A stretch of DNA of 64,000 nt, taken from Persicaria tinctoria (Eukaryota; Streptophyta; Magnoliopsida; Caryophyllales; Polygonaceae). The notes beneath the pieces are model-generated. The model had not been told where the DNA came from and did not search any database. It was given only the letters and a program-made list of their open reading frames with translations. A program made the position numbers and the translations under genes. Positions within the stretch are counted from its first letter, which is position 1. The number at the start of each line of letters is the position of its first letter. The DNA lies in contig JBANSL010000004.1 in NCBI GenBank assembly GCA_037127255.1, forward strand, positions 55,282,318-55,346,317, read 5' to 3'. Shown here piece after piece: positions 1-64,000 of this stretch.

Positions 1-1
1 A

Positions 2-2065
2 CAAGAAGATGAAGACTTCACAGATGAGTACGATACTGGAAGGTTCTATAGAGTGTCAGCTTCAACAAAACAAGGGGGGGGGGGGGACCAAGAAGAACAA
101 AATAGGAACAACGAAGTAGAACAAGCAACAACCCCAGCAGCTGGAGACAACAGTGCAGAGGAAGTCATCCCTGAAGATATTTCAAATGGCTCTACTCCAG
201 CAGCTACTACTGGAGCTTCCTCCTCCTCCCCTATTCTAAATTCTTCTATTTCTCCTTCCTCTGGAGATGTAAATGGCCTGTCTATTGATCCCTCTACGGG
301 GTCCTCTGTTTTCTCCTCAACCCCTTCTACTAACATGCATGCTACTGATCATACTATGACTAATATGCCTAACTTGCATGACTACCAGTTAGTTAGGGAT
401 AGAGAACCCAGAGTTAGCATCCCAAATAGGAAGTATACCAGCTATATTGTTGAATATGCTTTGTTAACTGCTGACACCGTTAGGAATCCTTCCACTCCAA
501 ACTCATACTCTGAATCCATTAGGGATCCTAATGCCATACATTGGAAAAATGCTATGAAAGAAGAAATGGATTCAATGAAGGTCAATCAGACCTGAATATT
601 GATTCCAAGACCTCCGAGAACCCGTCTTATAGATTCCAAGTGGATCTATAAGATTAAAGAAGGTCAAAACCCTAGAGATCCTCCTAGGTACAAAGCCCGT
701 TTAGTAGCCAAAAGGTTCTCACAGAAAGAAGGTATAGATTACAATGATATCTTTGCTCCCGTAGTTAAGTATAAAACTTTACGCTTAATGCTTGCTATGT
801 GTGCTGTCTTTGACTGGGAATTGGAACAAATGGATGTAAAAACTGCTTTCCTGCATGGGTCTCTGGATGAAACAATCCATATGAGACAGCCTAAAGGGTT
901 TGAACACCCTAAATATCCTGATCATGTTTGCTTACTTAAGAGATCCATCTATGGACTTAAACAGTCCCCTAGGCAATGGAATCTCAAGTTTGACGTTGTG
1001 ATTCATAAATTAGGCTTTACTAGAAGCAGTTATGATACCTGTCTTTATTTTCAAAGCATTTCTCCATCTTCCATGCTTTATGTGCTTTTATATGTAGATG
1101 ATATCCTGATTATCTGTGATAGCATGCCTCCTATTAGCACTACTAAAAGCAATTTGAAGAAATACTTTGAGATGAAAGATTTAGGGAGTGCCAAGAAGAT
1201 TCTTGGCATTAATATCATTAGAGACCGACATAGAAAATCTATATGGTTATCTCAAGATGACTATACCCAAAAGGTCCTTGACCGTTTTCATATGTCCACA
1301 TCCAAACCTACTACCATTCCCTTAGCAGGGCATTTAGAACTCACCAAAAAGAGTTGTCCCTCCAAACCCGAAATTGTCAAAGAAATTAGTAAGGTGCCCT
1401 ACGACGCAGCTGTAGGCTCATTGATGTATGCTATGCTTTGTACGAGGCCCGACCTTGCTTTTGCCATCAATGTTTTAAGCCATTTTATGTCTAATCCTGG
1501 TTTAGATCACTGGAATGCTATGAAGTACTTACTTTGTTATATTGTTGGTACTAAAAATCTATGTCTGCACTATAGTTTGCATGAATCTGCTACTAAGTTG
1601 CAGGGATACGTAGATTCCGACTATGCCAGCAATAAAGACAATCGGAAGTCTACTTCAGCATTCTACTTCACCTGGGCAGGCAACTGCATCACGTGGAAAT
1701 CTAAGCAACAATCGATTGTTGCATTATCATCCACAGAAGCAGAATACATTGCCGCCACTTAAACTGCAAAAGAAGCGATATGGCTTAAAGGGGTTCTACA
1801 AGAGATTCTAAGAAAGCCGTTCAAGCCTGTTATAAACATGGATAGCCAGAGCGCACTGTATCTATGCAAATACCCGATGTACCACGAAAAAACCAAACAC
1901 ATCGACGCTCGGTTTCACTTTATTCGAAAGAGGGTATCATTAGGTGAGCTCGATGTCAGGAAGATCAAAGGCGACGTTAACCCAGCAGACTTCGGAACAA
2001 AGATCGTCCCAGCAAACAAGTTTCTCTTCTGCAGAGACTTTCTCCACCTCGGAGATCTTCCTTAG
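2..2065 (+). pseudogene. copia pol polyprotein fragment: RT and RNase H, two in-frame stops
   Basis: One continuous reading frame encodes the C-terminal pol region. A Ser/Thr/Pro-rich linker comes first (to about 400). Then comes copia RT, with QMDVKTAFLHG at about 827-860, YGLKQSPRQW at about 949-978 and the catalytic YVDD at about 1093. RNase H follows, with VDSDYASNKDNRKSTS near 1610-1655, STEAEYIAA near 1732-1757 and HIDARFHFIRKR near 1900. The frame is broken by TGA at 593-595, where a Trp (TGG) is expected before the RT, and by TAA at 1760-1762, where a Gln (CAA) is expected in RNase H. Both are single transitions and the frame is otherwise unbroken. In a live element this polyprotein would copy element RNA in cytoplasmic particles; this copy cannot be translated through. 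Confidence 0.9.
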
Positions 2066-2160
2066 ACGCACAGGTACTGGGCCAATGATGAATCAGGATG
2101 TGGTACTAAGTCAAATCCACTAGGGTACTAACAATATTTTAGTAGGTTAACTATGGTCTA

Positions 2161-2176
2161 GATTAGGAGGGCAAAT
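2161..2176 (+). promoter_or_regulatory. Polypurine tract of the copia element
   Basis: The purine-rich string GATTAGGAGGGCAAA lies directly before the TGTT start of the LTR. By position it is the plus-strand primer site. Confidence 0.7.
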
Positions 2177-3059
2177 TGTTAAGTCTTCTTAATCCAAACC
2201 TTAGTTAATCTAAGAGTATAGGATGGTAGATAGACTAATAATCGGTTTTAAGACGTAGGCAAGTATTTAACTAACAAGATATGAGTATATACTATACACA
2301 TATATTATATACTAAAATTATATGTTAGAAGTGTAGTAATTATACTATGCTCACATATTGTTAAGTATATAGTATGTGTGGTATAATATGTACATGGGAA
2401 CCTTTGCCTTATTCGTTGGGCCTGTTCTTGCGAGCCCATATGGATGAGGCCTAGTTGCCAGCCCTTTGCTGGAAGCCCGAGAGCTTGAGACTCCTTTCAG
2501 CTTCTAGGGCTCGCTCCTTCGACAGAGCGTTTTGGCTATTGAGCTCCGTATATAAAACTAAAGCGCAACTAGGGTTTTCTCTAACCTAGATCAGTTCCAC
2601 CAAAGCAGAGAGAGAAAGAAGAGAGAGAGGCTCTGGGAGCTAGGGTTTCTGGTGCTCCTCGGCGGCGATCGTGAAGAATCGGCGACTTCTAAGGCGAATC
2701 TCCTAGCGAGACCTTAGATCCCGTCCACAGCAAGGAAGAACAAGGCTTCAGTCCCTCCATCGGCGAAGATCTTCTTCTCCGACGAGCTCCTTCGCACAAA
2801 TCTGACCTGTTCTTCAGATCTGGGGAGTGTTCTACCTTTTCTTGCTTTACACCTTCACTTTTCTCTTGTATCTTGTTCTATACTTGCTTGCCTGGCTGAT
2901 TTTAGTTCATCAGCAACCTTACTCTGTAATACCGTTAGTACTTAGTGGATTTGACTCGGTGCCTCCCTGCTGAGGCCCCGTGGAGTAGATCTTCGGATCG
3001 AACCACGTAAATCTGCTGTGTCGCTTTCTTTACAGTCTTATCTGGTCGTTTCTCTCACA
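2177..3059 (+). repeat. 3' LTR of the copia element
   Basis: It begins TGTTAAGT right after the polypurine tract and ends TCTCACA, giving TG...CA termini and about 883 bp. A TATATAAAA box lies at about 2549-2557. A CT/GA-rich leader (2600-2830) and a GGCGGCGATC-rich stretch follow, as in transcribed plant LTRs. The 3' boundary is inferred from the CA terminus only, because the partner LTR is not in the window. Confidence 0.72.
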
Positions 3060-3537
3060 AACCCTAACTTCTTACCTCCGATCCGAGAGGTAAAAAGTTG
3101 ATCTCGAAACTACAATCCTCCTGAGAGATGCTCAATCTAAGAAAACCTCTACGCAAGAGAGAGTTTGTCAAATGAAAAATAATTAAACACCTGATTTCCA
3201 CTAAAATTATTATCGAACAGATTTGCTGAAATAAGGATAATCGGAAAAGCAAGCAACTTGAAAAACTACACCAAGCCTTCATTACCATAATTTCATTACT
3301 AGATACCATACATAACGCCTGAAGGAGCAAGCTAGCACATATCATTACGTACACCTAGCATACAAACTTGTTTATGCCTAAGCATTACTGCAGGGAACAT
3401 AACAACCTTGAGGATCAACCTCACCATGTTCCAGACATAACAAACCTTACAACAACACAAAGAGTGGTAAGCGAACCATACGCAACCACTCGAGACCCAA
3501 CGTGGAAGTAGCAAAATCACACAAAGTACCGCCAGGG
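3060..3537. other. Unassigned island between two retroelements
   Basis: About 480 bp between the copia LTR and the end of element D. It shows no coding motif, tandem repeat or terminal repeat that I can recognise, and no match elsewhere in the window. It could be host DNA or an old repeat fragment. Confidence 0.4.
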
Positions 3538-4439
3538 TGATGGGAGGAAAACTTGTCGTTGATCATGTCAAAATATAACTCAGACTTATACCTAGTATAG
3601 CAATAAGCAAGAAATCGATCCCACAAGGAAATTCGCTATTCAAGTGTGATTCAGATGCCAATCAAGTAACTAAAGGGGGGTTTTAAGAATGGAAAAGATC
3701 TGTCTTTTATCAAAGCGGAATGATGAAAGAAAAAGTAAATGAATTTGATTCAGACAATATTGAGAAATAGTTCCACCTACAATTATCCACTTTATTTGGT
3801 TGAAGCGATCATTGTAACTTCCTCTCGTCCTTTTATGTTTCCTATGAATGCCCTTGTCCGGACCTAATATAGTTTCTAGTCCAACCAGTCCTAAACCCTT
3901 ATCTCATGAACAATCCCTCAGAGAAGGATTTAACCCAATCGATAGCTTTAAGTTCAGAGATTAAACAAGATATTTACAGTCCCTAAAAAGAGATTTAACA
4001 ACACATCCAACTTCCTACCCATCCAATTAGTTCAACGAACCCTAAAGGAAAGGGATAAGTTTGCTACTTGGGTTAAGGTTCGCAACATGAAATCTACAAA
4101 ACCCTAGCAATTGAATTGATCTAAAAAGTTGGCCAGACCAGATTGAACAAAACAATCAATCATTAAGAGGAAAGAAGTTAAAACATTCAATATATGAATT
4201 AAGGAAAGAGATTCATAAACTCAAAATGAATCCGAATAAAACTTCAAATTGTAGATAGAACAAAGGAGTTTAGTTTCTCATGAAAAACATCACTCAATCT
4301 CTCTAATTGTCTGATGAACGTGGAATAGAATTAGAAGATGATAGGACTAGGGTAAAAATCGGTCTTAAAACTAAAAGTCGGCCAAAAGTCTCATAGAAAA
4401 CTAGGTTTGAATAAATGAAACGGTGCGTCTCGCTAACGA

Positions 4440-4525
4440 CCAATGCGACGGCCGTTGCACAGATGCGGCGGCCGCTGCCTGGTTACTGCATGGTGATTCT
4501 GGCTGCTGGAATGCCGCGGCCGCTA
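4440..4525 (-). repeat. GCGGCCGC-type palindrome cluster in the D LTR
   Basis: Three GC-rich near-palindromes (GCGACGGCCGTTGC, GCGGCGGCCGCTGC, GCCGCGGCCGC) sit inside an AT-rich LTR. The same cluster occurs at the same LTR position in E (29900-29985) and in its 3' copy (49220-49295). Confidence 0.7.
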
Positions 4526-4535
4526 CATCTGTATT

Positions 4536-6440
4536 TGTTGTGAGCCTAATTTGCCATGTTTTACACTTACTTTTATATCAATTTCTGCATACATTGCATA
4601 CATTTGGGTTAGAATAATACAGAATATGTGTAGTTTACACTTATTTGCAATATATGGAGGTCTACACAAGTTTTTGTTATATTTCACAGAAATCGGACGC
4701 ATTTTGGAGCTTAATGGAAAGTCATGGAGAAGCCAAGAATGGTGCAGCTGGAGAGAAGGCCAATTTCCGGCTTTCATCATTCTGAATCAGGCTGTGATGT
4801 CTTCATGAGAGTTGTAGCCCTCGGAAAGAGCTTTCCAACGCATGGTCATATGCGTCAATCCGACAACCGAGGCAGCGGGAAAGTGCGTTTTACGAACAGA
4901 GCTGGAAGCAGAGGAAAGTTATCGATGTCGAGAAGACTTGTCGACATCGAGAAGTATCAACTCGACATGTGCACTGGAAGACGAGGTCGAGTTGATGAAC
5001 TCAAGACGAGGACATCGACAACTTTTGTCGATATCAAGAAGACATGTCGAGAAGATTTGTCGAGCAGCTCCGGAATCCGAGATCGAGGAGAAGTCCGAGC
5101 GGGATTGGATACTTGCAAGCTAAGATTCGACGAATTCTATCCGAATCTATCAAGATCTATCAAGACCAAAGAAGATGTCCACACATTAGATATAATCCTA
5201 GTCTATCTATTTAATTACACTATGTTATTTATTTATCATTAAGTTTTAGATATAGTTTTAGATAAAGATAGATATCTTCTATCCTTGATTAACAAGGATT
5301 AGAAGCCTATAAATAAGGCCCTAGGGGCTGACTTTTCATTCATTCCAAGTTACACACAATTAGTTAGTTCCATTCAGAGATACAGTTTAGGGGTTCTAAG
5401 GTTTTTAGGGTTTTGGCGATTTGCGAGAGTTGATTGCCGGAATTGTAAAAGCTTTGAATTTAGTTTAATGCAATTTATTTCCTTTAAATCAAAGATGTCT
5501 GTTATTGCAATGAAGAGCGAGTAGTCCACCCACTTCTGGGGCTGGGGTGAGCCCGACGGTGGCCATGTGAGGCGATGCAATAAAGGTCAGATCTTTTGTG
5601 CGATTCATCTTCTATCCCTATGAGCATGATTCTTTTGCGAGAGTTGAAGGTGATCCTTGTTTGTATTATTGAAGCGAAAGTGATCTCAATACAACTTGGA
5701 TTAATTATGTGAAAAAGGGTTAGTAACAATTAGGGTTTATGCGAAAGCCTCTATGTTCCTATTTGTTAATAACGAAAGTTATTTAGATGGAAAGCATGAT
5801 CTTTTATGCCTTTATGTGTTACTTTGCATGGTTATCGTTGCGGTGTCGAAACCCTAGCCTTGGAAGTCTTTAGTTTATTGATTTTATTTCGTTAAAAAAT
5901 CGTTTCCGTGTTCGAAAGCATTTGCCTTTAGTTTTCCGTTACTTGTCGATTTCGAAAAGAGCTTGTCGAGGTCGAGCACTGTTATCGACGTCGAGAAGTT
6001 TTCATCGAGATCGAGTTTTCTGTGCCTTGGTCGATCTGTTGCTGTGTCGAGTACTTGTCGATATCGACAAGTCTGTGTCGACAAGATTCGGTCGAGTTCT
6101 TCTGTCGAGTACTTTGCTGCTGTCTTTGTCGAGTTGCTTTACTTGCTTTGCTTTATTTCTTGCTTTCTGTCTTTTATTTGCTTTTATTTTAGTTGCCCTT
6201 GCCGGGATTATTTGTTTCTATTTTATTTCTGCTTCTGCTTGCGTTTCTGTGCTTTTCTGCTGTGTCTGTGAGAATCTGATAGCTATCTGAGAACTGCTGA
6301 CGTGCTTCCTCGTGGATTCGATCCTGACTTTTCTCTTACTACAACGGGAGGAAGTCTTGTATTTATTTGCTGAGACAGGGAAGTCAGTCTGAACTTTATT
6401 CTATATTTATTTCCATACTCGATTACCTCCTGCAACAACA
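4536..6440 (+). repeat. 5' LTR of element A
   Basis: 1905 bp with TG...CA ends. A TATAAATA box is at 5308-5315, followed by AGGCCCTAGGGGC and a likely leader. Two segments are rich in TCGA-centred palindromes (4920-5080 and 5940-6105). The sequence near the end (GAGGAAGTC, CTGCAACAACA) leads straight into the primer site. Confidence 0.93.
5308..5315 (+). promoter_or_regulatory. LTR TATA box (TATAAATA)
   Basis: TATAAATA sits in the 5' LTR about 1.1 kb before the PBS, and the same box occurs at 16239-16246 in the 3' LTR. It is a likely core promoter for the element RNA; the start site itself is not determined. Confidence 0.6.
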
Positions 6441-6442
6441 AA

Positions 6443-6461
6443 TTGGCGCCGTTGCCGGGGA
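6443..6461 (+). promoter_or_regulatory. Primer binding site, TTGGCGCCGTTGCCGGGGA
   Basis: This string starts two bases after the 5' LTR. It is the primer site typical of Athila/Tat-type plant gypsy elements. Elements E (30905) and B (44602 on the minus strand) carry one-base variants. Confidence 0.88.
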
Positions 6462-6523
6462 AGCAATCAATCGCGCCTTAGGTAGTCAGTTCTCACTGTT
6501 TCTTTGAGTTAGTTTGAAGGTGT

Positions 6524-7240
6524 ATGCGTCGTTCTGGTCAAACACCTGAGTTTGACGCCTTAGACGAACCGGAACGCCTATTCCACATCCGAGCTAAACT
6601 ACAAAGAGCCATGTCAGCTGCGGAGACACAGGAACAGCTGATCGCTAGGCTTACCAAGGAACTAGCCGCAAGGGATGCCGCTATCAACGCTAAAGATGCT
6701 GTTATCACCGCTGAGAGAGCAGCAAGGGAACAAGCACAGACTGAGCTTGCCCAGTATCCAACCACGACAGAGGACTACATGCACCCAACTCTCGTCGTGC
6801 CTGAATCGGCGATTCTAATCCCTGAAAACTCTTTTGAAATTCGCACTCAATTTCTTATAGAGCTTAAAAATAATGCCTTTTACGGCAGATTTAATGAGTG
6901 CCCTCTTGAACATATTACTAATTTTCATGATATGTGTCGTACTCTTGCAGAAGATACAACCTTGGAATATGTCAAGATGAAATCTTTTCGCTGGTCTGTT
7001 GCTGGGCCTGCACTGAAATGGCTGGAAGGGCTCAAGGCAAGATCACTCACAACCTGGGCCCAAGTAGAGCAAGAGTTTCTGAACAAATTCTTCCCACCTG
7101 CCAAAACAGCACATCTCCGCCAGAAAATCACCGCCTTTAAACAGCAGAAAGGGGAACCGCTGGCAAGGGCATGAGAGCGCTACAAGGAACTGCCCATGCG
7201 GATCGAAAAGGCACACCACTCCTGAGTGCCCACACACAGA
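6524..7240 (+). pseudogene. gag of element A, N-terminal two thirds, nonsense and frame damage
   Basis: An open frame of 216 codons starts MRRSGQTPEFD. Residues about 30-80 are a heptad-like helix rich in Ala/Glu/Lys (coiled coil). The rest is a plant gypsy capsid (Retrotrans_gag) region: FYGRFNECPLEHITNF near 6877-6925, KWLEGL near 7018, TTWAQVEQEFLNKFFP near 7048-7095. A TGA at 7172-7174 stands where the family has Trp (ARAWERYKEL), and the frame is lost before 7300. Gag forms the virus-like particle. Here the capsid part could only be made as a truncated protein. The start ATG is the first one after the PBS and suits the family. Confidence 0.82.
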
Positions 7241-7301
7241 GCAAGTAAGGCTGGCAGAACACCATGAGGATGCAGCTTACGCAGGGGGACCCAATCGCTA
7301 C

Positions 7302-9386
7302 ATGGGGGACCAAAGGTTTCAGCAACCACAGTGGAACCAAGGTGTCCCTGGGAATCCCCCGCCATACAGAGCTCCAGGACATCCAGAAAGGGAACAGAAA
7401 AAGGATGATATACAGCTGGTCCTGGAGGAAATACGGAGAAACCACACAGAAACTAGGCAGTCCTTCAACTCCGTCTATACTCAGATGCAAGGTGTCAACT
7501 CTAGGCTTGGGGAAATGGATATATGGCGGAAAACAGTTGATACACAGATTGGTCAGCTAGCCGCAGGAATCCCCAGACAGTCAGACGCACTCCCTGGATC
7601 TTTAGAACCAAATACTAAGGGAAAAACTGGGCACGTCGCTTCTGTAAAACTCAGAAGCGGCCATCAACTGCAAGAGCTAGAGGTCGGAAAGCAGCAGGAC
7701 AGCGCCGAACATCAACTCGATGTCGACGAACATCTTGTCGATGTCGAGAACCCTCTTGTCGATATCGACAACTCCTCTGATCGACCAACCTCTGCACTGA
7801 ACAACAACTCGACATCGAGGAAAGTTGTCGATGTCGAGGAGCTTGTCGATGTCGAGAAGTCCCATGACGATGTCGATAAGACTGCAACACCTCCGACGTC
7901 TGTTCTGGCTCCAAATCCGGAAAAGAAGCTACCTTTCCCCACGAAATCTCTAAAGGACCCAGCGGAGAAAAAGTTTCAGCGCTTCATCAAGATGCTTCAG
8001 AAGCTCAATGTCACCATCCCCTTCACAGAAGCTCTTAATGAGATGCCATCCTATGTCAAGTTCCTAAAAGAGATTTTGAGCAAAAAGAGATCGATGGCGG
8101 AAATCACAGAAGAGTGCAGCCATCTGGACATATTGGAGAAAAGGCCGGATCCAGGTAAGTTTGCTATAACTATTGGATTTGGTCCATACAAAATTAATGC
8201 CCTATGTGATCTTGGAGCCAGTGTTAGTATTATGCCTTTAACAATTTGGTCCAAGATTAAGGTAGGTGCCCTGGAGCCTGTGGATGCTAGACTATACATG
8301 GCCAACAACACAGTGGTCATTCCAACAGGCATGGTAGAAAATGTCCCAGTACAAGTAGGTAAATTCTTCGTCCCTGCTGATTTCTTAATTGTTGATATGC
8401 AAGAAGATCCTGCTTGTCCAATTATTCTAGGGAGACCATTCTTGGCGATTGTGGATGCAAACATAAGCGTACGGAAAGGAGTGCTCACCTTCAACATCAG
8501 CGATGAGGTAATAGAGTATTCTTTTAATAAAACTGAAAGGCATACAGGTCCAATGGAAGAGGTCAAATCTATCTCAGCTGGCTACATCACCTGCGGGGAA
8601 CCCAAGGTCAGAAATATGACCCCTGAGGAGATAGAAAAGAGGGACATAGAGGCACAGGTGGAGAAAATCATGGACATCCTAAAGGAAGAAGCGAAAAATC
8701 CACTCGACACAAACCAAGGTATGTCGATTTGGACTAACTATTTTTCGGATGCCTTGACAGGAGCTAAGTATGGGGTCGTAGTCGACCAAAACTCCTCGAG
8801 ATTGAGTAGTTTAGTCGACGTCAACAAAGATCAGAAACCTCCACCAGCCTCGTCGTGCAGTCAAAGAGTCGAGAAAGATTCCTCGATATCGACAAAGGTT
8901 GTCGATGTCGACAAGATCTTGACATCCTCGATCACACCTTCATCGACGAGCAGGCCAAAGGGGATCGAAGACTACTCGACGTCGACAAGAGTTGTCGATA
9001 TCGAGAAGATTACGGCCTCCTCGACACCACCTTCCGCGACGAGAAAACCACTGGATGTTGAGAATTCCTCGACGTCGACAACTCTTGTCGATGTCGACAA
9101 GATTAGGGTTTCCTCGACTTCACCGTCTTCGAGCACACCACCAACAGACAAGCCAAACTCATCGATGTTGAGTAACTTTACTCGAGATCGACAAGATTCA
9201 GTGGTTCCCGAATCCACAACGGTAAGCCAAGGTATGAATCTGTCTTCTCTTATTTCAATTAAAGATTTATCTATACATGGGAGAGGTTTGCCTTGGTATG
9301 TGCGCTTATGCAGGATTTCCGATGACGATCCAAGGGAATACGAAGTAGGAGATATGGTCTATGTCTCTAAATCAAAGGATCATTGA
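7302..9386 (+). CDS. Gag C-terminus plus retropepsin-like protease of element A, with in-frame repeats
   Basis: 694 codons, continuing gag in a new frame after the lesion at 7172-7300; the upstream start is arbitrary. Residues 1-120 are Gln/Pro-rich and contain the usual gag-pro linker (PNTKGKTGHVASVKLRSG). Residues about 140-200 hold VDVE/VDID repeats. Residues about 280-400 are the aspartic protease: LCDLGASVSIMP near 8206 (catalytic D in DLGAS, a plant gypsy variant of DTGA), ADFLIVDM near 8378, CPIILGRPFL near 8420-8445. After residue 480 comes an S/T-rich region with three 31-residue repeats. The end (ISDDDPREYEVGDMVYV) matches the tail that normally follows integrase, so RT to integrase is absent rather than mutated. 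The protease would process Gag; function is untested. Confidence 0.8.
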   Translation: MGDQRFQQPQWNQGVPGNPPPYRAPGHPEREQKKDDIQLVLEEIRRNHTETRQSFNSVYTQMQGVNSRLGEMDIWRKTVDTQIGQLAAGIPRQSDALPGSLEPNTKGKTGHVASVKLRSGHQLQELEVGKQQDSAEHQLDVDEHLVDVENPLVDIDNSSDRPTSALNNNSTSRKVVDVEELVDVEKSHDDVDKTATPPTSVLAPNPEKKLPFPTKSLKDPAEKKFQRFIKMLQKLNVTIPFTEALNEMPSYVKFLKEILSKKRSMAEITEECSHLDILEKRPDPGKFAITIGFGPYKINALCDLGASVSIMPLTIWSKIKVGALEPVDARLYMANNTVVIPTGMVENVPVQVGKFFVPADFLIVDMQEDPACPIILGRPFLAIVDANISVRKGVLTFNISDEVIEYSFNKTERHTGPMEEVKSISAGYITCGEPKVRNMTPEEIEKRDIEAQVEKIMDILKEEAKNPLDTNQGMSIWTNYFSDALTGAKYGVVVDQNSSRLSSLVDVNKDQKPPPASSCSQRVEKDSSISTKVVDVDKILTSSITPSSTSRPKGIEDYSTSTRVVDIEKITASSTPPSATRKPLDVENSSTSTTLVDVDKIRVSSTSPSSSTPPTDKPNSSMLSNFTRDRQDSVVPESTTVSQGMNLSSLISIKDLSIHGRGLPWYVRLCRISDDDPREYEVGDMVYVSKSKDH
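7705..7880 (+). repeat. First in-frame cluster of TCGA palindromes in the A coding region
   Basis: Copies of (C/G)TTGTCGATRTCGA(C/G) at about 7735, 7756, 7826 and 7844, plus shorter forms, encode VDVE or VDID in frame. The same sequence recurs in both LTRs and in the non-coding 3' region. Confidence 0.8.
8868..9160 (+). repeat. 93-bp tandem repeat, three copies, in frame (31 aa each)
   Basis: The palindromic core TTGTCGATRTCGA occurs at 8899, 8992 and 9085, exactly 93 bp apart. The translation repeats a 31-residue unit: STSTxxVDVDKI, then SST-rich, then Pro-rich. Copies differ at several sites, so the array is older than the insertion of A. Confidence 0.88.
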
Positions 9387-9524
9387 TTTCCTAACAAATT
9401 CAATAAGAAGAAGATGGGACCATTCACGGTGAACAAGATCCATTAAGGAGGAATTCAGCTGAAAGATAAAAATGGAGTCTTGTTCGAAGCCCAAGCTACA
9501 TGGGCTCTGAAGATGCCACCTTGA
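9387..9524 (+). pseudogene. Remnant of the post-integrase C-terminal tail
   Basis: After the stop at 9384-9386 the same frame still reads KFNKKKMGPFTVNKIH, a stop, then GGIQLKDKNG. This resembles the GPFxVxxI...GxIxLxDxxG tail at the end of Athila/Tat pol, and shows where pol used to end. Confidence 0.6.
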
Positions 9525-9883
9525 GCTTAACGGAGAAAGTCGGCCTAGCGACTATAAAATCTAGAGCTTGTAAATAGACGTTATTTTTTTATTTTGGGAC
9601 TTTTTGGACATTGTTGTTTGCTTTAGGTTTTGGACATTGTTCTTAGGATTATACTATTGTGGGTATTTCTTTTCTAACGAATCTTGCAGGTATGAAAAAA
9701 AAAAACAAAAAAAGCTACAGTCTTGTCGACATAGAGGTAAGTCCTCGACATCGACAAACCACATCGAGCAAGCCTGTGGTCGAGAAGATCACCCTGGAGG
9801 CAACAGGAAGAACTCGATGTCGAGGAGATGTTGTCGACATCGACAAGTCCTCGAGATCGACTAAGTTGTCGAGATCGACAAGC
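9525..9883 (+). other. Non-coding region of A before hAT-1, with more TCGA palindromes
   Basis: Contains no domain I recognise. From 9720 to 9883 it is packed with TCGACATCGACAA-type palindromes, now outside any pol frame. hAT-1 interrupts this stretch. Confidence 0.6.
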
Positions 9884-9891
9884 ACTGCAGC
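9884..9891 (+). repeat. 8-bp TSD of hAT-1 (actgcagc), left copy; right copy at 14152-14159
   Basis: ACTGCAGC occurs immediately on both sides of the element. Eight bases is the duplication length of the hAT superfamily. Confidence 0.96.
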
Positions 9892-9904
9892 TAGGCGTGG
9901 CCAC

Positions 9905-10065
9905 GGGTTACGGGTCAACCCGTGACCCGCCGGGTCGTACAGGTCAACGACCCGCCGGGTCGTTGACCCGCCGGGTCCGGGTCGCCGGGTGGCCGGGTGG
10001 GGGCGGGTTAGGGTTAGGGTTAGGGTCGGGAGGTAGGTGACCCGTGACCCGCCGGGTCGGCCTAT
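9905..10065 (+). promoter_or_regulatory. Left subterminal repeats of hAT-1 (GACCCGCCGGGTC cluster)
   Basis: At least four full copies of the near-palindrome GACCCGCCGGGTC plus CCGGGT/GGGTCA variants fill the 160 bp inside the left end. hAT transposases typically bind such subterminal motifs. A short GTTAGGGTTAGGGTTAGGG run at about 10006-10025 is part of this G-rich block. Confidence 0.7.
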
Positions 10066-10119
10066 TTTTTAAAAAAAATCCGTTGCTGTGGGGCCCACCT
10101 GTTGGAGCTGTTTTTTTTT

Positions 10120-10252
10120 TAAAAATGTAGCCGTTGTAACGGCTAGTAGGCACACTCGGGGCTATAAATACCCGACTCCTCCTATCACAAATCACATCCA
10201 ATCCATCAATCACCTCTCAATTTGATTTTTAATAAGCTCGTAAGTTGTAATC
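10120..10252 (+). promoter_or_regulatory. Promoter and leader of the small BED gene
   Basis: CCGTTGTAACGGCTA (about 10130) is followed by TATAAATA at 10163-10170 and an 82-bp leader rich in C/A/T before the ATG at 10253. The transposase gene has the same order: CCGTTG-NNN-AACGGCTA, then TATAAATA, then a C/T-rich leader. Confidence 0.65.
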
Positions 10253-10474
10253 ATGTCCGGTGACAACCTCAAAGAGGCGTTGTTTCGAGATCATTACGAG
10301 AAGGTGGATGTGCAAGCCGATCGATCATTCGTAGCCGTTTGTCGTCATTGTGATAAAAGGTACAAGATGAAAAATAGCCTTGGATATGGTAATTTGAAGA
10401 ATCACATCAACAACAAGCACCCCGAGAAGATCAAGAACGATGGCGCTTCGGGCTCGAGTGGTGGTAAAAACTAA
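10253..10474 (+). CDS. Stand-alone BED zinc-finger protein, 73 aa
   Basis: The whole protein is essentially one BED-type finger: Cys30-X2-Cys33-X17-His51-X4-His56, then PEK, then a short Ser/Gly tail. The hAT-1 transposase finger has the same spacing (CX2CX17HX4H) and shares GYGN...HI...KHPEK, so the two are paralogous. The start ATG gives MSG, as in the transposase. It has its own TATA box and leader, and no catalytic or dimerization region. BED fingers bind DNA in transposases and related regulators. By inference this protein could bind the element's ends or the internal motif block and compete with, or regulate, the transposase. It could also be a decayed duplicate, but its frame is intact with no lesion. 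Confidence 0.8.
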   Translation: MSGDNLKEALFRDHYEKVDVQADRSFVAVCRHCDKRYKMKNSLGYGNLKNHINNKHPEKIKNDGASGSSGGKN

Positions 10475-10935
10475 AAACTAGTCTATTATTCCTATGTCAT
10501 AAGTCTTAATAATAAGTAGTGAGTATTGTAGTAATGTAGTAAGTTTATGTTTTACGTTTTTATGTTATTATGTTATGTTATGACTTATGACGTTATGTGA
10601 ATCGATGAATCCGTGAATGTGAGTCGTGATTTGGAAACGTGTATGTGTATTCGTCTTTCGATTTACAATAAACTTGTGTTTGGATTATTCAAAGAATATT
10701 GTTTTATAAGATAATATTTTTACTAATTACCTAACAACATATGACTAATTACCTCAACATTATATAATATATATTACATTTCAAACGTTCACAAGTTAAA
10801 AATGTAAATAAAATATATTGGAAACTTAACATATAAATTTATTTCAAAGTGTTGTTGTTAACTATTAGCCAAACACCACCCAATTCCAAATTAAAAAAAA
10901 AAATTTGAATCGGGTGTGGCAACGGTCAGATTTCA
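10475..10935 (+). other. AT-rich spacer between the two hAT-1 genes
   Basis: About 460 bp of AT-rich sequence follows the BED stop, with AATAAACT at about 10667 as a possible polyadenylation signal for the small gene. No other feature seen. Confidence 0.5.
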
Positions 10936-11018
10936 ACGGTCGACCCGCCGGGTCGACCGTTGGACCCGCCGGGTCGAACGTTTGACCCAGCGGGTCGACC
11001 GTTGCCCAACGGCTACAA
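10936..11018 (+). promoter_or_regulatory. Internal block of hAT-1 end motifs in front of the transposase promoter
   Basis: Three copies of the subterminal motif (two exact GACCCGCCGGGTC-type, one GACCCAGCGGGTC) alternate with CCGTTG/AACGG. They end about 40 bp before the TATAAATA of the transposase gene at 11055-11062. The motif is otherwise confined to the two ends. The position suggests that the BED protein or the transposase binds here; this is inference. Confidence 0.7.
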
Positions 11019-11054
11019 TGGAGGGAAAGGGCTCGGTTTGGCTCACTTTGGCTC

Positions 11055-11062
11055 TATAAATA
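11055..11062 (+). promoter_or_regulatory. Transposase TATA box (TATAAATA)
   Basis: TATAAATA lies 137 bp before the transposase ATG and is followed by a CT-rich leader with TCTCTAATCGCTC repeats. Confidence 0.65.
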
Positions 11063-11199
11063 GACCCTTTCCCTCCCAATTCCAACTCACACCTTACTCA
11101 TCTTCTCTACTCTCATCTTAATCTCTCTAATCGCTCTATAATCGCTCTCTAATCGCTCGATCTTGTCTCTCGTCATCTCCTAAGTCTCTTCAATTCAAA

Positions 11200-13560
11200 A
11201 TGTCGGGTTTGATCAACCGAGTTACGGCCCGAGTTACTAGGGGTCGGAAGAGTGTTAGTGGAGCCCCATCTTCATCCACCCCGAGTGTCGGAGGAGGGGC
11301 GGCTCCAAGCCTTCGTCGAAGCGCATCGGTCTCGGCGGCGAGCGGATCCCGACGTCGTCGAGATGATGCTCTACTCGCCGACCACGTCGACGAGATCGGG
11401 GAGGAGGAGGAGGAGGAGGCCGAGGCTGCCGAGCTCCAGGCCGATGGCACCCCCCAAGCCGGCACTGCGACGATTCCGACCCAAGAGTCCGGGTTCCCCG
11501 GCGACGGTAGCCAAGGAACTCCGGTCGATGGCGACCCTATTACGACGGCGGAAGTTCGAGCCGCTACTTTCAAGTATTGGTTCACGAAGGGTCCTAAGGA
11601 GCCGGCTTGGGAGGCCGGGAGTGTTGCCGCCAAGTGCAACTTCTGCTCCACGGTCTACAAGCACCCGAAGGGGGGCGGATATGGGAACTACGGTCGCCAT
11701 ATCCGTTCGAAGCATCCCGAGAAGCTCGGGCTCGCCAAAGGGCAAACTCAACTAACCGGGTACGCATCTTCTTCCTCTCAACCCCCTGGTTTATGGTCTT
11801 ATGATTATCGTAGTTGTCATGATCAATATGCGGAAATGATAGCTGCCGAGGGTTTAGCTTATAGTTTTTCACAACGTTTATGTTTCAATGATTTTATTAC
11901 GCAAAATGTTCAACCTGCATGGCAAGGTATTAGTCGAAACACGGTTAAGAGGAAAATCAATAGACGGTATAACACCCGTAAAAATGAATTAATCGAATAT
12001 TTTCAAAAAAACCATGATTTACAAGTTTCGATTTGTAGTGACATTTGGACCGACCATTGGCAACATCACTCATACATGGGTGTTACTTGCCATTGGGTTG
12101 ATCAACGTTTTCAATTGCACAAACGTGTTTTAGCTTTTCGAGTTTTTGACGAAGCACACACGGGACGAAACATAGCAAGTGTCCTTTTAACGGTTTTACA
12201 AGAATATAGATTAACTAAAAGAGTTTTTAGTATTGGTTTTGACAACGCTTCTGCCAACACCGCTTTTATCCCCGATTTAATCCAAAACTGTCAGCCCGCG
12301 ATAGGCGGGAAGTTTTTCCACATCCGTTGCACCCCTCACATTTTAAACTTATGTGTTCAAGATGGTTTAAGATATTTACAATTTGTTGTTGAACCAATTC
12401 GATTTGTTTTGCGGGCAGTTTGGCGAAGCAAACAGCTTCGCCAGCAATGGAGCGCTTATTGTCGTGCTCACCAAACACGCCCAAAGACGTTCCCCAAGGA
12501 CGTTTGCACTCGGTGGAACTCCACTTACACAATGATTTACGATTCAATCGCTTACAAGGAACTTCTTTCCGGTTTTGCAACACTACACATCCCGGACTCA
12601 TACATATTTGCCGATGTGTGGACTCAGGCCCGGGACGTTGTAGAGGTTTTCAAAGTTTTTTACGACGCAACTCGGACGTTTTCCCACGTTTACATGCCTA
12701 CATCAAACGTTTTTTGTTTTATTGCAATGAACGTAGCATTAGCCCTTCAAGACGGGATTAACACGCCTTCCATTTCTGAAGCGACTAGGGAGATGCGGGA
12801 GAAATGGATAGCGTATTACAAATTTATACCCGACATTTTCCTCGTAGCGTGTTGTTTCGACCCTAGATATAAATTAAACGGAGTTCAACTGTTTTTAGAA
12901 AACTATTATCCGACTTTAGGAATTGTGGATGATCCTGATTGCAATGTTACAATTATTGTTGCTAGAGTTAGAGGATTGTTAGAACAATTATATACTGAAT
13001 ATTCGACGGGCGATAGAGCGCCCTCCGGTCGTCCTCCCGTGCCTTCTAGTTCAAGCGGGTCACGAACCAGCATCACCGCTAGAACTACGGCACTTGCCCG
13101 AGATATCTTTGGGTCAAAGAGGTCGAGATCTTCGTCGAGCCCCCACTCGGAGCTCGACGAATATTTGTCCACTAACTTTGATTTTCTCAGCGATGAAGAG
13201 GAAGATTTCGATGTCCTTGAGTGGTGGAGCCGTCCCGAAAGACAAAGATTCCCGACGTTGCAGGTAATCGCCCGACAAATACTTGGGGCACCTTGCTCCA
13301 CCGTAGCCGTCGAGCAGCTTTTTAGTCGCGGAGGTCAGATTCTTTCGGAGAAGAGATCAAGGTTGCTTCCCGAGAACCTCGAAGCCCAAGTTTGCCTTGC
13401 AGATTGGAAGAAGGCGGAGATGCGACTGCAGAAGAACAACTTGGGGACTGATTCCGAGGATGATGACGGAATAGAGACAGAGTCCGTTGGGAGCTCCATT
13501 GACGGCGCGGTCACAGATGGCTCAGGAGGTGGAGGAGGATCCGACGATCAAGAAGAATAG
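11200..13560 (+). CDS. hAT transposase, 786 aa, intact
   Basis: A single uninterrupted frame. Residues 1-120 are low complexity, with a basic stretch near 50 and an acidic run near 70. Residues 124-175 are a BED zinc finger (CX2CX17HX4H). The RNase H-like core holds DIWTD near residue 281 (first catalytic Asp region) and FDNASAN near 347 (second Asp region). The C-terminal dimerization region (about 675-760) reads WWSRPERQRFPTL, then STVAVEQLFSRGG with the expected Glu, then SEKRSRLLPENLEAQVCL. The tail is acidic and Gly-rich. Length and order fit autonomous plant hAT transposases (Ac/Tam3-like group). It would cut at the TIRs and reinsert the element with 8-bp duplications. No intron is needed. 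The start is supported by the upstream TATA box and leader. Confidence 0.94.
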   Translation: MSGLINRVTARVTRGRKSVSGAPSSSTPSVGGGAAPSLRRSASVSAASGSRRRRDDALLADHVDEIGEEEEEEAEAAELQADGTPQAGTATIPTQESGFPGDGSQGTPVDGDPITTAEVRAATFKYWFTKGPKEPAWEAGSVAAKCNFCSTVYKHPKGGGYGNYGRHIRSKHPEKLGLAKGQTQLTGYASSSSQPPGLWSYDYRSCHDQYAEMIAAEGLAYSFSQRLCFNDFITQNVQPAWQGISRNTVKRKINRRYNTRKNELIEYFQKNHDLQVSICSDIWTDHWQHHSYMGVTCHWVDQRFQLHKRVLAFRVFDEAHTGRNIASVLLTVLQEYRLTKRVFSIGFDNASANTAFIPDLIQNCQPAIGGKFFHIRCTPHILNLCVQDGLRYLQFVVEPIRFVLRAVWRSKQLRQQWSAYCRAHQTRPKTFPKDVCTRWNSTYTMIYDSIAYKELLSGFATLHIPDSYIFADVWTQARDVVEVFKVFYDATRTFSHVYMPTSNVFCFIAMNVALALQDGINTPSISEATREMREKWIAYYKFIPDIFLVACCFDPRYKLNGVQLFLENYYPTLGIVDDPDCNVTIIVARVRGLLEQLYTEYSTGDRAPSGRPPVPSSSSGSRTSITARTTALARDIFGSKRSRSSSSPHSELDEYLSTNFDFLSDEEEDFDVLEWWSRPERQRFPTLQVIARQILGAPCSTVAVEQLFSRGGQILSEKRSRLLPENLEAQVCLADWKKAEMRLQKNNLGTDSEDDDGIETESVGSSIDGAVTDGSGGGGGSDDQEE

Positions 13561-13960
13561 AAGAGGAGGTAACCGGGCCGGGGTTCAGACATACAGGTAA
13601 AAGAACTACGTGGGCTTTGATTCCTCACCCCCGGGAGGATACGTAGGCAGTCGGGAAACCGATTCAAGCCCTTCTTCTTCCTTCCCCCCTAACACTCCCT
13701 AATACAAAAATTGTACAACTTCTTTGTAATTTGTTAAACTTAATGAGTTATAAGTCTTAGACTTTTTAGTTTTGAAAATTCGAAGATGTTACATATTGTA
13801 AAACTAAAGCGTCAAGTTATTATTTATGAACACGAAAGGATATTTGTCAAACACTGATAGGCGTTCAATTCCCGTTCTCTTTCTCGACAAATCAGATCCG
13901 ACAAATCAAATTCCAAAGTCCGAAACAAACGCAAACCCGTCCAACCCGGGCTCCAACTCG
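13561..13960 (+). other. hAT-1 3' untranslated region
   Basis: Follows the transposase stop. It contains the conserved stem-loop motif on the minus strand (13603-13648) and AT-rich sequence without coding potential before the right subterminal repeats. Confidence 0.6.
13603..13648 (-). other. Conserved stem-loop motif, copy in hAT-1
   Basis: On the minus strand: GCCTACGTA, then TCCTC and GAGGA as a perfect 5-bp stem around a C/G-rich loop, then ATCAAAG, then ACGTAGTTC. CTACGT and ACGTAG can pair as an outer stem. Six further copies lie in the solo LTR at 50199-51119, with different but also self-complementary inner stems. Confidence 0.8.
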
Positions 13961-14135
13961 CCGGGTTGACCCGGCGGGTACCCGGCGGGTCTGACCCGGC
14001 GGGTCAACCCGTCGACCCGATGACCCGCCGGGTGACCCGAACCCGCCAACCCGTGGAAATCCCGGGTTAGGGTTCGGGTCGCCCTCCCCCGGGTCTTGAC
14101 CCGGCGGGTCGAACCCGTCGACCCGCCGGGTCTGA
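13945..14135 (+). promoter_or_regulatory. Right subterminal repeats of hAT-1
   Basis: Dense GACCCGGCGGGTC, GACCCGCCGGGT and CCCGTCGACCCG motifs lie inside the right TIR and mirror the left end. Confidence 0.7.
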
Positions 14136-14159
14136 CCCGTGGCCACGCCTAACTGCAGC

Positions 14160-15466
14160 ACCTTCTTCGCTTGATTTTCCGACGATCCGCACACCTGTCT
14201 TGTGAGTTTCTTTCTCTTCCCTTGTCTTTTATACAGTGAGGACACTGTAATGTTTAAGTATGGGGTGGGGAAAGGGCTTACTTTATGCATATTTGATTTT
14301 ATTTGACATTATGTGTGCATTTTTAAGGTTTATTTCTTGAAATTTCTTATGCATGGCTATTTTGGAATTCATTATTGATTTATGTGCTTATATGCATGTT
14401 TTCCAAAAATTTGAGAAAAATGACCCCCATTGAAATTTTGAAATAATGTCATAGAAGCTTATATTAGACTCGACGATGCAAAATTGGATTCATTAGAGAT
14501 ATAGCATGAAATTGCCTAGTAAAGGGAAGTCACAATGAAGTGCATTATTTCTTGAAAACCATGAAAGGAGGTAAAATTTGAAATTGCTTTTGACATGTTG
14601 CATGATAAGATGATGGAGGACTTTATATTTCCATATAATGCTCATTGTTTAAATCCTAGCCTTACCTATGCTTATGCATCACAAAAGCCATAAATATGCC
14701 TTATTTCAAATATTGCTCCACATGATCTAAATATTTGTCATTCTTTACCTTATCCGGGGATTATGTTGAGAATGATGTTACATTATGGAGATGTTATATG
14801 GTTGTTGTGATTATTAACATTATTGGAGTTTGGAAAGGAAATTGTTTGAAATATATGGAAAATTTAATGAGTGAAAGAAAATTCAATCACCTCAGGAGAT
14901 AAAGGTAGATTGACCCTGCTCTCTGAGATAATAGTTTGGAGAGATGGGACACATTGTGAGGAGTCCAAAGCACTAAGTATCCGGGGCCATTCATGACACC
15001 CATGTTTGCGACTCGCGAGAAGGCAGTGCTAAGGTCATAGAGGTAAAAGCATGATTATTAATAAAAGCATTATGAAAGGTGATGAATCAAATGGAAGAAA
15101 GAATGTGGTATGAAATTCAGTTTGGAAAGTACTCCATTTCCCCGGATCTAAAGCACCACATTGCCAAAAATTGCCCACCTTTTAGCCTTTTACCAATCTA
15201 CTCCTTTATGAGCTTAAATTAAAGTCTTCTTGATTATCAATGCTTTGTCACGAATGAATGTTTTGCATAACCCTCCTTTTGTGAGTAGATGTTGCTTTTA
15301 CATATTTGCACGTGCATGAATCTATGACACTAGTACCTTTTCGAGGATGGTAATTGATTGCAGGGACATATAAGAATGAATCTAAGATGTTGAGAGTTTG
15401 AATTCTTCCCCTGAATGACAATTAAAAGTATTGCTTGAGGACAAGCAAGCTTAAGTATGGGGTGTT
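14160..15466 (+). other. 3' non-coding region of element A with two polypurine tracts
   Basis: No coding region. It begins near GAGGACACTG...TTTAAGTATGGGGTGGGG (14236-14270), a tract resembling a PPT, and ends with GAGGACAAGC...TTAAGTATGGGGTGTT (15437-15466), directly before the 3' LTR. The two share the GAGGACA-spacer-TTAAGTATGGGG layout and are about 1.2 kb apart. Confidence 0.7.
15453..15466 (+). promoter_or_regulatory. 3' polypurine tract of A (AAGTATGGGGTGTT)
   Basis: Adjacent to the TG start of the 3' LTR at 15467. Confidence 0.75.
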
Positions 15467-17371
15467 TGTTGTGAGCCTAATTTGCCATGTTTTACACTTA
15501 CTTTCATATCAATTTCTGCATACATTGCATACATTTGGGTTAGAATAATACAGAATATGTGTAGTTTACACTTATTTGCAATATATGGAGGTCTACACAA
15601 GTTTTTGTTATATTTCACAGAAATCGGACGCATTTTGGAGCTTAATGGAAAGTCATGGAGAAGCCAAGAATGGTGCAGCTGGAGAGAAGGCCAATTTCCG
15701 GCTTTCATCATTCTGAATCAGGCTGTGATGTCTTCATGAGAGTTGTAGCCCTCGGAAAGAGCTTTCCAACGCATGGTCATATGCGTCAATCCGACAACCG
15801 AGGCAGCGGGAAAGTGCGTTTTACGAACAGAGCTGGAAGCAGAGGAAAGTTATCGATGTCGAGAAGACTTGTCGACATCGAGAAGTATCAACTCGACATG
15901 TGCACTGGAAGACGAGGTCGAGTTGATGAACTCAAGACGAGGACATCGACAACTTTTGTCGATATCAAGAAGACATGTCGAGAAGATTTGTCGAGCAGCT
16001 CCGGAATCCGAGATCGAGGAGAAGTCCGAGCGGGATTGGATACTTGCAAGCTAAGATTCGACGAATTCTATCCGAATCTATCAAGATCTATCAAGACCAA
16101 AGAAGATGTCCACACATTAGATATAATCCTAGTCTATCTATTTAATTACACTATGTTATTTATTTATCATTAAGTTTTAGATATAGTTTTAGATAAAGAT
16201 AGATATCTTCTATCCTTGATTAACAAGGATTAGAAGCCTATAAATAAGGCCCTAGGGGCTGACTTTTCATTCATTCCAAGTTACACACAATTAGTTAGTT
16301 CCATTCAGAGATACAGTTTAGGGGTTCTAAGGTTTTTAGGGTTTTGGCGATTTGCGAGAGTTGATTGCCGGAATTGTAAAAGCTTTGAATTTAGTTTAAT
16401 GCAATTTATTTCCTTTAAATCAAAGATGTCTGTTATTGCGATGAAGAGCGAGTAGTCCACCCACTTCTGGGGCTGGGGTGAGCCCGACGGTGGCCATGTG
16501 AGGCGATGCAATAAAGGTCAGATCTTTTGTGCGATTCATCTTCTATCCCTATGAGCATGATTCTTTTGCGAGAGTTGAAGGTGATCCTTGTTTGTATTAT
16601 TGAATCGAAAGTGATCTCAATACAACTTGGATTAATTATGTGAAAAAGGGTTAGTAACAATTAGGGTTTATGCGAAAGCCTCTATGTTCCTATTTGTTAA
16701 TAACGAAAGTTATTTAGATGGAAAGCATGATCTTTTATGCCTTTATGTGTTACTTTGCATGGTTATCGTTGCGGTGTCGAAACCCTAGCCTTGGAAGTCT
16801 TTAGTTTATTGATTTTATTTCGTTAAAAAATCGTTTCCGTGTTCGAAAGCATTTGCCTTTAGTTTTCCGTTACTTGTCGATTTCGAAAAGAGCTTGTCGA
16901 GGTCGAGCACTGTTGTCGACGTCGAGAAGTTTTCATCGAGATCGAGTTTTCTGTGCCTTGGTCGATCTGTTGCTGTGTCGAGTACTTGTCGATATCGACA
17001 AGTCTGTGTCGACAAGATTCGGTCGAGTTCTTCTGTCGAGTACTTTGCTGCTGTCTTTGTCGAGTTGCTTTACTTGCTTTGCTTTATTTCTTGCTTTCTG
17101 TCTTTTATTTGCTTTTATTTTAGTTGCCCTTGCCGGGATTATTTGTTTCTATTTTATTTCTGCTTCTGCTTGCGTTTCTGTGCTTTTCTGCTGTGTCTGT
17201 GAGAATCTGATAGCTATCTGAGAACTGCTGACGTGCTTCCTCGTGGATTCGATCCTGACTTTTCTCTTACTACAACGGGAGGAAGTCTTGTATTTATTTG
17301 CTGAGACAGTGAAGTCAGTCTGAACTTTATTCTATATTTATTTCCATACTCGATTACCTCCTGCAACAACA
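15467..17371 (+). repeat. 3' LTR of element A
   Basis: 1905 bp, the same length as the 5' LTR and nearly identical. Differences I noticed are near 15505, 16440, 16606, 16915 and 17310. It is followed by the TSD gtatt at 17372. Confidence 0.94.
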
Positions 17372-17805
17372 GTATTTTACAGAAAATGTAGCTCGATTCA
17401 GCTTCTCTTGTCAATAGGACAGTTGTAGCTCTCTAAAAGTGCTTTTTAACACAGGGTCATAATAGTCAATCGAACAACCGAGGCCTCCAGAAAGTGCAAC
17501 AAGTTCAGCCTACTAGCGACAACTTATGCATACTTGTTCTTCCTTTAGATTCGCTTCTTCTTCTCAGAACCTCTTTAGATATTCATTTAAGCTCCTTTGA
17601 TCAACTTGACTTTCTCATCTAATGCGTTATCAACCCATGTCTCATCATCGGATCCACAATTACCAGAAATAATCAATAAAAGTGTGTAGATTCCGACTCC
17701 ACAAACATGGAGAACAAATATGCAAATTATACTTAAACCATGCATGAGATGCATCTTAACTAAGATAAATGCAACCTATTATGACTACCTAAATGCGTGC
17801 TATCA

Positions 17806-18016
17806 AACTCCCCGACACTTAACCTTCGTTAGTCCTCGAGCGAACAATACAAAAACAACCTATGCCCACACCTTCCTTCTTTATGCCTTAACCCGAATCA
17901 ACAACAGCACCAATTTTAAATGAACACTAGACAAAGTGAATAAGCGTCATAACATGTATTTAACGACCAAAGCAAGCAACTAGACATCATTCGACCTCAC
18001 CAGAAATATGTGTTTC
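17806..18016 (-). other. Remaining interior of element D
   Basis: About 210 bp, starting (minus strand) with the PPT-like AAGTGTCGGGGAGTT next to the D LTR and cut off by the 5' LTR of E at 18017. No coding motif. Confidence 0.55.
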
Positions 18017-18471
18017 TGATAGCATGCAATTAGATGGTCGTAATATGTTTCATTTAGCTTAGTTAAGATGCATATCATGTATGTTTTAAGTACAATTTGC
18101 ATATTTGCTCTCTACGTTGGTAGAGTTGGAATCTACACACTTTTATTGATTATTTAGGGTAACTATGGATCCGAGGATGAGACATGGGTTGATGACGCAT
18201 TAGATGAGGATGTTTAGTCGATCGAAGAAGCTTACATGAAGATCTAAAGTGGTCATGAGAAGAAGAAGCGAGCCTAAAGGAAGAACAAGCCTGCAGAAGT
18301 TGTCGTCAGACTTGCTGAACTTGTTTTGCACTTTTTGGAGGCCTCCGTTGTCCCATCGACTATTATGACCATGCGTTGGAAAGCTCTTTCAGAGTGCTAC
18401 AACTTTTATGTAGACGTCAAGAGCTATTTCAAAGTGGATTTTCCATAAAGGACCGATGCAATGGGCGCCGC
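18017..18471 (+). repeat. 5' LTR of E, first part
   Basis: Starts TGATAGCATGC and ends in GCGCCGC, at the first member of the GCGGCCGC palindrome cluster, where the LARD-like element is inserted (TSD gccgc at 18467-18471). Confidence 0.8.
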
Positions 18472-21400
18472 TGTAAAGGCTCGGATTTTTAAATCCTAAT
18501 TTAATAGTGGAATTTAACGAAAAACTCGAAAACACGGATTTTAAAATTCATGGAACGGAATTCCGGCATAATTTTTTTTTTATATAAAAAAGGAGACTAA
18601 CTTGATGGGGCGACATACTTTCTCGGATTTTTGAAATTCTAACTGATCGAGAGAGCGGGCTTCGGTATTTGTTCCGGTTATTTTACAATTTATTGGGACC
18701 ACTCACCACTTTGTCTTGTCACCTTGTCTTGTCCCATTCCTTCCGTTTGGCTTGCAGAGTAGCAGCCCCAAACTCCTCATGCTCCAGCTTACCCATTTCC
18801 TCTTCTAGGCTAAACACCCTCCTCTACCACTCTCCTACCTCGCCCTCATGCCTCACCATTTTAGAAAAGAGCCAAAGCAACCTGCAACCCTTCTTGCACC
18901 GCAACCCACGCCAAATCTGTACTTGACCACATTCAAAATCCAATTGCAGGATACCATCCCTCTTTTATTCATTGAATCAAAACAATATCTCTCCCTCCTC
19001 TCTGCTGAGTTAACAAGGCCATCTCCCTCCCCTATGTGCCGCCAGTAACCACAACTCCCCCTCCTCTTTTCCGCTGCCAAATACCATTCACCACCTCCTT
19101 TCCGCCTCCCTTGTTTCGCCACCTCTGAGCACAACCACCACAGACCCTCCTCCTCTCCTCTTTGTTGCAACTGAAATCCCCAAGACATACCTCACGCAGT
19201 CATGCTCCCCTGTTTTCCGGAAACCGCCGAGTCGAGTCACCACCAACACTTCCGCCTCCTCCGGTACACCAAGGGAATCCACCACCACCTACGACGCCAC
19301 CAGCAACGCCCGGGACGCCTGGAATAGCTCCGACGAACTCCGGCGAGTAGACGCCCCTCGGTGAGCTTCGACCTTATCTCCTTCTCTCTCGTGTGTTCCT
19401 TTCGATTTATTTGGTGTTCATAGTGGTCGGGTAAGAGCGTCGGTGAGCTTGAGAGTGGCTAAGGGTGACGGCGAGGCCGGAGAAATCGAGAGGCGGGATC
19501 GGGAGCGAGAGCGAGGTCAGCGAGCGTTAGTGCGTGCGGGGCCGAGCGCGAGTGAGGGAGAGAGAGAGTCCGACCGGGAGAGCGAGTGCCGGAGAGCTGA
19601 GGACGCGCCACCGCTAGCCAGGTCGGAGGGAGAGGAAGCCGTCGATGGGTTCTCTCTTTCGAACAGAGGCGCAGGCCACAGGGCAAGGGAGGAAGAAGAC
19701 CTGTGGGTCCCGCCTCCTCCACATCAGCAGCCATGTCAACGTGGGCCCATCTCTTTCATGTTACTTCTGGGTTCGGATTCAACATCAGCAAGAAGGAGTG
19801 GGTTTGGGCCTGGTATTGTTGGGCCGGACTTTTGGGTTTTAAATGAAAATGTGTTGTGAGCAAACTTACTTGTTAAACCTCAAAATTGTAAAGAGTTGGG
19901 TTCGGTTTGGAGTTTACAAAATAAAAGGGGTCGATTTATAATTTCTATAAAATAAGGGGCTGACTTTATTAAATAAAAATGGTTGGGGTTTTAAAGGATT
20001 TGGAAATGTTTAATGGAAGAGGATAATTAAAATATTAAATATTAATACTTGAGTGTTAAGCATAAAATATTATTAGTAAGATTTAAGGATATAATATCAT
20101 GGTAATTTAAGACAAATAAAATATTACGAGACTTTATCGGAACTTAAATCGGAAAAGGGATTTGACGAGCATTTTCCAAGGCGGAATTTCTAACTAGTGA
20201 ACTCATTTTTCGAAACGGTTTTCGGGACTAACTCGGGAAATTATGTGATCAATGACTAACTAGCATGTTGATATAATTGATTGACTAATGGCATGATTGA
20301 TTGACTAATGGCGTGATAAAGTGTTAGACTTATGTATAGTTCACTTATGCCTTCGATATATGATGAATATGATGAACTTGTTATATATGATATGCGGATT
20401 GGTATCGCGGATATACTGTTGCTAATACATGAATGTGGCTGATGGAATGATGAGAACGATATGGCCTTGTTGAATGTGGAAATATGATGAATGGTTGAAC
20501 TTGACGAAATGATGATTGCAATATGGTTGGTATTTTTGTTGAATGATATGCTTGGGTGATTAGACGTAGACTTATATATATGTGCTCTGATGTGTATCTA
20601 GGTGATCCTTTGTGATTATGAATGATGTATTCCAGATCTTCTCTTATGTTGTTCTGCATAGCTAGGTGAGTTCCTATATGAGCTCACTCAGATTTGAAAA
20701 GAGATCTCCCTGCTTGTAGCCATGTGCATACTATGTGCTAGCATTCATAATAAAGCATGACATGTAGTATCCTGCTAGGATTGCACTCATGATTGAACAT
20801 TCGTTTACTCATTGCTTTTGTAAACAGAACGGCCGCTATCTGTGAAGTAACTAGAGTCATTGCTAGGGTCATAGGACGACCTAGTCCCATCGGGTCCCGT
20901 CCTGAGTCAATCGAGTCATGAACTTCCTTATATTATGAGATGCCTGCGTGCTTTATTGTGGAGCGGGTTGGGCATGCGTGCCGCCCGATTATGAATGAAT
21001 GCATTCACGAGCTGGCCAGTCTTCGCCCTATCGGAAGGGGGTGGAGGTAGGAGAGGGATATACCACTTGGTATTCGGTGCTAAGGCCTTCTTATATTATG
21101 CACTTGATCTTAGGACCATGCTAGTGTGTTAATATTCCGTCTTGCATCTAGAAGCATCTTTATTAGGACTACCGTGTGTATATGTCTGCTTGTTTGGGAT
21201 TATATTGCGTAGGGTTTCGATCTGACACCACCCCGCATACATTTTTTTTAGGTTTGTTTTGCAGCATGATTATTCCTTGTTTCCGTGACGTGGGAACTCT
21301 CTTGGGCGATCTCAAAGAAATGGTTTAACTCCACTAATATTGTATATTAAATTTCGATAATTACGCTTATAGATTTGGTTTTGACTCGGCTCTGTCGTGT

Positions 21401-21649
21401 CACCCTCTTGTATTACACCTTGATTCTACTATTTGCATGACCGTTGGTTTTCCGCGCTTAGACTTAGGACATGTACAGGGGACTTCCCCGGAGATTCCAA
21501 TGATCCCTTCGAATTTTGGGTATGAAATCCCACTTTAAAATGTTAGGATAGAATTTCAAACCTTCAACCTGTACTCGGGGCGCAAGATCCTAACGAGGGG
21601 TTTCATCCCTCGAAACGTAACCCGGGAATCATAATCCCAGGCCGTTACA
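18472..21649 (+). repeat. 5' LTR of the LARD-like element
   Basis: 3178 bp. A C-rich, then G-rich stretch (18760-19740) gives several overlapping open frames that carry no recognisable domain. The rest is AT-rich. Confidence 0.92.
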
Positions 21650-21653
21650 AAGA

Positions 21654-21665
21654 TGGTATCAGAGC
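21654..21665 (+). promoter_or_regulatory. PBS TGGTATCAGAGC (initiator tRNA-Met type)
   Basis: Complementary to the 3' end of plant initiator tRNA-Met, four bases after the 5' LTR. Confidence 0.92.
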
Positions 21666-24600
21666 CCAGGTTATGCAAACCGAGTATGATAGGTTGAAGT
21701 GGTTTTGAAAATGGCCCAAGGTTTTCAAAATGTTTTAGAAAGGGAAAAATGAATTTAATATGGCTAACTCAAATGGACTAAATATGAACTTGACTCAATA
21801 AATCTGGTAATCAAACAAAGGGAAACGATGGGGTAGTAAATGCGCTAGACCATCCCTATTGGATGTAGTTGGGAACGGGTAGGCAAAATACTAGTTTTCT
21901 TTTACAGACGGGGTTTGAATACTCCAAAGAGCCCGAGGGTTGGAGTAGCTTGGGTTAGGAGGCTGTGAGGTATTTGCCCCTCCGGTCAGCCGTCCCTCGA
22001 AGGACGGCATAGATCGTCTTGGTGATTATATCCAACTGGGCCCGAGGGCGATTCTCCTCGAAGAGGATCATATTAATCTCGTTGATTGCTTATATGCTGA
22101 GTGCTATTGTGCTTAGGATAGAGAACTAATCCGTATGCCTTGACTTGAATCATATATTGAATAACTGTGCAAACGAGATAGTGGGAGAACACCTTGTTCT
22201 TATGTCATTGGAACTCCTGTCTTGTCGGAATAGCTCTTCCATAACTCAAACCACTGATGATTCTGACTCCGTCAACAATCCCACCAAAACATTTAGGCAT
22301 CTTATCAAGGGTCGAAGAGCATCCGCTCTCCCCGTTTCGAGTCCTGTTTTGTATCCCACCATCAATGCCTCTATCGAGTCTCGTACCTTAGGTTGGTGTC
22401 TTCCACGGGAAAATTTGGGTTGGTCGACTAATGCCTTCGGAAATCGTGTTGGATGTGAGGGTTACCTAAGTATGTTAGTGTGGGTGATGATCGTAGCAGT
22501 TTCGAGTTAGAAGTGAGTTATCTCAAAGATTCATCTCATTCAATCTTCGTAATGGGCAATCACGTCTTCTTGCCGCAAGAGTCTAAGCACGAGTTCTATC
22601 ATCACATCTTGGAAACAGTGTGAACATCCTTGCGTCCTACCCATTGAGTCATGCTAGCGTCCCACGGGGAAACGGGGTCATGAGTCAGTGAATGCCCTTG
22701 GAGAATTCTGTCGGTTATAGTAGTAGATGTTCTTGGGATTGTGTGACATAGTATGTTGGTGTATTTCATCATGACTAGTTGCTTGATATTTTGCATGGCT
22801 GCTCTTATGAAAAGATGTATGTGTTATATGTATGGAACTTCCATGATTATTGCCTCCCATGAATTAGGTCCATGATAGTGTAATCAACCCTCGCTGTATG
22901 ATTATTATATGAGATGATTACTTTAGCATGCCGAATTAATCTAATTAGACCTTGTTGATTGTGTATATGTTTCATGTGCAATTCTAGTATCATGTAGGAC
23001 ATATGTCTCCCGATTAAAGGCCCTCGTATTATCACGTGTCGTCCGTGTCTTACTCTGTGAATATGGATGTATATGATGCGATAGGTACATCTTACTGTGC
23101 TTGCCTTAACCCCATGATATTATGACCTGCTTATGTGTGTACCTAAATGAATGATAAGTTGTGTACATGATACCCTTAATGTTGATAGGACTAGCATCAC
23201 TCATGCCCCACATGTCCCTTGTCTGCATGCATATAATGTTGATTATTCTTAGTCTGTCCAGCATGATTAGTGCATGAGTTGATAAGTTTTAGCTTGTTCT
23301 GCGTGCATATAATGTTGATTATGTGAACATGTTATGGATGCGTAAGACGCTATTCTTTATAATAGGTACATTCTAGTGTGGAATAATATGATTGAGATAT
23401 CTTGTGATTGTTGTGTGTTTGTTTTCCGCACATATAACCTCATAGAATACCCTAAGGGCATTGTTGTAACTCTTGGGTTCGCGTCTTGTCTTGAGTCTCG
23501 TCATCTGTAGCCCTGGTTCATGTCTGAATCCTTAAGGAAGTTGTGTCGTCCGCCCTTATCTCTCCCCTATCTCCGTAACTTCTAATCCTTGCAATCCTTC
23601 AATGAGCGCCGACATGAACGAAAGAACCGACGACCAAGTGGCACCGGAACGACGCAACAGAAGCGTGGTGGGTCCATGACCTATAGACTCCAAGGACGAC
23701 GTCACCGATGGCAAAAGGAACGGATATACTTCAAGAATGGAAGTCGGGAGCAGGATCCTCCCAGCTAACTCGAGGAAGAGCACTCTTAATTCAAACTACG
23801 GATTGTTCTATTAATCGGAATTGATTTTGTGTGATAGGTCTAGAACTGACATGAGGGGATTGGTGGTGACGAATACACTAAACTAGTAGTGAATAATTGC
23901 CTGACTAACTTGTGCTTGCGATGATGTGCCTTGATGCTTGAGTGTACTGACTTGCTGGTAATTAGGTTATGGGCTATATATGTGGTGGTGTTTTCTTCTT
24001 GGGCATGAGTCGAGTGATTCCTCAGTGAGATGGGTCGGAAAGTGGCAGGTAGATTGAAGTCTTTGAGTTGGGTCATTGGTTATGTGAGATGGGGTGCAGG
24101 AAGGATGCGTCAGCATGAATAGAGCCGAGTGAGTTAGGACTTGTCGAAAATAGTGTTCCGTAAGTATAGTTGAGCTTCCAAGGAGGTTATAGGTGAGAAA
24201 TAGAGTAGTATGGCGAGATTTGAGGGAAAGGTCTTCGTTAGAGGTTGTGTAGGGCAATAGCGTGTGCGGGCTAGTGTGTCAGGAGAGAGTGTCTAGATAG
24301 TTCAAGAGAAAATCGTAGGCGGTGTTGAGGATGACCGGCTAAGGAATATCTAAGGAATCGCAGGAATTGGGACTAGGTTGTATCTGCGGTGATTGGGAGC
24401 GGTCTTGGATTGAGGTTGAGGAATCGCTAATGAAGAGTAGTATGAGGTTTCTTGGGAAATTATCAATCTTCGATATTAGATTATTCCTATCAGGACTCTA
24501 CGTGTGATGAGTATTTGAGGGATTGTTTGGATAGAATTGGTAGTGCTTCGAGAATTCATGAGTGAAGGATTTCTAGATGCGTTGTTGGAGGACTTTTAGC

Positions 24601-26704
24601 ATAGGGAATGAATCGGGATTTATAAGTGGAGGTTATTGTGGCTATTGAGGTATTCGAGAACGTGAGGTGAATCTTCAAGGAAATGCTGCTAGCTAGGTAA
24701 GAATGCCATTGAGGTTTCCAGTAAGACTGTGGAATTGAGGTTAAGCTAGGAAGGTTCTGAGCATGAATTTGAGCAGTAGGCAAGCGGAAGGTATTGGGAA
24801 CACGGGAGAGTGAAGGCTTTTAGAGTTTGGCGAGATTGTGGTACTTGGGAGATTCAGATGAGGATGCCATAGGAATTCTGTGAAAATGATGATCGGTAAA
24901 AGAAGGCCTTGGATGGTAAGATGTCATGGTTAAGGTTTAGTAAGATTTGGAATGAGGAAATCTGGGAATATGCTGAGACGATGATCTATAATAGGTCGGC
25001 GGAGGAGTCGTGGATGTTTAGGTTTCGTGATATTCGGAATGGGACAAGTAGGTAGAATGCTTGTGTTGGTGATGTCGAGGATAAGTATTTAGTGTTAGGT
25101 GTGAGATAGTTATTATGAGTTGGGTTCTTAGAGGTGGATGGTTAGTGTGAGTGGTTAGTGGTGCGGGAAGTATGATCAAGTTAGAAAGTGATTCGAGATG
25201 TCACTTTGAGCGGTAATGGTCAGGCGGAGTCTTGAGAACCTAGGAGGAGTCAACGAGATTGTCGAGAAGCGTCTAGATCGATCATGAGAGCGGTTCAGTC
25301 GAGGACTTGGGATTTCTCTTATAAGGCGAAGATGGGACCGGTAGAGAACCCCTAGGGTGAGAATGCGTTTATAAGGAGTCTTGGTAGTAGGTCGAGTTGT
25401 TCAGCCTTTCAGAATGAGGAGATTCTACGATTTGGAACTCTAAGATATGGGTTTTAGATGGTCGGGTGAAAGGTAGGACGTGAGAGTGGATGGTTGAGAT
25501 AGATTGATCCTTAGATGCCTTGATAGCATAGGAGTTGAGATGCTTAGTAGTTGGTTTGAATAATTGGCCTAGATTGTGGATGGTTGTGAGGCTAGAGAGT
25601 CTGTATATAAGCGGAATGCAATGTTGTCTAGAACTAGTGTTGGATTGAGTTGGTAGACCTAGGTGAGGATAATCTTGATGCGAGAGATGATGAGTAATAG
25701 TCGTGTCTTGTTATGGTTGGGAGTTATAGACAGGTTACCTCGAGGATGTGGCTTATGGTTACGCTTTACTTGGGGCCGAGTGTTGTGCGATTCTATGCGA
25801 TAGACGATGATGATTCTTTGATGTATTGACATAGGCGATAGTGAGTTGTTAGTAATACCACTAGTTATCCCCTGGACTCGATGAATTGCTAGCGTGCGGA
25901 AGTATTTGTTTGCCTCTAATGTGATGATGTTTGGTAGTTGGCATAAGTATGATGTGCTTATCTGATTGATATGATGTGAAGAATCCTACTCCGAATGATG
26001 CTATGTTAGATATGTTATGGTATGTGACTATAGGTGACATGATTATGACCTTATTATGAATGTGTGATACGATTGCCATGTTGAATGATTGCTATGATAT
26101 ATGATGCCTTGAATTGGAGTTGCTAGTATGGTAGAACAGAATTGATGAGTTTGATTCAGACTTGGAACCCAGGAAGGAAATTGGGATTAGCCTTAGGGGT
26201 GGATGATTCCACCTCCTAAGATTTGAAAATTGCTTGACTAACAGCGGATTTAAGAGATTCTGAACGGTTTTTAAGAATGACTAACTTGGATTTTGGGCGA
26301 CCGAACGCGATCGAGAATTTCAATAATTTTTAGACCAACCCTTTCAAACTGAGGACCCCTTTGAAACTTTTCCGATCCGAGCTTGCATTATGACGCCCCA
26401 CGAAGTGGATACGAGCATTTTATAGGGGCCCTTATAGACTGCTTGCTAAGACCTAGTGGAGATGCTATGATGCTTTTCGAGTTATGATATGACCGAGAAG
26501 TCGGGATAAGGATGTGGTAAGGGCCCATATTACATTCTCGCCACGACCTATCGGGGATATTATGATCATGACAACGATACTGTGAGAATCTCATAGGGGC
26601 ACTTATGAGGCATTTACGGAATCAATGGAATAATCCTTGAACTCATCAATTTCAAACTTCATCCCCTACCTTGTTTTGGTTTTAGTCTCGGGGACGAGAC
26701 TTGT
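21666..26704 (+). other. Non-coding interior of the LARD-like element
   Basis: G/T-rich on this strand, with many stop codons in all frames. No capsid, zinc knuckle, protease, RT or integrase motif was found. A short frame near 23600-23680 (MSADMNERTDDQ) could be a decayed gag start, but this is weak. Confidence 0.7.
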
Positions 26705-26720
26705 TTTTAGAGGTGGATGA
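26705..26720 (+). promoter_or_regulatory. PPT of the LARD-like element
   Basis: TTTTAGAGGTGGATGA lies directly before the TGTAAA start of the 3' LTR, after CTCGGGGACGAG as in gypsy chromovirus ends. Confidence 0.7.
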
Positions 26721-29700
26721 TGTAAATGCTCGGATTTTTAAATCCTAATTTAATAGTGGAATTTAACGAAAAACTCGCAAACACGAATTTTAAAATTCAT
26801 GGAACGGAATTCCGGCATAAATATTTTTTTTTTTAAAAAAAAGGAGACTAACTTGATGGGGCGACATACTTTCTCGGATTTTTGAAATTTTAACTGATCG
26901 AGAGAGCGGGCTTCGGTATTTGTTCCGGTTATTTTACAATTTATTGGGACCACTCACCACTTTGTCTTGTCACCTTGTCTTGTCCCATTCCTTCCGTTTG
27001 GCTTGCAGAGTAGCAGCCCCAAACTCCTCATGCTCCAGCTTGCCCATTTCCTCTTCTAGGCTAAACACCCTCCTCTACCACTCTCCTACCTCGCCCTCAT
27101 GCCTCACCATTTTAGAAAAGAGCCAAAGCAACCTGCAACCCTTCTTGCACCGCAACCCACGCCAAATCTGTCCTTGACCACATTCAAAATCCAATTGCAG
27201 GATACCATCCCTCTTTTATTCATTGAATCAAAACAATATCTCTCCCTCCTCTCTGCTGAGTTAGCAAGGCCATCTCCCTCCCCTATGTGCCGCCAGCAAC
27301 CACAACTCCCCCTCCTCTTTTCCGCTGCCAAACACCATTCACCACCTCCTTTCCGCCTCCCCTGTTTCGCCACCTCTGAGCACAACCACCACAGACCCTC
27401 CTCCTCTTCTCTCTGTTGCAACTGAAATCCCCAAGACATACCTCACGCAGTCATGCTCCCCTGTTTTCCGGAAACCGCCGAGTCGAGTCACCACCAACAC
27501 CTCCGCCTCCTCCGGTACACCAAGGGAATCCACCACCACCTACGACGCCACCAGCAACGCCCGGGACGCCTGGAATAGCTCCGACGAACTCCGGCGAGTC
27601 GACGCCCCTCGGTGAGCTTCGACCTTCTCTCCTTCTCTCTCGTGTGTTCCTTTCGATTTATTTGGTGTTCATAGTGGTCGGGTAAGAGCGTCGGTGAGCT
27701 TGAGAGTGGCTAAGGGTGACGGCGAGGCCGGAGAAATCGAGAGGCGGGATCGGGAGCGAGAGCGAGGTCAGCGAGCGTTAGTGCGTGCGGGGCCGAGCGC
27801 GGGTGAGGGAGAGAGAGAGTCCGACCGGGAGAGCGAGCGTCGGAGAGCTGAGGACGCGCCACCGCTAGCCAGGTCGGAGGGAGAGGAAGCCGTCGGCGGG
27901 TTCTCTCTTTCGAACAGAGGCGCAGGCCACAGGGCAAGGGAGGAAGAAGACCCGTGGGTCCCGCCTCCTCCACACCAGCAGCCATGTCAACGTGGGCCCA
28001 TCTCTTCATGTTACTTCTGGGTTCGGATTCAACATCAGCAAGAAGGGGTGGGTTTGGGCCTGGTATTGCTGGGCCGGACTTTTGGGTTTTAAATGAAAAT
28101 GTGTTGTGAGCAAACTTACTTGTTAAACCTCAAAATTGTGAAGAGTTGGGTTCGGTTTTGAGTTTACAAAATAAAAGGGGTCGGTTTATAATTTCTATAA
28201 AATAAGGGGCTGACTTTATTAAATAAAAATGGTTGGGGTTTTAAAGGATTTGGAAATGTTTAATGGAAGAGGATAATTAAAATATTAAATATTAATACTT
28301 GAGTGTTAAGCAAAAAATATTATTAGTAAGATTTAAGGATATAATATCATGGTAATTTAAGACAAATAAAATATTACGAGACTTTATCGGAACTTAAATC
28401 GGAAAAGGGATTTGACGAGCATTTTCCAAGGCGGAATTTGTAACTAGTGAACTCATTTTTCGAAACGGTTTTCGGGACTAACTCGGGAAATTATGTGATC
28501 AATGACTAACTAGCATGTTGATATAATTGATTGACTAATGGCATGATTGATTGACTAATGGCGTATTAAAGTGTTAGACTTATGTATAGTTCACTTATGC
28601 CTTCGATATATGATGAACTTGTTATATATGATATGCGGATTGGTATCGCGGATATACTATTGCTAATACATGAATGTGGCTGATGGAATGATGAGAACGA
28701 TATGGCCTTGTTGAATGTGGAAATATAATGAATGGTTGAACTTGACGAAATGATGATTGCAATATGGTTGCTATTTTTGTTGAATGATATGCTTGAGTGC
28801 TTGGGTGATTAGATGTAGACTTATATATATGTGCTCTGATGTGTATCTAGGTGATCCTTTGTGATTATGAATGATGTATTCCAGATCTTCTCTTATGTTG
28901 TTCTGCATAGCCAGGTGAGTTCCTATATGAGCTCACTCAGATTCGAAAAGAGATCTCCCTGCTTGTAGCCATGTGCATACTAGGTGCTTGCATTCATAAT
29001 AAAGCATGACATGTAGTATCCTGCTAGGATTGCACTCATGATTGAGCATTCGTTTACTCATTGCTTTTGTAAACAGAACGACCGTTATCTGTGAAGTAAC
29101 TAGAGTCATTGCTAGGGTCATAGGACGACCTAGTCCCATCGGGTCCCGTCCTGAGTCAATCGAGTCATGAACTTCCTTATATTATGAGATGCCTGCGTGC
29201 TTTATTGTGGAGCGGGTTGGGCATGCGTGCCGCCCGATTATGAATGAATGCATTCACGAGCTGGCCAGTCTTCGCCCTATCGGAAGGGGGTGGAGGTAGG
29301 AGAGGGATATACCACTTGGTATTCGGTGCTAAGGCCTTCTTATATTATGCACTTGATCTTAGGACCATGCTAGTGTGTTAATATTCCGTCTTGCATCTAG
29401 AAGCATCTTTATTAGGACTACCGTGTGTATATGTCTGCTTGTTTGGGATTATATTGCGTAGGGTTTCGATCTGACACCACCCCGCATACATTTTTTTTAG
29501 GTTTGTTTTGCAGCATGATTATTCCTTGTTTCCGTGACGTGGGAACTCTCTTGGGCGATCTCAAAGAAATGGTTTAACTCCACTAATATTGTATATTAAA
29601 TTTCGATAATTACGCTTATAGATTTGGTTTTGACTCGGCTCTGTCGTGTCACCCTCTTGTATTACACCTTGATTCTACTATTTGCATGACCGTTGGTTTT

Positions 29701-29898
29701 CCACGCTTAGACTTAGGACATGTACAGGGGACTTCCCCGGGGATTCCAATGATCCCTTCGAATTTTGGGTATGAAATCCCACTTTAAAATGTTAGGATAG
29801 AATTTCAAACCTTCAACCTGTACTCGGGGCGCAAGATCCTAACGAGGGGTTTCATCCCTCGAAACGTAACCCGGGAATCATAATCCCAGGCCGTTACA
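26721..29898 (+). repeat. 3' LTR of the LARD-like element
   Basis: 3178 bp with TGTAAA...TTACA ends. Relative to the 5' copy it lacks 9 bp near 28612 and gains about 8 bp near 28800; overall length is equal. Confidence 0.92.
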
Positions 29899-30899
29899 GC
29901 CGCCATATGCTGCGGCCGCCGCATCAGTGCTGCGGCCGCCACATAATAGTCAAATAATACTCATGTTGCGGCCGCCGCAAGCTGCATTTGCCCAGAGCGA
30001 CGCATTTCGGAGTTCAGCGACAATTTTCTATTCTAACCCTATTTATCTATTTAATTATCTTGTGGCCGACAATGGACACGAAATTAAGGAGATTAGAGGG
30101 GTTTGGCCCTAGATTTCCATTGATTCAGTAGATTAGGATTCAAGACGATTTTAGTTGGAGATTGAGAGCGATGTTCGCCATTAGCGGCTAAACTCTCTTC
30201 GTTCTACTTGCAATTTGAAGCTTTATTTGGATTGATTGTGAGTTTCTGAATCTTGTTCCTTATTTCCTATATTGAATGTTTCAACTTCTTTGTTCTTGAT
30301 TGCTTGATTGTTTTATTCTATCTAGCCCGTGCAACTAATCAATTCAATTGCTAAGGTTTTGTAGATTCCTGGTTGTGATTCTTAACCTAAGTAGCAAACT
30401 TATTCCTTTAGGACTAGTTGAACTAATTGAATGAGTAGGAAGTTGGATGTGTTGTTAAATCCCTCTTTTAGGACTGCAAATACCTTGGTTAATATATAAA
30501 CTTAAAGCTATCAATTGGATTAAATCCTTCTTTAGGGATTGTTTGATTGATAAGGGTTTCTAGGACTGGTTGGGCTAGTAACTATATTAGGTTGGGACAA
30601 GGGCATTCATCGGAAGACTAAAAGGATAAGAGGAAGTTACAATATCAATTCAACCAAGTAAAGTGGATAGTTGTAAGTAGAACGATATTCTCTAAATTGT
30701 TTTGCATCAATCTGTTTATAGTTTATTTTGTTTTCTTTCTTATTTCAATAAACCAAAACCCCCCTTTCTACTAATTGGTAAATACACATTGCTGAGAAAT
30801 ACTTGATTCTCTGTGGGATCGACCTCTTACTTACTTGCTATACTAGTTTGTAGGTTTGAGTTTTATTTTGATACGGTTTACGCGACTAAAAATCGTTCA
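29899..30899 (+). repeat. 5' LTR of E, second part
   Basis: Resumes at the TSD gccgc with a cluster of GCGGCCGC near-palindromes (29900-29985) and ends ...CGTTCA just before the PBS. It aligns with 49215-49587 and, on the other strand, with the D LTR. Confidence 0.82.
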
Positions 30900-30904
30900 C
30901 CAAA

Positions 30905-30923
30905 TTGGCGCCGTTGTCGGGGA
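30905..30923 (+). promoter_or_regulatory. PBS of E (TTGGCGCCGTTGTCGGGGA)
   Basis: Same primer-site class as element A, with one C-to-T change. Confidence 0.85.
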
Positions 30924-31041
30924 ATCAAAGTTTATTTATTTGTTTTGTGTGTTTGTCGATTATTGTATATAGCTTAACTTTGTTGTGAACCTATCTTACG
31001 GTTCATAACACCCTTACTACTAACATTTTAAAAAGAGATTA

Positions 31042-31479
31042 ATGCATCATCAAGGCGAAAATTTTCACCATTATTTCACAAGAGTGCGTAATTTATTGGA
31101 CGCCCGTTATGCACGAGGTTACCAAGATAGTTTGCAAGATATGGTTGTTTGTGTACTTGAGAGCATGACTCTTGTGACCAAAGAACTTGCCGAGTCTATA
31201 AGTAACGGAGGCTTGGCAAGTTTCGACTTATAAGAGATGTGTGATTTTTTCTGCTTCATTGGATCCTAGGTGGAGTAGGAAGAAGCTTTCATACGCCAGG
31301 TTATGTTTTAGCATGTACTTAAAAGGATGGAGCGATTTGAGGAACAATTGAACCAACTTAATCAACCGGTGAGTGAGTTGGTAGTAGAGCAATGCTTTAT
31401 TCCTCATGTTGATGAAAGTCAAGACACAAACAATGATGGTTTGATCGATGAGAGCCTGATGCTCCCTTACATGGAGTCT
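31042..31479 (+). pseudogene. gag-like fragment of E
   Basis: Frame 31042-31233 reads GENFHHYFTRV and RGYQDSLQDMVVCV. This matches the minus-strand gag-like frame of B (GENFHQYLTRL, RGYQDSIRDMIICI). After a stop, a second stretch up to 31479 reads FEEQLNQLNQPVSELVVEQ and ends at LPYMES, where B is inserted. The same order occurs in B. It is truncated and not functional. The protein differs from the capsid of A. Confidence 0.65.
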
Positions 31480-32680
31480 TGATAAACGGTTTTTAGTCGC
31501 GTAGACCATATCAAAATAAATTCGAACTTACTAACTAATGTAGTGTGGTAAGCACGAGTCGATCCCACAGAGAATCAAGTTATTCCTAAGTTAAGTTTAT
31601 TTACCAATTAAGAAAAAACGTGGGTTTTATGTGATGAGATTAAGAAAGAAAAAAATAAATAAATTATAAACAAGTTAATGAAAATAACAATTAAGAAAAT
31701 AGTTTCATCTACAAATATCCACTTTAGTTTGACTAGTTGATCCTCGATTCTTCTTCAAGTTCTCTTTTCATCATATTATTGTTCCTGTCCTAATCTTGTG
31801 TAAATTACAGAGGTGGCAATCGGGCGGGTCGGGTCGGGTTTGGGTTCGGTTAGTCGGGTTTCGGGTCATTCGGTTTTCGGATAATGTCTAATAATTTGGT
31901 TAATCGGTTGGGTCGGGTTCGGGTTTCGGTTGTATCGGGTTTCGGTTATTCGGGTTTCGGTTGTCTCGGGTTTTCATTAATTCAATATTCATTTTAAATT
32001 TTTTACTAGATTGTAGCTTAAAGTTCGGGTTATTTCGGGTTTCAGTTATAACGGGTTTGGGTCTTAATGGGTTTCGGGTTAATGGGGTTCGGTTCATTCG
32101 GATTTCGGGTCCAAAATGGACGGGTTGTGTCGGTGTTCAGAATAATCGGTTTTGAGTTGACCGGGTTGGGTTTTCGGGTTCGGGTCGGGTTTTGCCAGCT
32201 CTAGTAAATTACTAGTCCTACGAGTCCTAGTAACCCTTACTAATTAGATAACCCTAACACGGTCAAGATTCAACCTAATATTAGCATTAAGATTAAGGAT
32301 TAACCAGGATACATGCAACACCAAGCTACGAGTCAACATTTAACATATAATTGATTCTCTACACACCAGTTTAGTCCTACGAGTCCTAAAAAGGCATGAT
32401 TGCTACTATGGATTAAGGTTCGCTACGAGGAATCTACAAAATCCTAGCAATAATCTCAACTAGTTGTACAGACTTGAAGAAATCAACAATATTCGCAAAA
32501 GAATAAATGCGAATCAATAGAAATAGAATAAGAATAGAAATCTCACAACTTTATCAAACCAAAGCTTCAATTCATAGACGAAACGGGAGAGTTTAGCTCT
32601 CTATAAAACTAAAACAAAACATAATAAGGGTTTAAGAGTTAGAATTGAGTCACGGCCATTGCCGGCTCTATATATATATA
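31480..32680 (-). repeat. 3' LTR of B (inner part, before the TA-tract insertions)
   Basis: Matches 44605-45405 closely. It is interrupted only by a hAT MITE at 31808-32203, which the other LTR lacks. Confidence 0.85.
31808..32203 (+). mobile_element. hAT MITE, 396 bp (TIR CAGAGGTGGCAA / TAGAGCTGGCAA)
   Basis: TSD gtaaatta is present on both sides (31800-31807 and 32204-32211). The sister LTR at about 44925 has the empty site with one copy. It is filled with CGGGTTTCGG/TCGGGTCGGG repeats in the same direction at both ends and has no coding region. Related sequence is at 45829-46258. Confidence 0.93.
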
Positions 32681-32994
32681 GGGGTGGTTCTGGTAGGAAC
32701 ATGTCTTATAGTGAGAACTAGGAACAAATCTAGACAACTAATTTTGGTTGGATGGATGGTGGAGATAAACTTTTAATTAATCAATTTTTTTTAATTAGAA
32801 TTAGTGGGTCCCGCTGATCAATTGCCTTTACTCGGCATCAACCGGCTTTGTGGTTCACGCACCTGCGTTTTCCCTTTGGATTGTAAATTAACTTTTAGAA
32901 TTACTTTTTTTAATTAAAATCAATTGCTCTCATTTAGATCCTACCACATGTGCGTACGTATGGAGTACGTATATAATACGTGGGGTTTAATTAC

Positions 32995-33915
32995 ATATAT
33001 ATTGAGAGATTATTCGTTTAATTTTGAGATATTATTCTGTTAAATTATAAATATTATTCGTATATAACATGACGATTATTAGTAATATTATTCGGTTAAA
33101 TTAAAAAGATTATTTGGTTAAATGTGATATATTATTCGGTTAAATTTGAGAGATTATTCGGTTAAATTATAAATATTATTCGTATGTAAGATGACAATTC
33201 TACTAGTAATATTATTCAATTAAAATTATACTCCCTCCGTTCAACAAAACTTGTCGTTTACTATTCACGCACGCTTTTTTAGAATGATAAAAACTATATA
33301 AAATATTAATTTTTTTTTAAATTTTTTTTAACAAGTTTGTACTTATTAATAATAACTACGAAATTGTTAAAAAAAATTATTTAAAAAGTCGATATTTTAT
33401 ATAGTTTTTAGCTCCTAAAAAAGCGTGCATGAATAGTAAAACGTCAAGTTTTGTTGAACGGAGGGAGTATTATTCAATTAAAATTATATTATTCATTTAA
33501 ATTAGAAAGATTATTCGATTAAATGTATATATTAATCAGTTAAATTGGAGAGATTAATCAGTTAAATTAGAAATATTATTCATATATAAGATGACGATTT
33601 TGATATATTACATTATTCGATTAAATAAGAAAAATTATTTGTATTTGAGCGAATGATTATTCGGTTAAATTTGAGAGATTATTCAGTTAAAATATAGAGA
33701 TTATTCATATGTAAGAGAGTGATTATTTATCTATTTATTGATTTTTGGATGTTAAAATAATAATTAATAAACTTGTACATTATTCGGTAAAATCACAAAG
33801 AGTATTCATAAGTACGAGGATGTTTGAAACAATTATATATAAAAATTATATATTATTTTATGGGTGATTTTTATGAAAATTATACATTATTCGGTAAATA
33901 AAAAATCATTATTCG
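32995..33915. repeat. Diverged minisatellite GAGATTATTCGGTTAAATT
   Basis: Many diverged copies of a unit of about 18-20 bp occur between 32995 and 33915 on both sides of the Stowaway, in an AT-rich context. Confidence 0.7.
33231..33467. mobile_element. Stowaway MITE (Tc1/mariner type), 237 bp
   Basis: Ends CTCCCTCCGTTCAACAAAAC and its inverted repeat GTTGAACGGAGGGAG, with TA duplicated on both sides. The whole element can fold into a long hairpin, as Stowaways do. Confidence 0.93.
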
Positions 33916-34194
33916 TAGATAAAAATGCATTTTTTTAAGTTTAAACCAAACTATGGAGTATAAAGTAAATATATATTCATACAATAGTTTTAAAAAATGG
34001 AAAAATGCAATAATTTTATTTTACTGTAATTTTACGAAAAAAAATGGCCAAGAAAAAATTACAGTAACTTTAAAAATGGCAAAATTATAGATTATAAAAT
34101 ACTCCGTATTTGCAAGGAAACAAACTTTTTCTTTAAAAAAAACAATTTGAAACGATGAAGGATGAAGCAGGGGCATTCAATTAGATTAGAAAGT

Positions 34195-34452
34195 ACCAAT
34201 GACCTCTTGCCCTAGTGGTAAGAGTGAGGTGCTTCCTTATGCCTCACTACCATGAGGTCAAAGGTTCAAATCTCACTAGGAACAATTTGTGCTTGAGTGG
34301 GTACTCATGCCTTGGTTTGTCTTGGCATGGGTTAGCCTGTCTTGCGGCTTGCCGCTTGGCTTACCCGGCTCGAGTGCTTTGTAGGCTAGTGCTCGGCCCG
34401 TGGAGGACTAGTCGATAACCTCGGGAACCTCCACGTTTAAAAAAAAAAAAAA
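34195..34452 (+). mobile_element. SINE copy 1 (tRNA-derived, poly-A)
   Basis: Pol III-like A box (CTAGTGGTAAGAG, about 34212) and B box (GGTTCAAATCTC, about 34263), a GATAACCTCGG 3' domain and a poly-A tail. Flanked by attagattagaaagt at 34180-34194 and 34453-34467. Confidence 0.9.
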
Positions 34453-34467
34453 ATTAGATTAGAAAGT

Positions 34468-34703
34468 GACCAATGACCCCTTGCCCTAGTGGTAAGAGAG
34501 ACGTGGCCCTTGCAAGAGGTCAAGGGTTCAAATCCCACTTCTTACACAATTTGTGTATTAGTGGGTGCTCAAACCTTCATTGGCTTGGGTGAGCCTGCCT
34601 GGTGGCTTGCCGTCTGGCTTAACCGGTGCGCTTTGCAGGCTAGGGCCCGGACCCGTGGGGGATTAGTCGATAACCTCGGAACCCCTCACGTCCAAAAAAA
34701 AAA
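34468..34703 (+). mobile_element. SINE copy 2 (same family)
   Basis: A box CTAGTGGTAAGAG near 34484, B box GGTTCAAATCCC near 34527, GGGATTAGTCGATAACCTCGG near 34660 and a poly-A tail. Flanked by attagattagaaagt at 34453-34467 and 34704-34718. It differs from copy 1 by many substitutions, so it is a separate insertion and not a tandem duplication. Confidence 0.9.
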
Positions 34704-35626
34704 ATTAGATTAGAAAGTGGGAGAGGTTTTTTGAATATACGGTGCGCGTGGAAGTATTTTTTTTTGTGGGCCCCACATATTTTTTAAAAAATAAAACTGA
34801 AATTCCAATTTAATCTCAACCCTTGATTTCATGTAAATTAATGGTTCAGATGTGTTCCTACGTTCTCACTCTAAGGGATGTTCTCATCCGAACCATACTA
34901 TATGTAAAGGTTCAAGTGAAAATGGGGCTTAAGATGAAAATCCCTCTTAAGGTGAAAATAGTCTAATTTGGATGTAAATGGGCTTAATTTAAAGGTAAAT
35001 GGGCCTAATTAAATGAGTAATGAATAAATGAGCCTAATTTTGGTGTAAATGGGCCTAATTTTATGAGTAAATGGGAAAATGGTTAAATGACCCTAATTAT
35101 GGGGTAAATTTCACACGCCTCCCCCAAACTTTCCATTCATACGAATATTGCCCTTATTTGAATTATGAAAATTACAGATTTTAGCCCGTAATTTTTATTT
35201 GAAATAATATTGTTAGGTGCAACTATAATATTAAAAAAATACAACAAGAATGTTAAATCACAATTTTTGTCTTTATTTTAAAAAGGGAAAAAGATGAGAT
35301 TACAAAATATAAAGTGAACAAATAATACAATAAATGTTATTATTAATAAATGTGCATTTTCATAATGTGTCCTACCAAAAAATTTCTTTATGGACCGCTA
35401 TTTTATGACAGTTTTGTACTTTAATGCAACATGTGCCATTAAAAACCTATTATCTCAAAAAATGGTATCGTGATGTGTCCATACACAAAGGTTCGAGTTC
35501 AAAATCCCGCATAAGCTATTTATGGTTGCTTTTTTTATGTTCCCGTTCATGAATAAGATTATAAAGTGCAATAATAAAATGATAATGTGCACAAATAAGA
35601 TGATATAATGCATATATATTATTATA

Positions 35627-36144
35627 TTGTGCAAATATAACTTTAAGTTGTGCAAATATAACACTATGTTTTGCAAATGTAACATTATATTGTGCATATC
35701 TAATAATATAATGTTACGTTGTGCACATATAATATTATCTTGTGCGAATATAACATTATATTGTGCAAATATAACTTTAAGTTGTGCAAATATAACACTA
35801 TGTTTTGCAAATATAGCATTATGTTGTGCATATCTAATAATATAATGTTACGTTGTGCAAATATAATATTATGTTGTGCGAATATAACATTATATTGTGC
35901 AAAATATAACTTTAAGTTGTGCAAATATAACACTATGTTTTAGGGGTGGGCGCGGGACGGGACGGGACGGGACGGAGGTCGTCCCGCGTAATTTTTGCGG
36001 GACGGGACCGTGAAAAATATACATGTACTGCGGTAATCCATATATACTCCGTACTGTATAACATAATACATGTACTACAGAATATACTTTAATACATATA
36101 TACTCCGTAATGTATAACATAATATATTATATATGTAGTGTTAC

Positions 36145-36232
<88 letters not shown>

Positions 36233-36395
36233 GCGGGACGGGACGAGATTTGCGGGATTGGGACGGGTCGTCCCGCGTCCCGTCCCGCATAATTTTTGCG
36301 GGACGGGACCGGGACGGGATTCACTATTTTTTTTCGAAATCCCACCGGGACCGTGATTTGCGGGATTTGTGCCCACCCCTACTATGTTTTGCAAA
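35627..36395. repeat. 134-bp tandem repeat, about three copies, interrupted by a hAT MITE
   Basis: Units start at 35627, 35761 and 35895 (134-bp steps) with TTGTGCAAATATAACTTTAA. Each unit is itself built from TTGTGCAAATATAAC-like sub-repeats of about 20-25 bp. The third copy is split by the MITE at 35941-36381. Further degenerate units continue to about 36500 and reappear at 37195-37250. Confidence 0.88.
35941..36381 (+). mobile_element. hAT MITE, 441 bp (TIR TAGGGGTGGGC)
   Basis: TSD ctatgttt lies on both sides (35933-35940, 36382-36389). Ends TAGGGGTGGGCGCGG and GTGCCCACCCCTA. The subterminal regions repeat GGGACGGGAC. The centre is a microsatellite that switches from (AAT)n to (ATT)n. 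Same family as 59908-60974. Confidence 0.95.
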
Positions 36396-36540
36396 TGTAA
36401 TATTATGTTGTGCATATCTAATAATACAATTGTGCAAAAGTAAGATAGGATTGTGCAAAAGTAGTATACAATTGTGCATAACTAAGATTATAATGTGCAT
36501 GATTAACAATTTGCGATTGTTGCGCTCTTGTCTATTATGT

Positions 36541-36610
36541 AACCTATGTGGGATTTGAACCCACATCTTTGTGCAAACGCACATTGCTCTACCAATTGAG
36601 CTAATAGGCT
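36541..36610 (-). pseudogene. tRNA-like sequence with a damaged anticodon arm
   Basis: On the minus strand it has a fully pairable acceptor stem (AGCCTAT/ATAGGTT), a D arm (GCTCAATTGGTAGAGC) and a perfect T arm (GTGGG TTCAAAT CCCAC). The anticodon arm is TGTGC-GTTT-GCACA, with a 4-base loop in place of 7, so no anticodon can be read. It is 70 nt, shorter than normal. Both internal Pol III boxes are intact. It is probably a tRNA pseudogene or SINE head. Confidence 0.6.
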
Positions 36611-36654
36611 AAATTATGATTTTCATGCTAAAATAGAAGAACATAATCGACTTA

Positions 36655-37130
36655 AAATATATCGCAATAAAATTCTAAAATCCAATTAGATCATGATCCA
36701 CAAACAATTTGACAATGCTATGAACATGAAATTAGCTCCAAATCAACCCAACAACACAACCATATCATCAATTTCAGTCAATTTTGCTTTTGGCAAAAAG
36801 CCCCAAATTCTAAAACATATCGCAATAAAAAATTCTAAAATTCAATTAGCTCATGATCCATAAACAATTTGACAATGATATGAACATGAAATTAGCTCAA
36901 AATCAACCCAACAACACAACCATATCCTCAATTTCAGTCAATTTTGCTTTTGGCAAAAAGCCCCAAATTCTAAAACATATCGCAATATAAAATTCTAAAA
37001 TTCAATTAGGTCATGATCCATAAACAATTTGACAATAATATGAACATGAAATTAGCTCAAAATCAACCCAACAACACAACCATATAATCAATTTCAATCA
37101 ATTTGGCTTTTGGCAAAAAGCCCCAAATTT
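36655..37130. repeat. About 159-bp tandem repeat, three copies
   Basis: ATCGCAAT occurs at 36661, 36819 and 36979 (steps of 158 and 160). Each unit continues TTCTAAAATTCAATTAG, CATGATCCATAAACAATTTG and TTTGGCAAAAAGCCCC. Copies differ by only a few bases. Confidence 0.88.
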
Positions 37131-37369
37131 CGCTCTAAATCAAACCCTAGATTTTCAATCTCAACCTAAATCATTCAAACAATCTAAATAATTGTAATAT
37201 AATTTTAAGTTGTACAAATATAATATTATGTTGTGCGTTTATAAACTATGGAATAATTTTGTAATTTATTAAATTGAGATAAGGGCGTATTTTGGAAGAA
37301 AGGGAAAGTATGGGACAAAAATTGTAATTTCATCATCCCCTTCCTCACATCCACTGTAAAACTCCGATT

Positions 37370-37830
37370 AAAAATGGCGGTTGTACTGGTGGACTTCGGC
37401 AAGCTCCCGGTGGCAGCCTAGGGCACGGCGGAGCAAGGGGGAGGCAGATACGAGACCGTGGTTGCGGGGCGAGTTCGTTGGTGGCAATCACTGGTGGCTT
37501 CGGTGGCGGGAAGCGGCGGTCGAAGGCGGCGAATCGGTGCACCGATGTTGTTGGGCAAGGTGGAAATTGTTCCCGATTCCGGGGAGGATTCCGGCGATTG
37601 CGAGGAGGAGAAGCCAGATCCCGGCAACCGGCAAGATGTGGGTGTGGCCAGCAACCGGCAACGCTAGATGGAGGCGACGGTGTGGGTGTGGCCGGCAACC
37701 GACAACGATAGAGGGAGGACGATCTGGGAGCGCGCCGCCGCCGCCTCCATCTCCGAGAGTAGCCACCGTCGCCTCCGTCTCCGGGAGTAGCCACCGCCGC
37801 CTTCAATTCCGCCGGTGAAGTCTGCGAGAA
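37370..37830. other. GC-rich block, possibly a captured gene 5' end
   Basis: A 460-bp island rich in CGGCGG/CCGCCG in an otherwise AT-rich element. Several overlapping frames up to about 150 codons are open on both strands because stops are rare in such sequence. No domain is recognised. It could be a captured exon or leader, or low-complexity filler. Confidence 0.4.
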
Positions 37831-37971
37831 CAGGGAAGGGAAGAATCAATTTTTTTTTTTTTTTTTTATCAATCAGACCCGCGCGCGTGTAGTGCCCCAT
37901 TTTCACTTTAAGCATTTTTTTCACTTTAACCCCCTTTTTCACTTTAACCCCACCATATATATATATATATA

Positions 37972-38206
37972 CTCCCTCCGTTCCAAAATACATGGTCTTT
38001 TACTTTTCGGCACGTTTTTTAAGGAGCGAAAAATTCTATAAAATATCATTTTTTAATTAATTTTTTTTATATAATTAAATACTTATTAGTAATAAGTATC
38101 AAATAGTATAAAAAATTTAATTAAATAAATAATATTTTATAGAGTTTTCGGCTCCTTAAAAAACGTGCCAAAAAAGAAAGGGACATGTATTATGGAACGG
38201 AGGGAG
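37972..38206. mobile_element. Stowaway MITE, 235 bp
   Basis: Ends CTCCCTCCGTTCCAAAATAC and GTATTATGGAACGGAGGGAG, flanked by TA inside a (TA)n tract. Full-length inverted-repeat structure. Confidence 0.93.
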
Positions 38207-38665
38207 TATATATATATATATATAAAATAAAAATTATACCTACTGATATCCTAATATATCTATCTAATATCTATACTATATAATATTAATATAGTAAGCT
38301 AATTCTACGGTAGTAACTAGTAAGTAATTGGAGCCATGTTCCGCCTCTTCCCGTAAGCATCCACCGGCACATTCACCATTCCGGTCCACTCCCAGCCTAC
38401 TTACGTCCAAACTCCAATTTCATTGCAAAAGTAACTTTAACTCTAACGCAGCAATCAGCCTATCTTTCAATTTGCAATATAAACCCATGAATTATGACAA
38501 ATCTCCAAATTCATACGATTCACCCTCAAAGATACCTGAAATATATAAAAACACTAGTGTAGACTCCGAAAATCAAATAATACAAAATAACTATAAAATA
38601 TGTAAAATATGCATGAAAATAAGCTAATATAATATGCAATTACATGACTAAAATAGACCCTATCA
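38207..38665 (-). repeat. 3' LTR of B (outer part)
   Basis: Continues the LTR after the TA-tract insertions: CCTACTGATATCCTAATATA matches 45556-45575. On the minus strand it starts TGATAGGGTC at 38665. Confidence 0.8.
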
Positions 38666-41287
38666 AACTACCCCATGCTTAGACTTTTGCTTGTCCCCAA
38701 GCAAACTAACTCTAAACAAAGACAGACTCAAAATGAAAGACAAGAGACTCAAAGAAATTTGTGTGAATGATCACTCATCAGTATAGTTCTCATGACTTCA
38801 GGAGTGTTTATTATGTTAAGCTCAAAATAGTTAGGACACTATGAGACCCACATCAAACCATTCACACTCATTGCTTTAAACTCTGATTAGGTTCATGAGA
38901 TGCTTGCATTTAGAATGTATTGAGCAATCAAATTCATTAAGCACACTTAAAACTCGTCATAAACACCCATAGATTACTAGGCATTTTCTATTTCGGAATT
39001 TCACTAAAGCTCGTATTTTTTTTTATTCCAAATATTTCTAAATACTTTTCTTCCTCCTTGTGTGAATTTTATCCTCCACAAACAGGATCGGTTACTAACC
39101 GTATTTTTTTTCTTTTCTTATGATTGTCGAGTGAATTTTATCCTCCTCGAACATTTCTATCAAGCTTGGTTTATTGATGATTCTTTTCACTCGAGTGAAT
39201 TTTATCCTCCCCGAGCGGTGCAAGTGAATTTTATTCTCCTTACACTCATCAATCCAACACATATATCCAAACACATCAACACATAACCGAATTTACTAGT
39301 GCTTTTCATAAGGGGTTTAGACATATACAATAGAAATCGTATAAAAGTTTTTAAAGATTGCTCTAAACTGAACATCCAACCAATAATCAAGTTATAACTA
39401 AAGCTCATAATCCAGATCATCTATGGGAATCCCACAAGTGTCTTTATTCAATTAAAATTCAAATTTATTAAATCTTAAGCCATGAAAAACCATATATCAT
39501 CATCGAGATCATATCAATCATAGAAACAACTCTTATAATAAGAAATAAAAAAAACTAAGACTCGATAACTTACTACGACCATGGGATAATTATCAAACAT
39601 AAATATATATAATGCAACCTATAATGCAGTGAAATGCATAACAAAAATTGGAAAAGAAAACAAAAACTAGCATATATATAAATATGGATATGGAGCTACA
39701 CTTGAATTCCCCACCCTATGCTTAAAATTTTACTTTGCCCTCAAAGTAAAGAAAAGGAATAAAAGAGGTAGAGGAAACTCACAATGAAATCATACATTCT
39801 AGACAAATCATTGAGCACAAGAAGAAGTAGTGTTGTAGCCTCTGAGCAGGCTAAGAAATTCAGCGACTTATCAAAGGTATAGGACAGAGTGTTCAACAGA
39901 AACTTTCAGCAACAACTTGGATGTAATTGGCACTTGTGAACCTTATTGGAGTCGAAAAAAAATATAAGCAGTCTCCTTTGCGATTTGTCCTAGCCAAAAC
40001 AAAAGACGAAGAAAACACACCACAACCAAACACATTCAAATATCCAAGAAAACTATATCATCCATGAATGAAGAAAAGAAAAAAAAATAACAGAGCAACA
40101 AATAAATCAAGTCATGCTCATCCATTATTTGCAAGTAAAATCACAAGAAATTGATGGACGCAGGGAGCATGAAACAAGCAAGTAACAGAAAAGGCATGAA
40201 CACAATTTAATCTAGTAGCCAACACTTCCAGTAAATAGGTGTAATAAAAGACTAAGTTTCAAAAATAAACTAATCAATTTTAGCAAAAAAATCAGTCAAA
40301 TTCCACCTATGAATTTGATCCAAAGGTTATCACGAGACTAAAAAAAACTAACTCAGCCGATTTCAGATTCAACAAGGAAAAAATTGATCAGCAACAGGGA
40401 GATCATGTCTATCGAAGTCTCATACTCTTAGCTGCAACCCAATGTGACATCAATGAACCTATCATCAAAGGCTATCAAATTCAGCACAAGTGAATATTAA
40501 CCAGATTAGATCATCAGAGGCAATCAAAGTTCAATTTCAACATCCACCAGATCCCCCAAGCACCTAATCACAAAAATTTAAGCAGTTTCAATTCTAATCA
40601 CATTCAATCCAGAATAATCAGCAAGGAAGAAGGCTAACAAGTTCTGACATAGCAAATTGACAGGAAGGAGAGAAAAGTACTAACCTGCACTTACCTGAGG
40701 CGAAATTGGAGGATGAATTGCAGGCAAGAGAGCAACAGTGGAGCAGTGAGCAGCTACTCACAACGTTTATTTAGCAGAGAGGGAGCGAAATCCGGTTGTG
40801 GTGAGGGAAGATCGCCAGAGGCTCGGACGTTCCGGAATGAGGCGACGAAGAGGGTAGAACGTTGATGGCGTGGGAAGAAACCGCCGACGAGGCAGAGACA
40901 GAAGGCGGCGGTTGAGAGCAGTGGTGGCGCGACAGCGGACAGCAGGAGGGGACGGTGGTGGTCAGGGTTGAAGCGTGCGCCGCCAGAGCGGTCAGATGAA
41001 GGACGCTGGAGTGGAGATGGCAAATGGAGAGAAAGAGAATCCCTTTCCTTCCTTTTTTTTTAGTGATTTTCTTTTTCTTTTCTTTTTTTCGAATCTTTTG
41101 CCTTTTTAAATAAAGGATGAAACTTATAACCAAAAAAAAAATCCTAACTAAACAAGAAAAAATAAATAAAAGAAAAGTAAAATTTTAAAAATAATAATAA
41201 AAATTATTCCGAGCTAAAAGGAAAAATATAAATAAATAAAAATTACCTTGGTTCTCTCTAAGATCGATTCATACATTGTTAAAGTCC
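38666..41287 (-). other. 3' interior of B: two PPT-like tracts and a non-coding region
   Basis: On the minus strand, AAGCATGGGGTAGTT (38683-38666) abuts the LTR, and TAAGCATAGGGTGGGGAATTC (39725-39705) is a second tract about 1.04 kb upstream. GTGAATTTTATCCTCC recurs several times at 39060-39240. At 41040-40750 there is a GC-rich stretch followed by CTCAGGTAAGTGCAG (about 40710-40695), which looks like an exon end and 5' splice site. No pol domain. Confidence 0.6.
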
Positions 41288-41547
41288 TCAACAATTTGTC
41301 AAATCTTGTGCACATGTATCAAGCAGGCATATATAACAGAATGATAAATTGAAACTAAATAATATTGCAAATAAGACCCGTTTCAACTTATCAAATATGT
41401 GAGCATGACTCTTTGTAGAGAGTATATAATACCACCAATTCAGTTCCATTGATGTATTTTCAAAATAGCAATCAAAAGGATCAAAATAATCACCATTACC
41501 TTCCAAATTGTAAACTTTTACCTTTATTACCTCTCGAGCCTCAGTAG

Positions 41548-43267
41548 TAGGGCTGTGCAGAAAAACATGACCCGACACGAAACCGAAGCGACACGACACG
41601 AAAAAACACGACACAAAAATGACACGACACGAGAATGACACGAACCGAAAAAACACGGGAATAAGTGGTTCGTGTTCGGTTCGGCGAAATCTCGTTGTCG
41701 GGTACCCGACACGAACCGTTTAAATTTATTTTATTTTTTTAAATATAGAGAGAGTTTGGATATATATACCAAGTATGGTTACTTGCAATTAGACCTGTCA
41801 AAACACAACCCGACCCGGTGACCCGACCCGACCGACCCGAAAAATTTCCGACCCGAACCCGAAAATTTTGGCCCGAAATTTTTTCCCGACCCGAACCCGA
41901 AAAACCCGAAATTTTCCGGGTAATCTGGGTTTCGACCCGTTGACCCGATTGACCCGGTAGTTTTGACCCGATTTCCCCGATTGACCCGATTGACCCGGTT
42001 GATTTATAATTATATATAATTATTTTTTTTAATATATAATTAAAATTTATCACAAAATTATCAAATAATAAATTTTTTAATTTAAAAAAGAAAAAATTGA
42101 CAAACCCGAAATCGACCCGAACCCGACCCGAAACCCGATCAAACCCGAGTTCGAGTCAACCCGAAAAACCCGAAACCCGTTTTACCCGAGACCCGTTTTA
42201 CCCGAAACCCGAAGTGACCGGACCCGAACCCGACCCGAATGACCCGTTTGACAGGTCTACTTGCAATCATTGAGGTAAAGTAGCCCGGGCGGTTGAGTTG
42301 CCAGAAGTATTTAATTGTAAATAGGCGCGGGTTTGATTCCCAGCGGCCATCTTCAATTTTTAAATCTTTTTTTTTGTTATCATTTATATTTTACTCAGAT
42401 CTATAACTATAACACGTGAAGCACAACAAACAAACCCTAACCCACAGAACTAGAGAAGGGAGAACGGCGGCGAAACCCTAACCCACAGAACTAGAGAAGG
42501 GAGAACGGCGGCGACCACTAACCAGCAGGCAACGGTAGGCGAAACGACGGCGACCACTAACCCTAACCCGCAGCCCGCAGGTGACGGCAGGCGAAACGGC
42601 GGCGACCACTTACCCTAACCCGCAGGCGACGACGGCTACCACTTCAATTTTCAACCCCCATGGTATGATTTCTTCAATTTTCGACCCCAATCTTTAAATT
42701 ATGTATCTATTTCTTTCGATTTTCAATTAAACTCAGCAAGATCTTTGATTTTTTATAGGATTCGATTATGCAAAATGTCGAGGAACTCTCGAGCATAGAC
42801 GAGTATCGAAGTGGAGACACTATGTCTGAGCCGGATTTGGTTGAAGGAGAGAGTCTTGTTGAGCATCCTACTGCCAAATCGAAAAGGCAATGGAAAGGAG
42901 AGAGTCTGATTCAGTTTCTCTTTGAATTTCGATGAACCCAAACACAGCAATTGTAAACTTGGAATGAAGACACTCTGCAATACTAGCAATTGTATATTGG
43001 TTTTGTTTAAGAATTGGATGAAGTCTTTAGAAACAGTACACATGTATCAATTTTTTTTAATTTATTTGCAGTTTTATATATATAAAAAAAAAACCAACCG
43101 GTTTAACCGGGTACCCGAACCAAATACACGAAACCGTTTCGTGTAAATGGTTCGGGTACCCGGCTTGAAACGGTTCGTGTCCGGTTCGGGGGTTTCCTAA
43201 TAAATGGTTCCGGGTACCCGACACGATTAACCGGTTCGTGTCGGGTACCCGGTTATGCACACCCCTA
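41548..43267. mobile_element. Non-autonomous hAT element, 1720 bp (TIR TAGGGCTGTGCA / TAGGGGTGTGCA)
   Basis: TSD ctcagtag (41540-41547 and 43268-43275) interrupts the gag-like gene of B. Subterminal repeats are GACACGAAACCG / GGTACCCGACACG. The interior has a duplicated CCCTAACCCACAGAACTAGAGAAGGGAG-type leader (42434-42500), a GGCGGCGACCAC repeat, an ATG-led frame at about 42770-42915 and no transposase core. It looks like an internal-deletion derivative. Confidence 0.93.
41790..42259. mobile_element. hAT MITE, 470 bp (TIR TAGACCTGTCAAA), nested in the hAT element
   Basis: TSD cttgcaat at 41782-41789 and 42260-42267. Both subterminal regions are rich in CGACCCGAACCCGA on the same strand. No coding region. 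Sister copy at 43839-44287. Confidence 0.95.
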
Positions 43268-43838
43268 CTCAGTAGGTGGCTCTAGACATGGTTCATCAAT
43301 GGGCAAGCTTGAAATGAATGCATCGGATGGTGTAGGAGACACAACACATGAAACCTCATGTGTTGAATCATGAGATTCCATGTCAGGAAGCGCCAGCTCC
43401 TCTTCTCCATCGTCAAAGAAATTGTCGTCATCTATGAACAATTCCTCCTCGTTCTGAACATCATTATCACGTTGAAACCAACTAGGATAGAATGAATTGA
43501 GCAAAATGACTTCGACATGATCTTCCATTCTTGCATCTTTCAATGTCTCGGGGGATGGCGGAATGGGTGAGCTTTCTTTATCAACTTTAGGGTCGGCCAT
43601 TTGCTCTGCTATTATCTCGCTTGATGTTTGAGTAAGTTGGCTAATTTGTTCCCCCAAGTTTTTGATCCTCTCACCATTCTTTTGTATCGCTTGAGTAAGG
43701 GCTTGGATGTCATCATCCAAGTGTGTGACAGAGTCCCCCATTGGTGGTGATACCGAAGTGAAGGATTCTACCTGTGCAATATGGTAATCCATATAAAAGA
43801 AAAAATCCCACAACCCCGACAAAATTAACCGTGCTAGG

Positions 43839-44287
43839 TAGACCTGTCAAACGGGTCATTCGGGTCGGGTTCAGGTCGGGTCACTTCGGGTCTCGGATAA
43901 AACGGGTCTCGGGTAAACGGGTTCTGGGTATTTCCGGGTTGATTGGAACCCGGGTTTGACCGGGTTTCAGGTCATTTCGGGTCGATTTTGGGTTTGTCAA
44001 TTTTTATTTTTTAAATTAAAAAAATCATGATTTGATAATTTTACAATAAATTTTAATTATATATATAAAAAATTAATTATATTTAATTATAAATCAACCG
44101 GGTCAATCGGGTCAAAATTACCGGGTCAATCGGGTCACCGGGTCGAAACCCAGATTAACCGGAAAGTTTCCGGGTTTTCGGGTTCGGGTCGAAAAAAAAT
44201 TCCTGGTCAAAATTTTCGGGTCTTGACCCAAAAAATTTCGGGCGGTCGGGTCGAGTTTTCGGGTCGGGTTATGTTTTGATAGGTCTA
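43839..44287. mobile_element. hAT MITE, 449 bp (TIR TAGACCTGTCAAA / TAGACCTATCAAA)
   Basis: TSD gtgctagg / gtactagg (43831-43838, 44288-44295; 7 of 8 match). It is in the opposite orientation to the copy at 41790 and disrupts the gag-like gene of B. Confidence 0.9.
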
Positions 44288-44583
44288 GTACTAGGCCTCC
44301 GTTACTCATATACTCAGTAAGCGCTCGTGTCTCAGCAGTCATCCCGTCAATTATGCAAATAATCATATCTCGGATGCTGTCTTGATAACCCCGTGAATTA
44401 CGAATGTCAACATATCTCTGCAATCTGGTAAGATATTGGTGAAAGTTTTCACCTTCAAACTGCAATAACCTCAACATCCTAAAAGTTAGTAGCAAGGGTG
44501 TTATGAACCGTAAGATAGGTTCACAACAAATTAGATATATACAAAAAATGATAAACACACCAAACAAAGAAATAAACTTTGAT

Positions 44584-44602
44584 TCCCCAGCAACGGCGCC
44601 AA
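44584..44602 (-). promoter_or_regulatory. PBS of B (TTGGCGCCGTTGCTGGGGA)
   Basis: On the minus strand, adjacent to the 3' end of the right LTR. It fixes the orientation of B. Confidence 0.87.
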
Positions 44603-44604
44603 TT

Positions 44605-45625
<1,021 letters not shown>

Positions 45626-46640
45626 AGAGTAAATTACACATAACCACCCTTAAATTAGGTTAGTTTTCACATAACCACCCATAAAATTATAAATTACAGA
45701 AAACCACCCATAAATTATATTTATTTTCGAAAGACCACCCATCCATTAAACCTCTATTTGTTTTGTTTGAAAAGACTAAAATACCCCTAATTCAAACTTA
45801 TTTTTTAAAAGGAAAGACTGAGGTGGTAATTGAGCGAGTCGAGTCGGATTCGGTTAGTCGGGTTTCGAGTCATTCGGGTTTCGAGTAATGTCTAAAAATT
45901 TGATCATTTGGTTGGGTCGGGTTCGGGTTTTGATTGTATCGGGTTTCGATTGTCTCGGGTTTCAATTATTTCGGGTTTGAATTGTCTCAAGTTTTCATTA
46001 TTTCAATATTCATTTTAAATTTTTTTACTAGAATCTATCTTAAAATTCGGGTTATATCGGGTTTCGGTTATAACAGTTTCGAGTCTTAATGGGTTTCGGT
46101 TGAATCGGTTCGGTTCATTCGGATTTGGTTGAGTTTTCGGTTATCGGTTATTCGAATTTTGGGTCCAGAATGGGCCGGGTTGGGTCAGTGTTCAGGACAA
46201 TTGGTTTCAGGTCGACCGAGTCGGGTTTTCGGGTTCGGTTCGGGTTTTGCCAGCTCTAGGTTTATTGTATGTATTTTGGAACCGATTGTCATGAACACCG
46301 ACCCAAGTCGGCCCATTTTGGACTCGAAACCCGAATAACCGATAATCGAAACTCACCCAAATCTGAATGAACCGAACCCGACCCAACCAAATGATCAAAT
46401 TATTAGACATTATCCGAAACCCGAATCACCCGAAACCCAACTAACCGAATCCGACCCGACTCGCCCAATCGCTACCTTAGTCTTTCCTTCACAAAATAAG
46501 TTTGAATTTGGGGTATTTTAGTCTTTTCAAACAAAACAAATAAAGGTTTAATGGATGGGTGGTCTTTTGAAAATAAATATAATTTGTGGGTGGTTTTCTG
46601 TAATTCAATATTCATTTTAAATTTTTTACTAGAATCTATC
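45626..46640. repeat. Large imperfect inverted repeat containing hAT MITE halves
   Basis: The left arm holds CATAACCACCC and AAAACCACCCATAAATTATA, then AAAGACT and a hAT MITE (TGGTAATTGAGCGAG... to TTGCCAGCTCTA, 45829-46258). The right arm (46300-46600) is the reverse complement of part of that MITE and its left flank (GGGTGGTTTTCTGTAATT near 46586). It ends with a third, direct piece of the MITE interior (TTCAATATTCATTTTAAA at 46604). This looks like an inverted duplication, not a single clean insertion. Confidence 0.7.
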
Positions 46641-48803
46641 TTACGGGAAGAGGGCTACAGTTTAGATTGTTGAGGGCCTTGACAATGTCTGATAGGTAAG
46701 GAATTAAGATTGAGAATAAGTCAGACCAATGACATTAAACAAAATGCGCTTCTCGGGAGGCAACCCGAGGTAAGTTTTCTAATTTAGTTATTTCAATTCC
46801 TAGTTAGCTAGTTTTCTTTTCAATAAATTAGGTTTTCCATTAGGCATTAGATAGTTGTTTTTAGTTTTTGGATAGACTAACCTTTCAGGAAAGGTCGCCG
46901 CCTATAACCCCCAGCAATGCTTAGATCCGATCTATAGAGACCCATCCACCACATTGTGAGTATTTCATTCATCTCTTCCTCTATGTTTTTATGTTTTTGT
47001 TGTCTTTTATGTTCATTGAGGACAATGAAAGGTTTAAGTGTGGGGGAGGGATTTCATTGCATATAGATAGAATTTGCATATCATATTTATGGATGTTATC
47101 ATGTTTATTTATGTTTTCATATTTATTTTTACTCATATATCACATTTGAAAAAAAAATCACAAAAATATCATGCATTGCATTTAGGTGTTATTAAAGATA
47201 CCCATCTTGGTTTAGTTTGTCCTCCAATTTATTTTTATGATCTTATTGCATAAATCCCATTATTTGATTGAATTTCTTGAAAATGATTTTTGGAGCATGA
47301 TTTTAGAATATAATTGAGAAAGTATGGTTCATAGTTGAGGTGTAATTGAAATCTAGCAAAAATATAACCCTTATGAGTTTGTTTTGGCCTTATAGGAATT
47401 ATTCATAATTATTTCCCTTTTGCTTTTATTGTGTGATTATACTCTTCATATGCTTGTTTTTCATGACCGTATTGCACATATTTGTTGCTTGTGAATTTCA
47501 AATGATTGAGGCATGTTTTCTTTAGCCATATTATACCTTATCTATCATTTGCATTATTCTTTGCTTGAAGCTCATCTGAGCCTTAAAGCCTATTCTTTTT
47601 TTATAGCTCCACAAAAATATATTATAGCCAATGATTAGCCTGACCCCAATCGGCATTAGGAGGAGAATTGGTGAAAAATCTTTATGTCGGAGTTGCTTTG
47701 AGTGGAGATGATGTATGTATGGTTGTGCATTTCAAGAGGCATAACCGAAATAAGGTAACCCTTCTTGCATAATAGAGATGACTTATTAATAGGGGCCTAA
47801 GAAGGAGGATAAAATTCACTTAGGAGTAAAAGTCTAGTAAGCTTGGACCTAGGGAGGATAAAATTCACCTAGGGCAAAAGTAAGCATAAAAGAAAAGAAA
47901 AGAAGTCATCATCCAAATGGAAAAATTGCATGAGTTGTATGGCTATTGAAATCGAAGAGTGCTTATTGATGTGTATTGGAGTTTATGTTATTGGAATGGT
48001 TTGCGAAGTATGGAAGTTTTGGTGTTGTTCTAATTGGTTGTTGTTCCTTTTTCCCGGATTTTTAGCACCACAAGCCTAAATAATTCTCATGCCTTATGTT
48101 CCTGCCAAAGCCCCATTACAACCCTATAAAAGTCCTCATGATGTTATTTGCAAGTGATGACTTTCACGGTGTATAGAGCATTTTGGATTGAGTTGGGAGT
48201 TGTACTTTAAAGCCTAAACACATTGAGGATGAGAGAAACACATTATCCTAGTGAGGTTGGATTAAATTTGCCTTTACATTTGGATCACTCATATACTTGC
48301 TAGGATGTTTGTTCTCTTATTCATGGCTCCTATTCATTGATGTTGCTTTTATAAAATTATAGCATGGAGATCTTATTTGTGGGATGATCAATTCTATATT
48401 TGTTTTTTAATTCTTGAGGACAAGCAAAAGCTTAAGTGATGCGGGACCATCTTCTACACCTCCAGAAACGCCTATCATACTCGAAGAAGGACCAATGACT
48501 CGAGCCCGAGCTAAGAGGCTTCAATGCGACTCATTTACTTTCGTGAGTCATGCTTTGTTCTCAAGCAAGGTTCAACTCCCAGAGCCTACATTGAAGACAT
48601 ACATGTGCATAGGCATTCAAATGGCCGAGTCCCCTTTGACACATGTATAGCCGAATTATTCTAAGTGTTGGGACCTTGTTTTATTTCCTATTTTAGTAAC
48701 TTTTCTACTTAAGCTATTTTAGAAAACATTTAGCGTTATTTTAATAATTTCTTTAAGTTTATTATTTTTTATTATTTTAGGCTGAAATCAGCTTCTTAGG
48801 GTT
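46641..48803 (+). other. 3' interior of element E with GGGAGGCAACCC region and two PPT-like tracts
   Basis: Starts with TTAAACAAAATGCGCTT and GGGAGGCAACCCGAGG (about 46733-46772), the sequence that follows pol in Athila/Tat elements. TTGAGGACAATG...TTTAAGTGTGGGGGAGGG is at 47026-47050 and TTGAGGACAAGC...CTTAAGTGATGCGGG at 48413-48444. Between them the DNA is AT-rich and non-coding, with GGATAAAATTCAC repeated at 47806 and 47854. Confidence 0.65.
48437..48650 (+). pseudogene. Short gypsy-type gag fragment (GPMTRARAKRL) between PPT and LTR
   Basis: An open frame ending at 48650 reads SSTPPETPIILEEGPMTRAR, then AKRLQ. The PMTRARAK motif is common in gypsy gag C-terminal regions. Here it sits after the last PPT-like tract and before the TGATAGG start of the 3' LTR, which is out of place and suggests a recombined or captured piece. 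Confidence 0.5.
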
Positions 48804-49587
48804 TGATAGGATGCAGTTAGATGGTCATAAGAGGTTTCATTTAGCTTAGTTAAGATGCATATCATGCATGGTTTAAGTACAATTTGCATATTTGCTCTCT
48901 ACGTTGGTGGAGTCGGAATCTACACACTTTTATTGATTATTTCAGGTCATAAGAGGATGTTTATTCGATCGAAGAAGCTTACATGAAGATCTAAAGAGGT
49001 CCTGAGAAGAAGAAGCGAGCCTAAAGGAAGAACAAGCCTGCAGAAGTTGTCGTCAGACATGCTGAACTTATTTTGCACTTTTTGGAGGCCTCGGTTGTTC
49101 GATCGACTATTATGACGATGCGTTGGAAATCTCTTTCAGAGAGCTACAACTTTTATGTAGACGTCAAGAGCTATTTCAAAGTGGATTTTCCATAAAAGAC
49201 CGATGCAGCGGGCGCTTCCATATGTTGCGGTCGCCGCATAATTGTCACAGAAAACTCATGCTGCGGCCGCCGCATTATTTCTGCAGCCGCTGCATTTGCC
49301 CAGAGCGACGCGTTTCGGAGTTCAGCGGCAGTTTTCTATTCTAAACCCTATTTATCTATCTAATTGTCTTGTGACCGACATTGGACACGAAATTAAGGAG
49401 ATTAGAGGGACTTAGCCCTAGATTTCCATTGAATCATTAGATTAGGATTCAAGATGATTTTAGTTGGAGATTGAGAGCGATGTTCGACATCAGCGGCTAA
49501 ACTCTCTTCGTTCTACTTGCAATTTGTTGCTTTATTTGGATTGATTGTGAGTATCTGAATCTTGTTCCTTATTTCCTATATTGAATG
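48804..49587 (+). repeat. 3' LTR of E, part before the Sirevirus insertion
   Basis: TGATAGGATGCAG... aligns with 18017-18471 and 29904-30290. It lacks about 50 bp present at 18160-18210. It includes the GCGGCCGC cluster at 49220-49295. It stops at the TSD gaatg (49583-49587). Confidence 0.82.
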
Positions 49588-50198
49588 TGATAACTCCCTC
49601 CCTTGATGAAAATCGGAATAAATGTTTCAAAGGCCTTGATAGGATGTTTGTGTCAGAGGTCTTGGAACATTAACAGTTGATGAAATCCAAAACCTGTTTT
49701 ATAAGTCCGAATATTATTTAATCTTATTATATACTTCCTATATATTATATATATATGCTTGACTAATCTTTTAGGATGTTTTTCGAATTATTTCCTTCCT
49801 TTCGACAAGTGCTGAGAAGGTTCAAATCGGAAAGATTATGGCTTCATTTGTTTCCAAGTTTAGAAGATCTTGAAGATAGCCATGATCAGGAATAGCCGTT
49901 GGAGAAGATTCTCGGCGCCGATTTGTCTCAATAAATAGAGAAGGAAGATGAAGACAGGATACACAAGTATTACACGAGCTTTCATTCATTCAAGCGAGAT
50001 ATGTCTTCCAACTGTACTCTCTGTGTTAGGCAAAAATTATTAAAGGAACAATCTCGCATAACACATTTCAATTTGAATTATTTTTATAAAGTTCGACCCT
50101 TATCTGTACTTCTTCACAATTTTAAATTATGCAGATACTTTAAGAGGACAAGGATTTGGGTTTTTGGTGGTTCGGACTGGACCCGTTGATGAGGGTTG

Positions 50199-50239
50199 CC
50201 TACGTACCTTCATGGGAAGGATCAAGTCCAACGTAGTTC
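50199..50239 (+). other. Stem-loop motif copy 1
   Basis: CCTACGTA, inner stem CCTTC/GAAGG (50207-50211 with 50216-50220, loop ATGG), ATCAAG, then ACGTAGTTC. The outer stem CTACGT/ACGTAG is perfect. Confidence 0.8.
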
Positions 50240-50455
50240 GAAGATACAGGGTTTTATGTATTTGGGGTTGGTTTGGGTAGACTTTGTGTCTAGTTTGGCA
50301 TATGGTAAGGTGTTTGGATTTGATTTGGTTTACACTTGATGTCTGATTTGAGTTTGGGTATATGCTTGGGTATATGTGTTTGGGTTTCAACTCGATAGAG
50401 TATCGGGTTTGATTTGTTTTCTTTGAGGTTTGTGATTGAACCCGGATATGGGTTT

Positions 50456-50496
50456 CCTACGTATCCGTGATGACGGAATCAAATCACTCGTAGTTC
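50456..50496 (+). other. Stem-loop motif copy 2
   Basis: CCTACGTA, inner stem TCCGT/ACGGA (50464-50468 with 50473-50477, loop GATG), ATCAAAT, then CGTAGTTC. Outer stem CTACG/CGTAG. Confidence 0.8.
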
Positions 50497-50563
50497 CAAG
50501 GGTATGAATTCACTTTGGAACTTGTGGCTGGACTCGACAATTGTATGACTTGAGGTCGAGTTT

Positions 50564-50603
50564 CCTACGTAGCTCGTTTGAGAGCATCAAGCCTTCGTAG
50601 TTC
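50564..50603 (+). other. Stem-loop motif copy 3
   Basis: CCTACGTA, inner stem GCTC/GAGC (50572-50575 with 50582-50585), ATCAAG, CGTAGTTC. Confidence 0.78.
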
Positions 50604-50825
50604 GGTACGTCTTGGGTTTGAACATGATTTTGTGATTGGAGCCGATGAGAAATAACGTCATTTGTAGTTCTCACGAGCAACTTCATTTGATCTTGGACTT
50701 GTGACTGGATCCGACGAGAAATGTCGCCCTTTGTATCAAGTCGTTGTAGTTCCCACGAACAACATCATTTGATTTTTTGGGGGGTATGTGATTGAATCCG
50801 GTATACATGTGTTTTTACCGGATTT

Positions 50826-50866
50826 CCTACGTAGCTCGTAAAGAGCATCAAATCTTGACGTAGTTC
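50826..50866 (+). other. Stem-loop motif copy 4
   Basis: CCTACGTA, inner stem GCTC/GAGC (50834-50837 with 50843-50846, loop GTAAA), ATCAAAT, ACGTAGTTC. Confidence 0.78.
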
Positions 50867-50972
50867 TACACGAACTGATTTTGCTTGATTGACTTAACTT
50901 CATTTGGGACCGAAGCAAGTCTTTTTGAAATTTGGGATTGGACTCGATGGGCTTTGGCTTATCATCGAGTTT

Positions 50973-51013
50973 CCTACATATCCGATGACTCGGGATCAAA
51001 TCTTATGTAGTTC
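50973..51013 (+). other. Stem-loop motif copy 5, with paired outer-stem change
   Basis: CCTACATA and ATGTAGTTC: both halves of the outer stem changed, keeping CTACAT/ATGTAG complementary. Inner stem CCGA/TCGG (50982-50985 with 50990-50993). ATCAAAT conserved. Confidence 0.78.
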
Positions 51014-51079
51014 TTTTTGAACAACTTGAATTTGGTTTTGGCGATTGAACTCGATGAGCATTGACTTTGTATCGAGTGT

Positions 51080-51119
51080 CCTACGTACCCTTCTAAAGGG
51101 ATCAAATCACCCGTAGTTC
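51080..51119 (+). other. Stem-loop motif copy 6
   Basis: CCTACGTA, inner stem CCCTT/AAGGG (51088-51092 with 51096-51100, loop CTA), ATCAAAT, CGTAGTTC. Confidence 0.8.
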
Positions 51120-54100
51120 CTCCAACACGAATTTGGATATCATATACGCTATTGGATTTGATGAGCGATCGATAACGCCATTTTTACAGTCTCGTCCTTA
51201 GGCACCGCAGCTTGGTTGTGGGTCTCCTTTCATGGATGAGTTGCGGGGATCTCCCATAGCTCATGAATGTATTGCTATTGGATTTATATATCCCTCGTCC
51301 CTGCATGTTTTGATAAGACCAACATATTTGTGGCCGATCTCCCCATCTTGCTACATAAAAGGCCTATCACCTCTTGCATAGAATTTTAATGTGACCGGTT
51401 GGCTACTTAGAGTCACGTTCATCACAATAGGCCTCCATGACCTCTTGCGTGGAATCTTTTATCCATTTCGAATCCTCTCGATCACGACGTGAGTGACACC
51501 GAGGTTGCTGACTACCACCATTTCGATCCGCCAGCACTTAAGAGGCTGCCTAGCACGCACCGACGCAGCAGCTCACCATGAACGGGCCTGAACCGTTGCC
51601 GAAGAACTTGCAGAAACTGTGTGAACATGCCAACTTTGGAGCCTCGCCCTCGTTGTTACAAAGCTCCGTTTTTGTTGATTTTTGTTCTTATAGATTCCTT
51701 GTGATGTCCTCTATCTATCACTAGATTCTGTTGGCTCATATCTCCTATGAGATGAACGCAATGGAGCCTTAAAATGGGCTGCTGGGCAGTTCTTTTTTGC
51801 AGAAACTGCATGAATGCGTCAACTTTCGAGCCCTACCGCTGCTGCTACCGAACTCTGTTTCCGTTGAGTTTTATTTAGACGTGTTTCTTGCAACGTCCTC
51901 TATTAATGGCGTCTCTTGGTATGCATAGATTCATCCTGGACTGCTCAGAATAACGTCTGCACTTTGGCTACTGGGCCGTTGTTTGCCTTGTTTGCGACCT
52001 CATGCCTGTTTCTGTCGCTATCTTTACATGGCGTTCGAGGCTGCATCGACCTATCTTTGGAGATATTTGTTGGCCTTCATCTGTAGTTGGCATGGCATAA
52101 GGTTGCAAATTTGAGCTGGGGGCGGCATAGATTGTCTTCGGATGCTCGAGGAGTGCACAAAAAGTGTCATCTTGTGCAGGAATCATCCAAACGTGGCCGA
52201 GAGGGCAACTTCTAGCATCAGCTGCAGTCGCCACAGAGCTCCGATTTTGTCTCTGTTTCTTTCGGCATACTCCATGCATAGCCCTCTTTTTGCTCCAAAT
52301 TGCTATCAACTTGGGTACACTTTGATTTATCCGTAACATGGCCCGTAACGTTGCTGTTTGAGCAGTTTTTTCTCCTCCGCAGATATATATGATTTTGAGG
52401 CCTTTTTTGTTGCTCATTTTTGTTGGGCACTCGGGGCTTTTTAGACTGATCTTTAGGAGAAGTTGTTGGACTTCGGTGGTGGATGGCATGACATAGGCTT
52501 GAGAATTTGAGTTGCAAACATGTCGGGACCATCGGTGACCGATCGAGAGTCGCGGAAAGATGCCTTACTGGCCATGTATTATGTCCCTCCACGAGCTGCA
52601 TTTGAAGGTCGTCCCGGCATCATATGGGTGACCGTTGGAGCCGCGAGAGAGTGGAGAATTCTTGTGCAACTGTTGGCAATAACTAAGGGAGCTCAATTGT
52701 GAGTCGTCGGCTTCCGAGAGCAAGCTTTTGGCGATGTTGATAGGCTCCTCGTGGACTTGCTTTGTTGCAATTTGTTGATTTACAAGGCGGCGATTGACAG
52801 GGTTCCTTGGTTGTAGAAAAGGTATGCATTAGGTAAGTCCCTCGTAGCCCTCTCTTTATTTTTTATGCTCTCTTTTCTCTTTTTTTTTTTTTTTTTGTTT
52901 TGGCTTACGAGAGATCTACCGTTGCGATGCCTTGTGGGTAGTCGAGCAATGAGACGGAGGAAATGGAGGCCGTAGGAAGGCGGGCGCGACATGTGCATCA
53001 CCAAGCTTGATGTCAAGCTTGCCGTACAAACTCCGGGTTGTACCTGCATCGGTGTTGACATGGAAAGGAGAAAGAAATTATATCTTTACTCCGCCGATCG
53101 ATCAATTGCGGCGGCAAGCCATCGATCCAGCAATGACGTACTGGTGAAGATGCGCAGAGCTATGGCCTCCAGCTACAAGATGATGGGTGTTGGAGCCTTG
53201 ACCTCCGCCGACCAAACTTGTTCTCCCTTTGTCACATTGGAGGCTCCCCTTAGGTTGTATATTCCACCTTCTTTTGTTTTGGTGAAGATGTGCTGAACTA
53301 TGGACTCCCCCACCTAGTTTGTTTTGGGGAGAAGAACTATATGGCCTCCCCCCTTTGTTCTGAACTCCATCATGCATATATATAACATGGGCACATATGC
53401 AGTAACGACATTTACATTTATTGCCATTATGAGCCATGCGTTACATTTGCTTGTAACCGGTAGCATTTGTGGCCATCATCATCATCATCATGCAGGTATA
53501 TGTAACCGATTGCATTACTGTCCCCTTCAATTTTCATTCAGCTGTTTCACATAGGATTATCTACTTTGAGGTCCACGTGCCTCTCTACTTTTTAAATAAT
53601 TATACTATTATAAAGTTATTCACTTTTAGGTCCGTTTCATATTAACACGTAACCTTTAACTGTTCTAACTTTGTAACAGTACAATTATAACTCGTAATAT
53701 TAACCTTGACAAAAATCATGAGTATATTTTTCATGAAATTTTGACCGTCAACACTCTGTTAGCGCTCAAGAGTTTGTTGTTTATTTCAAATACTTTGAGA
53801 GTCACTTTGAGCTTATAGGATATATTCATTTATAGTGTTACTCGAGAGTTTGTAACTCGGGAAGTTGCACTAGGCTATTGATTTGTGAGAGTAAGAGGAT
53901 TGTACTAGATAGCTGAGAGAGGTGGGGCTCTTCTAGATTGGTCTAGGACTCCAAGGGAATGTGAGTTGACTAGATTGCAATTGTATAGGAGAGAGGCTTC
54001 TCGTTGAGCTATTATGATCCTAAGCTAAGCGAATCAATAAAGCCTTTTGAATCCTAAGGTTGTGGAAGAACCCTAGGCGGGGACGTAGGCCAAGTTCGTG

Positions 54101-54324
54101 CCGAACCTCGTAATTAAACAATTACTCGTGTCCTTTACTTATTGCTTTACCTTATTTCTGCACTTGGTTCGATTGTCTAACTTTGTGATTCAGGTTTAAT
54201 CTCAAAGGGTTTTATACGAGCTCCAAAAGTCTTGAGACTTTCTGCGAAAAACGGGCATACTCTATTCAACCCCCCTTCTAGAGTATTTCTATATTACATT
54301 GTTTTATATTATCGAACCTTCAAT

Positions 54325-54336
54325 TGGTATCAGAGC
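54325..54336 (+). promoter_or_regulatory. Sirevirus PBS TGGTATCAGAGC
   Basis: Two bases after the LTR end (...CCTTCA), complementary to initiator tRNA-Met. Confidence 0.93.
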
Positions 54337-54380
54337 TTTACTCACTGTTTTTGATCTAACAATCTTGTGAGTTTTCGATC

Positions 54381-56180
54381 ATGTCTGGTGAAGCAAACGG
54401 AGGATTTGCACAGGGAAGGTCCACAAGCAGACCGCCACCCTTTGTAGGAAACAACTTTGTCCACTGGAGATCTTTGATGAAGATGTTCATCATAGACCAA
54501 GATCTAGAGCTTTGGAACATTATAGAGAATGGTCCGAAGATTCCAGAGAAAGATGGACCAAATGATACCAAAGTTGCAAAGAAGGAGTCTGAATACAACC
54601 AAGCAGATCTTGAAATCGTCTCCAAAAACTACAGGGCTATTAACTTACTTTATTGTGGTCTTAGCACTGATGAGTTTAACCGTATTTCATCTTGTAGGTC
54701 AGCTAAAGAGATTTGGGACAAACTGGTCGTCACCTATGAAGGAACGAGCCAAGTAAAAGACACCAAGATCAGCATCTTCCTTCGAAAGTATGAGCTATTC
54801 AAGATGAAGCCTGATGAGACAATCAAGGCCATGTTCACACGATTCACAGAGATTACCAACAACCTTGACTCTCTCGGCAAGAGCTTTACCAATTTTGAGA
54901 AAGTGAGGAAGATACTGAGGTGCCTTCCAAAAGAGCAATGGGGTCCAAAAGTAACAGCTATATAGGAAGCTCAGGACCTCACCACTCTACCCCTTGATGA
55001 CCTTCTTAGGAAGTTGATCACGCATGAGATGATCCTTAATGAAGACGATGGAGAACTTCCAGCTAGCACTAAGAACTTGACACTCAAGTCTAAGAAGGAT
55101 GAGCCTAAAGAAGGATCTGATTCCGAAGATGAGGATGACGATGAGGATGATCCTTTTGCTCTTTTCACAAGAGGCCTTGCTCGAATTCTCAAAATGAAGA
55201 AGCAATTCAACAACAAGGATGGACCAGAGTGTTCAAAATTTCGAGGTAAGCCTCAATACAACAAGTATGAAAAGAAGACTAAACCGTTGTCTTGTTTTGA
55301 ATGTGGTGAAACAGATCATCTTGTGAAGGATTGCCCTAAAAAGACAAAGAGCCAGTCCAAAAAAGGTGACAAATGGAAGAAGTAAGCCATGGTGGCATCT
55401 TGGAGCGATTCCGACTCTGTCTCTGATGATGAGAAGGCCAATATTTGTCTTATGACCTCAGAAGATGAATCCCACGATGAAAAGCTTGAAGCTATTGTAA
55501 GAGAACTTATGGCAAGTCCAAAAGAGGTATTATCGGAATTCCTTTCCAATATGATTACCAATGAAGAGAAGCTTATTGCTCAAAATAACACTCTTATTAA
55601 GAGAACTGTGGACCAGGAAATAACTATTGAGGATCTGTCTATGAGGGTCAAAAGTCTTGAAGCTTCTTATTCAGGTCTTGACATTAAAGTCAAGACGCTT
55701 GATTCGGAGAAACCTGAACTCAAGCAAGATCTCTCCTCTCTAAGAAATGAGCATCATGACTTAGAGAACGAGAAGATCTCCCTGAATAATAAGATTCAAG
55801 ACCAACAGACAACCCTCATAAGTTTTACCAAATCCAAAGGTACTGTCGATAGGATGTTGGGTGAGCAACAAAGCTCTCTAAACAAAAGTGGTATTGGTTA
55901 CAATCCAATTTTTTTAAAGAAGCAACACATTACCACTTTTGTAAAGGCAAAAGGAAGCAGAACATCTCCTATATGTCACCATTGTGCTAGAAAGGGACAT
56001 GTAAAAGAGACCTGCCCCTATAGACGAAAGGATCCATATATTATTCGCAATACATTTCCTGTTCATTTGAGAAAAGAACGGATAACACAAGTTTGGGTTC
56101 CAAAAGGAACTATTTTACCAAACATGGTTTACCCCAACAATCGATCCAAATTTTCTTATTGGTCTAGCCACAAAGGTTGA
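54381..56180 (+). pseudogene. Sirevirus gag with two CCHC zinc knuckles, two in-frame stops
   Basis: The frame starting MSGEANGGF is continuous to 56180 apart from TAG at 54963-54965 (where CAG/Gln is expected) and TAA at 55383-55385. Residues 1-190 form the copia capsid region (FVGNNFVHWRSLMKMFI, YEGTSQVKDTKI, LRCLPKEQW). An acidic stretch follows (55115-55160), then the knuckle CFECGETDHLVKDC near 55293, a long coiled-coil-like region (55600-55800), and a second knuckle, CHHCARKGHVKETC, near 55976. Two knuckles and a long C-terminal extension fit Sirevirus Gag. It would bind element RNA and build particles. The copy is inactive. Confidence 0.87.
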
Positions 56181-56503
56181 TATTTGTCTTGCAGGAGATC
56201 ACCAAGGCGAAAGAACACAAATGGATTAATGATAGTGGATGCTTAAGGCATATGAGTGGGAAGATTTCTCTCTTTCATGATCTAAAAGAGCAATCCACGG
56301 GAACAATCACTCTTGGTGACAAAGGAAAATGTGACATCGTTGGTATTGGTAGTGTTGGAAGCGATTCCAGCCATAGTATTAAAGATGTCTATCTTGTTAA
56401 TGGTTTGAAGTATAATCTGCTTAGTGTCTCTCAATTATGTGATAGTGGTAACAATGTCAGATTTAACAAGAAAAGATGTATAGTGTGCAGAGAAGACACA
56501 TGA
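56177..56503 (+). pseudogene. Sirevirus protease region
   Basis: HKWINDSGCLRHMSG near 56217-56262 holds the aspartic-protease DSG triad. ILGxKGxC-like (TLGDKGKCDIVGIG) and LKYNLLSVSQLCD follow in the usual copia order. The frame differs from gag before it and from integrase after it (about 56500), so two frameshifts bound this piece. Confidence 0.85.
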
Positions 56504-57235
56504 GAAGTTATTTTGACTGCATATCGCTACAATACAACAATATATACGTCGTAAATGCTGATCAAGTGGCACAAGGAAGCTTAACCTGTCTAAAGGCTTT
56601 GACGGACGATCCAAAGCTCTGGCACAGGAGACTCGGTCATGTGAGTCCACATACACTACAGATGCTTGTGTCCAAAGGGCTTGTAAAAGGGCTACCTGAG
56701 ATGGACTTCAAAGGTATTGATATGTGCAATGCATGCACACGAGGTAAACAAACACGTAGCTCTTTCAAACCCAAAAAGGTTGTAAGTTCTTCTAGACCCC
56801 TTGAACTATTACATATGGATTTATGTGGTCATATGCGAGTAAAATCTCCCAATGGTAAAAAGTACATGCTAGTTGTTGTTGATGATTTTTCTAGATATAC
56901 TTGGGTTGCATTTTTAAAAGAAAAATCAGAGGCCTTATTTGATTTTTCAAAACATTGTAAGGAGTTGCAAACTTTAAGAAACGAGCCCATAGTGTCAATT
57001 CGGAGTGATCATGGTAGGGAGTTTGATCAATTTCAGTTTGATTTATTTTGTGCTAAATATGGCATCTCCCATAACTTTTCTGCTCCTAGGACACCTCAAC
57101 AAAACGGGGATGTGGAACGCAAGAACCGCACCTTAGAGGACACCTCAACATAACTTTTCTGCTCCTAGGACTATGCTTTTAGAAAATGCATTACCACCTA
57201 TTGGGCTGAAGCTGTTAACACAACTAACTATATTT
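56476..57235 (+). pseudogene. Sirevirus integrase, N-terminal and catalytic core, broken by a small rearrangement
   Basis: A zinc-binding HHCC region (LWHRRLGHVS...CNACTRGK, 56620-56750) is followed by the DDE core: LHMDLCG near 56812, IRSDHGREF near 57000, and PQQNGDVERKNRTL near 57095-57130 with the catalytic Glu. The frame then hits TAA at 57151-57153 inside a segment that repeats 57072-57102 in shuffled order. It cannot be full length. Confidence 0.86.
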
Positions 57236-58146
57236 TGAATCGTTGTCTTATTCGTTCCATCTTAAAGAAAACTCCTTATGAACTTTTCAAAGGCCGCAAA
57301 CCACTTATATCTTATTTTAAACCCTTTGGCTGTACTTGTTTTGTTCATAACAATGGAAAAGATAACCTTGGGAAATTTGATGCGCGTAGTGATGAAGGAA
57401 TATTTCTTGGCTACTCCACAAGTAGCAAAGCTTATAGAATCTTCAATAAAAAGACCCAGGTAGTTGAAGAAAGTATACATGTTATTTTTTATGAATACAA
57501 TGACGGTGCTTTGAGTGAAAGTGTTGCAGATATAGATCTTAACATCCATGAAGAGAACGAGGAAGGTGAGGATGCTGCTACCAAGAACACAAAGAAGAGG
57601 AACATGCATGAACTGATTCTTAACACTGAAGAATTGGCCCAAGGTGTTGAAGATTCGTCCAAAGCCCTTGGTGTCCAATCCAACAGTGTTGAGACGTCAG
57701 AAACTGCTGTAACTGAATCTAATAGGACCACGGAGTCAGATGTACTACAAGTCAATCCTACTGGTGTGACGAATCAAGGAGCTGAGACTAGCAAAAGGAA
57801 ATTCAAATACTCCTCATCACACTCATTAAAGGATATCATTTCTGACCCTACTTCTAGTGTTCAAACTCGTTCTAAACTTAAAGATCTTTGTGCTTTTCAC
57901 GCGTTTGTTTCTCTTATTGAGCCAAAGAAGGTAGATGAGGCACTTCAGGATGCAGACTGGATCATTGCTATGCAAATTGAGCTTAACGAATTTGAAAGGA
58001 ACAAAGTCTGGACCTTGAAGCCTAGGCCAAAGCATCAATCAGTCATTGGCACACGATGGGTATTTCGAAACAAGCTAGATGAGAATGGTAAGATTGTGAG
58101 GAACAAGGCAAGGCTTATTGCTCAAGGCTACAATCAAGAGTATTGA
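57235..58146 (+). pseudogene. Sirevirus integrase C-terminus and start of RT
   Basis: TPYELFKGRKPLISYFKPFG and FLGYSTSSKAYRIFN mark the integrase C-terminal region. An acidic linker (57500-57760) comes next, then the RT start (DWIIAMQIELNEFERNKVW, TRWVFRNKLDENGKI, ARLIAQGYNQ). A frameshift near 58135 ends it with a stop at 58144-58146. Confidence 0.86.
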
Positions 58147-59448
58147 CTACGAGGAGACCTTTGCTCCTGTAGCCAGACTTCAAGCTATTCGCATTGTATT
58201 AGCATTTGCATCTTTTATGAGCATAAAGTTATATCAAATGGATGTCAAGTGTGCTTTTCTCAATGGTTTCTTAGAGGAAGAAGTATATGTGGATCAACCC
58301 CCATGTTTTGAAAGTTCAGAATTTCCCAATCATGTTTATAAACTTGACAAAACGCTTTATGGTTTAAAACAAGCCCCAAGAGCTTGGTATGAGCGCTTGT
58401 CAAAATATCTTTTAGAAAATGATTTTAAAAGGGGGTTGATCAACAAGACTCTTTTTATCAAAACCAAAGGAAATGACATTTTGGTTATTCAAATTTATGT
58501 TGATGATATATTATTTGGTGCTACTAACACATTTTGTGCAAGGAATTTTCTGACATCATGTGTAGTGAATTTGAGATGAGCTTGATGGGAGAAGTCAACT
58601 TCTTTTTGGGATTACAAGTTCATCAATCCAAGAAAGGGATCTTTGTCAACCAAAGCAAGTACACTAAGGATCTCTTGAAGAAGTTCAAGATGGATCAATC
58701 CAAAGCAGCCAAGACTCACATGAGCTCAACATTGTCTCTAGATCAAGACAAGACTGGAATAAGTGTCAATCAAAAGGAGTATCGAGGAATGATTGGATCT
58801 TTATTATATCTCACGGCTAGTAGACCTGACATCATGTTTAGTGTTTGCATGTGTGCTAGGTTTCAAGCTGATCCTAAAGAATCTCACCTCGTGGCTGTGA
58901 AGAGGATCTTTCGATATCTCAATGGCACTAAGGAGCTTGGACTATGGTACCCAAAGCAAAAAGATTTCACATTAATTGGATATTCTGATGCAGATTTTGC
59001 AGGCTATAAGGTGGATAGGAAGAGCACATCAGGATGTTGCCAATTCTTAGGAGCATCTTTGATCAGTTGGCACTCAAAGAAGCAAAACTCAGTTGCTCTA
59101 TCCACTGCAGAAGCCGAATACATTGCAGTTGGAGCCTGTTGCTCCCAAATCCTTTGGATAGCTCAACAAATGCGAGATCTTGGCATCAACCTCAAAGGTA
59201 TTCCAATTAAGTGTGACAATACAAGTGCCATCTCCATCACTAAGAATCATGTTCAGCATTCAAGGACCAAACATATTGATGTAAGACATCATTTCATTAG
59301 AGACCATGTTGAAAAAGGTGATGTGTCCATTTCGTTTATTTCAACTGATTATCAATGGGCTGACATTTTTACTAAGCCTTTGGCAGAGGACAGGTTCACC
59401 TTCATAAGACGAGAGATTGGGATGCTTAACAAGGATGCACTTTCGTAG
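58118..59448 (+). pseudogene. Sirevirus RT core and RNase H, frameshifted
   Basis: First piece 58118-58579: DYEETFAPVARLQAIR, QMDVKCAFLNG, LYGLKQAPRAWYERL and catalytic IYVDDILFG near 58494. A frameshift near 58540 leads to the second piece, to 59448: MGEVNFFLGLQVHQ, SADFAGYKVDRKSTSGCC-type RNase H start, STAEAEYIAVGACC, HIDVRHHFIRDHVEKG and TKPLAEDRF, ending with a stop just before GGGGGAACATTCCC. All copia RT/RNase H landmarks are present but not in one frame. Confidence 0.88.
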
Positions 59449-59899
59449 GGGGAACATTCCCTTTACGAAAGATAAATTCTACTTAGTGTCAAGACCCTTG
59501 AGAACTATGTCAAGGTGTGTGAACTAAATGGTGGATTACATATATCGGATCATATATTTTTGGTTAATATCTTTTTAGATATTTAATCATTTATATTTTT
59601 TTTATCGGATTTCAAAATTGCCCATTTTTGTGATATTCTTAACCGTTAAGATATTTTTAATTTTGGAACTAAATCCCTCAATTTTTCAGTCCGATTTTAA
59701 TGGGAATATTTGAATTTTGAATTGGAAACTCTTCAAATCTTGGCAATGTTATCATTACCCTCCCTTGGAACTCTAAACCCGTCCCATCATTCCATCATCT
59801 CTCTCTACTTATACCCACCTCTGTACCCGATTTCTTCACACTCTCAAAACTGATCCAAACCCTTTCACTTTCTTCTTCTTGAACCTCTCAACCTATTCT
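59449..59899 (+). other. Spacer between pol and the env-like gene
   Basis: AT-rich and non-coding. GGGGGAACATTCCC lies at its start (59450-59463), and a CTTATACCC box in a CT-rich setting (about 59805-59880) could be a promoter or splice-acceptor region for the downstream gene. Ends at the MITE TSD. Confidence 0.45.
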
Positions 59900-59907
59900 A
59901 AAGAAAC

Positions 59908-60974
<1,067 letters not shown>

Positions 60975-60999
60975 AAAGAAACCCTAGCCGATTTCCTCC

Positions 61000-62714
61000 A
61001 TGGCACCCAAAACAAAGAAAGCTGTCACACCCAAAAGACTTGGCGCCACCCCCAAGGGACGTCAGGCCACTGCCACCTCTCCCACAACTGAACCCACTCC
61101 TCAAGCCATTGTCCCAACTGTTGTCCAGAGCACCATCGCTGAGAGCACGGTCACTATTCCCAAGGGCTCTCAAAAGCGCTCTGCTAAGAAGCCTCTCAGT
61201 GCTAAACAGAAAGGGAAGAGGAAGATTTTGGCTAAGGAAGTGGACGAGGAAGAGGAGGAAGATGACCTAGATGCCATCCTGGAAAGAGGTGCTGCCAAGG
61301 AAGCCGAGGAGGAAGCCTTGAAGAAGAAAAAGGCCGATGAGGAGGCCGAGCTTGCTAGGAAACTAGCAGAGGAGGAAGCTGAGAGGATTCGGAAGGAAGC
61401 TGAAGCCGAGGAGGTTCCATCCGAGGAGGAGCCTGAGGAAGAAGAAGAAGAGCAAGAGGGATCTGGAGATGACGAGGAAGCTGAAGAAGATGAAGCGGGG
61501 TCCGGTGAGGAATCGGGGTCTGAGGAAGAGGAGGAAGAATCTCCCTCTCCTTCTCCTCCTCCCCTGTCTCCAAAGAAGCGGAAAACCCCTGCTACTGTCA
61601 AGCCTCCATCTCCCAAGCGCACCAGGAAGGGCACCCTCAGGAGTCTTGAAGCGCATGTCAAGAGAGCTGCTCCGACAATTGCTCGCAGGAAGAATGCCGA
61701 ACCCCCTGCATATATCCAGGTAAATCAATCCTTGCCCTCCTCTTGGTTTCAAGATGCTGAGACTGCTGGTAAGTGGGTAGATGAGTTTCGAACTCGTAGG
61801 ATTAGCTGTTCTGATTTTTTAGATTTTGAGTTCTTCGAAGCTTTGAAGTTACCCTGCATTGATCTTCTCAAAAAATCCCCAGCCTGAACCCTTCTCAACC
61901 TTGAAACTGTTTACTACCCCCAGTTTACCCGTCTATTCTACATTAACCTAAAGGCCAAACACGACACCAATGGTTGGTCTTTGGAGTCTGTTGTCAAAGG
62001 GGTTAGAATCTCTCTCAACTCCAATGACTTTGCAGATTTCCTTGGCTTACCTAGCCCAGTTCCACCCTCTGAAATACACCCCTCAAAAGAGAATTGCATC
62101 ATCCTTGCTCGAGTCAAGTACCTCCTACCCGAAGCATCCAACAACACCTCAAAGCAACTCACCCACTCATCCCTAACCTTTGAGGCAAAAATAATTTTCA
62201 ACATCATTGTTCGTTGCCTCTTACCCCGTCTTATCTCTGGCTCACTCCTTACTGACAATGTCATGGTCCTGCTCTACCGCATCTTAAATGACCTTGATCT
62301 TGATCTGGCCAACACTATCCTTGGAACCATGTCTCATGCCAGAAAAGCTAGAAAGGCTCTTCCCTCCCTTTTGCTACCCTTTTGACCCCTCTCTTCAAAG
62401 CTTCTGGAATTGATGTCAAAAATGAAGAACAGCAGCGTCATATGGGTAAGTTCGACTCTAAGGGCCTTGAAATGATTGGCATCACCCGGTCTCCCCAAGG
62501 GACCTTGAGTCTTGCCACTCCTTCAAAAGCCCTTCCCACTGCTTCAGCTTTCGATGAACGCATGGACAACCTAGAGTTGGGCTTGGAGGAAGTTCGCTTG
62601 GATATCAAGGAGCTGCAAAAGGAGTTTATGACGGAGATGAGTGGGATTTCCAAGATGCTGCAAGGACTGTGGACGAGGCTCACTGATGATGATGCTCCGG
62701 ATGACGAAGCTTAA
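61000..62714 (+). pseudogene. Sirevirus env-like (third) ORF, one stop and one frameshift
   Basis: Starts MAPKTKKAVTPKR. Residues 1-80 are basic and S/T/P-rich. Residues 80-190 are a Glu/Lys-rich helix followed by an acidic tract. SPKKRKT and SPKRTRKG near 61570-61630 look like nuclear localisation signals. From about 61640 comes a folded region (YIQVNQSLPSSWFQ, ...KWVDEFRTRRISCSDFL). TGA at 61885-61887 interrupts it, but the same frame continues (YYPQFTRLFYINLKA, NDFADFLGLPSPV, FEAKIIFNIIVRCLLPRLI) to 62385. A frameshift leads to 62382-62714, which has a C-terminal coiled coil (RMDNLELGLEEVRLDIKELQ). This organisation matches the ORF found in the env-like position of Sireviruses. No signal peptide or clear membrane anchor is visible, so an entry function is not supported by the sequence. 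Confidence 0.78.
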
Positions 62715-63072
62715 ACCCTACCCTACCCTATCCCACCCCTGAAAGTTGAAACATTGCTGGTTTTTGGAAACGTTTTCAAAACATTTGGTGACTATTTTGG
62801 TGACTATTTTACCTCCTCCCTTTGTTGAAAGACGAAAAGGGGGAGATGATCTGTGGTGTTGTTTAGACTTTGAAAACCTATCTGCTTGAAGGTCTTGGAA
62901 GACCTTGGTTTCTTGTTTTTTGGTTTTCGGTTGGATGGTTTTTGCATCCTTTAAAAATTTGATCCAACATTTGTCTAACCCTTGCAGGTACTTAGTCTGA
63001 TTTCTATTATATTATCTATGCTTGACTAAGTTTCAGGGATGCACAAGTTTTGTCTTTCATCAAGGGGGAGAT
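62715..63072 (+). promoter_or_regulatory. Sirevirus 3' non-coding region with two polypurine tracts
   Basis: GAAAAGGGGGAGATG (62834-62848) and CAAGGGGGAGATTG (63061-63074) lie 227 bp apart; the second abuts the 3' LTR. Multiple PPTs are a known Sirevirus trait. Confidence 0.82.
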
Positions 63073-64000
63073 TGATAACTCCCTCCCTTGATGAAAATCG
63101 GAATAAATGTTTCAAAGGCCTTGACAAGATGTTTGTGTCAAAGGTCTTGGAACATTAATAGTTGATGAAATCCAAAACCTGTTTTATAAGTCCGAATATT
63201 ATTTAATCTTATTATATACTTTCTTTATATTATATATATATGCTTGACTAATCTTTCAGGAAGTTTTTCGAATTATTTCCTTCCTTTCGACAAGTGCTGA
63301 GAAGGTTCAAATCGGAAAGATTATGGCTTCATTTGTTTCCAAGTTTAGAAGATCTTGAAGATAGCCATGATCAGGAATAGCCGTTGGAGAAGATTCTCGG
63401 CGCCGATTTGTCTCAATAAATAGAGAAGGAAGATGAAGACAGGATACACAAGTATTACACGAGCTTTCATTCATTCAAGCGAGATCTGTCTCCCAAGTGT
63501 ACTCTCTGCTAGCGCTCAAGAGTTTGTTGTTTATTTCAAATCCTTTGAGAGTCACTGTGAACTTATAGGATATATTCATTTATAGTGTTAATTACTCGAA
63601 AGTTTGTAACTCGGGAAGGTGCACTAGGCTATTAATTTGTGAGAGTAAGAGGATTGTACTAGATAGCTGAGAGAGGTGGGGCTCTTCTAGATTGGTCTAG
63701 GACTCCAAGGGAACGTGAGTTGACTAGATTGCAATTGTATAGGAGAGAGGCTTCTCGGTGAGCTATTAGGATCCTAAGCTAAGCGAATCAATAAAGCCTT
63801 TTGAATCCTAGGGTTGTGGAAGAACCCTAGGCGGGGACGTAGGCCAAGTTCGTGCCGAACCTCGTAAACAATTACTCGTGTCCTTTACTTATTGCTTTAC
63901 CTTATTTCCACACTTGGTTCGATTGTCTAACATTGTGATTCAGGTTTAATCTCAAAGGGTTTTATACTAGCTCCAAAAGTCTTGAGACTTTCTGCGAAAA
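63073..64000 (+). repeat. 3' LTR of the Sirevirus, cut by the window end
   Basis: Matches 49588-50023 plus 53759-54250 closely. About 70 bp remain outside the window. It retains the empty site of the solo-LTR insertion. Confidence 0.92.

Follow-up and report, generated by a model that had tools for sequence, protein, structure and literature searches.

A candidate RNA pseudoknot with compensatory changes shared by a hAT transposon and a solo LTR of Persicaria tinctoria

Why would a DNA transposon and an LTR retrotransposon carry the same short structured sequence? The question is raised by a 64,000-nt stretch of the Persicaria tinctoria genome (contig JBANSL010000004.1; hereafter the window, with positions counted from its first letter). 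A first-pass annotation had described seven copies of a stem-loop in the window, each with an outer stem and an inner stem whose letters change while its pairing is kept. All seven copies are present at the noted places, the inner stem is self-complementary in 7/7, and every stem listed is found in the sequence. The outer halves of the copy at 50973 are CCTACATA and TGTAGTTC (CTACAT/ATGTAG), both altered as described. The place of the hAT copy, read there on the minus strand, was right; its end, given as 13648, is corrected to 13647. The assignment of six copies to a solo LTR and one to a hAT transposon was confirmed by TSDs, terminal repeats and Pfam matches:

9892..14151, plus strand: hAT transposon with the 8-bp TSD ACTGCAGC and a perfect terminal inverted repeat (14/14), the best candidate pair in the scan
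11131..13560, plus strand: hAT transposase ORF, 809 aa from stop to stop, with Pfam matches to Dimer_Tnp_hAT (9.3e-23) and hAT-like_RNase-H
50024..53753, probably minus strand: solo LTR of 3730 bp, TGTT...AACA, with TSD CTCTG at 50019-50023 and 53754-53758

The transposase frame is intact and 86% identical to another predicted protein. The hAT transposon sits in the interior of a 12.8-kb LTR element with a gag frame (4531-17371), whose 1910-bp repeats (4531-6440 and 15462-17371) are 99.7% identical; a 767-aa frame of this element (7083-9386) had no Pfam match at E 0.001. The solo LTR is inserted into a Copia-type element, in its left LTR; this element extends beyond the end of the window. Elsewhere, the window holds a 3.2-kb direct repeat of 97.9% identity (18472-21649 and 26721-29898), two arrays with a period of about 9-12 bp that are similar despite their distance (36094-36246 and 60194-60780), and a tRNA gene on the minus strand (36540-36610; Rfam 54.2 bits).

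The earlier hairpin is real and is not the whole motif: two further paired regions, two degenerate units and the likely sense strand had been overlooked. On the strand that reads GAACUACG, each of nine copies (the seven in the window and two from other collections, L006 and L009) is able to form a pseudoknot of 65-80 nt in the order GAA-P1-P2-UGAU-P3-loop-P3'-U(A)-P1'-G-P4-C-P2'. The fold is an H-type pseudoknot with one hairpin inside each of its two loops. P1 (CUACG/CGUAG) is nearly invariant and encloses the 5' strand of P2 and the hairpin P3, which is the inner stem described before. The P2 strand before UUGAU is complementary to letters beyond P4, downstream of the P1 3' strand, and P4 is a second variable hairpin. 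The units in the window are as follows:

13603..13671, plus strand: hAT copy in the predicted 3' UTR; P2 GGGCTT/AAGCCC, P3 TCCTC/GAGGA, P4 TCGG/CCGA
50174..50239, minus strand: LTR1 copy; P2 GGACT/AGTCC, P3 CCTTC/GAAGG, P4 ACCC/GGGT
50432..50496, minus strand: LTR2 copy; P2 GTGATT/AATCAC, P3 TCCGT/ACGGA, P4 AACCC/GGGTT
50526..50603, minus strand: LTR3 copy; P2 GGCT/AGCC, P3 GCTC/GAGC, P4 ACTCGAC/GTCGAGT
50604..50670, minus strand: degenerate unit; P3 and the P1 3' strand lost
50671..50752, minus strand: degenerate unit; P3 and the P1 3' strand lost, TTGAT and a GACT/AGTC match retained (by eye)
50790..50866, minus strand: LTR4 copy; P2 GATT/AATC, P3 GCTC/GAGC, P4 AATCCGGTA/TACCGGATT
50936..51013, minus strand: LTR5 copy; P1 CTACAT/ATGTAG, P2 GATT/AATC, P3 CCGA/TCGG, P4 ACTCGATG/CATCGAGT
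51040..51119, minus strand: LTR6 copy; P2 GGTGATT/AATCGCC (one G-U), P3 CCCTT/AAGGG, P4 ACTCGAT/ATCGAGT

The array in the solo LTR comprises six full units and two broken ones, and some units are spaced 106-108 nt apart. The broken units (50604-50752) retain GAACTAC and the stretch after P4 and offer a natural record of unit decay.

Under manually chosen bounds, P1, P2 and P3 are fully paired in 9/9 copies, and P4 comprises 4-9 bp in eight; in L006 at most 2 bp of P4 can be placed. Comparison of the nine copies, with L006 left aside for P4, revealed that P2, P3 and P4 vary by compensation. P2, for example, reads GGGCUU/AAGCCC in the hAT copy, GGCCUU/AAGGCC in L009 and GGACUU/AAGUCC in L006, and in the LTR units GGACU/AGUCC, GUGAUU/AAUCAC, GGCU/AGCC, GAUU/AAUC (twice) and GGUGAUU/AAUCGCC. 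The constant letters fall within P1 and at the joints: GAA ahead of P1, then UUGAU, a U preceding and a G following P1', and a C directly 5' of the P2 3' strand in 9/9 copies. Their constancy is inflated, having been partly required by the eye of the earlier annotation and by our search patterns. An extra stem, GTTC/GAAC, lies just 5' of P1 in several LTR units and in the hAT copy; it is invariant and missing in L006, and is not claimed here. RNAfold energies were ordinary relative to shuffles in four of five copies (z -0.60, -0.48, 0.14 and -0.54; -3.02 in the fifth), because P1 and P2 are mutually exclusive in a nested fold. P1 and P2 may also alternate instead of coexisting.

The motif is specific within the window. 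The exact pattern CCTACGTA-N-ATCAA-N-CGTAGTTC matched six times (five in the LTR and once at 13603-13647 on the minus strand), with a mean of 0.00 matches in 100 shuffles of the window. A descriptor in which only TTGAT was fixed and P1, P3 and P2 could take any sequence, composed after the copies were known, returned precisely the seven known places, with P2 in 7/7; in 60 shuffles it matched 0.58 times on average (maximum 3), or 0.17 times with P2. A covariance model built from the nine copies scored these same copies at 48-57 bits and everything else in 15 sources at no more than 26 bits, and at E up to 10 it found no additional copy in the 64-kb window.

To what extent do these changes exceed what shared descent would produce? 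Compensation was compared with a tree-aware null (FastTree tree, per-column rates, 1000 simulations). For P3, the paired fraction was 0.933 against 0.538 in the simulations (0/1000) and double changes numbered 81 against 8.5 (0/1000), in agreement with the earlier claim that pairing of the inner stem is under selection. For P2, the values were 0.889 against 0.624 (reached in 1/1000) and 65 against 8.4 (0/1000), with the place of P2 set by hand; for P4, with bounds picked after the fact and L006 excluded, they were 1.0 against 0.392 (0/1000) and 90 against 9.7 (0/1000). P1 was paired at 1.0 against 0.940 (165/1000), with 8 double changes against 0.5 (22/1000). The outer stem CTACGT/ACGTAG does pair, as had been proposed, but its covariation evidence is almost nil, since it is nearly invariant and changed in one copy. 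Across the nine copies, six of which are tandem relatives, compensatory changes in the predicted P2, P3 and P4 are above the tree-aware null; P1 is too invariant to be informative.

Swapping strands between copies at fixed lengths reached the observed pairing in 2/50000 trials for P2, 0/50000 for P3 and 7/50000 for P4 (on eight copies). With a free downstream position, the observed P2 sum was reached in 109/100000 trials, or 4/100000 if the preceding C was required. The six tandem copies alone gave 858/50000 for P2 and 121/50000 for P3; one LTR copy with the hAT, L009 and L006 copies gave 2109/50000 for P2, which is the four-copy floor, and 4203/50000 for P3. Dinucleotide shuffles of the downstream stretch, the weakest of the tests, gave single P values of 0.004 to 0.84 and a combined value of 0.007, with copies that are non-independent and P2 and P4 bounds initially set by eye. 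In an alignment of P1 and P3, 94.9% of cells were paired against 80.4% when shuffled (0/500), the covariation score was 0.472 against 0.165 (0/500), and cells with both sides changed numbered 18 against 5.2 (0/500). Pairs with both sides changed were modestly enriched (5 against 3.0; 10/500), and further pair types were no better than shuffled (10 against 9.6; 264/500). Six slid versions of this alignment were all lower in pairing and covariation. Judged from sequence comparison, support for the pseudoknot is good, though the copies are few.

The two outside copies came from a scan of prokaryote contigs, which returned eight loci, two of which (L006 and L009) were taken as true copies. Both have the same P1, P2 and P3 as the window copies; CCTACGTA, ATCAA and CGTAGTTC were fixed in them by the search pattern. 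Inner-stem complementarity, predicted for further copies, is present in both, a small-scale result that is partly circular since they were chosen partly for their paired inner stems. P2 played no part in the choice, and both fit the window-derived P2 in 6/6 positions. The other six loci scored 16-26 bits.

Both loci are apparently plant contamination in bacterial assemblies. L006, a contig titled Solirubrobacter, has a single ORF of at least 80 aa in 4160 bases. It carries a PBS-like TGGCGACTCCACTGGGGA site, which we take to be a plant Ty3/Gypsy primer site, and the motif lies 640 nt upstream in the same sense; presumably, the element may be an Ogre. L009 belongs to a Bacilli MAG of roe deer jejunum; its genes look bacterial as far as about 7640-7680, and the final stretch beyond them has a eukaryotic look (by eye). 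There the motif comes after a short, acidic frame that ends in a stop and resembles the tails of this hAT family in style; L009 is possibly a hAT, on the likeness of 15 residues. Plant-transposon-like DNA within bacterial assemblies covers 1-4160 of the Solirubrobacter scaffold and about 7680-8000 of the Bacilli MAG.

Searches of IMG/VR with these patterns found no true motif copy. The first motif pattern gave four loci, in all of which the 3' word starts a tRNA-like sequence (by eye), and the second gave two near-identical loci that are phage coding sequence (by eye). The PBS-like pattern gave 0 loci, two looser patterns gave 36 and 41 loci that partly overlap earlier ones, and 0 relatives of the hAT protein were found among 381 pattern stretches. 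A plasmid search with the hAT 3' end gave no match. When 82 rows were scored, inner stems measured 7-9 bp in the four that belong to L006 and L009. The remaining 78 rows (78 loci with 43 distinct cores, all of them word matches in other contigs and one from the bacterial collection) had at most three inner pairs in 77 cases and four in one, which speaks against the inner stem having arisen by chance.

Three contexts give the motif a direction. In the hAT transposon it starts 42 nt past the transposase stop codon, on the sense strand of the gene and so in the predicted 3' UTR; in L009 it follows a stop, and in L006 it precedes the PBS-like site. All three read GAACUACG, which suggests that transcription of the window LTR probably uses the minus strand, placing the array near the 3' end of the LTR; the orientation and the transcribed part are those predicted from these contexts. 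The strand on which the motif was originally described is probably the antisense one.

What could such a structure do in both elements? We tentatively propose, from the analysis as a whole, that transposon transcripts carry the motif as a conserved cis-acting RNA pseudoknot that may protect or export transposon RNA. The folded core would offer a host factor, for RNA binding or export, a place to dock; this factor would shield the RNA from decay and aid its exit from the nucleus. The need common to both elements would be that their RNA must escape decay and leave the nucleus. Such a docking site would explain the presence of the motif in both a hAT transposase 3' UTR and an LTR, as well as the multi-unit array in one LTR, where more sites would mean more binding. 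Spread between element classes may have occurred by copying among transposons in a shared host, as proposed for s2m in viruses.

An element of this sort would share its logic with the ENE and MTE systems of published work. ENEs protect Evade and hAT RNAs through poly(A) triple helices (PMC12501189; PMC12846552), and deletion of the Evade ENE is reported to reduce RNA stability and mobility (PMC12501189). Like the ENE/dENE of Evade and a rice hAT, which are structured, RNA-stabilising and located in the 3' UTRs of hAT and LTR elements (PMC12501189; PMC12846552), the present hAT copy lies in a predicted 3' UTR on the sense strand. In contrast, ENEs are described as having repeated U-rich internal loops, flanked by stems, that clamp poly(A) (PMC12501189), whereas the longest U run of the motif is 2-3 in 9/9 cores and the motif has a pseudoknot; without U-rich loops it is not an ENE. 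The mouse MusD MTE, an export element, contains a pseudoknot and is, with the IAP RTE, a cis-acting RNA of LTR elements (PMC12786077), likened here to the motif by description. MTE and RTE are mammalian and NXF1-dependent, whereas plants use TREX and associated factors (PMC12786077). According to the same review, plant LTR retrotransposon RNA export has had no direct study so far, and Ogre elements do splice (PMC12786077); given the possible Ogre identity of L006, reasoning from unspliced RNA loses force. The s2m element of coronaviruses, astroviruses, caliciviruses and picornaviruses is likewise a short RNA structure in unrelated genomes with proposed horizontal movement (PMC10062133); it differs in being a viral stem-loop of largely conserved sequence, whereas the motif is a covarying pseudoknot in transposons.

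Other explanations account for parts of these data. HDV-like ribozymes have the helix order P1-P2-P3-P1'-P4-P2', which is that of the motif, with P1-P3 in 9/9 copies, P4 of at least 4 bp in 8/9 and the C before P2' (J4/2) in 9/9, so the motif could be a new self-cleaving ribozyme, possibly with its cleavage site close to the 5' side of P1. A double pseudoknot built of five helices is described for these ribozymes, some of which can do without P4 (PMC3774820). P4 is scarcely present in L006, and plant retrozymes bear hammerheads in their LTRs (PMC11722881). However, the high-identity parts of R2 ribozymes are described as P1.1, P3 and L3 (PMC3774820), whereas loop 3 of the motif is different in every copy rather than conserved, and P1.1 is inconsistent: a two-pair G-C P1.1 is possible in one of nine copies (L006), and one with any standard pairs in six, not in LTR1, LTR6 or hAT. 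P1 has 5-6 bp of nearly fixed sequence, no Rfam ribozyme matched, and six cuts within one LTR would seem costly; we regard self-cleavage as decidedly unlikely. An exonuclease-blocking or ring-like RNA, stalling 5'-3' decay and leaving stable transposon fragments with the array as repeated stops, would suit a pseudoknot with fixed joints and repeated units, and tandem viral exonuclease-resistant RNAs exist. In the known plant-virus types the pseudoknot strand is in the apical loop, unlike here, where it lies between P1 and UUGAU, and we regard this reading as unlikely.

The place of the L006 copy, upstream of a PBS-like site as expected in an LTR, would fit a retrotransposon packaging, dimerisation or translation signal recruited separately in the hAT transposon. 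A hAT element has neither packaging nor reverse transcription, yet the same structure is in its 3' UTR (in the window and possibly in L009), so this is quite unlikely. ACGT-core words are of the kind bound by bZIP factors; P1 holds one such word, TACGTA, and the 106-108-nt spacing of some units would suit palindromic sites and foldback DNA amplified by slippage, with accidental compensation. Against a DNA-level element of this kind, compensation is found in P3 and also in P2, a helix of no use to a simple cruciform, and the motif keeps one strand relative to the gene or the PBS-like site in all three readable contexts; this explanation is highly improbable.

The earlier remark that no named family was known for the motif holds against Rfam 15, in which no family reached its gathering score at the motif and the whole window gave the tRNA alone; when the threshold was relaxed to E 10, the region of the copies gave four weak matches, none of them a ribozyme (no hammerhead). 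No such motif was found in the literature searched, which covered titles and abstract openings, with bioRxiv and most subscription journals outside its coverage. The words of the motif may also occur in repeats of other plants. To our knowledge, RNA structures described in plant transposons are few apart from ENEs and hammerheads.

Beyond the tentative role in RNA protection or export, the motif could represent a kind of pseudoknotted RNA not described before, whether catalytic or factor-binding. It may be a portable survival module that plant elements of both classes, DNA transposons and LTR retrotransposons, have exchanged with each other and that was multiplied in some LTRs, a wider reading that we hold about as tentatively. 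Catalysis by the motif would make it a new class of ribozyme. A compensated pseudoknot present in LTRs as well as in the mRNA of a DNA transposon would indicate a host step that the two share, and the motif would offer a small, mutable handle for finding it.
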